Assembly (NCBI RefSeq): GCF_035920345.1
Contig: NZ_CP109149.1
Coordinates: 496,001-560,000 of the forward strand
Direction: 5' to 3'
DNA: 64,000 nt
Origin: Nocardia vinacea
GTDB taxonomy: Bacteria; Actinomycetota; Actinomycetes; Mycobacteriales; Mycobacteriaceae
Part shown: positions 1-64,000 of the stretch, piece after piece
How positions within the stretch are numbered: position 1 is the first letter of the stretch
Layout of the letters: each line of letters begins with the position of its first letter
Notes under the pieces: generated by a model
Seen by the model: the letters and a program-made list of their open reading frames with translations, nothing else
Database searches by the model: none
What the model was told of the DNA's origin: nothing
Translations under genes and position numbers: made by a program

Positions 1-1
1 A

Positions 2-208
2 GCCCTCGACTACATGATCGCGTGGTGCCCGACACCGGACGAATGGTTCGATCCGACCGAAACCAGGTTCGCCGATCAGCGGGAACTCGACGAGTACCTG
101 CGAGCCTTCCGCGCCTACTTGTTCGGAACTCGCCCGGAGTCGATCTCCCCTCCCGGCGGGGTACGGCTTTCACCCGACGCGCAACCACGACTTCGCGAGG
201 ACGCGTGA
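2..208 (+). CDS. 3' end of an unrecognised gene (5' end outside window)
   Basis: An open frame runs in from the window edge and stops at 206-208. The visible ~68 residues are acidic and aromatic (motifs DYMIAWCPTPDEWFDP and LDEYLRAFRAYLFGTRPE) and end in a proline- and arginine-rich tail. I do not recognise the family. Its stop TGA overlaps a GTG codon that opens the next short frame, which is typical of coupled genes, so this may be the first gene of a pair whose second member is broken. Confidence 0.45.
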   Translation, partial: ALDYMIAWCPTPDEWFDPTETRFADQRELDEYLRAFRAYLFGTRPESISPPGGVRLSPDAQPRLREDA

Positions 209-297
209 AATCCTCTGTGGTCCAGGACGTCCCGCGATTGCCGCTGGGTGCGCGACTGAGCAGTGCGGAACGCGCCGCGGCTCGAGACATCCGGTAG
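205..297 (+). pseudogene. Short coupled reading frame, probably the start of a broken gene
   Basis: GTG at 205 overlaps the TGA of the preceding gene (GTGA). The frame encodes 30 residues (start MKSSVVQDVPRLPLGAR if GTG is read as Met) and meets TAG at 295. The same frame stays open for about 200 nt after the stop, up to the pncA leader, so a nonsense mutation is possible. No family is recognised. The gap to pncA (298-508) holds nothing else that I can support. Confidence 0.25.
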
Positions 298-508
298 CCG
301 CCTATCGCGCGGTCGACCGTTGAGATCTTGATGTCGGCAGACTTCGATCTCCCACAAGTGGATGAGCCCGGTGGCTGGGAGCGAGGAGCCTCACAAGAGA
401 TCCCGGGCGCGGATGTCCTATGGCGCGTTCGGCGATGTGCACTGGTGATAGCCATCTACAATAAGTGCTGGCCGAAAATCGTTGCGGGACCGATCTCGTG
501 GAGGCGTC

Positions 509-1075
509 ATGAGCACAGCTCTGATCATCGTCGACGTACAGAACGACTTCTGCGAGGGCGGTTCGGTGCCCGTCACGGGTGGAGCCGCGCTGGCCGAACG
601 GATCAGCCGATATCTACACGCCAGCGATTATGCCGCGATCACCGCCACCCGCGACTACCACATCGACCCCGGTGCACACTTCTCCGACAACCCGGACTTC
701 GTCGACTCGTGGCCGCCGCATTGCCGGATCGACACTCCTGGCGCCGAGTTCCATCCGAACTTGGACACCGCGCCGATCGACGAGGTCTTTTTCAAAGGCG
801 CCTACGCCGCCGCCTACTCCGGATTCCAGGGCGCCACCAAGGACGGTACGGCCCTCGCGGACTGGTTGCGCACCAAGGGCATCGACACGGTCGACGTCTG
901 CGGCATCGCCACCGACCACTGCGTTCGCGCCACGGCCCTGGATGCCCGCACCGCCGGGTTCGACACCCGAGTACTCGTGAACCTGTCCGCAGGCGTTTCC
1001 CCCGCAAGCATCGAACGGGCCCTGGGCGAACTCCAGGCCGCGGGCGTGGAAATCGTCGCAAACACCGACAGTTGA
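509..1075 (+). CDS. pncA: Nicotinamidase / pyrazinamidase (isochorismatase-fold hydrolase)
   Basis: This 188-residue cytoplasmic enzyme should deamidate nicotinamide to nicotinate for NAD salvage. The triad of the family is visible as Asp9 (VDVQNDF), Lys96 (FFKGAYAAAYSGF) and Cys138 (CGIATDHCVRATALDA). The metal-binding residues of PncA are also present: Asp49, His51, His57 and His71. Length and spacing match M. tuberculosis PncA almost residue for residue. ATG 509 is chosen because GTGGAGG lies just upstream; an in-frame ATG at 482 would add nine residues without a ribosome site. It stands alone, with an insertion sequence downstream on the other strand. Confidence 0.93.
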   Translation: MSTALIIVDVQNDFCEGGSVPVTGGAALAERISRYLHASDYAAITATRDYHIDPGAHFSDNPDFVDSWPPHCRIDTPGAEFHPNLDTAPIDEVFFKGAYAAAYSGFQGATKDGTALADWLRTKGIDTVDVCGIATDHCVRATALDARTAGFDTRVLVNLSAGVSPASIERALGELQAAGVEIVANTDS

Positions 1076-1395
1076 CCGACCGCTCATCGGGCCATCCCAT
1101 AGTCGCCCCTGGTCTGGAGGATGGTCGTAGCGGGTGTCGAGAGGTGCGACGCTTCGGCGGCGTCCCGCCCAGGTGACGTCCGGTAATCAGCGTAAGTCGT
1201 TTTGTGTCAAGCGGTTCGGTCGGTGCCCCGTGTGTCGTCGTCCCGGCATAGCGGTAGTGGGGTTGATTCCCGGCAGCGTGTAATCGGGTTGTGTGACGAC
1301 GGGCCGGGGCTGCCCGTGATTACCGGCGAGATCACCGGGAGGTGTCTCGATGCCGCGTGGGGCTCGCCCCGACCTCTCCGCTCGACCGGCCGCTG

Positions 1396-2748
1396 TCAGG
1401 CGGCTGTCGAGATCGTGGATGCCTTGATCGTGCCGTGGGTGGCGATGTGCGGGTTCCAGGGTTGCCCAGTGGTGACGACTGCATGTAGCTGGCGCAGGAT
1501 CGCCGCGGCGATCACGGCCTGAGCCTGGGTGGGAGTGAGCGGGTTGGTTTCTCGGGTGGTCAGATGCTGGTAGCGGGCGGCATAGACCGGGTTGGCGCGT
1601 TGGGTGCCCCACACGCCTCGCCAGGCGGCCAGCCGCAGCCCGGGACGGCCTTGGCCGGTGAGCCGGGCGCGGCCGGTGAAGGCACCGGACTTCTTCTCCC
1701 GGGGTGCGAGACCGGCGTGTTTGACCACGGCGCGGGCGGACGGGAACCGGGCCGGGTCACCAGTTTCGGCCAGGATCGCCGCGGCACCGACAGCGGACAG
1801 TCCGGTGATGGAGGTGACCAGCTCGGTGAGCTGGAGTTCATCGAGGATGCTGGTCATGCGGGTCTCGGTGTCGGCCAAGCGCCGCTTGCTCTCTCCCAGT
1901 CCTCCAGCAGCAGGTGCACCCGTTCCAGCGCGCCGCGCCGGTGCGCGAACACTCCGGCCGGATCATCCAGTGCCGCATAGAGTTTCCCGGTAATCCGAAA
2001 GCACGGTCGCTTCGCACCGCCGCGGGTGACCTCGCCACGGACGAGACGCTCGAGCCGGTCTCGGCCCAACCGGCGAGTGCGGGCGAAATCGCCGCCGTCG
2101 CGACCGCAGATCACCCGCAACGCCGCCATCCAGGTCCGGGATTTGAATGGCTGCTGGGCGGCATCGAGCGCGGCCGGCCACACGCACTCGAGCAGGGCTC
2201 GGATCTGCTGGACCTGGGCGACCATGTCCACCAGCAGTTGCTCGCGGCGGGCACCCAGATGCCGCAACCGGCCCCAGGTTTCATCCACGGGTTCGGGTGC
2301 ATAGCAGCGCAGCTGTGCGGTCAGTCGGGCGATCAGCACCGCGTCTTTCTCGTCGGTCTTGTCCGTGGTGAGGTCCTCGGCCCGGCGTGACCAGGCGGTC
2401 ATCACCGGTTGCACGCACACGAACAACATGTTCCGGTCGCCGGCCAACTCCTCCGAGCACCCGCCACCGATGCCCGGTCGGCTCACACGCCACCGTGACC
2501 CCGGTGAACCCCGCCGCGGCCGCACGGGCTCCGGCCCAGTCCAAAGCGATGCCCATGTCCCAGGCCCGGCAGTGGAACGTCCTGCGGGCCAGCACTTTCG
2601 AGTCATGATCGCAGACCGCGACCATCTGTTTGCGGTCGGCCAGATCGATCCCGACGATCGCGTTGGCTACTGGCACCAACGCCCGCAACCGGGTCAGCCG
2701 CACGTTGCGGTTGCGATCACCCCGGGACACACCGCTACCGTTACTCAT
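1396..2748 (-). pseudogene. IS110-family transposase, two frameshifts
   Basis: Three frames together make one full IS110 transposase. The first (from ATG at 2748) gives the RuvC-like DEDD part: GIDLADRKQM with the first Asp and VACEPTGHRWRVL with the Glu. An extra base near 2448-2456 (GGAGGAG where GGAGAG would keep frame) moves reading to a second frame carrying DLTTDKTDEKDAVLIARL with the remaining acidic residues. A missing base near 1885-1891 then moves it to the third frame, the Transposase_20 domain (ITGLSAVGAAAILAETGD, AVVKHAGLAP). The start has AGGAGG seven bases upstream. With two independent shifts the enzyme is almost certainly dead, unless these are assembly errors. Confidence 0.88.
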
Positions 2749-2811
2749 GGAACGTCCTCCTGCTCCTGCGATGGGACACCAAGCCCGACAAGCGCATCAG
2801 GAGGACGTTCC
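2749..2811 (-). promoter_or_regulatory. Hairpin sequestering the transposase ribosome binding site
   Basis: A perfect 14-bp inverted repeat (GGAACGTCCTCCTG at 2749-2762, CAGGAGGACGTTCC at 2798-2811) with a 35-nt loop abuts the transposase ATG at 2748. Read as minus-strand RNA, the AGGAGG ribosome site lies inside the 3' arm and pairs with CCUCCU of the 5' arm. That would block translation from transcripts that start outside the element, a strategy known in other IS families. It could equally be part of the IS110 left-end non-coding RNA. Confidence 0.7.
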
Positions 2812-2895
2812 CCGCGTCCATACAACCGACGCACTAAACGTCTTTCTATGCCGCGACCCGAGCGAATTCGGGTGGTGTTCTGGGCATCGTGGAGC

Positions 2896-3809
2896 ATGAG
2901 TACTTCATCGGATATCGACGTCACCTTCGCCGGTGACGATCTCGTACTGCGGCTGGCCAGTGCGGCCTACCTGGCCCGGTTCACCGGCAGCTCCCGTATC
3001 CATTGCGGATCTGATCTGCGCCTGTACTTCACCTGGTGCACCGAACGTCACTCCTGCCGCTGTTAGCGGTGCGCGCCGAGATCGAACGGTACGTACGGTG
3101 GATGCAGGAAACCCGCCGATTCAAACCCTCCACCGTTGCCCGCCGCACCGCGGTAGTGACCGGGTTCTACCGCACCTGCGTCATCGACGGCGTCACGGAC
3201 CACTCACCGGCCGAGTACGTCCGCCGACCCCGAGTCTCGAACGAATCACCGACACTGGGGCTTTCGCACCTACAGTTCGAAGCACTGCTCACCGCGGCGC
3301 GCGATTCCGCCAACCAATTCGACTTCGCACTCGTCGCGATGCTCGGACTGCTCGGGTTGCGGATCTTCGAGACCTGCAAGTCCGACGCCGAGGACATCGG
3401 CGAGGAACACGGCCACCGTGTACTGCGCGTAGTCGGTAAGGGTTCGAAGCTCGTTCTGATCCCGTTGCCGCCAGCGGTCGGACGAGCGATCGACCGCGCC
3501 ACCGGTGACCGCGACCACGGACCGATCCTGCTCAATACTCGAGGAAGGCGCATGGATCGGCATTGCGCCACACGACGACTGCGCCGCCTGGCCCAGGATT
3601 CGGCGATGCGGCTACCCCGCATGCACCCGCACATGCTGCGCCACACCTTCGTCACCACCATGCTCGATGCCGGAGTCGACCTACGAGACGTCCAGATCGC
3701 TGCCCGCCACGCTGACCCTCGCACTACCATGCGCTATGACCGTGCCCGAACCAATCTCGACCGCCACCCGAATTACATCCTCGCCGCCTACATGGCCTCG
3801 GGCACATAA
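2896..3809 (+). pseudogene. Tyrosine recombinase / phage-type integrase, one frameshift
   Basis: The gene begins at ATG 2896 (SDIDVTFAGDDLVLRLASAA) and reads into a stop near 3064. The rest of the protein continues in another frame from about 3046 (LLAVRAEIERYVRWMQETRR). One missing base near 3049 explains the break. The catalytic part shows the tyrosine recombinase residues: Arg in LLGLRIFE, Lys in GKGSK, HMLRHTFVTT (box II His and Arg), the second His in AARHADPRT and the nucleophile Tyr in TMRYDRAR. It ends HPNYILAAYMASGT. Whole length would be about 304 residues. Two truncated copies of its 3' end occur at 9797 and 16151. Confidence 0.85.
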
Positions 3810-3854
3810 CGACTCAACACACGCACATGCCGATTTGCGTGTGGTGCCGGAGTC

Positions 3855-3880
3855 TCCGAGCCGGCGGTGACCGGCTCGGA
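3855..3880. terminator. Hairpin terminator after the integrase
   Basis: A perfect 10-bp stem (TCCGAGCCGG at 3855-3864, CCGGCTCGGA at 3871-3880) with a 6-nt loop lies 45 bp after the integrase stop. There is no T-run, as is common for actinobacterial intrinsic terminators. A second, smaller inverted repeat (ACACGCA/TGCGTGT) lies just before it at 3819-3842. Confidence 0.5.
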
Positions 3881-4145
3881 TCGCCGGATCAGACGCGGAT
3901 CCGAGTTCAATGCTGCCCTGCCGAACACAGCAACCCGGTCTTACTCGAGGATGGGACACCAACGCTTCTCGGCGCGATTGCGCTATTCGTGGCGCCGCTT
4001 CCCTACCTGGATAGATCATTTCGCTGAAGGTATCGAACCCGGCGATCCTTGCAACCTCGATCGCGACGCCCGGTGATGAAATTGTCGACCTTCGAGGTTG
4101 TCAGTATGCTCGCAGGTGCTGGCCATCGAGTGGGGAGGAGGGGGC

Positions 4146-4460
4146 ATGACCACAGGTGATCCGTCGCTGAACGTGGTGCCGGACGAAGTCAAGGCCATCG
4201 GCAAGTTCGCGTATAACATTGCAGAGCAACTGAAGTCGGGCTCCACGTCGTTGGACCGGGAGGTTCAGGCGCTGTTCGGTACTTGGAGGGGCAGTGCGGC
4301 CGATGCCTATCGCACCGGCTGGGACGAGATGCAGGACGGCGCGCTGAAGATGTGGGACTCGCTCACCGACCTGGCGGAGAAGCTCGGCGTCACCGCGGCG
4401 ACGTACCAGGACCGGGACAGCACGAACGCATCGTCGTACAACTCGCTGCAGTTGGACTGA
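4146..4460 (+). CDS. WXG100-family protein (EsxA-like)
   Basis: This 104-residue protein is likely a small helical-hairpin substrate or chaperone of a type VII (ESX) secretion system. The W-x-G turn is TWRGSAADAYRTGW, near residue 46, between two helices. ATG 4146 follows a strong GGAGGAGGGGG ribosome site; an upstream in-frame ATG at 4098 is less likely. The next WXG100 gene begins five bases after the stop, and the two are followed by a toxin-like gene, so the pair probably helps to export that protein. No ESX core genes lie in the window. The base composition of 4.1-6.7 kb is visibly richer in A/T than its surroundings. Confidence 0.88.
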   Translation: MTTGDPSLNVVPDEVKAIGKFAYNIAEQLKSGSTSLDREVQALFGTWRGSAADAYRTGWDEMQDGALKMWDSLTDLAEKLGVTAATYQDRDSTNASSYNSLQLD

Positions 4461-4464
4461 CGTC

Positions 4465-4764
4465 ATGTCCTCGGAATTCGAGTTCGACCTCGACCACCTC
4501 GACAATGTGACGGCGCGTGCCCGTGGCTTCAAGGAGTTCGTTTCCGACAATCTGGATCAACTCGAAAGCAAAGTGCAGGGCCTAATACAGAGCGGGCAGT
4601 GGACAGGTACAGCTGCGACAGCCTACGCCGAGGAACACCAGGAATGGATGACGGCAGCACGCGAACTGGTCGAAGGGCTGGAGCAGATGCAGCGGGCGGC
4701 GCAGACGGCACATTCTTCGTATTCCGAAGCGTCAGAATTGAATCTGCGAATGGCAAGGGGATGA
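4465..4764 (+). CDS. WXG100-family protein (EsxB-like)
   Basis: The product is a 99-residue second WXG100 protein. The turn is QWTGTAATAYAEEHQEW, flanked by predicted helices (VTARARGFKEFVSDNLDQL before it, ELVEGLEQMQRAAQTAHSSY after). Members of this family pair as heterodimers, so the preceding gene is the natural partner. Its TGA (4762-4764) lies one base before the GTG of the toxin-like gene at 4766, which shows a tight operon. Confidence 0.88.
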   Translation: MSSEFEFDLDHLDNVTARARGFKEFVSDNLDQLESKVQGLIQSGQWTGTAATAYAEEHQEWMTAARELVEGLEQMQRAAQTAHSSYSEASELNLRMARG

Positions 4765-4765
4765 C

Positions 4766-5989
4766 GTGGTAGGCGTCGCGCCGCAAACCTACTACAGTGC
4801 CGCCGACGAATGTTATGCCATATCCAAGGCATTCCAGGATGTGTACAACCCCCTGCAAAAGGTCCTGCTTACCACGGGCGGGATGGCGGGTGGTTATCAA
4901 GCGATCAAGGCCTGGGCGTCAGGATACGATGAGCGGGTCGGTGCGTTCACCCTGTTTGCAACGAATTTTGCCCGCGCTTTGCAGCGACTCGGGGACGTGC
5001 TGACGGCCGCTGGTTACAATTGGGCCTGCGGCGAGTATAAGGCAAATCGGAGCCCAAACAAGGATGACAGGCCGACGCTTCCGAGGGCGCTTCCCACGGA
5101 GTTGCCATACGGCGCTGGCTCGGTGATCGGCGTCGCCTCGGCACACGCGAATAGTCGCGGGCTCGAATCAGAGTTTCCCGGCTTGTACGAAAAAGTGGTT
5201 GCTCAGGTCGCAAGTGGCGAGATCCCCGACAGCGACACTGACAAGTTCGACAGGGTAGCGAAGGCGTGGAAAACCTTTGCCTCTCACACCAGCGTATTCG
5301 GCGCGCAGACCCGCTTGCGATTGGTAGCCGAAGGCCTGGAACAAACATATTCTTCCGACGCTCCGGAGGATATCCCATATCTGGTAGACCACCTGCGCAC
5401 TCTCGCGACCAGTGCAGGCGATATCGAGTTGGCCTCCTCTGATTTCGCCGCATCGACCGAGAAACTATCTGCTGCATTATCGACGATGCGGACGGATATC
5501 AATACCCAGTTTACGGCTGTCGTTGTAAGTGCATCTGTAGTCATCGCGGTCTCAGCAGTGGTAATCCGCAATCCCCAGTCGGTGACGTTGGAAGGAGTGG
5601 CTCTCGAAACGGCCGCCGCCGCGATCGCCAGGGCAGTCGGAACTTTTTTGGGAGGGTTGTCAGGAATCGGTTTTTCGACTGGGGTGCTCGCGACCGGTGG
5701 ATTGCTTACCATCGCAGGTCTTGGAGTCCTGATAACATCGATCGATGACTCCGCCGAAGGCGAGCCGGAATGGGATCAAACCGAGGAACGGACGCGAAAC
5801 CCTGCGCAGGACAAACCCCTGACCAATAGGGACATAAGGGAACTCAAGGCTCGCGGTCATGACCCACACGATATAAAGCCAGACCCTCCGTCCCGATACG
5901 ATCTATACAAAGATGGAAAGGGAAATGTGTATTATAAGCGAAAAGGCGGGGCGGGTGCAGGAGAATCGACGGGGATCAGATTGCGATGA
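4766..5989 (+). CDS. Type VII-associated polymorphic toxin (type 33-like C-terminus)
   Basis: This 407-residue protein has three parts. The N-terminal ~110 residues are helical and WXG100-like (YYSAADECYAISKAFQDVYN), as expected for ESX export. The middle has hydrophobic stretches at about 252-270 and 285-332 that could span a membrane. The C-terminus (NRDIRELKARGHDPHDIKP, then YDLYKDGKGNVYYK and GAGESTG) resembles, from memory, the polymorphic toxin type 33 domain. Start GTG 4766 directly follows the WXG100 stop. The next gene overlaps by ATGA and looks like an immunity gene. Target and activity of the toxin domain are unknown to me. Confidence 0.75.
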   Translation: MVGVAPQTYYSAADECYAISKAFQDVYNPLQKVLLTTGGMAGGYQAIKAWASGYDERVGAFTLFATNFARALQRLGDVLTAAGYNWACGEYKANRSPNKDDRPTLPRALPTELPYGAGSVIGVASAHANSRGLESEFPGLYEKVVAQVASGEIPDSDTDKFDRVAKAWKTFASHTSVFGAQTRLRLVAEGLEQTYSSDAPEDIPYLVDHLRTLATSAGDIELASSDFAASTEKLSAALSTMRTDINTQFTAVVVSASVVIAVSAVVIRNPQSVTLEGVALETAAAAIARAVGTFLGGLSGIGFSTGVLATGGLLTIAGLGVLITSIDDSAEGEPEWDQTEERTRNPAQDKPLTNRDIRELKARGHDPHDIKPDPPSRYDLYKDGKGNVYYKRKGGAGAGESTGIRLR

Positions 5990-6384
5990 CTGCTGAGGAG
6001 CTTTCCGAAGTGACCGTGTCGCTGAAATTGACCGGCACATTCGATCCAGACGAGGTGACCGCGGCGCTAGGACTGGCGCCGTTCAATTACTGGCGGGCGG
6101 GGCAACAAGGGGCGGCTCCCAAACTGCGTAGGAGTTCCGATGGCTGGGTTGTCCGACTGGAGGTGTCCTTCGGAGAGGTCGGCGAGCAGGTAGACCGTGC
6201 CGTTGAGAAACTTGCGCAAGTTTCCACGCGGTTGGGTCACGTTCTCTCGAATCAGGGAGTAACCGGGTGCCTGACCGTTGCTGTGGATGCCGGCGAGGAG
6301 ATTTGGCCAACCATCACGTTATCGGCAGCGACGCTGGCGTTTCTGGCGTCATTAGGGTTGTCACTCGATATCGATGTCATCTAG
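5986..6384 (+). CDS. DUF4279-like protein, probable immunity protein
   Basis: The 132-residue product has the DUF4279 pattern: an N-terminal strand and turn (VSLKLTGTFDPDEVTAALGL, then APFNYWRAGQQG), a central helix (VDRAVEKLAQVSTRL) and the C-terminal pattern TLSAATLAFLASLGLSLDIDV. ATG 5986 overlaps the toxin stop (ATGA), so translation is coupled and levels should match the toxin. DUF4279 proteins often sit beside secreted toxins. Neutralisation of the neighbour is inference from position. Confidence 0.72.
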   Translation: MTAEELSEVTVSLKLTGTFDPDEVTAALGLAPFNYWRAGQQGAAPKLRRSSDGWVVRLEVSFGEVGEQVDRAVEKLAQVSTRLGHVLSNQGVTGCLTVAVDAGEEIWPTITLSAATLAFLASLGLSLDIDVI

Positions 6385-6393
6385 GAGTCGACC

Positions 6394-6717
6394 GTGATCG
6401 ATGATTCAGACCGCGAAATTCCGGTAATTCGTACCGAGGTGGCCAGGCATCCCGAAAATGGGCTGAGAGAAAATCGTTTCCACCGGGTCGGCGCGAGTTG
6501 GAGCCTGGAAGACGAGGTCAATGCGTTCCTGGATGAAATGAGTGCTGGCGGTAGGTCGGTGGCGATGCACAGCGAGCCCGGCGGCGAGCTTCGGGTGGAG
6601 GCCGCGTTGGCTGGCAGAAGTTTTCCGTCTATGTATTTCGATCCTCGGCTTCTGAGGCGCCTTGCCTCAGCAGGCATGTCACTGAGGATCACGACTGGGC
6701 CGCGCACAGAAACGTAG
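6394..6717 (+). CDS. Hypothetical protein, possibly a diverged DUF4279 paralogue
   Basis: GTG 6394 follows GGAG and lies nine bases after the previous stop, so it is part of the toxin operon. The 107-residue product ends with MYFDPRLLRRLASAGMSLRI, which parallels the end of the upstream DUF4279 protein (LSAATLAFLASLGLSLDI). The N-terminus (REIPVIRTEVARHPENGL) does not match well. It may be a second, diverged immunity protein. The downstream stretch 6718-7114 holds no gene I can support. Confidence 0.55.
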   Translation: MIDDSDREIPVIRTEVARHPENGLRENRFHRVGASWSLEDEVNAFLDEMSAGGRSVAMHSEPGGELRVEAALAGRSFPSMYFDPRLLRRLASAGMSLRITTGPRTET

Positions 6718-7114
6718 GTCCGGTTCTGTCGGTCCTCTGGAGTGTGGAGGCCGCATTATGCGGCCTCGTGGACCACCCCGGCCCATCCGCCACTCAAGCT
6801 GCCGGATCTGGCGAACTGAGCGGCTTTGCAGCGCCTGAGCCGTCCGCTCGATTTCAGTGCGTTCGTCCAGTACATCCTGTTGCCGCACATGGGCATTCGC
6901 CGATCGCTACGCTGCTTCGTTGGTCCAGGGCGAATCTCCAAGATCAAGTAAACCAAGCTCGCCACCCCACCGGACCGGATTCCGCATAGCCGGAAAGATC
7001 ACCATCCGCGTGCACAAATGCCGATGAGCGTGCATATCTCGGGCGGCGCGTGCGGACCCGGCACTACGCAGTACTGCCGATCGAGTTGCCCGCGTATGTC
7101 TTCGGCAATGTTCA

Positions 7115-8008
7115 TCAGGGTCGGGCGGTGTGAGCGGAGTACTGCCATGCACCTTCACGCTCTAGCCAGGTGGTGAAATCCAGGAGTTCCGGATGGCATC
7201 GCCGCAGCGACACGATGTCGGCATTCCAGCCTCCGCCGTGGTTGGCGAACCGGTAGCCGGCGAGGGCGTCGGGGTCCTTGTCCGACAATGCTTCTCGTGG
7301 GATTGCTCGGTATTCGATCGGTTGTCCGAGGGACCGGCTCATGGCCTCGGTGATCTCGGTCATGGTCAGCTCGTCGCCCGCCAGTTCCACTGCGGCTCCG
7401 ATGTATTCGTCCGGGTGAGTGAAAGCCCGTGCAGCGAAGACACCGATGTCGGTACCCGCGATCAGCTGCACGGGAACGTCCGGATGGATGACATCGGTGA
7501 GTACTCCCTCGCGCAAGCCGAAGCGGGGGTCGAGCTGGTTCTCCATGAAGCGCACCGGGCGTAATGCGGTGGTCGGCAGGCCGAGCCGAGTCGAGTATCT
7601 CTCCAACTCCGCCTTGCTCTGCCAGCGGCGAATGCCGTGATCGGCGTCCGCAGCGCCGACCGAGGCGTAAACGAAGTGAGCAACACCCGCTGCCGCGGCT
7701 GCATCCGCGACATTGCGGCCGAGCCTCAGTTCATCGGCGACGGTGAAGCCGGGAGGTGTGCCAGGGTATCCCACGGTCGGTTGCACGCTGAACACCCCGT
7801 GAACACCCGCCGCCGCCGTATCCAGCGTGGTTCGGTCGCCCATATCGCCAGGCGCCAGTTCCGCACCCGCCTCTGCCAACACCCGAGCACCGGCCGTGTC
7901 CGGGTCACGCACCAGCGCACGCACCCGCCAACCCGCCGCCAGCAGTGCACGAGCCGTTGCGCCGCCCTGGGTGCCCGTCGCTCCGGTAACCAACACGATG
8001 TCCGACAT
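7115..8008 (-). CDS. NmrA-like NAD(P)-binding SDR-family oxidoreductase
   Basis: The 297-residue protein has an N-terminal Rossmann fold with VTGATGTQGGATARAL, then DMGDRTTL and YASVGAADADHGIRRWQSK, as in atypical SDRs of the NmrA/QOR2 type. These bind NAD(P) and act as redox sensors or as reductases of quinones or other small molecules. The catalytic Tyr-x-x-x-Lys of classical SDRs is absent. It is divergent from a TetR gene and shares twin GGGGA-N3-TCCCC operators with it, so it is probably the regulator's target. Confidence 0.85.
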   Translation of the reverse strand: MSDIVLVTGATGTQGGATARALLAAGWRVRALVRDPDTAGARVLAEAGAELAPGDMGDRTTLDTAAAGVHGVFSVQPTVGYPGTPPGFTVADELRLGRNVADAAAAAGVAHFVYASVGAADADHGIRRWQSKAELERYSTRLGLPTTALRPVRFMENQLDPRFGLREGVLTDVIHPDVPVQLIAGTDIGVFAARAFTHPDEYIGAAVELAGDELTMTEITEAMSRSLGQPIEYRAIPREALSDKDPDALAGYRFANHGGGWNADIVSLRRCHPELLDFTTWLEREGAWQYSAHTARP

Positions 8009-8053
8009 CGCAGCCTCCTCGAGTAGCGCTGTTCGCCTGTATCGGCAATAAGT

Positions 8054-8101
8054 GGGGATTGTCCCCGTTTAACCGTCGGCTACGATACGGGGACTATCCC
8101 C
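8054..8101. promoter_or_regulatory. Twin TetR operators between the NmrA-like and TetR genes
   Basis: Two 13-bp palindromes, GGGGATTGTCCCC at 8054-8066 and GGGGACTATCCCC at 8089-8101, share the form GGGGA-N3-TCCCC followed by GTTT. They are 35 bp apart, centre to centre. They fill the 112-bp gap between divergent genes. The second lies 19 bp before the TetR start, which suggests autorepression, and the first lies in the leader of the NmrA-like gene. Confidence 0.75.
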
Positions 8102-8120
8102 GTTTTGCAATCGGAGTGTA

Positions 8121-8690
8121 ATGACACCAGCCCCGAGTAGACCGGCTCGCGCCGACGCGCTGCGCAATTACGAGCGGCTCATCACCGCCGCCACCAATGC
8201 CTTCGCCGAACACGGCCCGCAGGTGCCGCTGGACGACATCGCACGCGCCGCCGGGGTCGGCAATGCCACGCTCTACCGCCATTTCCCGACCAGACAGGCA
8301 CTACTGGAAGCGGTCCACCACGACCACATAGAGGCACTGGTCCACCGAGCCGGCGACTTGGCCACGGCACACGCCCCCGCCGAGGCGCTCAGGTTGTGGC
8401 TCGACACCGTTGTCGCACAGGGCAGCGCCACCCGCGGCCTGGCGGCCTCGCTGCTCGCAGTCATAGGCACATCGACCGAATCTTGGTGCCGGAAAGAAAT
8501 ATTCGCCACGGCAACCGGCCTTTTGCAGCGCGCTCAGGATGCGGGCGAGATCCGTTCCGGGCTGACCGCACCCCAGTTACTGAAGCTCGTCAACGCGATA
8601 GCCCTTGCCACTGAAGGAGATCCGGACCGAACCCAGCAAGCCCATACGCTGCTGGACTTCCTCTTCGACGGCCTTCGCATCCAAGCGTGA
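8121..8690 (+). CDS. TetR-family transcriptional regulator
   Basis: This 189-residue repressor has its helix-turn-helix in residues ~15-60 (LITAATNAFAEHGPQVPLDD, then IARAAGVGNATLYRHFPTRQALLEAV), followed by a ligand-binding helical domain. It is divergent from the NmrA-like gene and has its two likely operators in the shared gap. The effector is unknown. ATG 8121 follows GGAGTG. Confidence 0.9.
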   Translation: MTPAPSRPARADALRNYERLITAATNAFAEHGPQVPLDDIARAAGVGNATLYRHFPTRQALLEAVHHDHIEALVHRAGDLATAHAPAEALRLWLDTVVAQGSATRGLAASLLAVIGTSTESWCRKEIFATATGLLQRAQDAGEIRSGLTAPQLLKLVNAIALATEGDPDRTQQAHTLLDFLFDGLRIQA

Positions 8691-8838
8691 CACTGTGCAC
8701 GCGACAGACCTGTGCGCAACTCGAACGGACTGGCCGAACGTTCGCCGATGCCGCTGATCGCGCTGTTCGGAATGGCACATACGGCGCGGCCCGGCCCGGG
8801 ATAGAACGGTCCTGGCCGGGCGGGGATTGGTGTGCCGG

Positions 8839-9002
8839 TCAGTTCGCCACGTTGTCGAATGTGCCGGCCTGGTAGGAGCCGCCTGTGGTCTTGGTGATCA
8901 CCAGCAGCCGGTTGCGGCGTTGGTCATGGCGACCAGGTAGACCAGTGCGGCGATCTGGTCATCGTCGTAGTGCTTGCGCACCAGGAACTCCCGCCGACTC
9001 AC
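8839..9002 (-). pseudogene. Carboxymuconolactone decarboxylase-like (AhpD-type) remnant
   Basis: Read on the minus strand, codons from about 9002 give REFLVRKHYDDDQIAALVYL then VAMTNA. After a frameshift near 8905 they give NRLLVITKTTGGSYQAGTF before TGA at 8839-8841. This matches the C-terminal pattern of CMD-domain proteins (FDDEQIAALVYAIA...NRLMVTTR...GSYQPG). Only the last ~50 codons remain and no start is visible. The remaining stretch between the TetR gene and arfB (8691-8838, 9003-9235) holds nothing I can name. Confidence 0.6.
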
Positions 9003-9235
9003 AGCAAAGATCTCACCGTGACGGACATCGCCTTCGACTCAGCAATTGGGCGGGAAACATCCTCTTCTAGCCGCATACCGCGCTGTTCTGGTCTGGGCTG
9101 GCCGAATAGCGTGTGTCGGTGTGCCTGCTTAGGTCGCTGCCAGCGACGAGAAGATGCAGGCGGGTACTTGCGAGCACGGGCCCGTTCGACAACGACTGTG
9201 CCGCCGATACCCCGACCTGTGGCGCTGCCCGTCGG

Positions 9236-9664
9236 CTAGTCGTCGGGGGAGGCACGGCGGTTGCGCTTGGTGACGCCGCGCCGTTTCTTCGCGGCGATGC
9301 GACGTTCCTTTGCTCCGCGCGAGGGCTTGGTGGCGCGGCGGACGGGTGGCGGTGCGGCAGCGGCGTCAGCCAGTAACGAGGCCAGGCGTTCGCGGGCGGC
9401 CGCGCGGTTCTGCAGCTGTGCGCGTTGCTCCGATGCGGCGATCGTGAGCACCCCGTTGACCAGGCGGGTGGCCAGGCGGTCGAGCATCCGGGTGCGCAGC
9501 CACTCCGGCACGGAGGGCGAGTTGGCGAGGTCGAACGACAGCTCTACCCGGCTGTCGGTGGTGTTGACGTGCTGCCCTCCGGGACCGGACGACCGTGAGA
9601 ACCGCTCGCGTAACTCGGACGCGGGTATCACCAGCACCCGAGTCACGGTCAGGTCCTCTGCCAT
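9236..9664 (-). CDS. arfB: ArfB-type peptidyl-tRNA hydrolase (RF1-domain, ribosome rescue)
   Basis: The 142-residue protein contains the class I release-factor GGQ loop at residues 29-31 (SRSSGPGGQHVNTTDSRVEL). It lacks the codon-recognition domains of RF1 and RF2. The tail is strongly basic (RATKPSRGAKERRIAAKKRR and beyond), as in ArfB/ICT1, where it enters the empty mRNA channel of stalled ribosomes. It should release nascent chains from non-stop complexes. The start chosen is ATG at 9662-9664; a longer upstream frame exists but would run across the antisense integrase fragment. Confidence 0.9.
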   Translation of the reverse strand: MAEDLTVTRVLVIPASELRERFSRSSGPGGQHVNTTDSRVELSFDLANSPSVPEWLRTRMLDRLATRLVNGVLTIAASEQRAQLQNRAAARERLASLLADAAAAPPPVRRATKPSRGAKERRIAAKKRRGVTKRNRRASPDD

Positions 9665-9796
9665 GATCCGATGCCGCTCTTTCCGATCCGCGAGTCGACA
9701 AGGCCACGTCGGTCTAGTTGCGACTGAATGGTGACCTTCTCGTTCACGATAGCGACGACCTTGTCGACGTGTAACAAGCAGGCCGTCCGTCCGTCT

Positions 9797-9973
9797 ATGC
9801 TGCGCCACACCTTCGTCACCACCATGCTCGATGCCGGAGTCGACCTCCGCGATGTTCAGATAGCTGCCCGCCACGCCGACCCGCGTACCACGATGCGCTA
9901 TGACCGTGCTCGGACCAATCTCGACCAGCATCCGAATTACATCCTCGCCGCCTACATGGCCTCGGGCACATGA
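9797..9973 (+). pseudogene. Integrase 3' end, second copy (truncated)
   Basis: From ATGCTGCGCCACACC at 9797 the sequence follows the integrase at 3633-3809 closely for 59 codons: box II HTFVTTMLDAGVDLRDVQ, second His AARHADPRT, nucleophile MRYDRAR and the end ILAAYMASGT. Upstream of 9797 the match stops abruptly. The shared sequence continues past the stop (ACACACGCACATGCCGA at about 9980). It lacks the N-terminus, the first Arg and the Lys, so it cannot be active. Confidence 0.85.
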
Positions 9974-10096
9974 CAGCTCGACACACGCACATGCCGAATG
10001 TCGGATGACCTTCCGTAGCAATCCGTCACCGAAATTGGGCATTTGTCCAGCGATGTCGTTCAGTGTGGAGCTATTCGACAAGGAGGGAGGCAGGCG

Positions 10097-10273
10097 ATGG
10101 CCGAGAAGCCCACATTCGACAGGGTCGATAATCTGAGCGGCTTGCAGGCACCAAAGGTAAACGACCTGGGGTCGAGTGTCAGCGTGTTGGGGGTGAATAA
10201 CCTGGCCGATCGACCCGGTCTGCTGGCACCGAGCGACGCCAGCACCAAGACGGGTGACGAAGAGAAGAAGTAG
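10097..10273 (+). CDS. Small hydrophilic protein, unrecognised
   Basis: ATG 10097 follows an excellent ribosome site (AGGAGGGAGG at 10081-10090). The 58-residue product (MAEKPTFDRVDNLSGLQAPK, then VNDLGSSVSVLGVNNLADRP and an acidic-basic end DEEKK) has no cysteine, no signal peptide and no membrane segment. It lies 120 bp after the second integrase fragment, so it may be the first gene of a cargo block. No family is recognised. The strong ribosome site is the main reason to accept it. Confidence 0.5.
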   Translation: MAEKPTFDRVDNLSGLQAPKVNDLGSSVSVLGVNNLADRPGLLAPSDASTKTGDEEKK

Positions 10274-10506
10274 CGGCGGCTCGTCTAGTCGAGTTCGCGG
10301 ATCTCCGAAGCGCGTTGCCCGGCGCTCTGATTGGCTAGCCGGGCAACGTCCTGGACCTGGCCGGCTTCACCATCGATGACGCCGGGCGGCCGTCGCTCGA
10401 GCAGTTCCGGGCGGCGCCACCCCCCGCTGTCGGCGCAGGCCCTGGCTCTGGTGGTGCGGGTCGGCCTCGCCACCGCCGACGTCCGTCTCGTGTGAGCTGC
10501 TGCGCG

Positions 10507-11409
10507 TCAGTCCGGCAGCCAGTGCAGCTCGTGTGCCAGGGTTTTGGCGACGGTACGGATGCGGCGGTGTAGTGGTGACTGCACGCGCGGGAGGACCAGG
10601 TGGATGGTCAAGGTGGGTGCGCCCTGCAGCGGTCGCCACGTGAGACCGGCCGTTTGTGTCGTGACCGCGGCTTCACCGGCCGGGGCGAGGGTGAGCCCGT
10701 CGCGTAGGTCACGCTGAGACATGTCGAAAGAGACTGCGGGCGTGTGGAATCGGGGGTTCGGCCGGGTGCCGCGGAACAGGGCGGACAGCTGATCGTGGAC
10801 CACGGGGTTGGCCGTACGGTCGGGGAGTCGCAGCGGATACGCGGCCGCATCGGCGATCTCGATCTCCGGGTGTTCGGCCAGCGGATGATGCTGTGCCAAT
10901 TGGACCCCGACGCGCACACGCCGCAGCAGGAACCGGCGCACGCCACGACCCGGCTGTTCACCGCGGGTGATCCCCGCATCGATGCGGCCGTCGGCGACCG
11001 CGGGGGAGATCTCCGGTGTCGCCATCGGGACCGCGCCGACCTCGAGTCCCGGGCTGCTGCGAATGAGCCTGTCCACCAGGGCCGGTGCCGTCTCGGCCCC
11101 CGTGCTGAGGCTGTATCCGATGCGCAGCGTGCCCAGTTCACCGGCCCCCGCATTCCGGGCGGTGTCCCATGCCCGGTCCAGCGCCGCCAACGCGGGCGGC
11201 GCGGACTCCGCCAAAGCCGCACCGGCCGTGGTCAATACGACGCTACGCGTGTTACGAACCAGCAGGGCAGTACCGAGGTCCGCCTCCAATCGGCGCATCC
11301 GGGCACTGAGCGCGGGCTGCGCGATACCGATCCGTGCGGCCGCGCGGGTGAAGTTCAACTCCTGCGCCAGCACCAGAAAGTACCGCAGGCTCACCGTATC
11401 CGGCGCCAC
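10507..11409 (-). CDS. LysR-family transcriptional regulator
   Basis: The 300-residue protein begins with the LysR helix-turn-helix (SLRYFLVLAQELNFTRAAAR, then IGIAQPALSARMRRLEADLG) in residues ~5-65. A periplasmic-binding-like effector domain follows. GTG 11407-11409 is chosen because GGGAGGG lies just upstream; an in-frame ATG 75 bases earlier has no such site. It is divergent from the EthD-like gene, which by the usual logic of LysR pairs is its likely target. Gap 10274-10506 shows no gene. Confidence 0.88.
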   Translation of the reverse strand: MAPDTVSLRYFLVLAQELNFTRAAARIGIAQPALSARMRRLEADLGTALLVRNTRSVVLTTAGAALAESAPPALAALDRAWDTARNAGAGELGTLRIGYSLSTGAETAPALVDRLIRSSPGLEVGAVPMATPEISPAVADGRIDAGITRGEQPGRGVRRFLLRRVRVGVQLAQHHPLAEHPEIEIADAAAYPLRLPDRTANPVVHDQLSALFRGTRPNPRFHTPAVSFDMSQRDLRDGLTLAPAGEAAVTTQTAGLTWRPLQGAPTLTIHLVLPRVQSPLHRRIRTVAKTLAHELHWLPD

Positions 11410-11540
11410 ATGCCCTCCCTGCCGATTGATAACGATCCGTTCTGAGTCTATCGCGTACCGGTCTTTCCCTCGACCGCACATCAAGCCCTAACCTGCGCAT
11501 ATGACGATTCAACCGACCGCGGTAGATGCAGGAGGCAGTC

Positions 11541-11852
11541 ATGCATAAGACACTGGTCCTATATCCCGAGCCCGCCGACCCTGACCACTTCCGCGACTAC
11601 TACGTGAACAACCACCTTCCGCTGGTCATGAAGTGGCCCGGCGTGCTTGCGTGGCGCTACAGCTTCGACGTGGCGGCGACCAACGGAGAAGCGCCGTATT
11701 TCGCGGTCTTCGAAGCCGACTTCGCTGACGCCGCCGCCTTGGCTGCGGCGCGGGCGTCGCCGCAAGGCCAGCGGCTGGCCGCCGATGTCGTCAACTACGC
11801 CACCGGCGGTGTGGTCGTCATCGACTATCCGGTGCAGGACGGCATCGACTGA
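11541..11852 (+). CDS. EthD-domain protein
   Basis: This 103-residue protein of the dimeric alpha/beta-barrel EthD family starts MHKTLVLYPEPADPDHFRDY with the typical YVNNHLPLVMKWPGV motif. Such proteins are small ring-opening, decarboxylating or accessory factors; the substrate cannot be told. ATG 11541 follows GGAGG. It is divergent from the LysR gene with a 131-bp shared gap, and is closed by a strong hairpin. Confidence 0.85.
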   Translation: MHKTLVLYPEPADPDHFRDYYVNNHLPLVMKWPGVLAWRYSFDVAATNGEAPYFAVFEADFADAAALAAARASPQGQRLAADVVNYATGGVVVIDYPVQDGID

Positions 11853-11858
11853 GGCAGG

Positions 11859-11893
11859 ACGGCACGCTCCGGGACGCGTTCGGAGCGTGCCGT
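11859..11893. terminator. Strong hairpin terminator after the EthD-like gene
   Basis: A perfect 13-bp stem (ACGGCACGCTCCG at 11859-11871, CGGAGCGTGCCGT at 11881-11893) with a 9-nt loop lies six bases after the stop codon. No T-run follows. The region from here to the LysE gene (11894-12455) contains no gene I can support. Confidence 0.75.
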
Positions 11894-12455
11894 TGCGGCC
11901 AGGTCCCGGCTATCGGCGGAACGCCGTTCCCGGTTGCCGGTTCGTTGAGCGTCAAACGTGGGCCGATGTCCTGGCCGGATGTCCCGGTGGTTGATGCGCG
12001 CGTGCGGCGCGACGGCCGGGGCGGCAGCCCCACGTCCGTCACCGACGACGACCCGGCGGCGACGGACCGGACTGGCGTGCGGTCGCTGCCGCGGTTGGCC
12101 GCTTGTCATTCCCCGCGCCGGGCACTACTTCCCACTCGCGCGGCCAGCGGAGTTCTCCGTGCTGATCCTGGACGCAGCTGCTGCCTGCCAGAACCGATCG
12201 AATACCTGACCACCAGGGCCGTAAACGTGAGCGCCTCCCCTGATCCCGGAAACAGGATTGCAGGCTAGCGGCTCCTCGCGAGAAGCATTGCAGCGCGAAG
12301 CATCCTGTCATGCCGCTGGGCGCGTGGTCGTGAACGTCCGCATCTGCCGATTCCGCGATGTTTCAACGGCGGGTTCTCCCGACAGCAACGGTTACGGTTC
12401 CAGTGCGTCGGAACTGGCTCGCGACAAATAGCCAGCTGCACCCCAGGATGAGAGC

Positions 12456-13097
12456 ATGATCGAAACCACGGCGGTGTTGGGAGTGGCCGCGACCGAGTTG
12501 GGAATGGTGCTGACGCCGGGCCCGAACATGATGTATCTGGTGTCGCGCACCATATCGCAGGGACGACGAGCGGGTCTGGTATCGCTATCGGGTGTGGCCG
12601 TCGGATTCATCGTGTATCTCGTGGCCGCCACCGTCGGGATTACCGCGATCTTCGCGGTGGTGCCGGGGTTGTATCTGAGCATGAAGCTGGCCGGCGCAGC
12701 TTATCTGGCGTACTTGGCGTGGAAGACGTTGCGCGGCGGCATCTCTGTGTTCGAGCCCTCCGATCTGCCCGCCGACTCCGCGCGCAGGCTCTTCAGCATG
12801 GGGCTGGTCACCAACCTGCTCAATCCCAAGATCGCGATCATCTACATGGCGTTGATCCCGCAGTTCGTGACCCCAGAACAGGGGCGAGTCTGGTTGCAGA
12901 GCCTGCTGCTGGGCGCAGTGCAGATCGGTATCGCGCTGACGGTCAACGGCTTGATCGTGCTGGGAGCCGCCACAATCGCGGCGTTCCTGACCGGCCGCCC
13001 GCTCTGGATGCGGGCACAACGTTGGGTGACCGGCACAATGCTCGGCGTCGTCGCCGTTCTACTAGCTACCGACCGGACCCGCCCGGTTCCGGCCTAG
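12456..13097 (+). CDS. LysE/RhtB-family amino-acid or metabolite exporter
   Basis: The 213-residue inner-membrane protein has about six hydrophobic segments and the family signature near the N-terminus (ELGMVLTPGPNMMYLVSRTI, then ISQGRRAGLVSLSGVAVG). NLLNPKIAIIYMALIPQFV is the second conserved block. It probably exports an amino acid or related compound with proton exchange; the substrate is unknown. AGGA lies upstream of ATG 12456. Confidence 0.88.
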   Translation: MIETTAVLGVAATELGMVLTPGPNMMYLVSRTISQGRRAGLVSLSGVAVGFIVYLVAATVGITAIFAVVPGLYLSMKLAGAAYLAYLAWKTLRGGISVFEPSDLPADSARRLFSMGLVTNLLNPKIAIIYMALIPQFVTPEQGRVWLQSLLLGAVQIGIALTVNGLIVLGAATIAAFLTGRPLWMRAQRWVTGTMLGVVAVLLATDRTRPVPA

Positions 13098-13140
13098 GCT
13101 GACCGACGCGAATAACACGCTGCTGGCAAGTGCGCGGTAA

Positions 13141-13231
13141 TGCCGAGTTCAGGGCGTTCGCAGGAGCGTGTACACGATCTCGGCTGCACCGATGAATTCC
13201 GGGTGGATCCGTCGTCTATACCGCTGGATAC
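13141..13231. repeat. 91-bp repeat, copy 1 (upstream of the LLM oxidoreductase)
   Basis: This segment aligns without gaps to 16341-16431 with 83 of 91 identical bases. On the minus strand both copies keep an open frame ending ...IHPEFIGAAEIVYTLLRTP (copy 2 IHAKVIGAAEIVSTLLRTP) at TGA 13149-13151. Three of the seven codon differences are silent. It therefore looks like the duplicated 3' end of a lost minus-strand gene. It also forms the leader of the LLM gene at 13252. Confidence 0.8.
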
Positions 13232-13251
13232 CAACAGACAGGAGTCCAGAC

Positions 13252-14055
13252 ATGACGAAACCGTTTCGATTCGGGGTCGTTGCCCCGCTCAGAACTGACC
13301 TGCCGACGTGGCGAGATCGCGTGCGCCGCATCGCCGATAGCGGCTACTCGACGCTGCTGGTGCCCGACTTCCCTCAGATGCAACCGGCGCCCGGCCCCAT
13401 GCTGGCCACCGTCGCGGCCCTTACCGACCTGCGTGTGGGTACCTGGGTATATGCCTCCCCGCTACGCCCGGCCTGGATGATGGCGTGGGAAGCGCACTCG
13501 CTGTCGCTACTGACTGACGGTCGTTTCGAGTTGGGAATCGGCACCGGCAGGCCCGGAATCGAGGACGAGCTGCGCGAACTGGGACTGCCCGTGGTCCCGC
13601 CGAGCGAGCGGCTGGCCCAGGTGCGTGAGACCATCAGAATGCTGCGAGATCTCGATGGCCCCGACCGTCGCACGCCTGTGGTGATGGCCGTGCGCGGGCC
13701 CAAGGCCCGGGTGCTGGCGGCCGAGGTCGCAGACACGGTCACCTTCGCGCTGATGCCAAATGAGTCTCGGGCCGAAGTCATACAGCTGGCACGCGACGTC
13801 CGCGCGCTCGGGGATGTCGAGCTCGCGCTGCATGTGCCGATTATCGGCGACACGGTCGCGCCGTTCATGGCGCCTCCCGATACCGACCCTGCTGCGCTTG
13901 CGGCGGACTCGCTGGCGATACTTCCGGATGACCCGGCGGCCGCCGCCGAGGAAATCCAGCGGCGGCGGGAGGAGATCGGCTTCTCCTATTTCGTGTTCGG
14001 CGCCGACTTCGCCGACAAGTTCGCTCCGGTCGTCGCCGAGCTCGCCGGACGCTAG
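13252..14055 (+). CDS. LLM-class (F420/FMN) oxidoreductase
   Basis: The 267-residue protein of the luciferase-like TIM-barrel class shows GVVAPLRTDLPTWRDRVRRI at the start, the substrate and cofactor region VGTWVYASPLRPAWMMAWEA and the block LSLLTDGRFELGIGTGRPGI. Members use F420 or reduced FMN; the short length and actinobacterial setting favour F420, but this is inference. ATG 13252 follows GGAGT; an upstream in-frame ATG at 13168 lies inside the 91-bp repeat. Confidence 0.85.
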   Translation: MTKPFRFGVVAPLRTDLPTWRDRVRRIADSGYSTLLVPDFPQMQPAPGPMLATVAALTDLRVGTWVYASPLRPAWMMAWEAHSLSLLTDGRFELGIGTGRPGIEDELRELGLPVVPPSERLAQVRETIRMLRDLDGPDRRTPVVMAVRGPKARVLAAEVADTVTFALMPNESRAEVIQLARDVRALGDVELALHVPIIGDTVAPFMAPPDTDPAALAADSLAILPDDPAAAAEEIQRRREEIGFSYFVFGADFADKFAPVVAELAGR

Positions 14056-14199
14056 TTGGCCTGGCGGGGTGTGCAACATCCGCTCGTAGCCGATTATCGA
14101 GTGGTAGGCACTGATCAGCGCTGGGATCATAGGGCAAGCGTTTGGTAGTAGGTGTCCACGGGAGGGAATCGCGTATGCCCACGGCGGGGGAGCTGAGCG

Positions 14200-14721
14200 T
14201 CACGGCTGCTGATTCCGGACCGTTCGCAGCCAGTCCCCGATCATGACGAGATCCGTGTCATCGAGACCGCGGGCGGCGTCGACGAGGTGGAGCAGGGCAT
14301 GCCCGGGATGGTTCGCGCTCACCCAGTGCCGGTCGGCATCGGTGATCTCGTCATCGATCCAGGCGAATGGGCGTCCGGCCGCCCAGTCCACCAGATTTCG
14401 TGTCTTCCAGTGCAAGCCGATCCGCCGGTCTTCTCGATATTGACGTTCGTCGGTGGACCGCGACCACGCGACCCGGGGCAGCGGCGGTAGTCCGATCCGC
14501 GTCGCGATCTCCGTATTCGCCTCCTCTTCCCACGCAGTCGCCCAGACGAGCACACACGGCAGCGCCGAAAGCGCAAGCCCGGCCGCGCGTTTCAGCCGCG
14601 CGAAGTGCCACTCCGGATCCGGAATCGGGGGTCGCGGGCGCGGATCCCCGCCGATCGGCAGCAGCGGTCCGTCGATATCCAGGAAAAGTAGTGGGAGGGC
14701 CGTGCGGTCGCTCACCCGCAT
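14200..14721 (-). CDS. HAD-superfamily-like protein (secretion or housekeeping role unknown)
   Basis: The product is 173 residues long. The HAD motif I is near the start: LPLLFLDIDGPLLPIGGD with DxDG in place of DxDG/T-V. Motif II-like VLVWATAWEEEAN and the late acidic WIDDEITDAD support a HAD hydrolase fold. ATG 14719-14721 overlaps the stop of the upstream membrane-protein gene (TGATG), so the two are translationally coupled. The substrate is unknown. Confidence 0.75.
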   Translation of the reverse strand: MRVSDRTALPLLFLDIDGPLLPIGGDPRPRPPIPDPEWHFARLKRAAGLALSALPCVLVWATAWEEEANTEIATRIGLPPLPRVAWSRSTDERQYREDRRIGLHWKTRNLVDWAAGRPFAWIDDEITDADRHWVSANHPGHALLHLVDAARGLDDTDLVMIGDWLRTVRNQQP

Positions 14722-15410
14722 CACCTGCCGTCGAGCGAGCCGATCAGTATCCAACCGGCGACGCCGATGCACAAGGCGCTTATCGCGATCTCTATGCCGA
14801 GACCGACCCCGGGCCGCAGGCCGTAGGCCAAGGCATCCGTCGTCATGCCTACCGGCACGACGCCGATGAACATCCAGGCGAACGTACGGAAGGCGAGCAT
14901 GAACAACCCGTCCCACCAGCCGAACAACAGTCCCCACAGCAGAACACCGAGGCCGAAAAAGGCCAGGTACAGCCAGCAGCCGAGCGTCTCGCCGGACTTC
15001 GGCAGGAACCACTCGCTCCCGTCCGTCACCTCCACGCCGACGACCTCCCCGCGCCAGAGTCGCAGTTCGGCCGGTTGCCCCTCCCGTGCCTTACCGTAGA
15101 AGCTCGACGACACCTCGCGGGTCTGCCGGGACCCGTCGGTCCGCTGCCAGGTGACCTGGTAGTGGGTGGTCGTGGTCGTGCTCATGTGGCCGTCGGAGTC
15201 GGTCTGCGTCGTCGTCGTGGTGTAGGTGCGCCGCCCCGCGATGGAACCCCGCTCGCTGGCCAAACAGTCGCCCGCACTCGCCCCGCACCCCACGGCCGCC
15301 CGGAACTCCCGGGTCTGCCGGTATGGGCCAGCGGCGGAGGCGAGCGCTATGACAAGCACACCCAGACCGAGCGCGACGATGATCCACTGCCGAAGGGAAC
15401 GCTCACACAA
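14721..15410 (-). CDS. Membrane protein, unrecognised, coupled to the HAD gene
   Basis: The protein has a first membrane segment ([20 protein letters not shown]), then an extracytoplasmic region with a Cys pair ([10 protein letters not shown]) and a Thr-rich strand ([14 protein letters not shown]). Three to four more membrane segments follow in the C-terminal half ([20 protein letters not shown] and after). I chose TTG at 15408-15410 because TACGGAGGATCC lies just upstream. An ATG at 15482 or a start near 15572 would also be in frame. The layout resembles DUF3592-type proteins, but I am not sure. Confidence 0.6.
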
Positions 15411-15572
15411 GGATCCTCCGTACGGCAGTCGACGGAGCCTCACAACCCACCCCCACGCGATCCCGCGCAACGTCGCGACCATGTCCGCCCCTGCTCGGTC
15501 CGGCCACTGTTCATCGGTGCACCTCCAGTGAAAGTCATTGGCGTCGACCTCCTTACAGGAAACAACCACCAC

Positions 15573-16150
15573 GCATGCCGAAAGGTTGGGTCACCCGTTC
15601 CGCCCCGCGCAGCCCATCCGTCGAGCGGGTCGCGACCTTCTACCCGGAGGTCACCATTGCCTTCACCGTCGCCGACGAACGGCACCGTCACGTGCCGCTG
15701 CTGTTGTCGCCGTTCTCGTACTCGACGTACCGGGGGAGCTGAGCCTCGTCGGCCGCATCCTGCTCGAATCACCCCGCCAGCTGCGACCCCGCACCACCAC
15801 TACCGCACAACATCACCCACCGATCCCGGGACCTGCGCCCACCGATATACACCGGACCCCGGACGCCACCGGTCCATGATCGGTCGCACCCTGGCGCGCA
15901 TCGGCGCCGGTGACCACCGGGATGTGGTGGCCCGCAAGTGTTTCCGATGCGGACACCAACGTCACCCGACTGCCACCAGCACCGCAGAAAGGCATCGGGC
16001 CATGCTGACCAGCTGGAAGCTGATGTCCATCACAACAGGTTGGGTCTTATCGCCACACGACCTGCGATCACCGTCGCGAACCCCCGGACCGAGAATCGCC
16101 CCCGTCAAACGCAACACGAACCCGACCGCACACGGCCACTGCGGAGACAA
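15573..16150. other. Degenerate region without a supported gene
   Basis: Short coding-like stretches occur, for example plus-strand [20 protein letters not shown] then [19 protein letters not shown] at about 15618-15740, but frames break and no start, stop and ribosome site agree. A long plus-strand frame (14367-16319) crosses the antisense of two real genes and is rejected as a gene. The segment ends at the third integrase fragment. Confidence 0.4.
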
Positions 16151-16319
16151 GCCACACCTTCGTGACCATCGTGCTCGACGCGGGAGTCGGCTTGGAGACG
16201 TACAGATCGCCGCCCGTCATGCCGACCCGCGCACGCCCATGCGCTACGACCGAGCCCGAACGAAGCTCGACCGGCACCCGAACTACATTTCGGCCGCCTA
16301 CATGGCCTCCGGCACATGA
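16151..16319 (+). pseudogene. Integrase 3' end, third copy (truncated and frameshifted)
   Basis: From GCCACACCTTCGT at 16151 the sequence follows the end of the integrase: HTFVTIVLDAGV, then after a one-base deletion near 16190 the frame GDVQIAARHADPRTPMRYDR, ending ISAAYMASGT at TGA 16317-16319. Like the second copy it begins at the box II codons and no upstream integrase sequence is present. It is more diverged than copy 2. The 91-bp repeat copy 2 starts 21 bp later. Confidence 0.8.
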
Positions 16320-16340
16320 CATTTCAACCGTGCACTACCT

Positions 16341-16431
16341 TGCCGAGTTCAGGGCGTTCGCAGGAGCGTGGACACGATTTCGGCTGCACCGATGACTTTT
16401 GCGTGGATCCGTCGTCGATACCTCTGGATAC
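16341..16431. repeat. 91-bp repeat, copy 2 (upstream of the FAD hydroxylase)
   Basis: Ungapped 83/91 match to 13141-13231. It sits between the third integrase fragment and the leader of the flavin hydroxylase at 16504. The minus-strand frame ends at TGA 16349-16351 with ...IGAAEIVSTLLRTP. Confidence 0.8.
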
Positions 16432-16503
16432 ACCGACAGCGGTGAGTCAGGGCAGGAACAAACGATCCGGGACAGTGATCCGGACGGGCGAGCAGGAGGC
16501 GCA

Positions 16504-17727
16504 ATGAGCGGTACCAGGGTGTTGGTGGCGGGGGCGAGCATCGCGGGGCCCGCGCTGGCCCACTGGCTGCGCCGGCGGGGGGCCGAGGTGACCGTGGTGG
16601 AGCGGGCGCCCGAGCTGCGTCCCGGTGGGCAGGCAGTGGATGCGCGTGGGGTGGCCAAGGAGGTCATCCGGCGGATGGGGCTGGACGCGGCGATACGCGC
16701 GGCCCGCACCGAGACCGCCGGCGCGTACACCGTGGACGCGGACGGGAACGTGCTGGAGACCTACCGCGCGGACGACGACGGCGGCGACGGGTTCATCGCG
16801 GAGATCGAGATCCTGCGCGGGGACCTGTCCCAGGTGCTCCACGACGACACCCGGGACGGTGTCGAGTACATCTTCGGCGACCGCATCGCCGAACTCACCC
16901 AGGACGCGGACGGGGTCGACGTGACCTTCGCGGGCGGGGATCGGCGGCGCTTCGACCTGGTGGTCGGGGCGGACGGGCTGCACTCGGCGCTGCGAGCGAT
17001 GGTCTTCGGGCCGCGGGAGCGGTTCGTCCGCCACCTCGGGCACGTGCTGGCCTTCTACAGTGTGCCCAACGAGTTCGAGCTGGACCGCTGGCTGATCGAC
17101 TACCAGGAGTCCGGGCGCTCCGCCGGGCTGCGTCCCATCCAGGACGCCACCCGGGCGATGGCTATGTTCTCCTTCCCCTCGGCCGACCTCGACGTCGACT
17201 ACCGCGACGTCGCGGCCCAGAAGCGCCTGCTGCGCGAGCGAATGGCCGGCCTGGGCTGGTTGACCCCGGACATCCTCGCGCACTTGGACGACACCCCGGA
17301 CTTCTACCTCGACCAGGTCGCCCAGGTGGTGATGGACCGCTGGTCGAGCGGACGGGTGGGGCTGCTCGGGGACGCGGCGTTCAGCTCGTCGCCGATGTCT
17401 GGGCAGGGCACCGGGCTGGCCCTGGTCGGCGCCTACCTGCTGGCTGGAGAGCTGGCTGCCGCCGGGTGGGACCCGGAGGCCGGGTTCGCCGGCTACGAGA
17501 GGCGGATGCGCTCGTTCGTCGAGGCCAACCAGGAGATCGGCCGGTTGAACGCGCGCAGCCGCGACGTCCCCGGGCCGGACGCCGAGCCGAGCATCGATTT
17601 CGACAGCGAATGGTTCACCGAACTGGTCGAGCGTGCGATCAACGGCGTCGAGCTGCCCGACTACGCAGGGGTGCCGGACTCCGGGGCCCCGGCCGGACCG
17701 CCGATCACCTCGTCGACCAAGTCGTAG
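16504..17727 (+). CDS. FAD-dependent aromatic hydroxylase (group A flavoprotein monooxygenase)
   Basis: The 407-residue cytoplasmic enzyme of the PHBH/TetX class has an FAD-binding GASIAGPALAHWLRRRG with ERAPELRPGGQAVD at the N-terminus, the DG motif VVGADGLHSALRA and the GD motif GRVGLLGDAAFSSSPMSGQG. It should use NAD(P)H and O2 to hydroxylate a small, probably aromatic, compound; the substrate is unknown. ATG 16504 follows AGGAGG. Its third-codon positions are almost all G or C, more extreme than the neighbours, which suggests a different source. Confidence 0.88.
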   Translation: MSGTRVLVAGASIAGPALAHWLRRRGAEVTVVERAPELRPGGQAVDARGVAKEVIRRMGLDAAIRAARTETAGAYTVDADGNVLETYRADDDGGDGFIAEIEILRGDLSQVLHDDTRDGVEYIFGDRIAELTQDADGVDVTFAGGDRRRFDLVVGADGLHSALRAMVFGPRERFVRHLGHVLAFYSVPNEFELDRWLIDYQESGRSAGLRPIQDATRAMAMFSFPSADLDVDYRDVAAQKRLLRERMAGLGWLTPDILAHLDDTPDFYLDQVAQVVMDRWSSGRVGLLGDAAFSSSPMSGQGTGLALVGAYLLAGELAAAGWDPEAGFAGYERRMRSFVEANQEIGRLNARSRDVPGPDAEPSIDFDSEWFTELVERAINGVELPDYAGVPDSGAPAGPPITSSTKS

Positions 17728-17880
17728 GCGTCACATAACGTCCCGAGCAGGACTGTTGACTGGCAGACGACTTCACGAACATCCGCATCTGCCGAATTGA
17801 GTATGGTGCCGGGTCTTGAGCCTGTTGTATCACCCGGTCCATCAGTGCTCGGAGCGGACAATCGAGCGAAGAGAAGAGTG

Positions 17881-18180
17881 ATGACTGATCCCAGTTGGCA
17901 GCTCGTGCGGGCAGATGAAGTCATCGGCGTCCTGGCTCAGGACGACGTGGACATGTACTGGACAGACTGTGTGTTCGAGCCTGGACCTGGATGGGCGGAT
18001 CTGCAGCCGTTGTTCGCTGTTTCGCGTGACGCTTGGCAACGTGGCGACTCGAATGCGGCCGTCGAAGCCGATGAGGCGATACAGGCACTGGGACTTGTCC
18101 TCGTGCCGATCGGTGGCGGGCCGCCGCTGAGAGAATTTCTCATCCGTATCGACGGAGACAAGGCCCGCTTTCGATACTGA
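17881..18180 (+). CDS. Hypothetical protein, unrecognised
   Basis: The 99-residue acidic protein starts MTDPSWQLVRADEVIGVLAQ and has the blocks DDVDMYWTDCVFEPGPGWAD and LGLVLVPIGGGPPLREFLIR. No signal peptide or membrane segment is seen. ATG 17881 follows GAAGAG; an earlier in-frame start (17797) lies in a short sequence shared with other intergenic parts of this region (CCGCATCTGCCGAAT at 17780). The shape recalls small immunity-type proteins, but I have no family match. Confidence 0.6.
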   Translation: MTDPSWQLVRADEVIGVLAQDDVDMYWTDCVFEPGPGWADLQPLFAVSRDAWQRGDSNAAVEADEAIQALGLVLVPIGGGPPLREFLIRIDGDKARFRY

Positions 18181-18410
18181 TCGCGCTGCGACGACGCGCA
18201 GGCAGATGAGGCTGCCGATGTCCGCTCATGCCGCTGTGCGCGCTGAGCGGAGCGGCCTGCGGTACCTCAGAAGATCAACGGGCAGAGCGTCGTACGACCG
18301 CCCGCAGTGCGCGCTCATGCCGAATGCCGTGCGAATGCGCCGCGCCGCCAGGTCGCCAACAGCGCACCGACAGTGTCGCCAGGCTCGGGCATATCCAGCA
18401 AGCCGAATTG

Positions 18411-18426
18411 TCGAACATATGTTCGA
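18411..18426. promoter_or_regulatory. SOS box (LexA operator)
   Basis: TCGAACATATGTTCGA is a perfect palindrome and an exact match to the mycobacterial/actinobacterial LexA consensus TCGAAC-N4-GTTCGA. A TAGGCT -10 element follows at 18435-18440, and GTG 18448 lies seven bases after it, so the transcript is probably leaderless. DUF222/13E12 genes are known SOS targets in mycobacteria. Confidence 0.85.
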
Positions 18427-18447
18427 TGATGGGGTAGGCTGGTTCGG

Positions 18448-18765
18448 GTGAACATACATTCGATCGCGGCGGCGCCGGATGCTCCAGCACCGGGATGGCC
18501 GGAACTGGCCGATGTCGATTTGCTGCGCACCCTCGTCGAAACCGAACGCCGTCGGAGGCGACTGGATGCTGCCATGCGCGCGGCCGTCGCCGAAGCCGAG
18601 CGTCGTGGCCTCGCCGCAGACACCGGCTATCGGGACACCGTGGAGCTATTGACTGATCTGCTGCGGATCAGTGCCCACGAAGCGCGCCAGCGAATCGAAT
18701 ACGCGGCTCCGCAGGCCCGCTCGCGTTCCAGAAAGGTATGGAGGGTGCTGGCGGCAGCAAGCTGA
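18448..18765 (+). pseudogene. DUF222 (13E12-type) protein, N-terminal fragment
   Basis: The 105-residue product starts at GTG 18448 without a ribosome site, consistent with a leaderless mRNA. Motifs ELADVDLLRTLVETERRRRR and TGYRDTVELLTDLLRISAHE then ARQRIEYA are typical of the DUF222 N-terminus found before an HNH nuclease. The full family is about 400-500 residues, so more than three quarters including HNH is missing. The frame ends after unrelated sequence (VWRVLAAAS). Confidence 0.8.
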
Positions 18766-19019
18766 GGCCGAGCCCGCTGCCTCGACCTCTATTCGGAGGG
18801 CCGCGAGGACCGACTGCACGTTCACCGTGTAAGCGCCAGCACGGGCCGCGTCCACTATGGCTCGTTCCGAAAGGCGCTGTATCACCGGAGGCGGGCGGTT
18901 CGAAGCGGCCATGCGGCAGGACTGAAAGATCAACGAGCCGAGCTCATCTCGACCGGACGAACGCACTGATCTGCCGATATGCGCGCACGATATCGTCGTT
19001 CTACCGGCAGGGGATCGCT

Positions 19020-19784
19020 ATGGTTTGCGCTGTGGCCCTGCTAGTGCACCTGACACCGGAGAAGGACGCTCGGCGAATCCGCCGTGCGGGCATCACAGCG
19101 CGTGGCTTTGGGCGCGGAGTGTTCTGTATGCCGGTGATGCCGTCCTATGTGCTGTCGCATCAATGGTTGCGCGAGCTGCGCCGCGGCGGGCAGCGGCTGA
19201 TCATCGCGGTGAATTTCCGGGTACCCGACGACGAACCCGTCCTCGTTGGACACTACTCGGCCGCCAGCACGGAAATGACTGTGGCCGAGGCCGTTTCGGT
19301 GATTCTTCACGCCGAGGACGCGCGCGGATACCAGATCGTCGTACCTCGTTCGATCGCCCCCGCCGAGCTGCATCGAGTTCGGCATGTACGACAGGTGACG
19401 GGGTGGCGGTATCACCCGAACGCGCACGGTCGCCCACCCTGTGCCTGTCCTGCGTGCCTGGGACCTGGAGAATTCAAGGCCGCCGACCTTCGCCGCCGGT
19501 TCCCCACCGAACCCCCGGAGCTCACGAAACCTCAACTGCTGGACCAATTACGTAACGCGGGCAACGATGACGAGCTGATCGACGCCCTCTACGGCTTGGG
19601 CCGTCGTAGTCGTGGTGATGTCGCCGACATCGCGCACCTGCTCGACCATGCCAACCCCGAGGTCCGTCACGCTCTCGCGTTGGCATTGCACAGTTACCGT
19701 GGCAGCGAGGCCCGCCGACTGGTGGCCCTCTTGGCCGCCGATCCCGATGCCGAAGTACGTGACGCGGCGACGACGCGACCATAG
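19020..19784 (+). CDS. Protein with ART-like N-terminal part and HEAT-like repeats
   Basis: The protein is 254 residues from ATG 19020. The N-terminal part begins VHLTPEKDARRIRRAGITAR, the 'H-x-T ... I ... G' pattern seen in ADP-ribosyltransferase-fold proteins such as DarT and PARP-like toxins; this is a resemblance only. A CxCxxC patch (PPCACPACLGPGEF) at about residues 145-158 may bind zinc. The C-terminus has two or three HEAT-like helical repeats (LLDQLRNAGNDDELIDALYG, then LLDHANPEVRHALALALHSY). No partner gene is evident. Function is unknown. 18766-19019 and 19785-20322 hold no supported gene. Confidence 0.6.
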   Translation: MVCAVALLVHLTPEKDARRIRRAGITARGFGRGVFCMPVMPSYVLSHQWLRELRRGGQRLIIAVNFRVPDDEPVLVGHYSAASTEMTVAEAVSVILHAEDARGYQIVVPRSIAPAELHRVRHVRQVTGWRYHPNAHGRPPCACPACLGPGEFKAADLRRRFPTEPPELTKPQLLDQLRNAGNDDELIDALYGLGRRSRGDVADIAHLLDHANPEVRHALALALHSYRGSEARRLVALLAADPDAEVRDAATTRP

Positions 19785-20322
19785 CCATCCGCGGACCTTG
19801 CTACGACCAAAGATCAGCGACTCAACCACGGCGGGAGTTCGCAACAATCGCATCGTCGGATCGAAGAAGAACACGGCCTGAACGTGCCAGCGGTCCCGAC
19901 GCGCGGTAATGCCGCATACCGCGCTGACCAAACCGGCCACGCCGCGCTGCAAGCCAGACCTGTTGCGAGAGTTTCAGACGACCGCAGTTCACCTTTTCCG
20001 GGCAAGAACTGTTGCGGCACAACATGTCCTGCGCAAGGTGCATATTGCAGGTTTGAATACTGTTCATCCACCACCGACGGCGCCAGAGTCCGGGGCCAGG
20101 TAGTGATCGCCGAAAATCCAACCCGGGTCAGGCGGCGCCGGGGTCGACCTCGCGGTGGTGCACGCCGAGGTGAAGACCGCGGAGCTGGGCCACGTCCCAC
20201 ATGTCCACCAGCCGCATGACCCGCACGTTCCGGTTCCGGCGTTCGGTCTCGCCGGAACAGTGCCCACGGTAGCGGCAGTCCGGAGACCACGGATCTTTCC
20301 GTCCGGGTGATGGATGTGCCGG

Positions 20323-21285
20323 TCAGGGAATCAGCACGAGCTTGCCGGGTGCGTGTCCGGCGATGCCGACCTCGTGGGCTTTCGCGGCCTGGGCGAGCGG
20401 GAAGGTGGTATCGACGATGACGCGCAGCGCGCCGGACCCGGCCCGCTCGACGAGTTCACCGCGGGCGGTGCCGCGGACTTCGGTGCCCGCGTCCTGTCCC
20501 GGCCCGTAGCCGAGCAGCTTGATGCCGGTCGCGGCGCGGCGTGGCGACCCGGCGATCGAGGCGATCCGGGTGCGGTCGGCCACCAGCTCCAGCGAGACGT
20601 CGAGCGCCTCGTCGGTACCGGCGAAGTCGACTGCGGCGGTGATGCCCTGCGGCGCGGCGGAGTTCACCCGGTCGGCGAGCCCAGGGCCGTAGACGACGGG
20701 GATGGCGCCGAGCTCGCGCAACAGTGCGTGGTTGCGCTCGGCGGCGGTGGCGATCACCGTCGCACCCCGAGCGGTGGCCAGCTGCACTCCCATCAGGCCA
20801 ACCCCGCCGGCCCCGCCGTGGACGAGCACCGTGTCGCCGGCATCCACGCCGGCGGCGTGCAGCGCGTGGACGGCGGTGGTGCCGGTCAGCATCAGCGACC
20901 CTGCCTGGGCCCACCCGATCCCCGCGGGCTTGGTGAAGATCGACGTGGCCGGGGCCGTGACGTAGTCGGCGTAGGCGGCCGTCACGGGGTACACGATGAC
21001 CTCGTCCCCGACCTGCACACCGGTTACATCCGCACCAACCTCGGTGACGACGCCCGCGCACTCCAGACCGATCGATGGCATCGAGGCGGCGACCCCGGCG
21101 GCGTCCTTATGGTCGTCGTCCACGGCGTGGAAAGCCCCGCTGTAGAGCTTCCAGTCGATCGGGTTGACCCCTGCGGCCCGGACCTCGACGACCACGCCGT
21201 CGGCGGCCGCGCGCGGAGTCGGCACCTCGGTTATGGCGAGCACATCGGGTGTGCCGTAGGCGATCGGACGCACGATTCTGGGCAT
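20323..21285 (-). CDS. Zinc-independent quinone oxidoreductase (MDR family)
   Basis: The 320-residue NADPH-dependent reductase of the medium-chain dehydrogenase/reductase family has an N-terminal GroES-like part (MPRIVRPIAYGTPDVLAITE, then VRAAGVNPIDWKLYSG). The Rossmann part carries GDTVLVHGGAGGVGLMGVQL (AxGGxG). The zinc ligands of alcohol dehydrogenases are absent, so a quinone or enone reductase role is expected. ATG 21283-21285 follows AGGAG. The gap to the next gene upstream (21286-21536) shows no gene. Confidence 0.88.
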   Translation of the reverse strand: MPRIVRPIAYGTPDVLAITEVPTPRAAADGVVVEVRAAGVNPIDWKLYSGAFHAVDDDHKDAAGVAASMPSIGLECAGVVTEVGADVTGVQVGDEVIVYPVTAAYADYVTAPATSIFTKPAGIGWAQAGSLMLTGTTAVHALHAAGVDAGDTVLVHGGAGGVGLMGVQLATARGATVIATAAERNHALLRELGAIPVVYGPGLADRVNSAAPQGITAAVDFAGTDEALDVSLELVADRTRIASIAGSPRRAATGIKLLGYGPGQDAGTEVRGTARGELVERAGSGALRVIVDTTFPLAQAAKAHEVGIAGHAPGKLVLIP

Positions 21286-21536
21286 GACTGGGCTCCTGTC
21301 CTGGTGGGGTGACAGTCGGCACTGCCCGGCGAGGGGTGGCGCGACCGATTGGATGTCTCGTCGAGAGCGGCACATCCGCTGTCGAGAACTCCTGAGGATC
21401 AGTATTGACCCACCAAGGCATGATCTGCAGCGCAACATTGGCAAGGAATACTTGCGTGGCATGCAAGAAGTGGGCATTGGAACAACGACCAACGAGGTGT
21501 GGGGGATGACTTTGGGCATCGAGCGCCCGCGATGGT

Positions 21537-22223
21537 TCAGTCCTGGGACTTGAATTCCTCGACGATCTTGGTGAGTAATGCCGGATCCTCGAGCATCGGG
21601 AGGTGGCCCGTGAGCATCTCGCGGTGAAACTTCGAACCCAGCTCGGCGGCGTGCTTCTGTTGTTCTGCGGCGAGGATCACGCGGTCCGACGTAGTCACGA
21701 CATATCCGCTTCGTGCCGGGAAGGTGCGGGCCGACACGCGATCTCGATAGAGGCGCGGTGACTCCGGCGCGAACTCCTCGACGATGCGCGCGGTGTCGGC
21801 GTCGCCGAGCCCGGAGCACAATCCAGAACGAATTGCCTTTTCGGGAGGCTTGGTTCCGGCGAACCGCATGATGAGGCCCATGACAAGTCGTGGTGGTAGC
21901 GGCATCGCGTCGAGGTATGAGGTTCCGGTGGTCGGCACGGATACTGCGATGCCGAGCAGTCCGTCGATGCGCTCAGGTGCGCTTGCCGCGATCTCACTTG
22001 CGACGACCCCACCGATCGAGTGAGCCACGATTGTGAATACCGGGCCGGGTGCCTGCGCCAACGCAGCGTCGACGTAGTCGCGCAAGGTCGCGTCGGCCTG
22101 TCGTGGGGAGGTCGCGACGACCGATTCGACAGGTAGTGAATCTCGAACGTCATCCCAGATCCAGGCCGGAAGCCCGGCGCCACTGAGGAATAGGATCGGC
22201 GTGGTCTGCGGGTTCGTGATCAT
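21537..22223 (-). CDS. Alpha/beta-hydrolase (esterase-like)
   Basis: The 228-residue hydrolase has the oxyanion region LFLSGAGLPAWIWDDV, the nucleophile elbow AHSIGG (Ser about residue 75), an acidic residue in the VVTTSDRVI block and the C-terminal His in LTGHLPMLEDP. No signal peptide is present, so it is cytoplasmic. ATG 22221-22223 follows AAGGAG; an earlier in-frame ATG at 22280 is less likely. Confidence 0.87.
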   Translation of the reverse strand: MITNPQTTPILFLSGAGLPAWIWDDVRDSLPVESVVATSPRQADATLRDYVDAALAQAPGPVFTIVAHSIGGVVASEIAASAPERIDGLLGIAVSVPTTGTSYLDAMPLPPRLVMGLIMRFAGTKPPEKAIRSGLCSGLGDADTARIVEEFAPESPRLYRDRVSARTFPARSGYVVTTSDRVILAAEQQKHAAELGSKFHREMLTGHLPMLEDPALLTKIVEEFKSQD

Positions 22224-22328
22224 ATGCGCTCCTTGGCGGCTGCGGGGTGCGTTCGCAACAGTAGCCAGAGGGGCCGACAACGCCCTATCGCTCTCGACGG
22301 CGCAGAATATGGGTCAGACGGCTGTCTT

Positions 22329-22485
22329 TCATCGATCATGGGTGCTGGCGCGGGCCTGACGTAGCTGTTCGTGGGCCAACGTGAGTGACTCACAAAGTGG
22401 CTGGTTCTCCTTGCGCAGCTGGGTGATTCGTTCGTGGGCCAGGGAGGGGGTGCTGACCACAGAGGTCGACCTGCGGAGACGGTAG
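22329..22485 (-). pseudogene. DUF6262-like transposon protein, C-terminal remnant
   Basis: Minus-strand codons give LAHERITQLRKENQPLCESL then TLAHEQLRQARAS and TGA at 22329-22331. This heptad-like helix (R-x-L...EN..L...L..A...LR.AR) matches the C-terminus of DUF6262 proteins, which accompany tyrosine recombinases in Tn554-like transposons. Only about 50 codons are visible and no partner recombinase is adjacent. Confidence 0.45.
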
Positions 22486-22499
22486 CTGCGGGTGAGCGG

Positions 22500-23990
22500 C
22501 TATTGAACTAGTTCGGCGAGTGCGTCTCGCAGGTAGGAGGCGATGTTCCAGACGTCGGGGATGGAGTCGGTGCACGCGAGGATGCCGAAGTCGAGGTGGC
22601 CGTTGTAGGACATGACGGTGATATTGAGTGGGCCCGATAGGTCGGTGAGTACGGAGATGGGGTAGGTCCCGGCCACCTGAATTCCTCCGGCGTACAAGGG
22701 CATCTGCGGTCCGGGCACGTTGGAGACGATCATGTTGGCCAGTGGGAGTGCGGGGGCGGCGACGCGCAGGAGTAGGCGGGTGGCCAGGCCGTGCAGGATC
22801 TGAGGTAGGGCCGCGGTGGCGTAGTGCAGCAGGGCTGGTGGGGTGGTTTGGAAGCGGTCCTTGGCGGCGAGCATTGCGGCGTGGGTGAGTTTCATGCGGT
22901 GTTGTGGATCGGGTTCGCCGATGGGAAGTTCGCACAGCATGATGGAGAACTGGTTGCCCGCGGTGCCGAGTTGCTCCTGGGTGCGCACCGATACCGGGAT
23001 GGCGGCCACGGCCGGGTCGTCGGCCGGTGCGTCGTGGTCGAGTAGCCAGCGGCGAAATGCGGTGGTGCACAATGTCATCACCACGTCGTTGACAGTGCCG
23101 CCGAAGCTGTTCTTGACCTGTTTGACTGTGTCGAGCGGTAGCGAGACGAACGCGAAGGACCGGTCGGTGCCATTGGGGCCGTTGCCCGGCAGCGTGGAAG
23201 TCACTTTGGGCATGTCGGCGAGTGCGTTCGGCAGCATCGGTCCAAGGCGCATCGGCAGGCGCACCCGATCGGCTTGGCGGGTCACCGTGTGTGCGATGCC
23301 GCGGCCGACTATTTCGGCGGGCTTGGGCGTTCGTGCCAATCGGAGGCCGTCGGGCGGTGGCGGCACCGGCTGGGACTCGGGCACGATGTCGAAGAGTGCG
23401 GCCATGACCTCCGCTCCGGACACGCCATCGATCAATGCATGGTGCACCTTGGTGTAGATGGCTTGGCGGCCTTCGGCCAACCCCGAGATCAGGTGGCATT
23501 CCCACAGTGGTCGACTTCGGTCGAGTGGCTGCGCGTGCAGGCGGGCGGCGAGTTCGGCGAGCGCCTGGTCGGTGGAATCTTCGGGCAGGCGCGTATCGCG
23601 CACGTGATATCCGAGGTCGATTGTGTCGCTGTCTTCCCAATAGGGGAGGTCCAAACCGAACGGGACGGTGCGCAATCGCCACCTCAGGGGTGCGGTCAGA
23701 TGGAGTCGGCTCGCGATCAATCGCCGCAGTACCGTGACGTCCAGTGCGCTACCTGCGGTGGGTGGTTCCAGCAGCGTGACCGACCCGACGTGGAGCAGCA
23801 TGGTGGGTGATTCGGCATTGAGCAGTAGGACGTCGAGCGAGCTGAGTTGCCGGGACGGCCCGTTCTCACCCGATAACGGAATTCTTTGCGACGGTTTCGC
23901 TGGTTCAGCGGGTGTGCCGGAGGCGAGTTGGCCCGGTGTCATGATGCGGACGTCCAGGTGGCGGGCGGGTTTCAGGTCGGCGTGGGACAT
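22500..23990 (-). CDS. Wax ester synthase / diacylglycerol acyltransferase (WS/DGAT, Tgs family)
   Basis: The 496-residue acyltransferase joins acyl-CoA to diacylglycerol or fatty alcohols to make storage lipid. The catalytic HHxxxDG motif is at residues 183-189 (KVHHALIDGVSG), with the upstream block PLDRSRPLWECHLISGL and the C-terminal family block ANMIVSNVPGPQMPLYAGG. Length fits Tgs proteins of Mycobacterium and Nocardia. An N-terminal extension of ~45 residues precedes the usual start (SSLDVLLLNAE). GGAGACC precedes the ATG at 23988-23990. 23991-24812 upstream has no gene I can name. Confidence 0.93.
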   Translation of the reverse strand: MSHADLKPARHLDVRIMTPGQLASGTPAEPAKPSQRIPLSGENGPSRQLSSLDVLLLNAESPTMLLHVGSVTLLEPPTAGSALDVTVLRRLIASRLHLTAPLRWRLRTVPFGLDLPYWEDSDTIDLGYHVRDTRLPEDSTDQALAELAARLHAQPLDRSRPLWECHLISGLAEGRQAIYTKVHHALIDGVSGAEVMAALFDIVPESQPVPPPPDGLRLARTPKPAEIVGRGIAHTVTRQADRVRLPMRLGPMLPNALADMPKVTSTLPGNGPNGTDRSFAFVSLPLDTVKQVKNSFGGTVNDVVMTLCTTAFRRWLLDHDAPADDPAVAAIPVSVRTQEQLGTAGNQFSIMLCELPIGEPDPQHRMKLTHAAMLAAKDRFQTTPPALLHYATAALPQILHGLATRLLLRVAAPALPLANMIVSNVPGPQMPLYAGGIQVAGTYPISVLTDLSGPLNITVMSYNGHLDFGILACTDSIPDVWNIASYLRDALAELVQ

Positions 23991-24812
23991 GGGGTCTCCG
24001 CGTTTCGCTGGGTTCAGGACAGAATTCCGATTCAGCTCGATGGGCGGTGATGGTGCCGCGCCGCACTTATGGTCTGTCGGTATCTGTGGGCGCTGAGAAC
24101 CGTTCGAGCCGCTCCGCTCTTGCGGTGACGCCGACGTCCGTGTCGAAGACGTGTCATTGAGCTTAGTGGCCGGCGGGGCGCTGTCGGTCGCGATCGTGTG
24201 CTAACTACGTTAATTCTGTGCAAACCTGCGACTCCCGCTTTTACTCGCGGGTGTGTCGGTACTGCGTCAGTTTTGGCGAACCAGCGCAGAGCATCAGGGA
24301 CGGCACACAATTCTGCTCGGTGAGGTCGGTGTGCCGATGCGGGAGGCGAATCTGCGTGCCTGGTGGAAATTGGCTCGCCTGACAGTTGACGCGCGTGAGC
24401 GCCGGGCAACTCCCGCGCCGGATTGCCAGCGGGCAATGCCGAACCCGTAACTGTATCAACGGATTCGGCGCACAGCGTGTGCGATACGACCGCCGTTGAC
24501 GATCTATCCGCGTTGCACGGCCAGATCGCAACTGGTGCCGGAATTGGTAGTCCGGACCGCGGCCGATGGGGCACTACGGCCGGTTTGCTCGCGCGTGCGG
24601 TTCTCAACTTGCCAATCGTTAAGGTTCCTGCAAGGCCGACTGGCGAGGATAGTGTCCCAAACTGGCGATCGATTAATGGATTTCATTGCGCTCAGACTCT
24701 GATGAGGGCAACCACGATTCCTTCATCGACGTGCGCGACCTGGCCGGCTGTCGCCGAGATCGCCGGCGAGGACTAGTACCTGCACGTAACCACCGAAATC
24801 GGAGAAACCCCA

Positions 24813-25046
24813 ATGCATAACACCAGATTCCGCGTCACTGGGATCAGCGTAGCAATCGCAGTAGCCGCCGGATTGGGCCTCACCGCGTGCGGTAAGACGG
24901 AACGCTGGTGCGAACGAGACCAAGGCGATGTCGTAGTCGAAAACTGGCACTGTGAGCAGAATCTGGCGGGCTACGAGTGGGAGCCCGACCATGACAAGCC
25001 GAAGACAAAGAAGAAGCCGATCAAGTCGAAGAAGCAGAACAGATGA
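24813..25046 (+). CDS. Small secreted lipoprotein
   Basis: The 77-residue product has a signal peptide (RFRVTGISVAIAVAAGLG) ending in the lipobox LTAC, so Cys about residue 26 should be lipidated. The mature part is short, has two more Cys (WCERDQGD, WHCEQ) and a lysine-rich end (KPKTKKKPIKSKKQ). GGAG lies ten bases before ATG 24813. No family is recognised. 25047-25335 downstream shows no gene. Confidence 0.75.
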   Translation: MHNTRFRVTGISVAIAVAAGLGLTACGKTERWCERDQGDVVVENWHCEQNLAGYEWEPDHDKPKTKKKPIKSKKQNR

Positions 25047-25335
25047 CCGACTGCGGCTCGGATGAGTGACTGTCTGACCGGCTGGCCTCATTCGACGGAC
25101 ACTGGGTGGACAGCGCAATCCCGAACCAGCGAATCCGCGCGGCGGCTCGATCCCTGGAAGTTATTGAACGAGTGGAGCGTTCGCGTGCGCGAAGGTGTGA
25201 GCGTCGTACGCTGGCGCGTCAGCTAGGTCGCGTACTACGGCAATCGCTGAGGGTGTGCGAGCACTCGGCGTGTTGGTGAATCTCGTTATCGGAACCGATT
25301 CCGGAGGCGGGCACCGAATCGGCGTCCGGGAAGGA

Positions 25336-25938
25336 CTACCGCGGCGGCCAGGAGGTGTGCGGTGGGTACTGGTGTTGGGGGTATTGGCCGGGTGGTTGTT
25401 GGGCGGGTGGTTGCTGCCACTGCGGCGGGGTGGGGGTGCGCGGCGCGGACGACCGGGACGACGCGATGATCGCGGTCACCGAAGCGACCAGGGCGAGTAG
25501 TGCGGCCGGAATGCCGAGGGCGAAATCTTTGACCTCGGCGTATTCCGAGTGCCGCGCCATACCGATCACGAATGAGAGACCCGGGGCGAACAGCGCACCC
25601 GCGGCGACGGCGGCGAGTGCACGGAAAGCGCCGTTCTTGGCACCGGCGCCGGTCACCAAGGTAATGGCCGCCAGCATGGCGATCGCGGCGATGAGCAGGA
25701 ACGGGATCTGGTCCCCGAAATCGAGATATTCGTTGGTGAATCGCCAGATTCCCGTCAGAAGCGCGGACAGTACGAGCAGCCCTGCGGTTACCCAGTCCAG
25801 TGGTGAGGCGCCCGCCCGCGGCGGTGCACCGAACCCGGGCGGCGGATACTCCGGACGCTGCTGCGGGTACGGGTACCCCTGCGGATTAGGGTAATTCCCT
25901 TGCGGCGGAAACGATTCGGGTTGATGTGGCGTAACCAC
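25336..25938 (-). CDS. Four-pass membrane protein with proline-rich ends
   Basis: The product is 200 residues from GTG at 25936-25938, eight bases after AGGAG. A proline/tyrosine/glutamine-rich N-terminus (NYPNPQGYPYPQQRPEYPPP) is followed by about four membrane segments (VTAGLLVLSALLTGIW, IPFLLIAAIAMLAAITLV, ALAAVAAGALFAPGLSFVIG, IPAALLALVASVTAIIA). A second proline/glutamine-rich tail closes it. Such proteins are common in mycolic-acid bacteria; the function is unknown. Confidence 0.75.
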   Translation of the reverse strand: MVTPHQPESFPPQGNYPNPQGYPYPQQRPEYPPPGFGAPPRAGASPLDWVTAGLLVLSALLTGIWRFTNEYLDFGDQIPFLLIAAIAMLAAITLVTGAGAKNGAFRALAAVAAGALFAPGLSFVIGMARHSEYAEVKDFALGIPAALLALVASVTAIIASSRSSAPRTPTPPQWQQPPAQQPPGQYPQHQYPPHTSWPPR

Positions 25939-26064
25939 GGCGAACTCCTTGCTGACCCCCGGGGCCGACGTGCAATCGATCAGGTCGGTCCGGCAACCAT
26001 ACCGAACAGGGACTCAGTTCTACGACCCGACATAAAACTCCTCGTTGGGCAGCCGCGCTAGGCC

Positions 26065-26364
26065 GTGTCCGTCGCCCGGGATTACAAGTCCTCGACCACG
26101 ATCACACCCGAGCCGTCAGCCCGGCGATGCCCCAACTTCCGTCGTGTGTCGGCAGCGATGGACCGATCGCAAAGGTCCCCGCTGTCCGAATGGCTGTCGC
26201 GGGCACACGATCTCGACGAGCTCGCCGCACCGACGCTGAAGTTTGCCTACATCCAGTACGTAATGCTATTTTCCCAGCGCATCGGCTATTTCCCGCGTAT
26301 CGCTGAAAGTTTGCCGATAAGGTCGCACGTGAGCTCGGACTTGCTGGTCAAACGAATGCCGTGA
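26065..26364 (+). other. Open frame of doubtful coding status
   Basis: A frame from GTG 26065 gives 99 residues with a coding-like middle (PLSEWLSRAHDLDELAAPTL, then KFAYIQYVMLFSQRIGYFPR). No ribosome site precedes the start and no family is recognised. It may be a remnant or part of the leader region of the lipase gene that follows. The stretch 25939-26064 holds nothing. Confidence 0.25.
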
Positions 26365-26386
26365 ACTACCCATGGAGGTCATGGTC

Positions 26387-27622
26387 GTGACTCGTCGGTT
26401 TCTTCGCTTTCTCCGCAGCAGGCGCAGTGGTTCAGTACGGGTCCTGAGTGCGCTCGGTAGTGTGGCACTCGGGCTGCTGCTGGCGACGACGGCAACCGCA
26501 GAACCGTTGTATCCGCAGCCCGATCCGGACCCGTTCTTCGCCGCCCCGGCGGATCTGGCGGCGCACCGGCCTGGTGATGTGCTCGACGTGCGGGCGCTGC
26601 CGCCCGCGGTCCTCTTCCCCGGCGCCACCGTCACGCAGGTCGCATTCCGGTCCACCAACTCGCAGGGCGCGCCGATCGCGGCGACCACCACGATCCTTAC
26701 CCCCATCGGCCATCAGCCCGACGGGCCGCTGCTGTCGTATCAGCACTTCATCAATGCGCTCGGCACCGCCTGCTCGGTATCGCACCAGCTGTACACCGGC
26801 GATCCGAATCTGGTTACCACGGCGTCGATTTTGAACATGGCGCTGGCGCAGGGCTGGAGTGTCGCGCTGCCGGATCATCTCGGCCCGAACTTCGCTTTCG
26901 GCGCTGCGCGTTTGGGCGGCCAGATCGTTTTGGACGGCGTCCGCGCGGTGAAACGGCTGCCCGAACTCGCCGTGCAGGACAGCCGGGTGGTGCTGGCCGG
27001 TTACTCCGGCGGCGGCATGGCTACCGGATGGGCAGCTGCGCTGCAGCCGTCGTACGCGCCGGAACTGGAGCTTGCGGGCGCGGCCATCGGCGGCGCTCCG
27101 ATGAACATGGAGATAATGGCGGAGGCGGTGGGCATGGAGACGCATCCGGCCTTCGGGCTGGCCATGGCGGCGGCGATCGGCCTGGAGCGGGAGTATCCGC
27201 AGCGGATGCCGGTCAGCGCGTATCTCAACAAGCGCGGCTTGGCAGTCCGGGACGCCATGGCCAACAGCTGCACCAACCAGATTCTCGTCACCGGTGTCGG
27301 CGGCAGCGCCCGCGAATACCTCGCCAGCACCCCGACTGCTGCACTCCCGGAAGCTCGGACGGTGTTGAGGGAGAACAGTCTGGAATTCTACGGTGGGGTG
27401 CCGGAAATACCGGTGTTCGAATGGCATTCGCCGACCGACCCCCTGATTCCGATCGAAGCGATCGACCATGTCGACAGCCGCTGGTGTGCGGCCGGGGTGC
27501 AGCTGCAGACGCTGCAAGTGCCCGCGTTCGAGCATCTGTCGGCCGCGGTGATCGGTGCCCCCGGGGTGCTGCCCTGGCTGAACGCCCGGATTCTCGGCGA
27601 GCCGGCACCCGCCACCTGCTGA
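26387..27622 (+). CDS. Secreted LIP-family lipase/esterase
   Basis: The 411-residue exported lipase (secretory lipase family, PF03583-like) has a basic N-terminus and hydrophobic signal (LSALGSVALGLLLATTATAE). The triad is visible: Ser207 in LAGYSGGGMATGWA, Asp351 in SPTDPLIPIE and His383 in PAFEHLSAAV. GTG 26387 is chosen because GGAGG sits eight bases upstream; ATG 26381 is only two bases from it and ATG 26372 precedes it. It probably hydrolyses host or environmental lipids outside the cell. A second member lies at 39864. Confidence 0.9.
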   Translation: MTRRFLRFLRSRRSGSVRVLSALGSVALGLLLATTATAEPLYPQPDPDPFFAAPADLAAHRPGDVLDVRALPPAVLFPGATVTQVAFRSTNSQGAPIAATTTILTPIGHQPDGPLLSYQHFINALGTACSVSHQLYTGDPNLVTTASILNMALAQGWSVALPDHLGPNFAFGAARLGGQIVLDGVRAVKRLPELAVQDSRVVLAGYSGGGMATGWAAALQPSYAPELELAGAAIGGAPMNMEIMAEAVGMETHPAFGLAMAAAIGLEREYPQRMPVSAYLNKRGLAVRDAMANSCTNQILVTGVGGSAREYLASTPTAALPEARTVLRENSLEFYGGVPEIPVFEWHSPTDPLIPIEAIDHVDSRWCAAGVQLQTLQVPAFEHLSAAVIGAPGVLPWLNARILGEPAPATC

Positions 27623-27696
27623 CGGAACCGAAGCAGCGCGATACTCGACGGACGGCCCTTATTCCAGTTCGCAGAGCGGAAATCGACTTCGACTGA

Positions 27697-27840
27697 CACA
27701 CGGGCGAGAGTGTTGGTCGGGCCGAGGACTACTTCGACATCGACCCCGTCTATCGACTCTTCATTTGGCCGGTCGACGTGCGTGATGTCGTCAGCGGACT
27801 GAACTCGACGCCGTCACCAAGGCTGGTCGGCATCCGATAG
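27697..27840 (+). pseudogene. Coding-like remnant, unrecognised
   Basis: An open frame without a start codon gives GRAEDYFDIDPVYRLFIWPV then DVRDVVSGLNSTPSPRLVGI before TAG at 27838. Third positions are strongly G/C, as in real genes. It may be the 3' end of a lost gene. No family is recognised. Confidence 0.3.
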
Positions 27841-27878
27841 CTGGGGGAGTGGCTCCAATAGGTTTGCCCGACTAAGGA

Positions 27879-28628
27879 TCACCGGCGGATCGATCGTGCT
27901 GTCAACGCGGCGAGCACCTGCTGGGTCTTGGTATCGCCGGTCGCGATGCGCAGACCACGCCGACGCACCGCGGCCTCGAATTTGCGTTGTCGGTGGAGGG
28001 CGCGGTTTCGCACCTCGGTGTGTGACTGACCGTGTTCGGGAGTGACTCTCAGGGACAGCTCGAGCAGGTCGAGGCCGGCGATGGTCCAGCGTTCGGCGTC
28101 GACGTGCAGGTCCCCCACGCGCACCTTTGTCCACTTCGTCGACGCGATGGGGCCCATGGCCACGAGGCGGTCGACTGCTACCCCCGGAGGTGTGCAGCTC
28201 ACCAGGAGTTGGCGCTGGGCGGTGTCCAGGACGGTGGTGACGTCGGCGCCGTGCACTGTCGCGTCGCGTAGGGATCCGGCCGGTCGGTCACTGACTGCCG
28301 AGGCGGACAGGACGCGGCGTTGCGCGTTCCAGTCTTCTTCGATGCGGTACCGCAGTGCATTGTCGGTGAAGGAGGTGGTCCATCTGCCGACCAATTGCGA
28401 TGGCAGGCAGGGGCGCAGTTTGACGGTCAGGTCGTCGTTCTCACCGCTGCGTAACCGGATGACGATTCGGCTCGACAGCAGTGTCGGCGCTGTGTGGAGG
28501 CCGGTGGGACGGGGCTCCGCGAACCAGATGCGACGGTCGATCGCCGGCCGGCCCGTGCACTCCAGCCGGGTCAGTGCCGCCGCGACGTCGCCGTCGAGGT
28601 TGACCTTGATTTCAATCGGAGTGATCAC
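27879..28628 (-). CDS. CYTH-like domain protein
   Basis: The 249-residue protein starts with TPIEIKVNLDGD, a form of the ExExK opening of the CYTH (triphosphate tunnel) fold, followed by basic and acidic strands RIVIRLRSGENDDLTVKLRP and YRIEEDW, and a late ELSLRV strand. CYTH proteins bind or cleave triphosphates or thiamine triphosphate. The classical motif is not complete, so activity is open. 28629-29007 upstream is a gene-free divergent promoter region. Confidence 0.6.
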   Translation of the reverse strand: MITPIEIKVNLDGDVAAALTRLECTGRPAIDRRIWFAEPRPTGLHTAPTLLSSRIVIRLRSGENDDLTVKLRPCLPSQLVGRWTTSFTDNALRYRIEEDWNAQRRVLSASAVSDRPAGSLRDATVHGADVTTVLDTAQRQLLVSCTPPGVAVDRLVAMGPIASTKWTKVRVGDLHVDAERWTIAGLDLLELSLRVTPEHGQSHTEVRNRALHRQRKFEAAVRRRGLRIATGDTKTQQVLAALTARSIRR

Positions 28629-29007
28629 CCGAGCGCCCCTTTCTCGCAGTTGCCGGGATCCTCCCGCTGTCCGGCAGCAAGCACCATCGAAGACAGCGTT
28701 GTCCAGCCGCGGCCGGTCGGCGCGCGTACCGCGCTACCCGATTGGGAGGCGTTGGCACCCGCTGCCGCGCGATGTCGGCGGCATACGGGGAGTAAGAGTC
28801 CGGATTGCTCGGAGCCGAACGGCTCGCCCGGGCGGGGGGTCGTCGCTGCAGAACAGTGTCGCGGTCCCGAGGGATCGGCACTCCTGCCGCGACGATCGGG
28901 TTTGGCGTAGTCGACTACTCGCGACTGGTGTCCGGTCGCCCCGGAGACTGGCATTCGAATTCGATCTTGGCGCGTCGCAGCTCGCGCCAGCCACGTGGAG
29001 GTTCGTC

Positions 29008-30876
29008 ATGGTCAGCGAAAAGTCGGCAATTCCACCGCCGGTGACCAATCCGCCGCCGTCGCGTCGCCTGCCGCCCGTCACCCGGCTGTTGGTCGCGGTC
29101 GCCGAGGCGCTCGATCGCGGTGTCGGCTGGTTCAGGTTGCCCTCGCCGCTGGGGTTGGCCGTCCTCGTCGGCTTGCGCAGCCGCCTGCGCGCCGAGAATC
29201 TCTTCGACACCGGTCCTCATCCGGACGGTCCGTTGCCTACCGACGGGTCTGCTGTCGGCGAACATCTGCGCGCACGAACCGTCGACGGGACCTACACCAC
29301 TCTCGCCGAGCCCCGCGCGGGTTCGGTCGGCTGCCGGTTCGGTCGCAACATCCCGCTGAAATACACCTACCCGGAAGATTCCGACCGGATAATGGAACCC
29401 AACCCGCGGCTGATCAGCCGGGATCTGTTGACTCGCGACCGATTTCAGCCGGCTACCACGTTGAATCTACTGGCGGCGGCCTGGATTCAGTTCGAGGTCC
29501 ACGATTGGGTCAGCCACGGTGATAGCGATACGGAGCCCTGGACGATTCCGCTGACCGATCTCGATCCGTGGCCGGTGCCGCCCATGACGCTCCCGCGCAC
29601 CCCCACGGTCCCCAGCCCCGAACCCGACGGCCCCCCGACTTACACGACCCAGGAATCCCATTGGTGGGATGCCTCCCAGATCTATGGCAGCACACCGAAA
29701 TTCGCCGCAGCGCTACGGACCGGGGAGAAAGGGCGACTCCAGATCGATGAATCGGGACTACCGCCGCTGGATGTGGAAGGCCTGCTGGACCTGTCCGGCA
29801 CAGCCGCCAACGCCTGGGTCGGACTCGCTCTGTTGCATTCGCTGTTCATGCGCGAACACAACGCGATCTGCGAGCGCCTGGCCCGCCGCTACCCCGATAT
29901 GAGCGACGAGCAGCTCTACAACACCGCCCGTCTGGTCAACTCGGCATTGATCGCCAAGATCCACACCATCGACTGGACACCGGCCATCATCGCCCACCCC
30001 ACCACCGTCGCCGCCATGCGCGCCAACTGGTTCGGCGTCCTCGGGGAGCGGATCGCTCGCCGGTTCGGTCGCCTCAGCGGCAACGAAGTGTTGTGCGGCA
30101 TACCCGGATCCGCCACCGATGACCACGGCGTCCCGTATTCGCTGACCGAGGAATTCGTCGCCGTGTACCGGATGCATCCCCTCATCCCCGACGAATTCGT
30201 GGTCCGCAGCCTGGCCGACGACAGTGTCGTCGCCGAGCATCAGTTACCCGATCTGGGGGTCGCCCACATCCGCGAGCGTCTGGCCGAGACATCGATGGAC
30301 GCATTGTTCTACTCGTTCGGCCGCGCCAACCCCGGTGCGCTGGCCCTGCACAATTATCCGGTCCACTTGCAGAACCTCGCCCGCCCCGGCCACCCGCTGA
30401 TGGATCTCGCGACCGTCGACATCCTTCGGGTCCGCGAACGAGGAGTACCGCGCTACAACGAGTTCCGCCGCCAACTGCGCATGCCACCTGTCACCTCATT
30501 CGACGAGTTGACCGACAACGCGGTGTGGGCGCGTGAACTCGAGCGGGTCTACGGCGATGTGGAAGATGTCGATCTCATGGTCGGGCTCTACGCCGAGCCC
30601 AAACCACCCGGATTCGGTTTCAGCGACACCGCATTTCGCGTGTTCGTACTGATGGCCTCGCGACGGTTGTCGGGTGACCGGTTCTTCACCACCGACTTCC
30701 GTCCCGAGATCTACACCGAGGCCGGCATGGCGTGGGTACGCGACAACACCATGCGCAGCGTCCTGCTGCGTCACTTTCCCACTTTGGCGCCCGCGCTCGA
30801 CGGTGTCGCCAACCCGTTCGCTCCGTGGCGCAGCGTCGGCCCGCTGCGTGAGCCGGAAAGGAAACGACCGCGATGA
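29008..30876 (+). CDS. Haem peroxidase of the alpha-dioxygenase/cyclooxygenase type
   Basis: The 622-residue haem protein shows WIQFEVHDWVSHGD with a likely distal His165, SHWWDASQIYGST, SLFMREHNAICERLA and YRMHPLIPDEF with Tyr387 and likely proximal His390. These positions are nearly the same as those recalled for plant fatty-acid alpha-dioxygenase (distal His ~163, Tyr ~386, His ~389), where the Tyr radical starts fatty-acid oxygenation. ATG 29008 follows GGAGG. The next gene overlaps (ATGA) and encodes a catalase-like haem protein, so a 2-hydroperoxy fatty acid could be handed on. Substrate is inferred. Confidence 0.82.
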   Translation: MVSEKSAIPPPVTNPPPSRRLPPVTRLLVAVAEALDRGVGWFRLPSPLGLAVLVGLRSRLRAENLFDTGPHPDGPLPTDGSAVGEHLRARTVDGTYTTLAEPRAGSVGCRFGRNIPLKYTYPEDSDRIMEPNPRLISRDLLTRDRFQPATTLNLLAAAWIQFEVHDWVSHGDSDTEPWTIPLTDLDPWPVPPMTLPRTPTVPSPEPDGPPTYTTQESHWWDASQIYGSTPKFAAALRTGEKGRLQIDESGLPPLDVEGLLDLSGTAANAWVGLALLHSLFMREHNAICERLARRYPDMSDEQLYNTARLVNSALIAKIHTIDWTPAIIAHPTTVAAMRANWFGVLGERIARRFGRLSGNEVLCGIPGSATDDHGVPYSLTEEFVAVYRMHPLIPDEFVVRSLADDSVVAEHQLPDLGVAHIRERLAETSMDALFYSFGRANPGALALHNYPVHLQNLARPGHPLMDLATVDILRVRERGVPRYNEFRRQLRMPPVTSFDELTDNAVWARELERVYGDVEDVDLMVGLYAEPKPPGFGFSDTAFRVFVLMASRRLSGDRFFTTDFRPEIYTEAGMAWVRDNTMRSVLLRHFPTLAPALDGVANPFAPWRSVGPLREPERKRPR

Positions 30877-31997
30877 CCGACCTGACTGCACCGCGCACGA
30901 CCACCCGCTCCTATCTTCGCTACCGCGATGACCTCGAACGGCCGCGGCCCGACGAAGACCGCGACATCGATAAAATCATCGCGGTGCTGCGCAGCAACAA
31001 CGAACGCGCCTATCGCAAGCACAAGCACGGGCTGCGCGACGCGCACGCCAAGAGTCACGGCATACTGCGCGGCGAACTCACCGTTCATCCCGGCCTGCCA
31101 CCCGAACTGGCCCAGGGCTTGTTCGCCACCCCGGCCTCCTATCCGGTCGTCGCCCGGTTGTCGAGTACCTCCGGTGTAATCCGCAGCGACCAGCTGCGCG
31201 GCGTGCGTGGGCTGGGAATCAAGGTGCTCGGCGTGGACGGGCCACGCGCACTGCCCGGCGACGAGGCCACCACCCAGGACTTCATCATGGTCACCCACCG
31301 TGAATTCCTGTTCGCCGACGCCCACGCCTACTACACCAAGGGAATGCCCACCGCGTGGGTGCTGGCCCGGTTGCCCGATCCCGTCCTGCGCGCGGGCAGT
31401 ACCGTCCTTTCCGCGCTCGACGCGCACGTGTTGCGGCGTATCGGACGTCCCCTGCCCCCCAACCTGGGCGTGTTCGTACGGCCCAACGCCCACATCCTGG
31501 GCGAAACGTTCTATTCCTCGGCACCCCTGCGCTATGGCGACTACATCGCCAAGATCCTGTACACGCCGGTTTCGCCGGAAGTCAGCGCCCTGACGGGTCA
31601 ACCGGTGGGCCACGACGCCGGCATCAACGCCCACCAGGACATGGTCGTCGACTTCTTCGCCTGCCACAGCGCCGAATACGAGCTGCGCGTGCAGCTGTGC
31701 ACCGACCTCGACACCATGCCGATCGAGGACGCCACCGTCGACTGGCCGGAAGCCGAATCACCGCACCGGACGGTGGCGACCATCCGCTTCGACCGCCAGG
31801 ACCCCTTCACCCCGCAACGGCGCGCCTTCGGTGACGACGTGTTGTCGTTCAATTCCTGGCGTGGTCTGGATGTCCACCGGCCACTGGGATCGATCAACCG
31901 GCTCAAGCAGCGCGTGTACGAAGCGTCCAGCAACTATCGTCACAACGTCAACAACGCCCCCCGTCTCGAACCCACCCCCGACCAACTTCCACAATGA
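30873..31997 (+). CDS. Catalase-like haem protein (SrpA/allene-oxide-synthase-like)
   Basis: The 374-residue protein is shorter than true catalases (~480). The distal-His region is HAKSHGILRGELTVHPGLP (His62), followed by YPVVARLSSTSGVIRSDQLR and GVRGLGIKVLGV. A proximal Tyr lies near the C-terminus (RLKQRVYEASSNYRHN, Tyr349 or nearby). Such mini-catalases act on organic or fatty-acid hydroperoxides in other organisms. ATG 30873 overlaps the stop of the peroxidase gene, and its own stop overlaps the LuxR start. Confidence 0.82.
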   Translation: MTDLTAPRTTTRSYLRYRDDLERPRPDEDRDIDKIIAVLRSNNERAYRKHKHGLRDAHAKSHGILRGELTVHPGLPPELAQGLFATPASYPVVARLSSTSGVIRSDQLRGVRGLGIKVLGVDGPRALPGDEATTQDFIMVTHREFLFADAHAYYTKGMPTAWVLARLPDPVLRAGSTVLSALDAHVLRRIGRPLPPNLGVFVRPNAHILGETFYSSAPLRYGDYIAKILYTPVSPEVSALTGQPVGHDAGINAHQDMVVDFFACHSAEYELRVQLCTDLDTMPIEDATVDWPEAESPHRTVATIRFDRQDPFTPQRRAFGDDVLSFNSWRGLDVHRPLGSINRLKQRVYEASSNYRHNVNNAPRLEPTPDQLPQ

Positions 31998-34711
31998 CCA
32001 CCGCGCCGCCCGCGCGATCGGCGGCAGGAGGCCAGGCCGGTACCAAGTCAGCGCGCTCGCCAGCGAAAACACGTCGCAGCACCGGCGGGCAAGATCTAGA
32101 ATCATTGCTCATGGGGGAGCGCTGGCAACTGCTCGATCGTCCCGTCGAATACGAGGCCGTTCGCACAGCGTTGACGAGCGGAGATTTCGGCGGTGTCGTA
32201 CTCGTCGGTGCCGCCGGGGTCGGCAAGACCACCCTCGCCCGACTCGTGACCTCGGCACTGGGCACCCCCGTCCGGTGGGCGGCTTGTACCGAGTCGTCCC
32301 AGGCCATTCCCTTGGGTGTATTCGCGCCGTGGATCGCCCCGACCGCGTCTCGCGATCCCATCGCACTACTCTGCTCGGCCAGGGAAAATCTACTCATCCA
32401 CCAAGACACGGTGATCGGCGTCGACGACGCGTACCTGCTCGACCAGCTCTCCGCGACCCTGCTGCACCAGATCGCCGTCGACCGCGCCGCTCCTATCGTG
32501 GCCACCGTCCGCACCGGCGAACCAGTCCCCGATGCGGTCACGTCGCTGTGGAAGGACGGCTACCTCGAACGCATCGAACTGGAACCACTGACGAAACGGC
32601 AGTGCGTCGCACTCGTCGAGACCGTCCTGAGCGGCACCCTGGAAGGCCTCAGCGCCGACGTCATGTGGGAGTCATCGGGCGGAAATCCGCTGTTCCTGCG
32701 CAATATGGTCGAAGGCGCCGTCGAGGCGGGCACCCTGACCGAAGTCAACGGGGTCTGGCAACTACGAGGACCCGCCGCGGTGCCGTCCGGGCTGGTGGCC
32801 CTGCTCGACGGCCGGCTCGCCCGGGTGGGTGAGCCGGTCCTGGAAACCCTGAAGATGCTGGCACTCTATGCGCCACTCGACCTCGACGTCCTCACCGATC
32901 TCGTCGGCGAGGACGCCGTGGACGCCGCCGAGATCTCGGGTCTGATACGCACCAGCCGCGACGGCGGGTTTGTCAGCGCCAGCTTCAGCCACCCGCTGCT
33001 CGGTGACGTGGTGCGCCGCCGAATCGGCACCGCCGCTGCACGCAAGCGGCGGGGCCGCATCGTCGAGCGGCTGCGCGAGCAGGATCTGAGTACCGCCGCC
33101 CACCGCATCAGACTGGCACAACTGTGCGTCGACAGCGCCCAGCCCATCGACAACGACCTGTTGATCACCGCCGCCAAAGATGCTGTCGCCCTGTCCAACC
33201 TGTCGCTGGGCGAACGCCTCGCGCGCGCAGCATGCGAGCTCGGCGGCGGGCTGCCCGCGGCCGAAGTACTTTCCCGCGCCCTGCTGTGGCAGGGCCGACC
33301 GCAGGAAGCCGACAAGATTCTCGCCGACTTCGATCCGGACCGCCTCGATCAACTTCAACTCGTCCAATGGGGTGTTCCGCGCGCGAGCCTGCTGTTCTGG
33401 TGTGTGGGCGATGTCGAACGCGGCCATGAAATAATGGACCTGCTGGGCGACCGCGTCGAGCATCCCGCGCTGCGCCTCATCATCGATGCCGTGAACGCGA
33501 CCATGGCGATACACGAGAACAGAATCGCTGTCGGCATCCAGGGCGCCGAATCTGTACTCGCCGAGGCGAACTCCCCGAAACAAGCTGTCGACTGGGCCGC
33601 GTTCGCCCTCGGCCTGGCGATGCCGGTCGCCGGGCGCGGCGCCGACTTCGCACCGATCGCGGCCCGCAGCCGGGCGCAGCAGAAGAACACCGACGGCATG
33701 ATCCGGGTCATGGTGCGCTACGGCGACGTGCTGTCACTGACAATCATCGGCGAACTCGACCTCGCCGAGCAGCGGGCCACCGAATACAGCGAGTTCTCCT
33801 CCGCCGCACAGTTTCTCGGCTGGGCAATCGCTAAAATCGCGGGCGGTGTCGTAGCCACCTACCGTGGCCGCTTCCGCGAGGCGATCACCTCATTCGAACA
33901 AGCTCTGGCCGCACTCAACGCTGAAACCTCACTGCCCTGGAAACTGCCTGCGCAGTTGATTCTGGCCCGCGCCTATGCGGCGCTGGGCGACTCCCAACAA
34001 GCCGAACGGGTCCTCGGCGAGGCCGAGGAATACACCGGACCGCACCTGGCCCTGCACGAACCGCAACGCATGATCGCCCGCGCATGGCTGGCGGCGGGCT
34101 CCGGCAGTCAGCATTCCGCGGTCGAACTCGCCCGTCAGGCCGCAGCCATCGCCCACACCGCGGGCCAGTACGCATTGGAAGCCGAAGCCCTGCATCACGC
34201 CACCCGATTCGGCGACCGAACCCTCGCTGCACAGCTGGCCGCACTGGTCGGCCGCGTGCAAGGGTCCGTGGTGACGATCTACGCCCGCCACGCCGCCGCC
34301 GTCGAACACTCCGACACACGCGCGCTTTCCGCGGTCAGTGTCGAATTCGAAAGCGCCGGACTACTACTGGCAGCCGCCGACGCCGCCGCGCAAGCAGTAC
34401 CGATCCATGACCATGCAGGCCAACGCCGACTCAGCGCCCAAGCCGCGGCCCGCGCCCTGGCCCTCGCCGCCCGGTGCGACGGAGCGACCACCCCCGCCAT
34501 CGCATCCGCGGCCCGCCCCTTGCCGATCACCGACCGCGAACGCGAGATCACCGCCCTCATCACGCGTGGGCTGTCCAACCGCGAGATCGCCGAGCGGCTG
34601 TTCGTCTCGGTACGCACCGTCGAAGGCCACATCTACCGGGCCTGCACCAAACTCGACGCCGCCGACCGCGACCAACTCGCCAAACTGATCTGGGGCGACG
34701 TCACACGATAG
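31994..34711 (+). CDS. Large ATP-binding LuxR-family regulator (LAL type)
   Basis: The 905-residue regulator has Walker A VGAAGVGKTTLARLV (residues 71-85), a Walker B-like TVIGVDDAYLL and a long helical TPR-like middle. The C-terminal LuxR helix-turn-helix is ITDREREITALITRGLSNRE then IAERLFVSVRTVEGHIYRA. ATG 31994 overlaps the catalase-like stop (ATGA), so the three genes are one operon and this protein probably controls it. The first ~40 residues are Ser/Ala/Arg-rich; a later start at ATG 32111 (MGERWQLLDRP) is possible. 34712-35046 holds no gene. Confidence 0.9.
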   Translation: MTTAPPARSAAGGQAGTKSARSPAKTRRSTGGQDLESLLMGERWQLLDRPVEYEAVRTALTSGDFGGVVLVGAAGVGKTTLARLVTSALGTPVRWAACTESSQAIPLGVFAPWIAPTASRDPIALLCSARENLLIHQDTVIGVDDAYLLDQLSATLLHQIAVDRAAPIVATVRTGEPVPDAVTSLWKDGYLERIELEPLTKRQCVALVETVLSGTLEGLSADVMWESSGGNPLFLRNMVEGAVEAGTLTEVNGVWQLRGPAAVPSGLVALLDGRLARVGEPVLETLKMLALYAPLDLDVLTDLVGEDAVDAAEISGLIRTSRDGGFVSASFSHPLLGDVVRRRIGTAAARKRRGRIVERLREQDLSTAAHRIRLAQLCVDSAQPIDNDLLITAAKDAVALSNLSLGERLARAACELGGGLPAAEVLSRALLWQGRPQEADKILADFDPDRLDQLQLVQWGVPRASLLFWCVGDVERGHEIMDLLGDRVEHPALRLIIDAVNATMAIHENRIAVGIQGAESVLAEANSPKQAVDWAAFALGLAMPVAGRGADFAPIAARSRAQQKNTDGMIRVMVRYGDVLSLTIIGELDLAEQRATEYSEFSSAAQFLGWAIAKIAGGVVATYRGRFREAITSFEQALAALNAETSLPWKLPAQLILARAYAALGDSQQAERVLGEAEEYTGPHLALHEPQRMIARAWLAAGSGSQHSAVELARQAAAIAHTAGQYALEAEALHHATRFGDRTLAAQLAALVGRVQGSVVTIYARHAAAVEHSDTRALSAVSVEFESAGLLLAAADAAAQAVPIHDHAGQRRLSAQAAARALALAARCDGATTPAIASAARPLPITDREREITALITRGLSNREIAERLFVSVRTVEGHIYRACTKLDAADRDQLAKLIWGDVTR

Positions 34712-35046
34712 CCACATGTGCGCGCACGCGGAGAACCTGACCGGAAAGTCGGACGACGAGACCTTCGAAAAGCCTCTTCGACTCCGCTGTGCAAAAGGTC
34801 CGCGACGCAACGTGACCCACGTCGTATCCGACAGCCGCGCCGCCGCCGCGAAGTTTTGTTCGGACAGCGGCGGAACGGTGGCTTCGAGGATGGCGCATGG
34901 CACCTGTCGTCCGGCACGCCGAGGACGGTAAACCCGTCGTCGTGATCGCGGCACCCGCTGATGGCCCGATGGGTGGTCCCACCTGTCCGGCTTCTTGTGG
35001 TCGGCTAAATAGTGGGTGAACAGATCGCTCCGCTGTAGCAGCCGGG

Positions 35047-36261
35047 ATGCGCGCGCATGAAAATGGTTGGGTGAGCGCTGAACTGATCGTGCTTTTGATC
35101 GTGATAGTGACCGCGTTGGCGTTCGATTTCACCAACGGTTTTCACGATACCGCCAATGCCATGGCGACTTCGATCGCTACCGGTGCGCTCAGTCCGCGGG
35201 TAGCGGTTGGTATGTCGGCCGTACTCAATCTGATCGGAGCCTTCCTATCGGTCGAGGTTGCCAAGACGGTGTCGGGTGGGCTGCTGAATATCAACAATGT
35301 GCACCATATGGAGTTGCTGCACATCGTGTTCGCGGGTCTGGTCGGTGGGATTCTATGGAATCTGTTCACCTGGCTGTTCGGCATTCCGTCGAGTTCCTCG
35401 CATGCGCTGTTCGGTGGTCTCATCGGTGCGGCGGTGGCTGCGCTGGGGACCAGTGGGGTGATCTGGACCGGGAATGAGAAGACGGGTCTGATCAGCAAGA
35501 TCCTGGTGCCCGCGCTGTTGGCGCCGTTCGTTGCCGCACTCGTGGCCGGGCTCGGCACGTTCCTGGTCTATCGGCTTACGCGTCGATCGGTCGAGAAGAA
35601 GGTGAACGACGGGTTCCGTTGGGGGCAGATCGGATCCGCCGCGCTCGTCTCGCTCGCGCACGGAACGAATGATGCGCAGAAGACGATGGGCGTCATCTTC
35701 ATGGCGCTCGTCGCGCACGGCACATTCACCAATAGCGACGCGATTCCATTGTGGGTCAAGATCTGTTGTGCGGTGGCGATCGCTGCGGGCACCTACCTCG
35801 GCGGTTGGCGCATTATCCGCACCCTCGGCAAGGGTTTGGTCGAGCTCGATCCGCCGCAGGGGTTCGCGGCCGAATCATCCTCGGCTGCAATTATTCTCAC
35901 GTCCGCGCAGTTCGGACTTCCGCTCTCGACGACGCAGACCGCGACCGGTTCGATCCTCGGTACCGGGCTCGGTAAGCCGGGCGCGGAGGTGCGCTGGGGC
36001 GTTATGGGCCGGATGGTTGTCGCGTGGCTGTTCACGCTCCCGCTCGCGGGTCTGGTCGGCGCGGTGTGCTGGTGGATCGCCGATCTGGCCGGCGGCCTGG
36101 GCGGCGTGCTCATCGACTTCGCGATTCTGATCGCGATGTCGGCCTACATGTACCTGCGGTCGCGGCGCAATCCGGTCGACACCAGCAATGTCAATGACGA
36201 ATGGGAGGGTGGGCGTACGCCTGCGTCCAACGTCGAGGCCAAGGCCGGCGCGTCGGTCTGA
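35047..36261 (+). CDS. pitA: Low-affinity inorganic phosphate transporter (PiT family)
   Basis: The 404-residue membrane transporter has about ten hydrophobic segments. The two PiT signature repeats are FDFTNGFHDTANAMATSIAT near the start and SLAHGTNDAQKTMGVIFMAL in the middle. It brings in metal phosphate with protons. The start may be ATG 35047 or GTG 35071 (MSAELIVLL...), the latter matching the mycobacterial N-terminus better; neither has a strong ribosome site. Two DUF3349 genes and a small membrane protein follow, as around pitA in M. tuberculosis. Confidence 0.93.
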   Translation: MRAHENGWVSAELIVLLIVIVTALAFDFTNGFHDTANAMATSIATGALSPRVAVGMSAVLNLIGAFLSVEVAKTVSGGLLNINNVHHMELLHIVFAGLVGGILWNLFTWLFGIPSSSSHALFGGLIGAAVAALGTSGVIWTGNEKTGLISKILVPALLAPFVAALVAGLGTFLVYRLTRRSVEKKVNDGFRWGQIGSAALVSLAHGTNDAQKTMGVIFMALVAHGTFTNSDAIPLWVKICCAVAIAAGTYLGGWRIIRTLGKGLVELDPPQGFAAESSSAAIILTSAQFGLPLSTTQTATGSILGTGLGKPGAEVRWGVMGRMVVAWLFTLPLAGLVGAVCWWIADLAGGLGGVLIDFAILIAMSAYMYLRSRRNPVDTSNVNDEWEGGRTPASNVEAKAGASV

Positions 36262-36274
36262 GGAGGTTGGACTC

Positions 36275-36565
36275 ATGGATACGTTCACCGCTATCGCCAA
36301 ATCGCTGGGCGAGGTGACTCTGATCGCCGTCCTGCTTGGGACCGGGTTACCGGTGATCTTCGCGACCGGGATTCGGCTCTGGTCCATGGAGCCCGCCACC
36401 GCTAATGGTGCCGGTGCGCGCAACCAAGCCGCGCAAGTCGTCGCGTACCTCTGCTTCGCGGTTGTCATCGTCGCGGTGGTTTTTGGAATCCTTTATATCG
36501 CAAAGGATTTCATCAGCCACACCTTCGACATCCAGCTGTTCGGCGCCAAACCTCCCAAGAAATGA
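36275..36565 (+). CDS. Small membrane protein of the pitA operon
   Basis: The 96-residue product has two membrane segments (VTLIAVLLGTGLPVIFATGI and VVAYLCFAVVIVAVVFGILY). ATG 36275 follows TGAGGAGG. It lies 13 bases after pitA, in the place of Rv0544c in M. tuberculosis, so it may assist phosphate transport. No catalytic motif is visible. Confidence 0.78.
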   Translation: MDTFTAIAKSLGEVTLIAVLLGTGLPVIFATGIRLWSMEPATANGAGARNQAAQVVAYLCFAVVIVAVVFGILYIAKDFISHTFDIQLFGAKPPKK

Positions 36566-36569
36566 ACCC

Positions 36570-36878
36570 ATGACATCCAAAGCATCCATACTCGGATCGG
36601 TTCTGAACTGGCTGCGTGCCGGGTATCCGCACGGCGTCCCACCCGAGGACTACGTCGCGTTGTTCGCCGTGCTGCACCGCAAGCTGACCGAGGACGAGGT
36701 CGGTGAGGTTGTCGAACAGTTGATCGCAGCGGATACCGATGGCGTGATCGACCGGGGGCAGGTCCAGGACGCAATCGGCAAGCTCGCGCACGAGAAGCCG
36801 GGCGAGGATGATGTGAATCGGGTCGCGGCCCGGCTCGCCGCCGTGGGGTGGCCGCTGGCACACCCCTCCGACGCCTGA
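36570..36878 (+). CDS. DUF3349 protein, first copy
   Basis: The 102-residue helical cytoplasmic protein has the DUF3349 opening LNWLRAGYPHGVPPEDYVAL and the closing AHEKPGEDDVNRVAARLAAV then GWPL. ATG 36570 lies four bases after the preceding stop. The next gene encodes a paralogue (about half identical by eye), a tandem duplication. The role is unknown; structures of the family show a small helical bundle. Confidence 0.85.
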   Translation: MTSKASILGSVLNWLRAGYPHGVPPEDYVALFAVLHRKLTEDEVGEVVEQLIAADTDGVIDRGQVQDAIGKLAHEKPGEDDVNRVAARLAAVGWPLAHPSDA

Positions 36879-36886
36879 TACCTCCT

Positions 36887-37207
36887 ATGGCCCTATCCGA
36901 TCTCCTCACCAGAATCGTCGCGTGGCTGCGGGCTGGATATCCGCACGGCGTGCCGGATCCGGACTATGTGCCGCTGCTGGCCCTGCTCTCGCGGCGACTG
37001 CCCGAAGCGGATGTGCGGCAGGTGGCGGACGCGCTGATCGAGCAGGGCGCCATACCGGCCGACCGGGTCGATATCGGCGTGCTCATCACCAAACTGACCA
37101 ATGAGATGCCACTCGAATCCGATATCGCCCGCGTCCGAGCACATTTGCAGGCCGCGGGCTGGCCGATCGATGACGCCTGGCCCGACCCGGACGGGGACGA
37201 AAACTGA
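36887..37207 (+). CDS. DUF3349 protein, second copy
   Basis: This 106-residue paralogue of the preceding protein has the openings VAWLRAGYPHGVPDPDYVPL and the closing MPLESDIARVRAHLQAAGWP. It starts at ATG 36887, eight bases after the first copy. It has an acidic tail (WPDPDGDEN) that the first copy lacks. It closes the pitA operon, which is convergent with the cholesterol oxidase gene. Confidence 0.85.
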   Translation: MALSDLLTRIVAWLRAGYPHGVPDPDYVPLLALLSRRLPEADVRQVADALIEQGAIPADRVDIGVLITKLTNEMPLESDIARVRAHLQAAGWPIDDAWPDPDGDEN

Positions 37208-37228
37208 CCCGCACGGACCGGCCGAGTG

Positions 37229-39007
<1,779 letters not shown>

Positions 39008-39112
39008 TCAATGACATTGGGTCGCAACAAATGTCGATCACTGCATCGATGACTGTCCCGCGATGGCGTCGGAGGCGCCGCCGAACAATGGCTCGACAGC
39101 TGATTCCGCGGC

Positions 39113-39589
39113 TCACGAGTCCAGGTGTCGGCTCCGCAATCGGTATTCGAATATGCCTCGCGGTTCACCTGGCCCGAAATACTGGTCGTCATGTTCGACG
39201 AATTCGAACCCGGCCTGCTTGAACAAGGCCGCCGCAGGCTGGTTGTCGGGGCGCACCGTCAGGTAAACCACGTCGGCCCCATCTGTCCGACACTGCTGCA
39301 GCATGTGGTCGAGCAGGGCACGACCGTAGCCTTTGCCCTGGTACTGCTCGACCACCGCGAACGTGAACAGGAGGGCGCGGCCCGCCTTGTGGAGCGTCAG
39401 CGCATAACCGATCACCCTGCCGTCCAGCTCGGCCACCAGCCAGTCGGATCCGTGCAGGTCGTACAGTTGTCGCAGCATCAGATACAGGTACGGCTCGGCG
39501 AACACCTCGGCCTCGATGGCCGCGATATCTTCGATGTCGGCGAAGCGTGCCTGCCGGTATTGCGGCTGCGGCGCTCTTACGATGTCCAT
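39113..39589 (-). CDS. GNAT-family N-acetyltransferase
   Basis: The 158-residue protein has the acetyl-CoA-binding motif A (LLFTFAVVEQYQGKGYGRAL, Q-x-x-G-x-G) and the late strand YLTVRPDNQPAAALFKQAGF typical of GNAT. Acceptor is unknown; the RimI-like layout suggests a small molecule or protein N-terminus. ATG 39587-39589 follows AGGAAGC; an earlier in-frame start at 39628 is less likely. It is divergent from the lipase gene. Confidence 0.87.
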   Translation of the reverse strand: MDIVRAPQPQYRQARFADIEDIAAIEAEVFAEPYLYLMLRQLYDLHGSDWLVAELDGRVIGYALTLHKAGRALLFTFAVVEQYQGKGYGRALLDHMLQQCRTDGADVVYLTVRPDNQPAAALFKQAGFEFVEHDDQYFGPGEPRGIFEYRLRSRHLDS

Positions 39590-39863
39590 GAGCTTCCTAG
39601 TGCCAGGGCATAGGTCATCGCGGACCACTGCACCAAGAACGATACGCGGCTGACCCGTGTCTGTGAGAACGGCAGGGGATCGGATGCGGCGGCAGCGCCG
39701 TCGTTCGTCGAGGTTGCTTGTGCGCCAGTGATTTTCGGAAATTTGGGTCCGGCAGGCGTGTCGGGCCGGCTCAGTCGTGACAAGTCCGAACAGATCCGAG
39801 TTGTCGTTCCGCTGCTACATAGTCTGGCCTTCGTCGGGCGGTGTCGATTTCGAGAGGTGGCAG

Positions 39864-41246
39864 ATGTCGAGTCTCCGAGCTGTCGTCGTCGCGAGCATGG
39901 TGGGTTGCTCGCTGCTGGTGGGGCCGGTGCCCGCGCATGCCGGCCCGACCGAAGGCCCGGTCGCGCCGGTGTCGCCCGGCCCGTCCGACCTGCAGCGGTG
40001 GATCGATGCCCACATCCCGGCGCCATCGTTGTCGCCCGCCGCATCACCGCCATCCGGTGCGTTGCCCGCGGACTTGGCGGCGTTGTGGCAAGCGGTGCGG
40101 TCCGCGCCGTCGGGGGATCGGATATTCGACGAGTGGCCGGGTGGGCTCGATCGGCTCGCGCCCGGCGATATCGTCGAGTGGCGAGATGTGACGGCGACTT
40201 CTGCGCTGCTGGCGATCGTGCCGATTCAGCGTGCGATCCTGCTGAAGTTCCGGACGACGGACGCCTCCGGCGTGCCATCCTTCGGCACCGCGACCTTGGT
40301 GATTCCCGCCGCCGCATGGACGGGTCCGGGGGATCGGCCGGTATTGGTGAACGCAGTGCCGATCAATTCGCTCGGGCTCAGCTGCACGCCGAGCTACGCA
40401 ATGGCGCACGGATTGCACGGCAAGTTCAATGCGGGGGATCTGTTTCCGCCGAACACGGCTTGGGGCCTCAGCCGCGGCTATGCGGTACTGATTCCCGATC
40501 ACGAGGGGCCATGGATGGCCTACGCCGAACCGAAGGTCGCCGGGCATGTGGTGCTGGATTCCATTCGCGCGGTGCGCAATGTGCTGCCGACGGAATTCAG
40601 GGGCAGCCGTTTCGCGATAACTGGGTATTCCGGTGGCGCGATCGCATCGTATGCGGCCGCAATGCTGCTCGACGAGTACGCGCCGGAATTGTCGGGTGTG
40701 CTGGTCGGGGCGGCCATGGGTGGGCTCGTGACCGACTATCGAATGGTCGCCGGCCGCTTCAACGGCAACTCCGCATCCGGCATTCTGCTGGTAGTCGCGC
40801 TGGCGATGGGCCGGGAGCATCCGGCGATTCTCGGCTATATGAATAATCTGACGCAGTGGGTGGCGACCTCACCCATCAAGGACACCTGCGGGGACAGCAA
40901 TGGCCCGCTCGGCGTGGTCGGCGTTCCCATCGATGCCGCTGCCAATATCAGTAGCCCGCTGACCAGGGAAATCGCCGATCGGATCTTCGGGCAGCTCAGC
41001 CTGACCGACCGTAAGTCGGGCGCGCCGCTCTACATCTATCACGCCGCGAGCGACATCTGGATCCCGCAGCAAAACGGCGACGATCTCTACCGTGCCCAAT
41101 GCGCGCGCGGCGTCCCCGCGGTGCACCGCACCGAGCCCGGCGAGCACGTCATCGCCCTGGTCACCGGTTTTCCCGGAGAGATCGGCTGGATCGATGGACG
41201 TTTGCGCGGCGAACCCGCCCCGAGCGAATGCGCTCCGCGCCGGTGA
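39864..41246 (+). CDS. Secreted LIP-family lipase/esterase, second member
   Basis: The 460-residue exported protein has a signal peptide (RAVVVASMVGCSLLVGPVPA, then HAG). The nucleophile elbow is ITGYSGGAIASYAA, the acid residue HAASDIWIPQQ and the His GEHVIALVTGF. It resembles the lipase at 26387 in order and length, with a longer proline-rich N-terminal region. ATG 39864 follows GAGGTGG. Two such lipases with cholesterol oxidase and WS/DGAT suggest use of external lipid and storage as wax or triacylglycerol. Confidence 0.9.
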   Translation: MSSLRAVVVASMVGCSLLVGPVPAHAGPTEGPVAPVSPGPSDLQRWIDAHIPAPSLSPAASPPSGALPADLAALWQAVRSAPSGDRIFDEWPGGLDRLAPGDIVEWRDVTATSALLAIVPIQRAILLKFRTTDASGVPSFGTATLVIPAAAWTGPGDRPVLVNAVPINSLGLSCTPSYAMAHGLHGKFNAGDLFPPNTAWGLSRGYAVLIPDHEGPWMAYAEPKVAGHVVLDSIRAVRNVLPTEFRGSRFAITGYSGGAIASYAAAMLLDEYAPELSGVLVGAAMGGLVTDYRMVAGRFNGNSASGILLVVALAMGREHPAILGYMNNLTQWVATSPIKDTCGDSNGPLGVVGVPIDAAANISSPLTREIADRIFGQLSLTDRKSGAPLYIYHAASDIWIPQQNGDDLYRAQCARGVPAVHRTEPGEHVIALVTGFPGEIGWIDGRLRGEPAPSECAPRR

Positions 41247-41336
41247 GTTGATACCCGAAAGTCCCACAATCGGCGCGGTCACCTCGCAGGATCGGTTGGA
41301 ACCCACGCCGCTCGCCGCGACGGTGCGCCGACCAGC

Positions 41337-41476
41337 CCGCCGGGGTCGCAGCCGAGACCGATGTCGACCTGCCCTGGTCGGGCCGCCAGTTCTTCGCCCA
41401 ACTGGGCCTCGTCCTCGGCGTCACCTACCGCTCCGCCGCGGTAATCACCGACGGCAGCGCCGACCCGGGGCTACTA
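41337..41476 (+). pseudogene. Coding-like remnant cut off at the SsuD gene
   Basis: A plus-strand frame with nearly all G/C third positions reads AGVAAETDVDLPWSGRQFFA then QLGLVLGVTYRSAAVITDGS and ADPGLL, and runs into the antisense of the SsuD gene at 41474 without its own stop. No start or family is found. It looks like an internal piece of a gene left by a rearrangement at the cluster edge. Confidence 0.4.
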
Positions 41477-42616
41477 GTGCGTTGCGGTTGCGAAAGGCGT
41501 TGCTACAGGGGCGGACTCGGTGCGGTGGGGGTGCGTCCACCGGCCGCGACGTTCCAGGATGGGCAGCACGCCCTCGCCGAACCAGTAGGCCTCTTCGATG
41601 TGTGGGTAGCCGGAGAGGATGAAGTGGGTGATGCCGAGGTCGGCGTACTCGATCAGGCGGTCGGCGACCTCTTCGTGTGAGCCGACCAGTGCGGTGCCGG
41701 CCCCGCCGCGGACCAAACCGACGCCTGCCCACAGGTTCGGCGCGATCTCCAGACGATCGGTGCGGCCACCGTGCAGATCCAGCATTCGGCGCTGGCCTTC
41801 GGATTCGCTGCGCGCGAGGCTGGCTTGTACGCGGGCTATTTCGGCCGGATCGAGGCCGGACAGCAGTCGATCGGCCACGGCCCAGGCCGCTTCGGAGGTG
41901 TCGCGGCTGATGACGTGAATGCGTAGGCCGTAGCTGAGCTCTCGGCCTTCGGCGGCGGCGAGTCCGCGGATCCAATCGAGTTTCTTGCCCACCGCGGCGG
42001 GCGTTTCGCCCCAGGTGAGGTAGGTGTCGGCATAGCGGGCCGCGACGGGTCCGGCGGGTCCGGAGGAACCACCGAAGAAGACCGGTGGGATCGGGTCCGG
42101 ATGGTTGTTGAGCAGGGCGTCGCGGATCTGAATGTGGGTGCCCTCGAAGCTGATCGGCTCGCGAGACTCCCACAGTTCGCGCACCACGTGCAGGAATTCG
42201 GCGGTGCGGGCGTAGCGCTGTTCTTTATCGAGGAAGTCGCCGTAGGCCTGTTGTTCGTGTGGTTCGCCGCCGGTCACCACATTCAGCAGCAGGCGGCCGC
42301 GGGAGTGACGCTGGTAGGTCCCGGCCATCTGCGCGGCCAGCGTCGGGCTGACCAGTCCGGGCCGAAACGCCACCAGGAACTTCAGCGTTTCGGTGGTTTC
42401 GACGAGCATGGCGGTGGTCAGCCAGGCATCCTCGCACCACGCTCCGGTCGGGGTGAGGACCGCTTCGAAACCGTTGTCCTCGGCTGCCGCGCCGATTTGG
42501 TTGAGGTAGCGCAGCGATGCCGGCCGGTCACCGGACATCGAAGTGCCGTGACCACCGGCGATCAGGCCACGCGAATCGCCGTAGGTGGGCAGAAACCAAT
42601 GGAACGACAGTGACAT
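41474..42616 (-). CDS. ssuD: Alkanesulfonate monooxygenase (SsuD type)
   Basis: This 380-residue LLM enzyme uses FMNH2 and O2 to release sulfite from alkanesulfonates. Visible are the start SLSFHWFLPTYGDSRGLIAG, GAWCEDAWLTTAMLVETTET (the conserved Cys of SsuD) and HSRGRLLLNVVTGGEPHEQQ. ATG 42614-42616 follows GAGGAG; an in-frame ATG at 42664 is less likely. It is divergent from the next oxygenase with a 179-bp gap. Reduced flavin must come from a separate reductase, and candidates lie at 49902 and 50404. Confidence 0.9.
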   Translation of the reverse strand: MSLSFHWFLPTYGDSRGLIAGGHGTSMSGDRPASLRYLNQIGAAAEDNGFEAVLTPTGAWCEDAWLTTAMLVETTETLKFLVAFRPGLVSPTLAAQMAGTYQRHSRGRLLLNVVTGGEPHEQQAYGDFLDKEQRYARTAEFLHVVRELWESREPISFEGTHIQIRDALLNNHPDPIPPVFFGGSSGPAGPVAARYADTYLTWGETPAAVGKKLDWIRGLAAAEGRELSYGLRIHVISRDTSEAAWAVADRLLSGLDPAEIARVQASLARSESEGQRRMLDLHGGRTDRLEIAPNLWAGVGLVRGGAGTALVGSHEEVADRLIEYADLGITHFILSGYPHIEEAYWFGEGVLPILERRGRWTHPHRTESAPVATPFATATH

Positions 42617-42795
42617 CGACAACTGCTCCTCGCCGGTTCGGATGCCGTTTTCCGGCATGGACAATCGCGATGCTGCCAGCGTCGCCGAGCCATGTCATCG
42701 GTTGGAATCTGCGTGGTTCTTACCCCTACCAGCGTGTTTCGATCGCGGTGCGTCTAACTGGTGAGCTGACGGTCGGACCGCGCGATCGTGGGGTG

Positions 42796-44019
42796 ATGAC
42801 ATCCATCGACGCGAAATCCACCACAGACTCCGACCTGGATGCGATCTTCGGGCCGATCTTCGATCGGATCGCGCAGGGCGCGGTCGAGCGCGAGATCGAT
42901 CGTCGGCTGCCCTTCGAGGAGGTGGCCTGGCTGCGCGAGGCCAAATTCGGTGCGTTGCGGGTGCCAGTCGAATTCGGCGGCTACGGCGTCACGGTGCGAC
43001 AGCTGTTCCGGTTGCTCATCGAATTGGCCGCCGCCGAATCGAATCTGCCGCAGGCGCTGCGGGTGCACTTCTCCTTTGTCGAGGACCAGTTGCTCGGCGA
43101 ACCGGGGGAGCACCGTGCGCATTGGCTGCGCGCCGCGGCCGGGGGCACGCTCGTCGGCAATGCGATCACCGAGCCGGGCGTCGGCGCGGTCGACCACTAT
43201 CACACGCGGCTGACGAAGGATGGCGATCGGTGGCTGCTCAACGGCACCAAGTACTACAGCACCGGTTCGCTCTATGCGGACTACATCCTCGCGGCGGCCG
43301 ATCGCGACGGTGAGCGGGTGGGCGTACTCGTCGACGCGAATGCCGAAGGAGTCCGCCAGCACGACGACTGGGACGGCTTCGGCCAGCGGCTGACCGCGAG
43401 CGGCACAACGGAATTCGCCGACGTCATTGTCGAGTCCGAGCGCATTCTCGGACCCGGCTACGGCGCGCCGGGACCGACCTATGCGACCTCTTACCTGCAG
43501 CTGGTCCAGCTGTCGGTACTTGCCGGAATCGCCAAGCGAGCGGAGCGCGATGCCCGCGAGTGGGTAGCGGCGCGCACCCGCGGCTACACCCATTCGGCCG
43601 CCGATCTGCCACGCCAGGATCCGTTGGTGCAGCAGGTGATCGGGCGACTCTCCGCCGCCGCATTCGCCGCCGAGGCCTCCGTGCTCGCCGTCGCCGATGT
43701 GCTAGACAAGGTGCTCGTGGGCGGTGCGCAGGACGAAGACTCCATCGTGGCAGCGGAACTCGCCGCCGCACAGGCACAGCTCGCGGTGATCGATCTCGTA
43801 TTGCCGGCCACCACACTGCTGTTCGAGGTCGGCGGCGCATCGGTTGTCTCCGAGCAGCTGCGGCTGGACCGGCACTGGCGCAATGCCCGCACCATCTCGG
43901 TGCACAATCCGGCCATCCAAAAGGCCAGGGCGATCGGTGATTATTTGCTGAACGGCACCCAACTGCCGTTCGCCTGGAGTGCGGGCGAACGCAAGCCGGC
44001 GACGGGAGACCAGCAGTGA
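42796..44019 (+). CDS. Acyl-CoA-dehydrogenase-fold flavin monooxygenase (SfnB/DszC-like)
   Basis: The 407-residue protein has the acyl-CoA dehydrogenase fold (LPFEEVAWLREAKFGALRVP, NAITEPGVGAVDHYHTRL, GTKYYSTGSLYADYI). The C-terminal region (EVGGASVVSEQLRLDRHWRN) has the His-Trp-Arg-Asn block of the DszC/SfnB group in place of an acyl-CoA base. Such proteins oxygenate sulfides or sulfones with reduced flavin. ATG 42796 is chosen; a GTG lies three bases earlier. Its stop overlaps the next gene (GTGA). Confidence 0.82.
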   Translation: MTSIDAKSTTDSDLDAIFGPIFDRIAQGAVEREIDRRLPFEEVAWLREAKFGALRVPVEFGGYGVTVRQLFRLLIELAAAESNLPQALRVHFSFVEDQLLGEPGEHRAHWLRAAAGGTLVGNAITEPGVGAVDHYHTRLTKDGDRWLLNGTKYYSTGSLYADYILAAADRDGERVGVLVDANAEGVRQHDDWDGFGQRLTASGTTEFADVIVESERILGPGYGAPGPTYATSYLQLVQLSVLAGIAKRAERDAREWVAARTRGYTHSAADLPRQDPLVQQVIGRLSAAAFAAEASVLAVADVLDKVLVGGAQDEDSIVAAELAAAQAQLAVIDLVLPATTLLFEVGGASVVSEQLRLDRHWRNARTISVHNPAIQKARAIGDYLLNGTQLPFAWSAGERKPATGDQQ

Positions 44020-45446
44020 CGCGCCGCATTCGCTTCAACGCGTTCGATATGAACTGCGTCGCCCATCAATCACCCGGTCTGTGGCGACATCCCGACGACC
44101 AATCGCATCGGTACAAGGAACTGAGCTATTGGACCGAATTGGCAAAGCTGTTGGAGCAGGGACGTTTCGACGGCATCTTCATTGCCGACGTGCTCGGCAC
44201 CTATGACGTATACGGCGGCAACGATATTGCCGCGCTGCGTCAGGGCGCTCAGATCCCGGTGGCCGATCCGCTGCTGCTGGCCTCTGCAATGGCCGCGGTC
44301 ACCGAACATCTCGGCTTCGGCATCACCACCGGCACCGGCTTCGAGCACCCCTATCCATTCGCGCGTCGGCTCTCCACACTCGATCACCTCACCAACGGGC
44401 GCATCGGCTGGAATGTGGTGACCGGCTATTTGCCTTCGGCCGCACGTAATTTCGGGTCCGATGACCAGCTCGACCACGATGAGCGCTACAACCAGGCCGA
44501 CGAATACCTCGAGGTCCTGTACAAGCTGTGGGAGGGCTCCTGGGAGGACGACGCGGTGGTTCGCGATGCCGCGCAAGGCATCTACGTCGACCCGGCGAAG
44601 GTGCATCACATCGGCCATCGGGGTACGCACTATCAGGTGCCCGGCATCCATCTCTCGGAGCCGTCGCCGCAGCGGACGCCAGTGATCTACCAGGCGGGCG
44701 CGTCGCCGCGCGGTGTGCGCTTCGCCGCCGAGAACGCGGAGGCGATCTTCGTCGCCGGGCCTTCGAAACGGATTCTGGCACAGACTGTTTCCCGCATCCG
44801 TGACGCACTCGAGGCAGCGGGCCGGGATCGGTATTCAGCCCGCATATACGCACTGGCCACGATCATCACCGACACCACCGACGAGGCGGCGCACGCCAAA
44901 CACGAGGAGTACCTGTCCTACGCCAGTGTCGAGGGCGGGCTGGTCTTCATGTCCGGCTGGATGGGCATCGATCTGTCGAACTACGAACTGGACGAGCCCA
45001 TCGGCCAAGTGCAGAGCAATGCCATTCAGTCCGCCGTGGCCGCCTTTCAGGAATACGACGACGACGGCCGGGAATGGACCGTCCGCGATATCGGCCGCTG
45101 GGCCGGGATCGGCGGTATGGGCCCGGTATTCGTCGGCTCCGGTGTCACTGTCGCCGACCAACTACAGGACTGGGTTGCCGAAACCGACCTGGACGGCTTC
45201 AATCTGGCCTACGCCATAACCCCCGGTAGCTTCGAAGACATTGTGCGCCATGTGGTTCCGGTGCTGACCGAACGCGGCGCCTACGCCACGGAATACGCAC
45301 CGGGCACCCTGCGAAACGCCTTGTTCGACAAGGGAGATCGGCTGCCGCTGGAGCACCGCGGTGCACGGTATCGCCTCGGCGGGTCATTGTCGACGGCTTT
45401 GCCCGATGACGTATCGCGGCCGGGCGCCACCGTGACAGTCACTTAA
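44016..45446 (+). CDS. LLM monooxygenase of the NtaA/SnaA/DszA/DmoA family
   Basis: The 476-residue class of bacterial luciferase-like enzymes uses FMNH2. Family blocks are RIRFNAFDMNCVAHQSPGLW, RLSTLDHLTNGRIGWNVVTG, DEYLEVLYKLWEGSW and PVIYQAGASPRGVRFAAENA. DszA, dimethyl sulfide monooxygenase (DmoA) and aminopolycarboxylate monooxygenases share it; the setting favours an organosulfur substrate. GTG 44016 overlaps the stop of the preceding gene. It meets the fRMsr gene head-on with a 4-bp overlap. Confidence 0.87.
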   Translation: MTRRIRFNAFDMNCVAHQSPGLWRHPDDQSHRYKELSYWTELAKLLEQGRFDGIFIADVLGTYDVYGGNDIAALRQGAQIPVADPLLLASAMAAVTEHLGFGITTGTGFEHPYPFARRLSTLDHLTNGRIGWNVVTGYLPSAARNFGSDDQLDHDERYNQADEYLEVLYKLWEGSWEDDAVVRDAAQGIYVDPAKVHHIGHRGTHYQVPGIHLSEPSPQRTPVIYQAGASPRGVRFAAENAEAIFVAGPSKRILAQTVSRIRDALEAAGRDRYSARIYALATIITDTTDEAAHAKHEEYLSYASVEGGLVFMSGWMGIDLSNYELDEPIGQVQSNAIQSAVAAFQEYDDDGREWTVRDIGRWAGIGGMGPVFVGSGVTVADQLQDWVAETDLDGFNLAYAITPGSFEDIVRHVVPVLTERGAYATEYAPGTLRNALFDKGDRLPLEHRGARYRLGGSLSTALPDDVSRPGATVTVT

Positions 45447-45928
45447 TCGAGCGAATTCAGGAAGGCCTGGGCGATCGACTCCAGGCCTTTCCTGTCGATA
45501 TCGTCGAAGCGGTTCGGTTGCGGGCTGTCGAGATCGAAGACGCCGACGAGGATATCCTCACGCACCAGCGGAACTACGATTTCCGAGCGGGTGTCGGCAT
45601 CGCAGGCGATATGGCCGGGGAATGCGTGCACGTCGGGCACCAGTTGCGTTTCCCGGGTCTCGGCGGCGGTACCGCAGACACCCTTACCGATGGCGATGCG
45701 TACGCAGGCCGGTTTGCCCTGGAACGGGCCGACCACCAATTCCTGTCCGTCGTAGAAATAGAATCCGACCCAATTCACCTCGGTGAGAGCGTGGAAGACG
45801 AGCGCGGCCAGATTCGCGGCATTCGCGATCCGGTCGGTCTCGCCCGCGACCAGCGCCTCGGCCTGCGCGACGAGTTGACGGTACTGTTCGGACCGGTCAC
45901 CGGTCAGTTGGGAAACAGTGAACGACAT
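45443..45928 (-). CDS. msrC: Free methionine-(R)-sulfoxide reductase (GAF domain)
   Basis: This 161-residue single GAF-domain protein reduces free Met-R-sulfoxide. NWVGFYFYDGQELVVGPFQG and the Cys pattern GKPACVRIAIGKGVCGTAAE and HIACDADTRSEIVVPL show the three Cys of fRMsr (about 84, 94 and 118). Stored between sulfur-oxygenase genes, it fits sulfur salvage or defence against the oxidants those flavoenzymes leak. A near-perfect stem (45459-45493) lies in its 3' end and may end transcription of both convergent genes. Confidence 0.9.
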   Translation of the reverse strand: MSFTVSQLTGDRSEQYRQLVAQAEALVAGETDRIANAANLAALVFHALTEVNWVGFYFYDGQELVVGPFQGKPACVRIAIGKGVCGTAAETRETQLVPDVHAFPGHIACDADTRSEIVVPLVREDILVGVFDLDSPQPNRFDDIDRKGLESIAQAFLNSLD

Positions 45929-46043
45929 GGCTGGATACTAGGACAGCCGCGATCGGTCGCGTTCGGCGCGATCGTGAATTCCTGGTCACCCCATTGATTC
46001 TCGATGATCGCAACACTGCAATCATCGCGTCCGTGGACGGACC

Positions 46044-47426
46044 ATGATTGGCATGACATCGCAGAATTCCCGCTCCACACGTTCGGCCGCGGTAATCGGC
46101 GCCGGTCAAACCGGCGTCACTGCGGCACTAGGATTACTCGACGCCGGATTCGACGTCACGCTCTACAGCGACCGCGATCAGCGATCGTTGCGCGACGACG
46201 TACCGGCCACCGGTACCGCACTCGAATTCGGGGAGACCCAACAAGCCGAATCCGCACTCGGTCTGGATACCTACACCGGCCGCGCACCCCGGCACACCGG
46301 GCTCAGCGTGCGCATCGCCGGACCCGAGCGCGAGGAATTGATCCAATTCGACGGTCATTTCGACGGATATGTCGGGGTTGCGGTCGATACCCGTTTGAAG
46401 GCCGACGAACGGCTGACCGCATTTCTGGAACGCGGCGGACGTTTCGTCGTCGAGCAGGTGACGCCCGACAAACTCGACGCCATTGCCGCGGCCGCCGATC
46501 TCACCCTGGTCGCCACCGGACGCGGCGGCCTGTCCGACCTGTTCGCGGTCGATCAGGCGCGCACCCCGTATGACGCACCGCAACGGTCGCTGCTCACCGT
46601 CACCGTGACCGGAATCGGCCACGACGAAAGCGTTTTCGCGCACCGCAGCCGGGCCGGTGGCGCGCACAGCGGCTTCTCCATCTTCGCCGAACAGGGCGAG
46701 GGCTGGTGGGGACCGTACCTGCACAAGGATGCGGGCCCGAGCTGGGCGTTCCTCGGCTGGGCGCGGCCGGGCAGCGAATGGGAAAGCCGGTTCGCCGCAG
46801 CGGATTCGGCCGAATCGGCGCATCGGATCGTGCAGGATTTGTACCGCGATTTCATCGATTGGGATCTGCCCGAGGTGCTCGAAACCCGGGTGATCGCCGA
46901 GGATCCGCATTCCTGGCTCAAGGGCGCGGTCCGGCCGGTGGTTCGGTCCGGTGTCGGGCGCACCGCCGGTCGCCATCTGGTTGTCTCGCTCGGCGACACC
47001 TCGGCTGCCTACGACCCGATCGCGGGCCAGGGTGCGCAGAGCGGGCTGATCCAGGCGCAGCGCCTGGTCGCGGCGGCTGCCGTGCACGACGGTCCGTTCG
47101 ACGAGGGCTGGATCAACGCGCAGTACGCGGCGTTCCTGGCCGCGCGCGGTGATGCGGCGAATAGGGTCACCCGATTGTTCCTCGGCGATCCGGAATTGGC
47201 GGATATCGGCAATCAGCTCTTCGCCGCCGCCGCGGTCGATGCGCGCTTCGCGAGTGCGCTCGTCGGGCTGCTGCACCGCCCGCAGCCGTTCCTCGGTGTC
47301 GATTCGCTCGACGCGGCCGCGGAATTCATCACCCAGGTCACCGGCGAGGATGCGGCGGCACTGCTCGGACGGTTCGCGCCGGCCGGTCAGTTCAGTCGAT
47401 CCGGCTACAGCCTCGCCAACGTCTGA
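46044..47426 (+). CDS. StyA-like FAD monooxygenase (styrene/indole monooxygenase family)
   Basis: The 460-residue protein has GAGQTGVTAALGLLDAGFDV for FAD at the start and YSDRDQRSLRDDVPATGTAL in place of the usual acid-first second strand, as in StyA. The block ATGRGGLSDLFAVDQARTPY and the late VVSLGDTSAAYDPIAGQGAQ (GD motif) complete the fold. StyA enzymes take free FADH2 from a partner reductase, and two flavin reductases lie 2.5-3 kb downstream. StyA-type enzymes can also oxygenate sulfides. ATG 46044 or 46053 could be the start. A terminator follows. Confidence 0.85.
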   Translation: MIGMTSQNSRSTRSAAVIGAGQTGVTAALGLLDAGFDVTLYSDRDQRSLRDDVPATGTALEFGETQQAESALGLDTYTGRAPRHTGLSVRIAGPEREELIQFDGHFDGYVGVAVDTRLKADERLTAFLERGGRFVVEQVTPDKLDAIAAAADLTLVATGRGGLSDLFAVDQARTPYDAPQRSLLTVTVTGIGHDESVFAHRSRAGGAHSGFSIFAEQGEGWWGPYLHKDAGPSWAFLGWARPGSEWESRFAAADSAESAHRIVQDLYRDFIDWDLPEVLETRVIAEDPHSWLKGAVRPVVRSGVGRTAGRHLVVSLGDTSAAYDPIAGQGAQSGLIQAQRLVAAAAVHDGPFDEGWINAQYAAFLAARGDAANRVTRLFLGDPELADIGNQLFAAAAVDARFASALVGLLHRPQPFLGVDSLDAAAEFITQVTGEDAAALLGRFAPAGQFSRSGYSLANV

Positions 47427-47490
47427 TCGCTACACCCATCCGATCGCACAGATTCAAACCCTCCTGCCGGTGGGCTTGCGGTGCTGGAGT

Positions 47491-47517
47491 GGAAGGGGCG
47501 CATGGTGCGCCCCTTCC
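47491..47517. terminator. Hairpin terminator after the StyA-like gene
   Basis: A perfect 11-bp stem (GGAAGGGGCGC at 47491-47501, GCGCCCCTTCC at 47507-47517) with a 5-nt loop lies between the StyA-like gene and the next start at 47555. It suggests that the four genes that follow have their own promoter or depend on read-through. Confidence 0.75.
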
Positions 47518-47554
47518 TGGCGATAGACGGTTCCCCGACACCAATGGAGTAAGC

Positions 47555-48670
47555 ATGACCACAGAGCACATCGCCGATCAGATCCGGTTCGCCTACTGGG
47601 TGCCGAATGTCAGCGGGGGGCTGGTCACCAGCGATATCGAACAGCGCACCAGTTGGGACTTCGAATACAACAAGAAGTTGGCGCAAACCGCGGAGAACAA
47701 TGGTTTCGATTACGCGCTGTCCCAGGTCCGCTACACCGCCTCCTACGGTGCGGAATACCAGCACGAGTCGACTTCGTTCAGCCTCGCGCTGCTCGGTGCC
47801 ACCGAGCGGCTGAAGGTGATCGCCGCGATCCATCCGGGACTCTGGCATCCGGCCGTGCTGGCCAAATTCGGCGCCACCGCCGACCACCTCTCCAATGGCC
47901 GCTTCGCCATCAACGTCGTATCCGGTTGGTTCGCAGGTGAATTCACCGCACTCGGCGAGCCGTGGCTCGAGCACGACGAACGGTACCGGCGCAGCGCCGA
48001 ATTCCTCGAGGTGATCCGCAAGATCTGGACAGAGGATGATGTCAACTACGGCGGCGATTTCTACCGTATCCGCGATTTCACGCTGAAGCCCAAGCCGCTG
48101 AATACCCCCGAGCGTCCCAATCCCGAACTGTTCCAGGGCGGGAACTCGACGGCGGCGCGCCGCAATGGTGGTCGCTACGCCGACTGGTACTTCTCCAACG
48201 GCAAGGATTTCGACGGTGTCACCGAACAATTGGATGAGCTGCGCACCATCGCCCAGGCGAATCAGCGTGAGGTCGAATTCGGTTTGAACGGCTTCATCAT
48301 TGCCCGCGACACCGAGAAGGAAGCGCACGATACCCTGCGCGAAATCATCGAGAAGGCGAATAAGCCCGCGGTGGAAGGTTTCCGGGACGCGGTGCAACAG
48401 GCCGGTGCGTCAACGAAGGACCGCAGGGGGATGTGGGCGGATTCGACGTTCGAAGATCTCGTGCAGTACAACGACGGATTCCGCACCAAGCTGATCGGCA
48501 CGCCCGAACAGGTCGCTGAGCGCATCGTCGCCTACAAGGAACTCGGTGTCGACCTGATTCTGGCCGGTTTCCTGCACTTCCAGGAGGAGGTCGAGTACTT
48601 CGGCGCGAAGGTGCTGCCGCTGGTCCGCGAACTGGAGGCCGCACGCACACCCGCCGCTGTGGGGAACTGA
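47555..48670 (+). CDS. sfnG: Dimethylsulfone monooxygenase (SfnG-like)
   Basis: The 371-residue LLM enzyme uses FMNH2 to turn dimethyl sulfone into methanesulfinate. Family blocks are RFAYWVPNVSGGLVTSDIEQ, TASYGAEYQHESTSFSLALL, HLSNGRFAINVVSGWFAGEF and PELFQGGNSTAARRNGGRYA then DWYFSNG. ATG 47555 follows GGAG. Its stop overlaps the start of the SfnB-like gene (TGATG), and the same two genes are neighbours in Pseudomonas. Confidence 0.88.
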   Translation: MTTEHIADQIRFAYWVPNVSGGLVTSDIEQRTSWDFEYNKKLAQTAENNGFDYALSQVRYTASYGAEYQHESTSFSLALLGATERLKVIAAIHPGLWHPAVLAKFGATADHLSNGRFAINVVSGWFAGEFTALGEPWLEHDERYRRSAEFLEVIRKIWTEDDVNYGGDFYRIRDFTLKPKPLNTPERPNPELFQGGNSTAARRNGGRYADWYFSNGKDFDGVTEQLDELRTIAQANQREVEFGLNGFIIARDTEKEAHDTLREIIEKANKPAVEGFRDAVQQAGASTKDRRGMWADSTFEDLVQYNDGFRTKLIGTPEQVAERIVAYKELGVDLILAGFLHFQEEVEYFGAKVLPLVRELEAARTPAAVGN

Positions 48671-49878
48671 TGACCGCCGTCGTCGCCGACCGGATCGAAT
48701 CCACCGCACACGCGTATTCGATTGCGGCACAGCTTGCTGCGGAGTTCGCCGTCGGGGCGGCGGCGCGTGATCTCGGCCGCGAACTGCCCTTCGCCGAGGT
48801 GGATCGACTCGCGGCGAGTGGATTGCTCGCGATCACCGTGCCCGCGGAATTCGGGGGCGCGGATCTGCCGCCGAGTGCGGTGGCGGAGGTGGTGCGGATT
48901 CTGGCGGCCGCCGATCCGAATATCGCGCAGATTCCACACAGCCACTTCGTGTACCTGAACCTATTGCGGTTGGCGGGTGCCGCTGATCAGCAAGCGCGTT
49001 ACTTCGGGCAGGTGCTGGCGGGTGCGCGGATTGCAAATGCGCAGTCCGAACGTGGCACTGCGACTGTCGCCGATATCGCGACGACGGTGCGGCCGGTGGG
49101 CGATCGTTTCCGCATCGATGGCGTCAAGTTCTACTGTACGGGTTCACTTTTCGCGGATCTGCTCGCGGTGCTCACCCGGCTCGACGATCCGGAGGGACAC
49201 AGTGGACTGTCCGCGGGGGAGTACATCGCGTATCTACCGGCTGATACTCCGGGCGTGCGAATCATCGACGACTGGAACGGCATCGGCCAGCGCACCACCG
49301 GCAGCGGGACCATCGAATTCGCTGAGGCCGTCGTCGAACCAGATCAATTGATCGCCCGCGCGGCGGCGGTGCACGCGCCCACCGGATACGGCGCCTTCGC
49401 GCAACTGCTGCATGCCGCGATCGACACCGGGATCGCGCGTGGTGCACTCAGTGCGGCAACGGAATTCGTGCGCACCTCGAGTCGGCCGTGGTTCGAAGCC
49501 GGTGTCGACAGGGCGATCGATGATCCGCTGCTGATCCAGCGTTTCGGTGAGCTGTCGGTAGCGGTGACTTCCGCCGAGGCCACACTCACCGCCGCCGGTG
49601 TGGCCGTCGACGCCGCGATCCGTGACGCCGAATCCGTCGCTCCCGCATCGCTTGCCGTGGCCACCGCCAAGGTGCTCGCCGATCGCGCGGCCAACGAGGT
49701 CTCGGCCGCATTGTTCGAGGTCGGCGGAACACGCAGTGCCGCAGTGGATCTGAACCTGCACCACTTCTGGCGCAATGCCCGAACCCACACGTTGCACGAC
49801 CCGGTCCGGTGGAAATATCAGCACATCGGCCGGGCGTTACTGCACGACACCGCGCCACCGTTGCACGGCGTGATCTGA
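48670..49878 (+). CDS. sfnB: SfnB-family acyl-CoA-dehydrogenase-like sulfur protein
   Basis: The 402-residue paralogue of the protein at 42796 shows ELPFAEVDRLAASGLLAITV, the IPHSHFVYLNLLRLAGAADQ patch, ANAQSERGTATVADIATTVR and the C-terminal HHFWRNARTHTLHDPVRWKY. SfnB is needed for sulfone use in Pseudomonas. ATG 48670 overlaps the sfnG stop. As in the paralogue, the acyl-CoA catalytic glutamate region is not conserved, so a flavin-dependent oxygenase or desulfurising role is likely. Confidence 0.87.
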   Translation: MTAVVADRIESTAHAYSIAAQLAAEFAVGAAARDLGRELPFAEVDRLAASGLLAITVPAEFGGADLPPSAVAEVVRILAAADPNIAQIPHSHFVYLNLLRLAGAADQQARYFGQVLAGARIANAQSERGTATVADIATTVRPVGDRFRIDGVKFYCTGSLFADLLAVLTRLDDPEGHSGLSAGEYIAYLPADTPGVRIIDDWNGIGQRTTGSGTIEFAEAVVEPDQLIARAAAVHAPTGYGAFAQLLHAAIDTGIARGALSAATEFVRTSSRPWFEAGVDRAIDDPLLIQRFGELSVAVTSAEATLTAAGVAVDAAIRDAESVAPASLAVATAKVLADRAANEVSAALFEVGGTRSAAVDLNLHHFWRNARTHTLHDPVRWKYQHIGRALLHDTAPPLHGVI

Positions 49879-49901
49879 TCGAGCGAGAAGAGGATACGGA
49901 A

Positions 49902-50411
49902 GTGACAGTTACGGTCGTCGTCGGGAATCCGAAGCCCGCCTCTCGTACCCTGACCGCGGCGCGGTTGGTCGCCGCGGGGTTACGTCCGGACGTGGAACCG
50001 GAGGTGATCGATCTGGTCTCCTTCGGCGCGAGCCTGCTGTCCTGGGGTGATCCCGAGGTCGCGGCCGCCGTTCGCGCAGTGGCTGATTCGGAGCTGGTGG
50101 TCTTCGCAAGTCCCACCTTCAAAGCCACCTACACCGGTCTGTTGAAGCTGTTCCTCGAACAGTTCGAGGGCGGCACCGGACTGGCCGATGTGGTGGCCGT
50201 CCCGCTCATGCTCGGCGCGGGCCCGGCCCATGCACTCGCCCCGGATCTGCTGCTCAAGCCGGTGCTCGTCGAACTCGGCGCGACGGCGGCGCTGCCCGGT
50301 CTCTACCTGTCGGACAGCACATTTTCCGAAGACGGCGCCATCGAGCGCTACACCGAACGCTGGCGCCCGGTCGCCGCGGCTCTCGCCTCGAAAGCGGCCG
50401 ATCATGCATGA
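49902..50411 (+). CDS. NADPH-dependent FMN reductase (MsuE/SsuE type)
   Basis: The 169-residue flavodoxin-fold protein starts TVTVVVGNPKPASRTLTAAR (the flavin phosphate loop) and continues with ELVVFASPTFKATYTGLLKL and FLEQFEGG. It should make FMNH2 for the LLM enzymes of the cluster. GTG 49902 is chosen because GAGGATACGGA precedes it. It lies 23 bases after the sfnB-like gene and overlaps the next gene by eight bases. Confidence 0.88.
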   Translation: MTVTVVVGNPKPASRTLTAARLVAAGLRPDVEPEVIDLVSFGASLLSWGDPEVAAAVRAVADSELVVFASPTFKATYTGLLKLFLEQFEGGTGLADVVAVPLMLGAGPAHALAPDLLLKPVLVELGATAALPGLYLSDSTFSEDGAIERYTERWRPVAAALASKAADHA

Positions 50412-50925
50412 GCTCTTCGAATTTCCGTCCGACGGCTCCGGCCTACGTCGTGTCTTCGCCAGCTTTCCCAGCGGTGTCGTCGCGGTATGTGCCGAAATCG
50501 AAGGTACGCCACACGGTTTGGCGGTGAGCACCTTCGTTCCGGTCTCGCTGGACCCGCCGCTGGTGTCGTTCTGCGTGCAGAACAGCTCGGCGACCTGGCC
50601 GAAACTGGATACCGCAACACACCTCGGTCTGAGCCTGCTCGGCACCGATCAGGAGCCCGCGGCTCGAGCACTGAGCAACCGCAACGGCAACCGCTTCCAC
50701 AATGTGGATGTGCACCGCGGCGCGGCCGACGCGATCTTCATCGATGGTGCGACGGCGTGGATCGAGGGCGCGGTCGAAGCCCGCGTCCCCGCGGGCGACC
50801 ATACGGTGGTTATCCTGCGTATCAACCGCCTCGCCGCCCGCGCCGACGCCGAACCACTGATCTTCCACGGCAGCAAGTTCCGCAGCCTGCACCCGCACCG
50901 CGAGATCACCGAGATCGCCAGCTGA
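50404..50925 (+). CDS. Flavin reductase-like protein (HpaC/DszD type)
   Basis: The 173-residue protein has the flavin reductase fold: LRRVFASFPSGVVAVCAEIE, GLAVSTFVPVSLDPPLVSFC and the late HTVVILRINRLAARADAEPL, FHGSKFR. It gives free reduced FMN or FAD to two-component oxygenases, for example the StyA-like or SfnB-like proteins. ATG 50404 lies inside the end of the FMN reductase gene. With the gene before it, the cluster has two reductases of different folds. Confidence 0.9.
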   Translation: MHELFEFPSDGSGLRRVFASFPSGVVAVCAEIEGTPHGLAVSTFVPVSLDPPLVSFCVQNSSATWPKLDTATHLGLSLLGTDQEPAARALSNRNGNRFHNVDVHRGAADAIFIDGATAWIEGAVEARVPAGDHTVVILRINRLAARADAEPLIFHGSKFRSLHPHREITEIAS

Positions 50926-51104
50926 GGTGCCTGTCCCACTGCATACGCGGGTCTTCATTGGGGACGTCGTTGCGGATGGTGGCGTAGGCACCGCAGCCAT
51001 GCGAACCGCGGAAACGGTTGTGCCCGAACGTTTCATGTGTGTCCGCGGTTGCGGCGGGGCCGGGTTTGGTCTGCGCCCAGCGCCGGGAGGTCGGCCTTCA
51101 GTGG

Positions 51105-51797
51105 TCAGGCCGGAACCCTATCGGCGGCGAGGAAATCGTCGACGAAGCCCAGCGCCCGGTCTTCCAAGCCCGCATAGTGGGCTTCGCGGACCGCGCCGGT
51201 GAGGGCTTCGTCGAGCAGCAGATTGCCCGCGGCATCCACGCGCTGCCGCTTTTCTTCCGCGCCAGGCAACAGCCCTACCAGCGACTGTGTGAGGCCGCAG
51301 TAGTAGGCGATGCCGTCGTTGAGTTGCGCGCTCAGCGCATCCTGCATGAGCTCGACGACCGCGTCGTCGTCTGCCACGCCCGCCAGGCCCAGCCACAGCA
51401 TCCGCTTGCCCGCGAGCCGGGGTTTGCTACGGCCGTAGGCGAATCCGTAATTCCACACCCGATCGATCCAGCCCTTCAGAATCGCCGGGGCCTGCATCCA
51501 GTACACCGGGAACACCGCGACGATCACGTCGGCGGCAAGGATGCGCCGCATATGGTTCTCGACTTCGGGGGAGTATGCCTTCTCCCGGTTGCCCCATTCC
51601 GGGAGGTCGGCGGCGGTCATCCGGGGATCGAAGTTCTCGGCGTGCAGGTCCAGCAGGTCGATCCGGTAGCCGAGCCCGGCGAGCCGCCGGGTGGCCAGTT
51701 CCGCGATATGGGCGGTCAGCGAATCGGGCCGGGGATGAGCGACGACGACCAGCGCGGTGCGGGTGGTCGCGGTGTCCACGGTCGGGTTGTGCTGCAC
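51105..51797 (-). CDS. NAD(P)H dehydrogenase (quinone), flavodoxin-like fold
   Basis: The 230-residue protein of the NQO1/MdaB/KefF type has VVVAHPRPDSLTAHIAELAT for the flavin phosphate and DVIVAVFPVYWMQAPAILKG, WIDRVWNYGFAYG for the isoalloxazine and dimer face. It reduces quinones by two electrons. ATG at 51795-51797 follows GGAGGCG. It is divergent from the AraC gene, which may regulate it. 50926-51104 shows no gene. Confidence 0.88.
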   Translation of the reverse strand: MQHNPTVDTATTRTALVVVAHPRPDSLTAHIAELATRRLAGLGYRIDLLDLHAENFDPRMTAADLPEWGNREKAYSPEVENHMRRILAADVIVAVFPVYWMQAPAILKGWIDRVWNYGFAYGRSKPRLAGKRMLWLGLAGVADDDAVVELMQDALSAQLNDGIAYYCGLTQSLVGLLPGAEEKRQRVDAAGNLLLDEALTGAVREAHYAGLEDRALGFVDDFLAADRVPA

Positions 51798-51928
51798 GGG
51801 CGCCTCCTATGTGGGTCCGGAGTTCCGGACGATCGGTTGTGCGGTCTGGGTCTATTCCACACCCCGGGCAATGGACGATCTATGGGTAAGGATCTACATT
51901 CGATAGGAGTTCGTCTACCCTCGATGGT

Positions 51929-52876
51929 GTGGATCCATTGAGCAAACTGCTGAGCGGTATCCGTGCCGAGGGTGCTGTGCTCACCAACGCGATCTTGGAA
52001 GCACCGTGGAGCATCCGGTTCGCCGACGAAGCACCGCTGACCATGGTCACCGTGCTGCGCGGTGGGGGAACACTGCTGCTGCCCGGCGGTCTCGAGCGTC
52101 GGATCACGGTAGGGGACACCGCGATCGTGCGCGGCCCGGAAACGTTCGTCCTCGTCGACCGCGCGGATACTGTCGGCCTGCCGCACGAGGAATACGAGGT
52201 CGCCTGCTTCGCGCCGGACGCGAAATGCGATCCCGCGCTGGACGGCGGTCGCTGGGGGAACGACCGCGCCGGTGAGACCGCTCTGATTGTCGGCGCCTAT
52301 CGGGCGTCCGGCCGGCGCCATGAACGGCTGCTGCGTGCTGTGCCCCCCGTCCTGGTCGTGACCGACGATGTGGAGGTGTGCGCCTGGATGGAGTCGATCG
52401 CCGCGGATGCTGCCCGGCGTCCGGCCGGAGCACAGGCGATGATGGACCGGCTGCTCGACTGGGCGTTGGTGTGCACGCTGCGCAATTGGTTCGACGAGCT
52501 GGACGCTGACGCGCCGGGTTGGTATCGCGGGCCGGCCGATCCGGTGGTCGGGCCGGCGTTGGAGGCCATGCACGGAAGGCCGGCTGCCGGTTGGACGGTC
52601 GCGTCGCTGGCCTCCGAGGCGGGGGTATCGCGGGCGCTGTTCGCGCGGCGGTTCTCCGAGGTCATGGCGCAGTCGCCCCTGGCGTATCTCACCGAATGCC
52701 GGATGGATGAGGCGGAGGAACTACTGGCCGACCGGAGTCTCACCGTGGCGCAGGTGGCGAAGGCCGTCGGTTATGCGGACGCTTTCGGTTTCAGTGCGGC
52801 GTTCAAGCGACATCGGGGTATCCGCCCCAGCGAGTTCCGCGCCACCGCCGATCTCGGAGCGAGAACCGGTGCCTAG
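51929..52876 (+). CDS. AraC-family regulator with N-terminal cupin
   Basis: The 315-residue protein has a Cupin_6-like N-terminus (LRGGGTLLLPGGLERRITVG, DTAIVRGPETFVLVDRAD) and two helix-turn-helices of AraC type at the C-terminus (TVASLASEAGVSRALFARRF, LTVAQVAKAVGYADAFGFSA, AFKRHRGIRPSEFR). Start is GTG 51929. Divergence from the quinone reductase gene with a 131-bp gap makes that gene the likely target. Confidence 0.9.
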   Translation: MDPLSKLLSGIRAEGAVLTNAILEAPWSIRFADEAPLTMVTVLRGGGTLLLPGGLERRITVGDTAIVRGPETFVLVDRADTVGLPHEEYEVACFAPDAKCDPALDGGRWGNDRAGETALIVGAYRASGRRHERLLRAVPPVLVVTDDVEVCAWMESIAADAARRPAGAQAMMDRLLDWALVCTLRNWFDELDADAPGWYRGPADPVVGPALEAMHGRPAAGWTVASLASEAGVSRALFARRFSEVMAQSPLAYLTECRMDEAEELLADRSLTVAQVAKAVGYADAFGFSAAFKRHRGIRPSEFRATADLGARTGA

Positions 52877-52957
52877 CCATCGGGGCCGCCTGGATGCTGT
52901 CACCGGCTCCGGCACTGAAGCCCGTTGTGATGCCCCGCGCTCCGCATTCACCGACCG

Positions 52958-53338
52958 TCAGGCTTCGAAGCGCTGCCGGGCGGCCTCGATGTGCTGGAAG
53001 TACCGGTAGGTCCAATTGCACATTCCGTCGACCGTCGCCCGAAGTCCGTGGCCCGCTTCGGTGAGGGTGTATTCGACACGGGGCGGGACGGTGGGGTGGA
53101 CGGTCCGCTCGGCCAGGCCATTGCGCTCCAACATACGCAGGTTCTGGGTGAGCATCTTGTGGCTGATGCCCTCGACCCGGCTGCGAAGCTCGCTGAAGCG
53201 CAGAGTGCCCTCCCCAAGTGCCTCGATGATCAACAGCGCCCACTTGTTGGCAACGTCGGAGAAGATCTCCCGCGCCAGGGAGTCGGCGCGTCGCAGGTCG
53301 GCATCCTCGGCCGAGCCGCTGAGCTGCTTGGTCACCAT
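52958..53338 (-). CDS. HxlR-family transcriptional regulator
   Basis: The 126-residue winged-helix protein has the HxlR pattern DVANKWALLIIEALGEGTLR, FSELRSRVEGISHKMLTQNL and RMLERNGLAERTVHPTVPPR then VEYTLTEAG. Many members sense reactive aldehydes or thiol oxidation; this one has one Cys (MCNWTYRYF) in the C-terminal helix. It is divergent from the RidA gene with a palindromic operator candidate in the gap. Confidence 0.9.
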   Translation of the reverse strand: MVTKQLSGSAEDADLRRADSLAREIFSDVANKWALLIIEALGEGTLRFSELRSRVEGISHKMLTQNLRMLERNGLAERTVHPTVPPRVEYTLTEAGHGLRATVDGMCNWTYRYFQHIEAARQRFEA

Positions 53339-53394
53339 TAGGTTCCCCAGTCACTGAAAAGTGCGTTCTTCCATGTCAACTCACACTCTCCTAC

Positions 53395-53419
53395 GGTATC
53401 TGAGTAACTACAAGAGACC
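53395..53419. promoter_or_regulatory. HxlR operator candidate
   Basis: GGTATCT at 53395-53401 and AGAGACC at 53413-53419 form a near-perfect inverted repeat (6 of 7) around GAGTAACTACA. It lies in the middle of the 136-bp gap between the HxlR and RidA genes. Confidence 0.45.
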
Positions 53420-53474
53420 AAAGGTCGTTTGACGAACACGGGCTTACAGGAGCCCGGACAAGGAGGCGGACAGC

Positions 53475-53882
53475 ATGGCCATCACCCTGAAGAATCCCGA
53501 TGGACTGCCGAAAATCGATGTCTACCGGCAGGTGGCGATCGCCTCGGGCTCGAAGTTGATCTTCATCGCCGGGCAGGTCGCCTGGGACGCGGAAGGGGTC
53601 ACGGTCGGCGAAGGTGACCTCGCCGCACAGGTTGAACAGTGCTACCTCAACATCGCCACCGCGCTGGGCGAGGCCGGCGGTTCCTTTGGCGACGTAGCGA
53701 AACTGACCTTCTACGTCGTCGACTGGACTGCTGACAAGATGCCCGCGCTCCTGGAGGGAATCTCCCGGGCGACCGCGAAACTAGGGGTCACTCCGGTGCC
53801 ACCGACCACGCTGATCGGCGTCGCGGCGCTGGACGTCCCCGAGCATCTGGTCGAGATCGAAGCAACCGCAGTCCTCGACTGA
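53475..53882 (+). CDS. RidA-family enamine/imine deaminase
   Basis: The 135-residue trimeric YjgF/RidA protein shows LPKIDVYRQVAIASGSKLIF, IAGQVAWDAEG and the C-terminal VPPTTLIGVAALDVPEHLVE then IEATA. The usual catalytic Arg of RidA (R-x-x-x near VNR) appears replaced in the TTLIGVAAL loop, so it may belong to the RutC/Rid2-7 branches with a different substrate. AGGAGG precedes ATG 53475. It is probably the HxlR target. Confidence 0.85.
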   Translation: MAITLKNPDGLPKIDVYRQVAIASGSKLIFIAGQVAWDAEGVTVGEGDLAAQVEQCYLNIATALGEAGGSFGDVAKLTFYVVDWTADKMPALLEGISRATAKLGVTPVPPTTLIGVAALDVPEHLVEIEATAVLD

Positions 53883-53892
53883 ATATGTACCG

Positions 53893-53954
53893 CCTTATCC
53901 AGGTCACTGTCAGGGGCGCAAGTCCAACCGTCCTCGTCGACCCGGCTCAGCCTC
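53893..53954 (-). repeat. Remnant related to the 3' end of the 59337 gene
   Basis: On the minus strand this encodes RLSRVDEDGWTCAPDSDLDK. The C-terminal part of the protein at 59337-59759 has WLSSVDEDGWICDSDADLDK at 59390-59451. The two DNA segments are about three-quarters identical by eye. Nothing else of the gene is left here, between the RidA stop and the membrane-protein stop at 53994. Confidence 0.55.
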
Positions 53955-53993
53955 GGGAGCAGTGCTGTGTTCGTGGATGCCGATGACGGAAGT

Positions 53994-56228
53994 TCACACG
54001 CTGGCCGTGACCAGTTGTCGGTCCTCGGCCGCGGACCGGTCGGTCGCGGTGATCGCGTCGCGGCGGCGCAGGCGCTGATGGGTCAACTGGAGCAGACCGA
54101 TTCCGGCGAGGCCGCCCGCCGTGGTCGCGGTGCTGATTTCCCAACCCGGCGGGCGCCAGCTGACGGTGAGGTCGGCGGCTGTAGTGCCCGCGGGGATGTC
54201 GGCGGCAAGGAAGCTGCCCGCGACCTCGCGCGCCGGTATTTCGCTGCCGTTCAGCGTGATTCGATAACCGGGCCAGGCGAGGCGGGCGAAGACTACTCGG
54301 CCGCCCTCGACCGAGGTGACCCGGATATGGTTTGTCAGATCGTCGCTCGTTGCGGACGAGGCAAAGACGCCCCTGGCATCGGCGACCACGCCATTGCGCG
54401 TGGACAGCAGACCGTTTTCCCGCTCGAGCACCCAGATGAAGCGTTCGTGGCCCGGGTAGTCGACCCACTTCCAGCCGGACGGCGTGGGCCGGTCGCGCTC
54501 GTCGGGATACTGAGCGCGTTGCAGCACAACCCGATCCACCTTCATCAGGTCGACAATCGTTCTGCCCGTTGATGGTTCGATGGCGAAGGCGCGGCGGTAG
54601 GCGTCCGGGCAGGTGCTTCCGTCCCAGGCGAGGCACAGCAGCGCGCTGAATGCGGCGTGGCCGACAGGGGTGTAGCCGGTGACATAGTCGAGGCCGACGT
54701 TCTTGGCGTAGCTGCCGATGGCTAGCGATCCATACGCGCCGGACAGGCTCCGGTCATCCGCCCGCACCAGCACCCGATCGGCGAGTTGCAGTGTGACGCC
54801 GTCGAAGTCGGGGAAGGCGGCGGCCATCGCCGAACGCCGCTCCGGGAAGTCGTAGGACATCGGGGTCGGCGGCGCGCCACGCACCTGGGCGTAGGCGATC
54901 GGGAACATCGCCGCGATGGACAGCCCGCAGGCCAGCGCGGTGCGCCTGGTGTAGGCAAGCCACACCACCACCGCGCCGATCGCGGCGACTACTACGACGG
55001 CGAGCAGATGCCGCACCACCAGCGCGGGCGCGGCCGAGACGGACCGCGCGAACAGCAGCCCGAGCAAGACGGCGGCGGCGGTGCCACGGCGCTGCCACGA
55101 CGCGAAACTGCCGTAGCGACTGAGCAATACACACACCAGCACGAGCAGCGCGATGGCGAGCATCGGCAGCACCCTGGCGGGCCAGCGCAGCGGGCCGATC
55201 GCGCCGGGTCCCGCGGTCCACATCAGCACCGCGGTCGCGAACAACGCGACGCCGCTGAGTTCCCGTGCCGCCTGCGCGGCCGCCTTCCAGTCGATGAAGG
55301 CCAGCGCCGGAATCAGGAACCACGCGATGTAGACCATCGGCAACGGCTGGACGTGCCCCCACCACGCGGTGAATGCCGGTGTGGTGCTGGGCAGGCTGGC
55401 GTTCAACGACTCGGACCACGGCACCGTCAGGAACGGATCATTGTGGATGTGTGCGCTGCCACGCCAGGTCGCCTGCGAGGACAGAATTCCGGGCAGGTTG
55501 GCCGCCGCGGCGGCGAGTACAGCGCAACCGGCCGCCAGCGCGAGTCGCGCCGAGGGCGCCCAGCGTCGTTGATAGATGATCTCGCCGATTGCGACCATCG
55601 CGATCATCAACCCGGATTCGACTGCGGGAAAGGCATATTGGATGGTCAGTGCCAGGTAAAGGAAGATGAAGACCGGTATCGGTCCGCGGCGGCCGCGTGC
55701 GTAGTGCACCGCCGATGCCCACGCGTGCACCAGCCATGCGGTGCCGGTATGCGAGGTCATCCAGCTGGCTTGGTCGAAGAACAGGAACCAGCCGCTCAAT
55801 GGAAACGCGACACCGGCGACCGCCGCCCACCGGGACCTCGCGCCGTAGGCCAGACAGATACGGAATACGCCGAGGGCCGCGATTATCGAGAAGACCAGCT
55901 TGACCGCCGTTGCGTACACCGCGAGGTTATCCATCGATGGGGCGAGCAGATAGATCAGCAACTGCGGCGGGTTGTACAGCCCGGCTTCTTCCAGGGAGTA
56001 GTTGCCCGACATCCATTCCGTGGGCACGAGCGCGGGAAAACGCCCCTCCCGCAGCCGTGTTCCGAGTTCGACCCACATGGGCGCGTACTGCGCTTCGGTG
56101 TCGTCGGTGTAGTAATGCCTGGCGTCCGCCAGCAATACCGCCAGATATCCGGCGATCACCCCGATCGCGGTCACCGCCCCCCAAATAAATCTGTCTCTTC
56201 GTGAATCGGTTACCGCGCTTGCTCCCAC
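53994..56228 (-). CDS. YfhO-like polytopic membrane protein (possible glycosyl/mannosyl transfer role)
   Basis: The 744-residue protein has about twelve membrane segments in the first two thirds and a soluble C-terminal part. The first extracytoplasmic loop has acidic residues (YYTDDTEAQYAPMWVELGTR, FPALVPTEWMSGNYSLEEAG), typical of GT-C-like and YfhO proteins. The C-terminal beta-rich part (VFARLAWPGYRITLNGSEIP) resembles the end of YfhO. A lipid-linked sugar transfer role is inference. Start at 56226-56228 has no strong ribosome site. Confidence 0.75.
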   Translation of the reverse strand: MGASAVTDSRRDRFIWGAVTAIGVIAGYLAVLLADARHYYTDDTEAQYAPMWVELGTRLREGRFPALVPTEWMSGNYSLEEAGLYNPPQLLIYLLAPSMDNLAVYATAVKLVFSIIAALGVFRICLAYGARSRWAAVAGVAFPLSGWFLFFDQASWMTSHTGTAWLVHAWASAVHYARGRRGPIPVFIFLYLALTIQYAFPAVESGLMIAMVAIGEIIYQRRWAPSARLALAAGCAVLAAAAANLPGILSSQATWRGSAHIHNDPFLTVPWSESLNASLPSTTPAFTAWWGHVQPLPMVYIAWFLIPALAFIDWKAAAQAARELSGVALFATAVLMWTAGPGAIGPLRWPARVLPMLAIALLVLVCVLLSRYGSFASWQRRGTAAAVLLGLLFARSVSAAPALVVRHLLAVVVVAAIGAVVVWLAYTRRTALACGLSIAAMFPIAYAQVRGAPPTPMSYDFPERRSAMAAAFPDFDGVTLQLADRVLVRADDRSLSGAYGSLAIGSYAKNVGLDYVTGYTPVGHAAFSALLCLAWDGSTCPDAYRRAFAIEPSTGRTIVDLMKVDRVVLQRAQYPDERDRPTPSGWKWVDYPGHERFIWVLERENGLLSTRNGVVADARGVFASSATSDDLTNHIRVTSVEGGRVVFARLAWPGYRITLNGSEIPAREVAGSFLAADIPAGTTAADLTVSWRPPGWEISTATTAGGLAGIGLLQLTHQRLRRRDAITATDRSAAEDRQLVTASV

Positions 56229-56352
56229 GAGCGCGGGACCGTAGTCGAACAGGGTTAACAGCGCAAGACGATCCGCCGTCCGATGAAGTTCCTGTCGAGT
56301 TGTAGCTCATATCGGGCTGGGCGGTTCTCCCACAACACACCCGCGACGGTCG

Positions 56353-57249
56353 TCAGGTGGGGCGGGGTGCGGTTCCGCCGGGGAAGGTGGCGACGCGGAC
56401 TCCGGCGTATTCGGCCTGGACCTTGTAGTAGCGGTCGGTCGGGCCGTAGGCGGCGTAGAAGACGAAGCCGCGAGTGTCGGGGTCGGCGAACGGTGCTTCG
56501 GCGACGAAACGGGCCAGGACCGGGTCGAGGTGGGTCGGGAAGCTCGACGGTTCGCAGCGTACCGGGAAGCAGATGCGTTGCATGTGGGGTGAGGTCCAGG
56601 AGAAGGTGCGGTAGAGGTTGAAGGTGCGGGCGAGTAAAGGCAATTCGGTGTCGGTGGGCGCGGTGAAGTCGAGTTCGGCCAGGATCCCAGCGATATCCGT
56701 CGGTGCGAGGTGGCCGGGCTCGAAGACATTCGAGTACAGGTTCATTGTGCGGGCGTCGAAATCTACTGCGAGTATTCCGATTCTGCCGCCGTAGCGGGAT
56801 AGGTGGTCGGCGTGTGCGCATGCCGACTCGGGAATTCCGGCGAATCCGAGAATCCGCTCCACGCTGAGCAATTCGGGAAAGACCAGCCAGATCTTCTGCA
56901 CCCCACCAGCGAGTGCGAGGTCGACACCCGAGCTGACCGGCACCTCGGCCGAGATCTCGGCGAGCAACTGTTCCATCGGATGGCCGGTATAGGTGAGAAG
57001 TCCTGCGCCACGCAGTTTCTCGATGAGCTCAGTCGGCTCGCCCGGGTGCATCACCCGAGCGTTGACCTCGCGCTCGGGCGCCGGATGCGTGGTGGTGCGC
57101 ACGCCCACGACGGAGTTGGTCCACAGCTCAGCCAGCGTTTCCAGCACCGGATCCGCGATCGCGGGGTCGTAGCGAACCTCGGCCAGGCGCGCATACTCTT
57201 GCAGGTCCTTCCGAAGTTGATCGAGTGTCCTTGCGCTCATGACGTTCAT
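56353..57249 (-). CDS. ABBA-family aromatic prenyltransferase (NphB/CloQ type)
   Basis: The 298-residue soluble protein matches the NphB pattern throughout: TGHPMEQLLAEISAEVPVSS, GVQKIWLVFPELLSVERILG, RYGGRIGILAVDFDARTMNL, YSNVFEPG, FSWTSPHMQRICFPVRCEPS and VFYAAYGPTDRYYKVQAEYA. The Lys, Arg and Tyr residues that hold the prenyl diphosphate are in these blocks. It would attach a C5-C15 prenyl group to an aromatic compound. No polyketide or phenazine genes lie near, so it is an orphan. Start ATG at 57247-57249 or 57240. Confidence 0.82.
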   Translation of the reverse strand: MNVMSARTLDQLRKDLQEYARLAEVRYDPAIADPVLETLAELWTNSVVGVRTTTHPAPEREVNARVMHPGEPTELIEKLRGAGLLTYTGHPMEQLLAEISAEVPVSSGVDLALAGGVQKIWLVFPELLSVERILGFAGIPESACAHADHLSRYGGRIGILAVDFDARTMNLYSNVFEPGHLAPTDIAGILAELDFTAPTDTELPLLARTFNLYRTFSWTSPHMQRICFPVRCEPSSFPTHLDPVLARFVAEAPFADPDTRGFVFYAAYGPTDRYYKVQAEYAGVRVATFPGGTAPRPT

Positions 57250-57373
57250 CGTCCCGGAAGCGTCCGCCCGATCGCAGCGCTTCGCATGATCTCGCGAGCG
57301 ATGTCATGGTGTGCTGAGCTGCGCTTTCAACGGCCTCTCACGGGGCCAGGCTCGGGTGCGGTAGGTTCCGCCC

Positions 57374-57826
57374 GTGGCTTTGAACTGGAAACTGGTCATC
57401 GACACCAGAAACGCCCCCGCGCTGGCCGACTTCTGGGCCGCGGCGCTGGAGTACGAGGTAGAGGACCCGAGCGTCCTCGTCGAGCAACTACTGTCCGCCG
57501 GTCAGCTCACCGCTGACGCGGTCGTCGAACATCACGGCCGCAAGACCTTTCGCGGCTACGCCGCCATCCGCCACCCCGACGACCCGTTCGACCCGACCAG
57601 CGGCGTCGGCCAAGGCAGGCGACTGCTCTTCCAAGACGTCCCAGAAGATAAATCCGGCAAGAACCGCCTACACATCGATATACACAGTGAGCCTGGCACT
57701 CTCGACACCCTCGTCGCCCGGCTGGAAGCGCTGGGAGCCACCCGCGTCCGCGAATTCGACAAGGGACCCGCCGGTCACTGGTGGATCATGCGCGATCCGG
57801 AAGGCAACGAATTCTGCGCCGCATAG
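57374..57826 (+). CDS. VOC/glyoxalase-like protein
   Basis: The 150-residue protein of the vicinal oxygen chelate fold starts ALNWKLVIDTRNAPALADFW and ends GHWWIMRDPEGNEFCAA, the two metal-edge strands of actinobacterial VOC proteins. KNRLHIDIHSEPGTLDTLVA is the second module. Function is open. Start GTG 57374. It is divergent from the prenyltransferase gene by 124 bp and closed by a terminator. Confidence 0.85.
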   Translation: MALNWKLVIDTRNAPALADFWAAALEYEVEDPSVLVEQLLSAGQLTADAVVEHHGRKTFRGYAAIRHPDDPFDPTSGVGQGRRLLFQDVPEDKSGKNRLHIDIHSEPGTLDTLVARLEALGATRVREFDKGPAGHWWIMRDPEGNEFCAA

Positions 57827-57871
57827 GGCAGAACTATTCCCTCGTCGGAGCTGGACGAGGGGCTGGTACCG

Positions 57872-57910
57872 CAACGGCACTGGTCCGAGGTGATCGGAAC
57901 AGTGCCGTTG
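57872..57910. terminator. Hairpin terminator after the VOC gene
   Basis: A perfect 11-bp stem (CAACGGCACTG at 57872-57882, CAGTGCCGTTG at 57900-57910) with a 17-nt loop lies 45 bp after the VOC stop and 82 bp before the convergent MerR stop. Confidence 0.65.
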
Positions 57911-57991
57911 TCGTGGGCTTACTAGCTGTTCCGGCCAGGACGTTGCTGACGGCGCCTGGGGCCACGAGAAGCCGACGGCTGGTGTGGTGTT

Positions 57992-58738
57992 TTAGGTTTG
58001 CGAGGTTGGTTGGATGATCTCGGACAGTGTCGCTGCTGCGCGCAGGAGGGCTAGTTGTCGTTGAGCGATGGTGTTCAGTCGGTCACCGAGTGCCTCGAGC
58101 GAGTGACTCACGTCGTGGAGGTCCCGGATCGCCGTGATGGCCTTCTGGACGTCGGTGATGCGGTAGCCGGCGGCTCGCAGGGCCGTCGTGATGCGGGCGT
58201 CTCGGATTGCTGCAAGGTGGTAGCGCCGGGCTGATCCCGCTCGGGTGACGATCCGTTCGGGTGCTACCAGACCTACCTGCTCCCAGAAGCGGAGCGTCGA
58301 AGCTCGCAGCCCGAGCGCCCTTGACAGTTCGGTGATGGTCATAGCGTCTGCTTCAACGAGGTCGGCGTCGGTTGTCGCTTCGTCATGTATCGCCTTCAAC
58401 GCCCCACGGGCAGCCAGCGCCTGTTCTCGTTCCTGGTTGAGCCGTGCGTGAAAGGAGCACACCAGGGCTGCGGACTGGTCGGGCGGCAGCAAGCGGATCG
58501 CGCACATCGCGCGACGAGCCTCGACCGGTCCCACGGCGTAGGCGAGACCGCGGTAGGCGTGCAGGTCGCGGACGTGGTCTGCGGAGAACTGCCGGTATCC
58601 GTTACCCGCCCGGATTGCGGCGGGGATAACACCGAGCCTCTCCAGGTCACGGATCTGCTGGGCCGAGTAGCCGGTCGCTGCCGCCACCGCGGCGACGGTC
58701 AGCAACTCCGCCGCCAGGTGTTCTCGACCATGAATCAA
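57992..58738 (-). CDS. MerR-family regulator with two MerR helix-turn-helix domains
   Basis: The 248-residue regulator has a first MerR domain at residues ~12-66 (LLTVAAVAAATGYSAQQIRD, LERLGVIPAAIRAGNGYRQF) and a second at ~131-198 (MTITELSRALGLRASTLRFW, EQVGLVAPERIVTRAGSARR, YHLAAIRDARITTALRAAGY). A helical linker joins them and a short coiled-coil-like helix ends the protein. It is divergent from the DUF6194 gene, and a perfect 6-6-6 dyad lies in the gap. The effector is unknown; no Cys cluster suggests metal sensing. Confidence 0.88.
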   Translation of the reverse strand: MIHGREHLAAELLTVAAVAAATGYSAQQIRDLERLGVIPAAIRAGNGYRQFSADHVRDLHAYRGLAYAVGPVEARRAMCAIRLLPPDQSAALVCSFHARLNQEREQALAARGALKAIHDEATTDADLVEADAMTITELSRALGLRASTLRFWEQVGLVAPERIVTRAGSARRYHLAAIRDARITTALRAAGYRITDVQKAITAIRDLHDVSHSLEALGDRLNTIAQRQLALLRAAATLSEIIQPTSQT

Positions 58739-58752
58739 CCCTCCATAAGCAC

Positions 58753-58770
58753 TTCAAGTTCACGCTTGAA
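58753..58770. promoter_or_regulatory. MerR operator candidate
   Basis: TTCAAG at 58753-58758 and CTTGAA at 58765-58770 form a perfect dyad around six bases. It lies in the 34-bp gap between the MerR start (58738) and the DUF6194 start (58773), two bases before the latter, so binding would affect both genes. Confidence 0.65.
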
Positions 58771-58772
58771 CC

Positions 58773-59273
58773 ATGAGTATGGACCAGATTCTCGCGACGA
58801 TCCGAGGGTTCGACGGGGTGCTAGAGCTTGCTCCGGCCGATGGCGGCCCGTTCCCGAAGATCGCCTGGGGAGACCACTTCTTCTACTACGCGCCCGATGG
58901 CCAACTGCCGCAACGCGAGCAGCCGTACGCCACCATCGTGACGAAGAACTACCCCGATGACAGTTCGTGTGACCTCGATCGTCCCGACCGTTGGCGGCTG
59001 AACATCCACGTCGGCAGGAGCGCCTTCACCGAACTCGTCGGTGAGGCTCCGCAGGCCAGTTCGGCGGCGGTCGACTTCACTGCGGTCGACGCCGTTCTCC
59101 CCCATCCTGTTTATCGCAGACAGGGCTGGATCTCGATCATCAACCCGGACATGCAAACCCACGAGCTGGCAGTCAGCCTCCTTCACGAGGCACATGACGC
59201 GGCGCGTCGACGAGCGGCCAGCCGGAAGTCCACCGCGTCCGCCGATGACACAACGTCAGGCAACGACCGGTGA
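58773..59273 (+). CDS. DUF6194-family protein
   Basis: The 166-residue cytoplasmic protein has the family pattern MDQILATIRGFDGVLELAPA, WGDHFFYYAPDGQLPQREQP, YATIVTKNYPDDSS and the end GWISIINPDMQTHELAVSLL. These resemble small-molecule-binding or MmcQ-like folds, but no activity is established. The extra tail (RRRAASRKSTASADDTTSGN) is hydrophilic. It is divergent from the two-headed MerR gene and its probable target. Confidence 0.8.
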   Translation: MSMDQILATIRGFDGVLELAPADGGPFPKIAWGDHFFYYAPDGQLPQREQPYATIVTKNYPDDSSCDLDRPDRWRLNIHVGRSAFTELVGEAPQASSAAVDFTAVDAVLPHPVYRRQGWISIINPDMQTHELAVSLLHEAHDAARRRAASRKSTASADDTTSGNDR

Positions 59274-59336
59274 CTCATCGCAACGCCCCGGTTATCGATC
59301 CTCAGTTCCAGAATTCATGCCTTCGGCGGACCTCCG

Positions 59337-59759
59337 TCAGGACATTCCTGTGTCGCAAACGCTGATCGGCGTGACAGTGATCGCGTCACCCTTATCCAGG
59401 TCTGCGTCCGAGTCGCAGATCCAACCGTCTTCGTCGACGCTGCTCAGCCAGCCATCGGACGCACACTGATAGATCGGAGCGCTATCGACCGGGGCGAGGG
59501 CGAGCTTGTGGCGGGTGTCCGCAAACGATCTCGGTGCATCACACCCCCTCCTTGTGGGTGGCGCGCCCGATGCCGGGGGACTCGACACCCGGCACCGGGG
59601 CGACTGCGTGGGCACAGGCCGATCTGCCCACTCGCGGACGGCATCCGCGAACCGCTCGGCCACCTCAGCTGACACACCGCTGTAGGTGGCGGGCGGCCCG
59701 ATGAACGGATCACGTTGCGGCAGTTTTGAATTGGCGCTGCGGTCTATCTGTATCGACAA
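59337..59759 (-). CDS. Hypothetical protein, unrecognised
   Basis: The 140-residue product starts at TTG 59757-59759, four bases after GGGGAGG. It has a helix-like block (TYSGVSAEVAERFADAVREW), a Pro/Arg/Ser-rich middle and an acidic end (WLSSVDEDGWICDSDADLDK, GDAITVTPISVCDTG). A longer frame upstream exists, but it is antisense to the SLOG gene. The acidic end has a diverged copy at 53893. No family is recognised. Confidence 0.4.
   Translation of the reverse strand: MSIQIDRSANSKLPQRDPFIGPPATYSGVSAEVAERFADAVREWADRPVPTQSPRCRVSSPPASGAPPTRRGCDAPRSFADTRHKLALAPVDSAPIYQCASDGWLSSVDEDGWICDSDADLDKGDAITVTPISVCDTGMS
59390..59451 (-). repeat. Segment duplicated (diverged) at 53893-53954
   Basis: It encodes the acidic DEDGWxCxxDxDLDK motif of the protein at 59337-59759. 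The other copy stands alone downstream of the RidA gene. Confidence 0.55.
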
Positions 59760-60000
59760 GGTGCCTCCCCTGATGGTGGTCGTGAGCACCCGAAGCCGAG
59801 GGCTCACGCCACCGACCAGCGACTCACGCCGGTCGGTGTGCTGAACGCTGGGATCGACAGCGGGTGCTGGTTCAACGGTGTCGTGACGTGGACGACAGAT
59901 CGATGGCGCACGTTGGGGCCGACACCCCGTGACCGGACGGAATGATCTGCTCATCGAAGCGCGGTTGCGGGTGGAATCGCCCGGATCGCCTGGCCATTCG

Positions 60001-61076
<1,076 letters not shown>

Positions 61077-61105
61077 GGGGGATTCTCCTTGGGTGAGCGG
61101 GGATT

Positions 61106-63433
61106 TCAGGCGGTGGCGAGGGCGGGGGTGCGTGGCTTGATGAATTCTTTGGCGGCGGTGACGCAGAGGGCGGCGACGGCGGTGCCCGCGACGAGGGCGG
61201 CGAGGAACCAGACGATGTGGCCGACGGCGAAGAAGACGAAGATGCCGCCGTGCGGTGCGCTGAGGGTGGTTCCGGTGGCCATGATCAGCGCACCGGTGAC
61301 CGCGCCACCGGCCATCATCGAGGGAATCACCCGCAGCGGGTCGGCGGCGGCGAATGGGATCGCGCCTTCGGAGATGAAGGAGGCACCGAGAAGCCATGCG
61401 GCCTTACCGTTTTCGCGTTCGGCCGTGGTGAACAGCCGGGGCCGCAGGACTGTGGCCAATGCCATGGCCAGCGGCGGGACCATGCCCGCGGCCATGACGG
61501 CGGCCATGATGCGCAGCGAGGCCGGATCGGTGACCGACAGTCCGGCTACGGCAAAGGAATACGCGGCCTTGTTGACCGGACCGCCGAGGTCGAAGCACAT
61601 CATGAGGCCGAGGATGGCGCCAAGGGCGAGGGCGGAGGTTCCGGTCAGGCTGTTGAGCCAGTTGGTGAGTCCGCTGGTGATCGCGGCGAGCGGCTTGCCG
61701 AGGAAGATGAACATCAACGCGCCGACTAACAGTGACGCGAACAGCGGGATGACCACGACCGGCATGAGTCCACGCGCCCATTGTGGGGTAGGCAGTTTCG
61801 CGACCCAGAGCGCGGCGAATCCGGCGATCAGGCCACCGACGAGGCCGCCTAGGAATCCGGCACCGACGAATACGGCCACGGCACCGGCGGTGAATCCCGG
61901 TGCGAGACCTGGTCGGTCGGCAATGGCGAAGGCGATATATCCGGCGAGGGCCGGTACCAGGAAGCTGAATGCGAGCGAACCCAATTGGAACAGCACTGCG
62001 CCGAGATAGGTCGGTAGGCCGCCGTCGGGTAGTGCCGTCAGCGAGTTGTCGAGCACGATCTTCTTGGCATGGTCGGCGATCTCGTAGCCGCCGAACAGGA
62101 ATCCGAGCGCGATGAGCAGGCCGCCCGCGGCGACGAACGGGATCATATAGCTGACGCCGGTGAGCAGAATCTGGCGTAGCCGGGTGCCCCAGCCGAGCGC
62201 CGCCGATGCCGAAACACCCTCGGAGGGCGCGGATCCCGCGACGGTCGCCGCGGTGGGATCGAGGGCGGCGCGCAGGGCGTCGGCGACCATGGTGTCGGGC
62301 TCGTTGATCGCGCGCTTGACCCCGGACTCGATAACCGGCTTGCCCGCGAACCGTTCCCGGCCGCGCACCCCGACATCGGTGGCGAAGATGACCGCGCTCG
62401 CGGCGGCGATGGTTTCGGAGCTCAGCGGGGTGCTACCGCTGGAACCTTGGGTCTCGACGTGCACCGCGACGCCCGCACGGTCACCGGCGGCGACGAGCGA
62501 GTCGGCGGCCATGTAGGTGTGGGCGATGCCGGTCGGACAAGCCGTGATCGCGACGATTGTTTGCCCGGCCAGTGCGTCGGCCGAAACGCCGTCGGGCGCA
62601 GGTGTTGCCGCGCTGTCCGAGCTGCCGAGTCCGGCCGCTGCCGAAGGTGCGCTGTTCGAATTCGGTTCGCGTGCGGGTGTGGTGCCTTTTGAAGCCGCTC
62701 GGGACGCGGATGCGCCGTTCGAAACGGCTGCGTCTGTGGGAGTACGGTTCGAACCGGGATCCTGTGCGGGTGCGCCGATCGAAGCGGCTGCTGTCGGGGG
62801 AGTGCCATTCGGAGTTGTCTGGGGCGTTGATGCACTGTCCGGAGCTGCCTCGGGCGTTGGTGCGCTGCCGGAAGGGGCCTGCGTAATGGCGCCGTTCGCG
62901 GCGGTACCGTTCGAAGCGGCGTCACTCGAAACAGAGTCCACTGCACGGGTTTTGGGCGTCATCGCAGGCTTCTGCGTAAGCACATCCGTAACCAGCGAAA
63001 CCACCTCATCAGCGCTCGCGGCACCCCGCAACGAACTTACGAACTCCGGCCGAACAAGCGCCCGAGCCAAACTCGACAACAACTTCATATGCTCGGCCCC
63101 GGCACCTTCCGGCGCGGCAATGAGGAATACGAGATCGGCGGGCCCATCAGCAGCACCGAAATCCACCGCAGGTTCCAACCGAGCGAACCCGAGCGACGCA
63201 CTGGTCACCGCTGCATTCCGGCAATGCGGAATGGCGATCCCACCGGGAAGCCCTGTCGCGGACTGTGATTCGCGCGCCAGCGCCGCGTCACGCAATGTCT
63301 CGGCAGAGGTAGCCCGCCCATTGTCGGTGAGTCGCTGCGCGAGCGTCGCGATCACCGTTTCCTTGGCACTGCCGAGGTCGGTATCGAGGCTGATCAGCTC
63401 GGTGGTGATGATCGAATCAGGGGAATGGGCCAT
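61106..63433 (-). CDS. fruA: Fructose PTS permease EIIABC with long linker
   Basis: The 775-residue membrane protein takes in fructose and makes fructose 1-phosphate. EIIA (residues ~8-153) has the phospho-His70 in GLPGGIAIPHCRNAAVTSAS. EIIB (~290-390) has Cys299 in VAITACPTGIAHTYMAADSL. EIIC has about eight membrane segments (ILLTGVSYMIPFVAAGGLLI, GALMFIFLGKPLAAITSGLT). The linker between EIIA and EIIB (~154-283) is ~130 residues of Ala, Ser, Thr, Pro and Asn, much longer than usual. ATG 63431-63433 lies 11 bases after fruK. Confidence 0.95.
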   Translation of the reverse strand: MAHSPDSIITTELISLDTDLGSAKETVIATLAQRLTDNGRATSAETLRDAALARESQSATGLPGGIAIPHCRNAAVTSASLGFARLEPAVDFGAADGPADLVFLIAAPEGAGAEHMKLLSSLARALVRPEFVSSLRGAASADEVVSLVTDVLTQKPAMTPKTRAVDSVSSDAASNGTAANGAITQAPSGSAPTPEAAPDSASTPQTTPNGTPPTAAASIGAPAQDPGSNRTPTDAAVSNGASASRAASKGTTPAREPNSNSAPSAAAGLGSSDSAATPAPDGVSADALAGQTIVAITACPTGIAHTYMAADSLVAAGDRAGVAVHVETQGSSGSTPLSSETIAAASAVIFATDVGVRGRERFAGKPVIESGVKRAINEPDTMVADALRAALDPTAATVAGSAPSEGVSASAALGWGTRLRQILLTGVSYMIPFVAAGGLLIALGFLFGGYEIADHAKKIVLDNSLTALPDGGLPTYLGAVLFQLGSLAFSFLVPALAGYIAFAIADRPGLAPGFTAGAVAVFVGAGFLGGLVGGLIAGFAALWVAKLPTPQWARGLMPVVVIPLFASLLVGALMFIFLGKPLAAITSGLTNWLNSLTGTSALALGAILGLMMCFDLGGPVNKAAYSFAVAGLSVTDPASLRIMAAVMAAGMVPPLAMALATVLRPRLFTTAERENGKAAWLLGASFISEGAIPFAAADPLRVIPSMMAGGAVTGALIMATGTTLSAPHGGIFVFFAVGHIVWFLAALVAGTAVAALCVTAAKEFIKPRTPALATA

Positions 63434-63444
63434 CGCAATGTCCT

Positions 63445-63999
63445 TCAGCGACTGTGCAGGGATTCCAACGTCGTGACGGCCACGGCGCGGGGGTCGGTGT
63501 GGTGTGGTCCGGGCAACCCGGTTCCCGGCAGCGCGGCGGCGGCGCTGCCGTAGGCGACGGCGCGGCGCAGCCGATCGGGTGCGTCCAGTCCGTCGAGATC
63601 GGCGAGCAGGTATCCGGCCAGCGCGGAATCGCCAGCTCCCACGGTGCTGCGCGGGGTAATGGCGGGTGCGGCGGCATGCCACGCACCGTCCGCGGTGACG
63701 AGTACGGCTCCGGCCGCGCCGAGCGTCGCGAGCACGGCACCGACGCCGCGAGCGATCAGTGTGCTCGCCGCACGCGCGGCGGCGATCGGATCCTCCAACT
63801 CGGCGGGGTCGCCGTGGGTGAGCTGGGCCAGCTCCTCGGCATTCGGCTTGAGTAGTTGCGGCGCAGCTGATTCCAGTTCGGCGGCCAGTGCGAGCAGAGG
63901 AGCGTCGGAGGTATCGACCGCGATCCGCACGCCGCGCAGCCGGTGCAGCAGATACGCGTACCAGTCGGTGGGGACGGCGGGTGGGAGGGATCCGGACAG
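63445..63999 (-). CDS. fruK: 1-phosphofructokinase, C-terminal part (5' end outside window)
   Basis: The visible ~184 residues are the C-terminal two thirds of a PfkB-family kinase: LSGSLPPAVPTDWYAYLLHR, LLKPNAEELAQLTHGDP and the catalytic loop RSTVGAGDSALAGYLLADLD. It phosphorylates fructose 1-phosphate to the 1,6-bisphosphate, directly after FruA. The gene order fruK-fruA-ptsH makes one operon; a regulator gene may lie beyond the window edge. Confidence 0.93.
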   Translation of the reverse strand: MSGSLPPAVPTDWYAYLLHRLRGVRIAVDTSDAPLLALAAELESAAPQLLKPNAEELAQLTHGDPAELEDPIAAARAASTLIARGVGAVLATLGAAGAVLVTADGAWHAAAPAITPRSTVGAGDSALAGYLLADLDGLDAPDRLRRAVAYGSAAAALPGTGLPGPHHTDPRAVAVTTLESLHSR

Positions 64000-64000
64000 C

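Follow-up and report, generated by a model that had tools for sequence, protein, structure and literature searches.

Dif-like core sites beside a Xer-type tyrosine recombinase point to a probable integron-like gene-cassette array in Nocardia vinacea

We consider it likely that the window, i.e. the whole analysed stretch of 64,000 nucleotides of Nocardia vinacea (NZ_CP109149.1, positions 496,001 to 560,000), carries an integron-like array of gene cassettes in which a Xer-type tyrosine recombinase goes with dif-like core sites. Its visible parts are the cores, their common orientation, block edges lying at cores, one filled/empty integrase site and cassette differences between relatives. A search of the open-access literature returned no description of such a system.

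A dif-like core, with inverted arms around TGCCGA, lies 18 bp past the integrase stop codon (3828-3833). Cores occur in two forms, TGCCGA (A) and TGCCGC (C), and the arms around the 6-bp centre are approximately AACGCAC ... GTGCGTT in Nocardia and CCGCTCA ... TGAGCGG in Micromonospora. The matrix scan of the window found 14 cores scoring at least 14, which span 2849-19910 and are all on the + strand; at that score none was found on the - strand and none beyond 21 kb. A - strand match of 13.5, which counts against the orientation pattern, lies at 4203. The first site matrix gave zero matches in 10 shuffles, and 10 of its 33 first training sites had been taken from the window, so that the window scores are partly circular. 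Of the 9 A cores in the window, only 2 are preceded by a C core at a distance of up to 100 bp. A tRNA-borne attachment site was rejected, as no tRNA was found within the window. The features are as follows (positions in the window).

1186..2848, - strand: IS110-family element beside a C core, reading frame in three pieces (Pfam Transposase_20, DEDD_Tnp_IS110; flanks compared with two other copies)
2849..2854, + strand: C core (TGCCGC), score 14.1, 47 bp upstream of the integrase start, left arm replaced by the IS
2896..3809, + strand: integrase copy A, frame-disrupted (Pfam Phage_integrase; open frame 3036-3809, 257 aa)
3828..3833, + strand: A core (TGCCGA) past the stop codon of the integrase, score 39.9
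3834..7018, + strand: toxin cassette (ORFs and Pfam) with WXG100 genes (4098-4460, 4465-4764), an Ntox33 toxin gene (4766-5989), a DUF4279 gene (5986-6384) and an ORF without assignment (6394-6717)
7019..7024, + strand: A core, score 27.5, at the left end of the first block duplicated on this chromosome
7020..9074, + strand: same-chromosome duplicate block, 99.6% identical to 1.365-1.367 Mb, with an NmrA gene (7115-8008, - strand), a TetR gene (8121-8690, + strand) and a C core at 8749
9069..9074, + strand: core variant AGCCGC, right edge of the same-chromosome block, missed by the matrices
9797..9976, + strand: integrase 3' remnant B (repeat comparison)
9992..9997, + strand: A core, score 32.8
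12311..12350, + strand: C core at 12311-12316 (score 36.0), A core 34 bp further on at 12345-12350 (score 28.6), block edge in G053 and G119
12351..13140, + strand: LysE cassette (98.6% identity to G053 over 12308-13142)
13141..13146, + strand: A core, score 30.4
13147..16150, + strand: cargo stretch with a luciferase-like monooxygenase gene (13168-14055), a HAD gene (14200-15012, - strand) and an ORF with a weak sub-threshold DUF2500 match (14721-15572, - strand)
16151..16319, + strand: integrase 3' remnant C (repeat comparison)
16341..16346, + strand: A core, score 23.1
16347..17789, + strand: FAD-binding monooxygenase cassette (gene 16399-17727)
17790..17795, + strand: A core, score 35.0
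18229..18323, + strand: C core at 18229-18234 (score 29.8), A core 89 bp further on at 18318-18323 (score 26.2)
18306..18976, + strand: block from A core to A core, 97.2% identical in G005
18972..19915, + strand: same-chromosome duplicate block with 99.4% identity to 1.369-1.370 Mb, bounded by an A core (18972) and a C core (19910), with a HEAT-repeat ORF

Both duplicate blocks have their other copy in a further array on this chromosome; their edges lie at cores, the DNA outside is unrelated, and window blocks are also present, again with edges at cores, in three genomes of other species (G053, G005, G119). One cassette (X) directly follows the integrase core in L171, while 1937 bp lie between the two in L079. 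A filled/empty core pair, a single example, was found in two related genomes (L078/L084), the difference being 915 bp of integrase. The recombinase gene, with a C core before it and an A core after it, is itself a probable cassette. In a broad block list 25 of 215 edges lay no more than 25 bp from a core (random, 3.2%); most rows of this list are common paralogous genes and were not counted as cassette evidence. The LysR/EthD matches, which reflect such genes, were rejected on the same ground.

Judged by its sequence, the recombinase is of the Xer type and not IntI, scoring 43.6 bits with TIGR02249 and 34.7 with PRK15417, versus cut-offs of 265 and 435. In a comparison of 17 sequences R156, K182, H246, R249 and Y281 were invariant and H272 nearly so; we take these six residues to be the catalytic R-K-H-R-H-Y set. 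A PDB match is 5vfz Gp33, presumably the Brujita integrase. The copy described as long in the original prediction is itself frame-disrupted, with 257 aa versus about 304 aa in a second copy of the same genome (8835276-8836187) and in many relatives. Other integrase fragments lie elsewhere in this genome.

That the integrase 3' end is repeated at 9797 and 16151 was confirmed, the direct repeats being 3633-3833, 9797-9997 and 16151-16328 on the same strand. The second is 91% identical to the first (201 bp, ungapped, E 5e-76) and the third 82% identical to the integrase 3' end (179 bp, one gap, E 1e-45). Remnant B starts at integrase position 3633 and remnant C at 3640, and homology continues beyond the stop codon for 24 bp and 9 bp, respectively. 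Also as predicted, the 70 bp upstream of each of these starts did not match the integrase. A common start base for all copies was not found. Among 22 partial copies in the loci examined, the 5' junctions of 19 were compared (the other three begin at 3753, 3757 and 3775), and they occupy 17 positions spread over 3523 to 3767 in copy A numbering. Eight of the 19, however, cluster in 3615-3640, including window remnant C and a copy in L081, which have upstream sequence in common and were counted as one event. A pseudo-core at HPHMLRHT within the integrase was rejected as the cause of this cluster, since no score was obtained there with the site matrices. In the most plausible reading the partial copies are integrase cassettes that have decayed, their 5' breakpoints being scattered; integrase ends would recur at cassette borders because decayed old copies retain the core beside their 3' end. 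A short tree places copies A and B as sisters (support 0.707), and these two may have a common origin.

A dedicated integrase adjoins a core in many genera. Of 74 named actinobacterial loci, 43 have TGCCGA no more than 75 nt past the integrase stop (control, 4.9%) and 26 lack TGCCG[AC] in these 75 nt. Nine of 14 integrase copies are preceded by a C core at a distance of 45-99 bp (control, 2.1%). In 33 other loci 168 sites are on the integrase strand versus 9 on the opposite one, and the bias also holds outside Nocardia (A 105:23, C 124:9). Among 33 loci with integrase sequence, three (L056, L057, L060) lack any site scoring at least 14. A class-wide protein search at 1e-90 matched 10 of 296 genomes, own genome included, so at this threshold the distribution is patchy. 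The recombinase had no match on plasmids at 1e-60, and the phage matches at 1e-50 comprised 60 records, 59 of them below 60% identity. The genus pattern search matched 131 of 148 genomes, yet the reversed-pattern control also matches in many and a single coding sequence turns up repeatedly as a false positive, so that only genomes far above control, e.g. G095 (27 versus 1) and G119 (19 versus 0), are informative.

In the mechanism that we propose, strand exchange by the recombinase would take place at the edges of the 6-bp centre (TGCCGA/TGCCGC), and DNA between two same-strand cores could then be released as a circle or be taken up at another core. With cores on both sides (C and A), the recombinase gene would itself travel as a cassette, and old copies would decay while retaining the core by their 3' end. 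We infer that this enzyme family acts on the cores, that circles form, that the hexamer serves as the overlap and how A and C cores would interact. Each of the two best blocks (99.6% and 99.4%) begins at an A core and ends at a C core, a layout that simple excision across two identical overlaps would leave unexplained. On balance, we lean towards the view that Actinomycetota possess an independently evolved integron analogue that lies outside the IntI models and combines dif-like TGCCGM cores with a recombinase of the Xer type. Its recombinase gene would be a mobile cassette seeding new arrays, and its A and C overlap classes could permit double-reciprocal cassette exchange plus excision.

The original prediction placed the crossover within the integrase gene, near box II, with circles of about 6 kb carrying the site plus an integrase end added serially. 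The neighbouring starts of copies B and C and the 3615-3640 cluster agree with this, but the 17 junction positions among 19 copies do not, and the site matrices reach a maximum of 0.4 inside the gene, versus cut-offs of 13-14. Nor are the ~6-kb blocks single units: each comprises several cassettes, with further cores inside, and their inner parts recur alone elsewhere. We regard an in-gene crossover as extremely improbable. What stands is a recombination-type site at the integrase end with separately mobile cargo beyond it, the site lying past the stop codon rather than in the gene. The findings named beforehand as contrary, i.e. scattered starts and insertion of whole integrases, were largely those obtained, the latter as the filled/empty site in L078/L084. 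It is unlikely, too, that the mobile unit is C-integrase-A, with short C-A pairs (34-92 bp) as internally deleted, MITE-like forms and genes turned into cassettes by flanking landings. The integrase did move as a C-to-A unit, internal deletions are frequent and the short pairs form length classes with sequence in common; however, entire gene blocks move core to core, and by eye the short spacers show no clear similarity to integrase ends beyond the arms.

Dif-like cores and a Xer-type recombinase would also suit movement of the units by host XerC/XerD, as in Acinetobacter dif modules, with the array integrase as a passenger. The 1.367-1.373 Mb array, which has no integrase nearby among the matches listed, fits such a scheme, which we nevertheless think distinctly improbable, given a dedicated integrase that adjoins a core in many genera and is itself core-bounded. 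Block edges that fall exactly at cores on both sides, with unrelated DNA beyond them, together with the strand coherence of 168:9, leave hardly any probability to homologous recombination, IS elements and chance as the sole source of the common blocks and edges, even though IS inserts in the arrays and the sharing of cargo within the genus would accord with it.

The cassette array that we favour resembles integrons in having a same-strand site array beside a tyrosine recombinase, a site next to the integrase gene, small cargo blocks edged by sites, and some arrays without a recombinase nearby. It differs from them in that the predicted recombinase is not IntI, the array comes after its 3' end, the recombinase gene itself appears to be a cassette, and cassettes can carry several genes on both strands. 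As to attC-like folding, in the 68-bp class 2 of 18 pairs changed on both sides, a count that 327 of 500 shuffles reach, and the 90-bp class had no common hairpin. Helical phasing of the C-A spacing (34, 57, 68, 80, 91 bp) was rejected, as steps of ~11.4 bp do not match 10.5.

In extracts of the literature, Acinetobacter dif (pdif) modules are cargo bordered by Xer-type sites and described as moved by XerC/XerD (PMC12907356 and others). The cargo studied here is likewise bordered by Xer-type core sites with inverted arms around a 6-bp centre. Unlike those modules, it has a dedicated recombinase tied to the arrays and cores in a single orientation, whereas pdif sites lie in opposed orientation. 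Arm-less phage tyrosine integrases, e.g. the Brujita integrase, are a further parallel, with related recombinases in Arthrobacter and Gordonia phages (~47-48% identical among the matches listed); those integrate one prophage, while the family described here adjoins arrays of cargo blocks.

An extract of the IntegronFinder 2.0 paper (PMC9024848) reports no complete integrons in Actinobacteria, a picture that a parallel IntI-independent cassette system, if true, would change. Such a system would give Nocardia, Nocardioides, Micromonospora and others a route to gather toxin, redox and transport genes, would provide a natural test of whether folded single-strand sites are required for cassette evolution, and might yield a recombination tool with two overlap specificities.

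IS1111-type elements insert at attC in integrons, according to an extract of PMC11187229, and IS110-family elements are similarly inserted at sites here. The arrays contain another IS-like insert besides IS110, and much of their cargo is common across the genus.

The window carries one long integrase gene (copy A) and, on the same strand, two copies of its 3' end, as the original prediction had it:

9797-9997, same strand as copy A: integrase 3' end (copy B), 91% identity
16151-16328, same strand as copy A: integrase 3' end (copy C), 82% identity

The boundary which that prediction drew at the repeated ends is the border of something real. Copy A itself is frame-disrupted, with an open frame of 257 aa versus 304 aa in the second copy of the genome (at 8.84 Mb; the chromosome carrying the window, at positions 496001-560000, measures 10.36 Mb). 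The integrase has a Phage_integrase domain, its top NCBIfam models are of the XerC/XerD type, under their cut-offs (e.g. 113 bits versus 279), and among solved structures XerD (1a0p) is the nearest in sequence. Integron-integrase models also scored below cut-off (43.6 versus 265 and 34.7 versus 435).

The region is best read as an integron-like cassette array tied to a recombinase of the Xer type, the gene for which would be one of the cassettes. We infer both the excision of cassettes and the link between the enzyme and the core sites. Searches of an open-access library, with passages of PMC13277306, PMC9024848, PMC8138268, PMC3414803 and PMC11187229, turned up no account of such a system; one may be in print elsewhere.

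In 27 of the 33 integrase ends listed, TGCCGA follows shortly after the stop codon and the sequences diverge beyond it; the sequence flanking this motif forms inverted arms. Two core forms occur, TGCCGA (A core) and TGCCGC (C core). A first weight matrix was built from 33 training sites, of which 10 lie in the window. It gave 12 window matches scoring at least 14, all on the plus (integrase) strand; 10 shuffled sequences gave no such match. After refinement for the two core forms, the matrices gave 14 window cores at this cut-off, from 2849 to 19910, every one on the plus strand, and none on the minus strand or past 21 kb; a minus-strand match at 4203 scores 13.5. AGCCGC at 9069, a block edge, is a further core missed by the matrices. 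The 33 other loci with integrase sequence hold 168 sites on the integrase strand versus 9 on the opposite one, many of these sites having also served for training; three of the loci have no site scoring at least 14. A sequence-only model of the core, with 150 of 7734 candidates scored, found 98 places in the own genome at E<=10, 50 of them in seven clusters:

Core clusters in the own genome
481-516 kb, one strand: 20 places
646-655 kb, one strand: 7 places
1367-1373 kb, one strand: 7 places
4821-4834 kb, one strand: 4 places
5811-5819 kb, one strand: 4 places
7848-7857 kb, mixed strands (5 and 1): 6 places
9425 kb, one strand: 2 places

A second array on the same chromosome (seven cores, G000:C1:1366933-1372899, locus L263) has no integrase match among the matches listed.

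Several blocks run from core to core. Window 7020-9074 and 18972-19915 have counterparts elsewhere on the chromosome, at 1.365-1.370 Mb, with 99.6% and 99.4% identity, and the DNA beyond both is unrelated. The left edge of the former lies one base into TGCCGA and its right edge directly follows AGCCGC; the latter extends from the T of a TGCCGA core through the end of a TGCCGC core. In other species, G005 shares 18306-18976 (97.2%, A core to A core). G053 shares 12308-13142 (98.6%), from the C core to an A core at which G053 carries a putative IS-like insert, as well as 493.6-494.9 kb of the own genome (97.3%, C core to A core). G119 shares 10960-12317 (96%), which ends one base beyond TGCCGC and is cut at its other end by the contig. 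Ten of the matches listed for the FAD cassette, which carries a FAD-binding monooxygenase gene, begin exactly at 16341, and many others begin within the gene; upstream DNA is unrelated in loci L128 and L137. In the whole block list, whose rows are mostly common paralogous genes, 25 of 215 edges lie within 25 bp of a core, versus 3.2% at random.

Different cargo genes share a leader of about 100 bp starting at TGCCGA (window 13141-13241 and 16341-16439; G000:C1:7850992-7851082), and an integrase 3' remnant precedes two of these three copies. A 658-bp block (99.7%; L072 10035-10692, L073 13254-13911) is common to two arrays of G053. It begins at a core, the point where the two copies part is not near one, and the block may represent one gene start with differing ends.

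That the integrase gene behaves as a cassette is seen between L084 (G012) and L078 (G022), which have both flanks in common (94-96% identity) and differ by an extra 915 bp in L078, a frame-broken integrase copy located at one core. Of the 14 integrase copies with a 5' end, 9 are preceded by a C core at a distance of 45-99 bp (control 2.1%). In L171 (Nocardia terrae) cassette X directly follows the integrase core, and in L079 (G050) 1937 bp intervene. Three segments, of 2.2, 3.6 and 0.7 kb, distinguish the Nocardioides loci L188 and L189: both junctions of the 3.6-kb segment and the left one of the 2.2-kb segment are at TGCCGA or TGCCGC, the right one of the latter is away from a core, and those of the 0.7-kb segment are at or near a reverse-strand core-like sequence.

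The expectation that all partial copies begin at one base did not hold. Of the 59 Nocardia genomes searched, 32 gave a DNA match to the integrase (cut-off 1e-3), in several cases a short and weak one, and full and partial copies in the regions examined show internal deletions and scattered starts. We compared 19 of the 22 copies that keep the 3' end and have a missing or interrupted 5' part (those starting at 3753, 3757 and 3775 were left out); their 5' junctions occupy 17 positions from 3523 to 3767, eight junctions lying within 3615-3640. Because copy C shares upstream sequence with L081, a fragment in G036, the two count as one event. In six of 33 loci, all that is left of the integrase comes from its 5' or middle part. 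We take these copies to be probable remnants of separate insertions, more tentatively so in the case of A and B. Copy A matches its counterparts in other species (90.1-90.2%) about as well as it matches copy B (90.9%), A and B are sisters in the tree (support 0.707), and the nearest relative of copy C is the other full copy of the genome (88.3%, support 0.926).

Each of the three IS110-family copies compared has the apparent left arm of a cassette core on one side and TGCCGC on the other:

window 1186-2848: IS110-family copy
L068 12889-14557: IS110-family copy
L073 11557-13225: IS110-family copy

This parallels the IS1111-type elements reported to target integron attC sites (PMC11187229). A core in L072 is split between its T and its GCCGA by another IS-like insert (12592-13984), which begins TGGCACCCC; L084 and L073 contain similar DNA.

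Relatives of the recombinase are present in many actinobacterial genera; at a strict cut-off (1e-90) a class-wide search matched just 10 of 296 genomes, the own genome included. We examined 74 of 80 named loci (five were not listed and one was too short). Within 75 nt after the integrase stop, TGCCGA occurs in 43 of the 74 (control 4.9%) and TGCCG[AC] in 48 (control 11.1%), the latter being absent there from 26. When matrices trained on Nocardia were applied to 73 named non-Nocardia loci, the integrase strand prevailed over the opposite strand by 105:23 for A and 124:9 for C, 17 of the C sites coming from one locus. Some Nocardioides loci have outward arrays on both sides of the integrase. L210, L216 and L241 of this genus have minus-strand cores to the left of the integrase and plus-strand cores to the right, as though arrays grew outward both ways.

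Among 41 core pairs less than 200 bp apart (713 kb scanned), 37 are C to A, three A to C and one C to C, with most spacings at 34, 56-58, 67-69, 80-81 or 89-92 bp. In the window, just two of nine A cores are preceded by a C core at a distance of up to 100 bp. The 68-bp C-A class has a hairpin in common, with slight covariation; no common hairpin was found in the 90-bp class, so these classes give attC-like folding no clear support. Locus L241 (Nocardioides psychrotolerans) contains two runs (13623-13793 and 17105-17275), each of six C cores spaced exactly 34 bp apart, which resemble empty sites in tandem.
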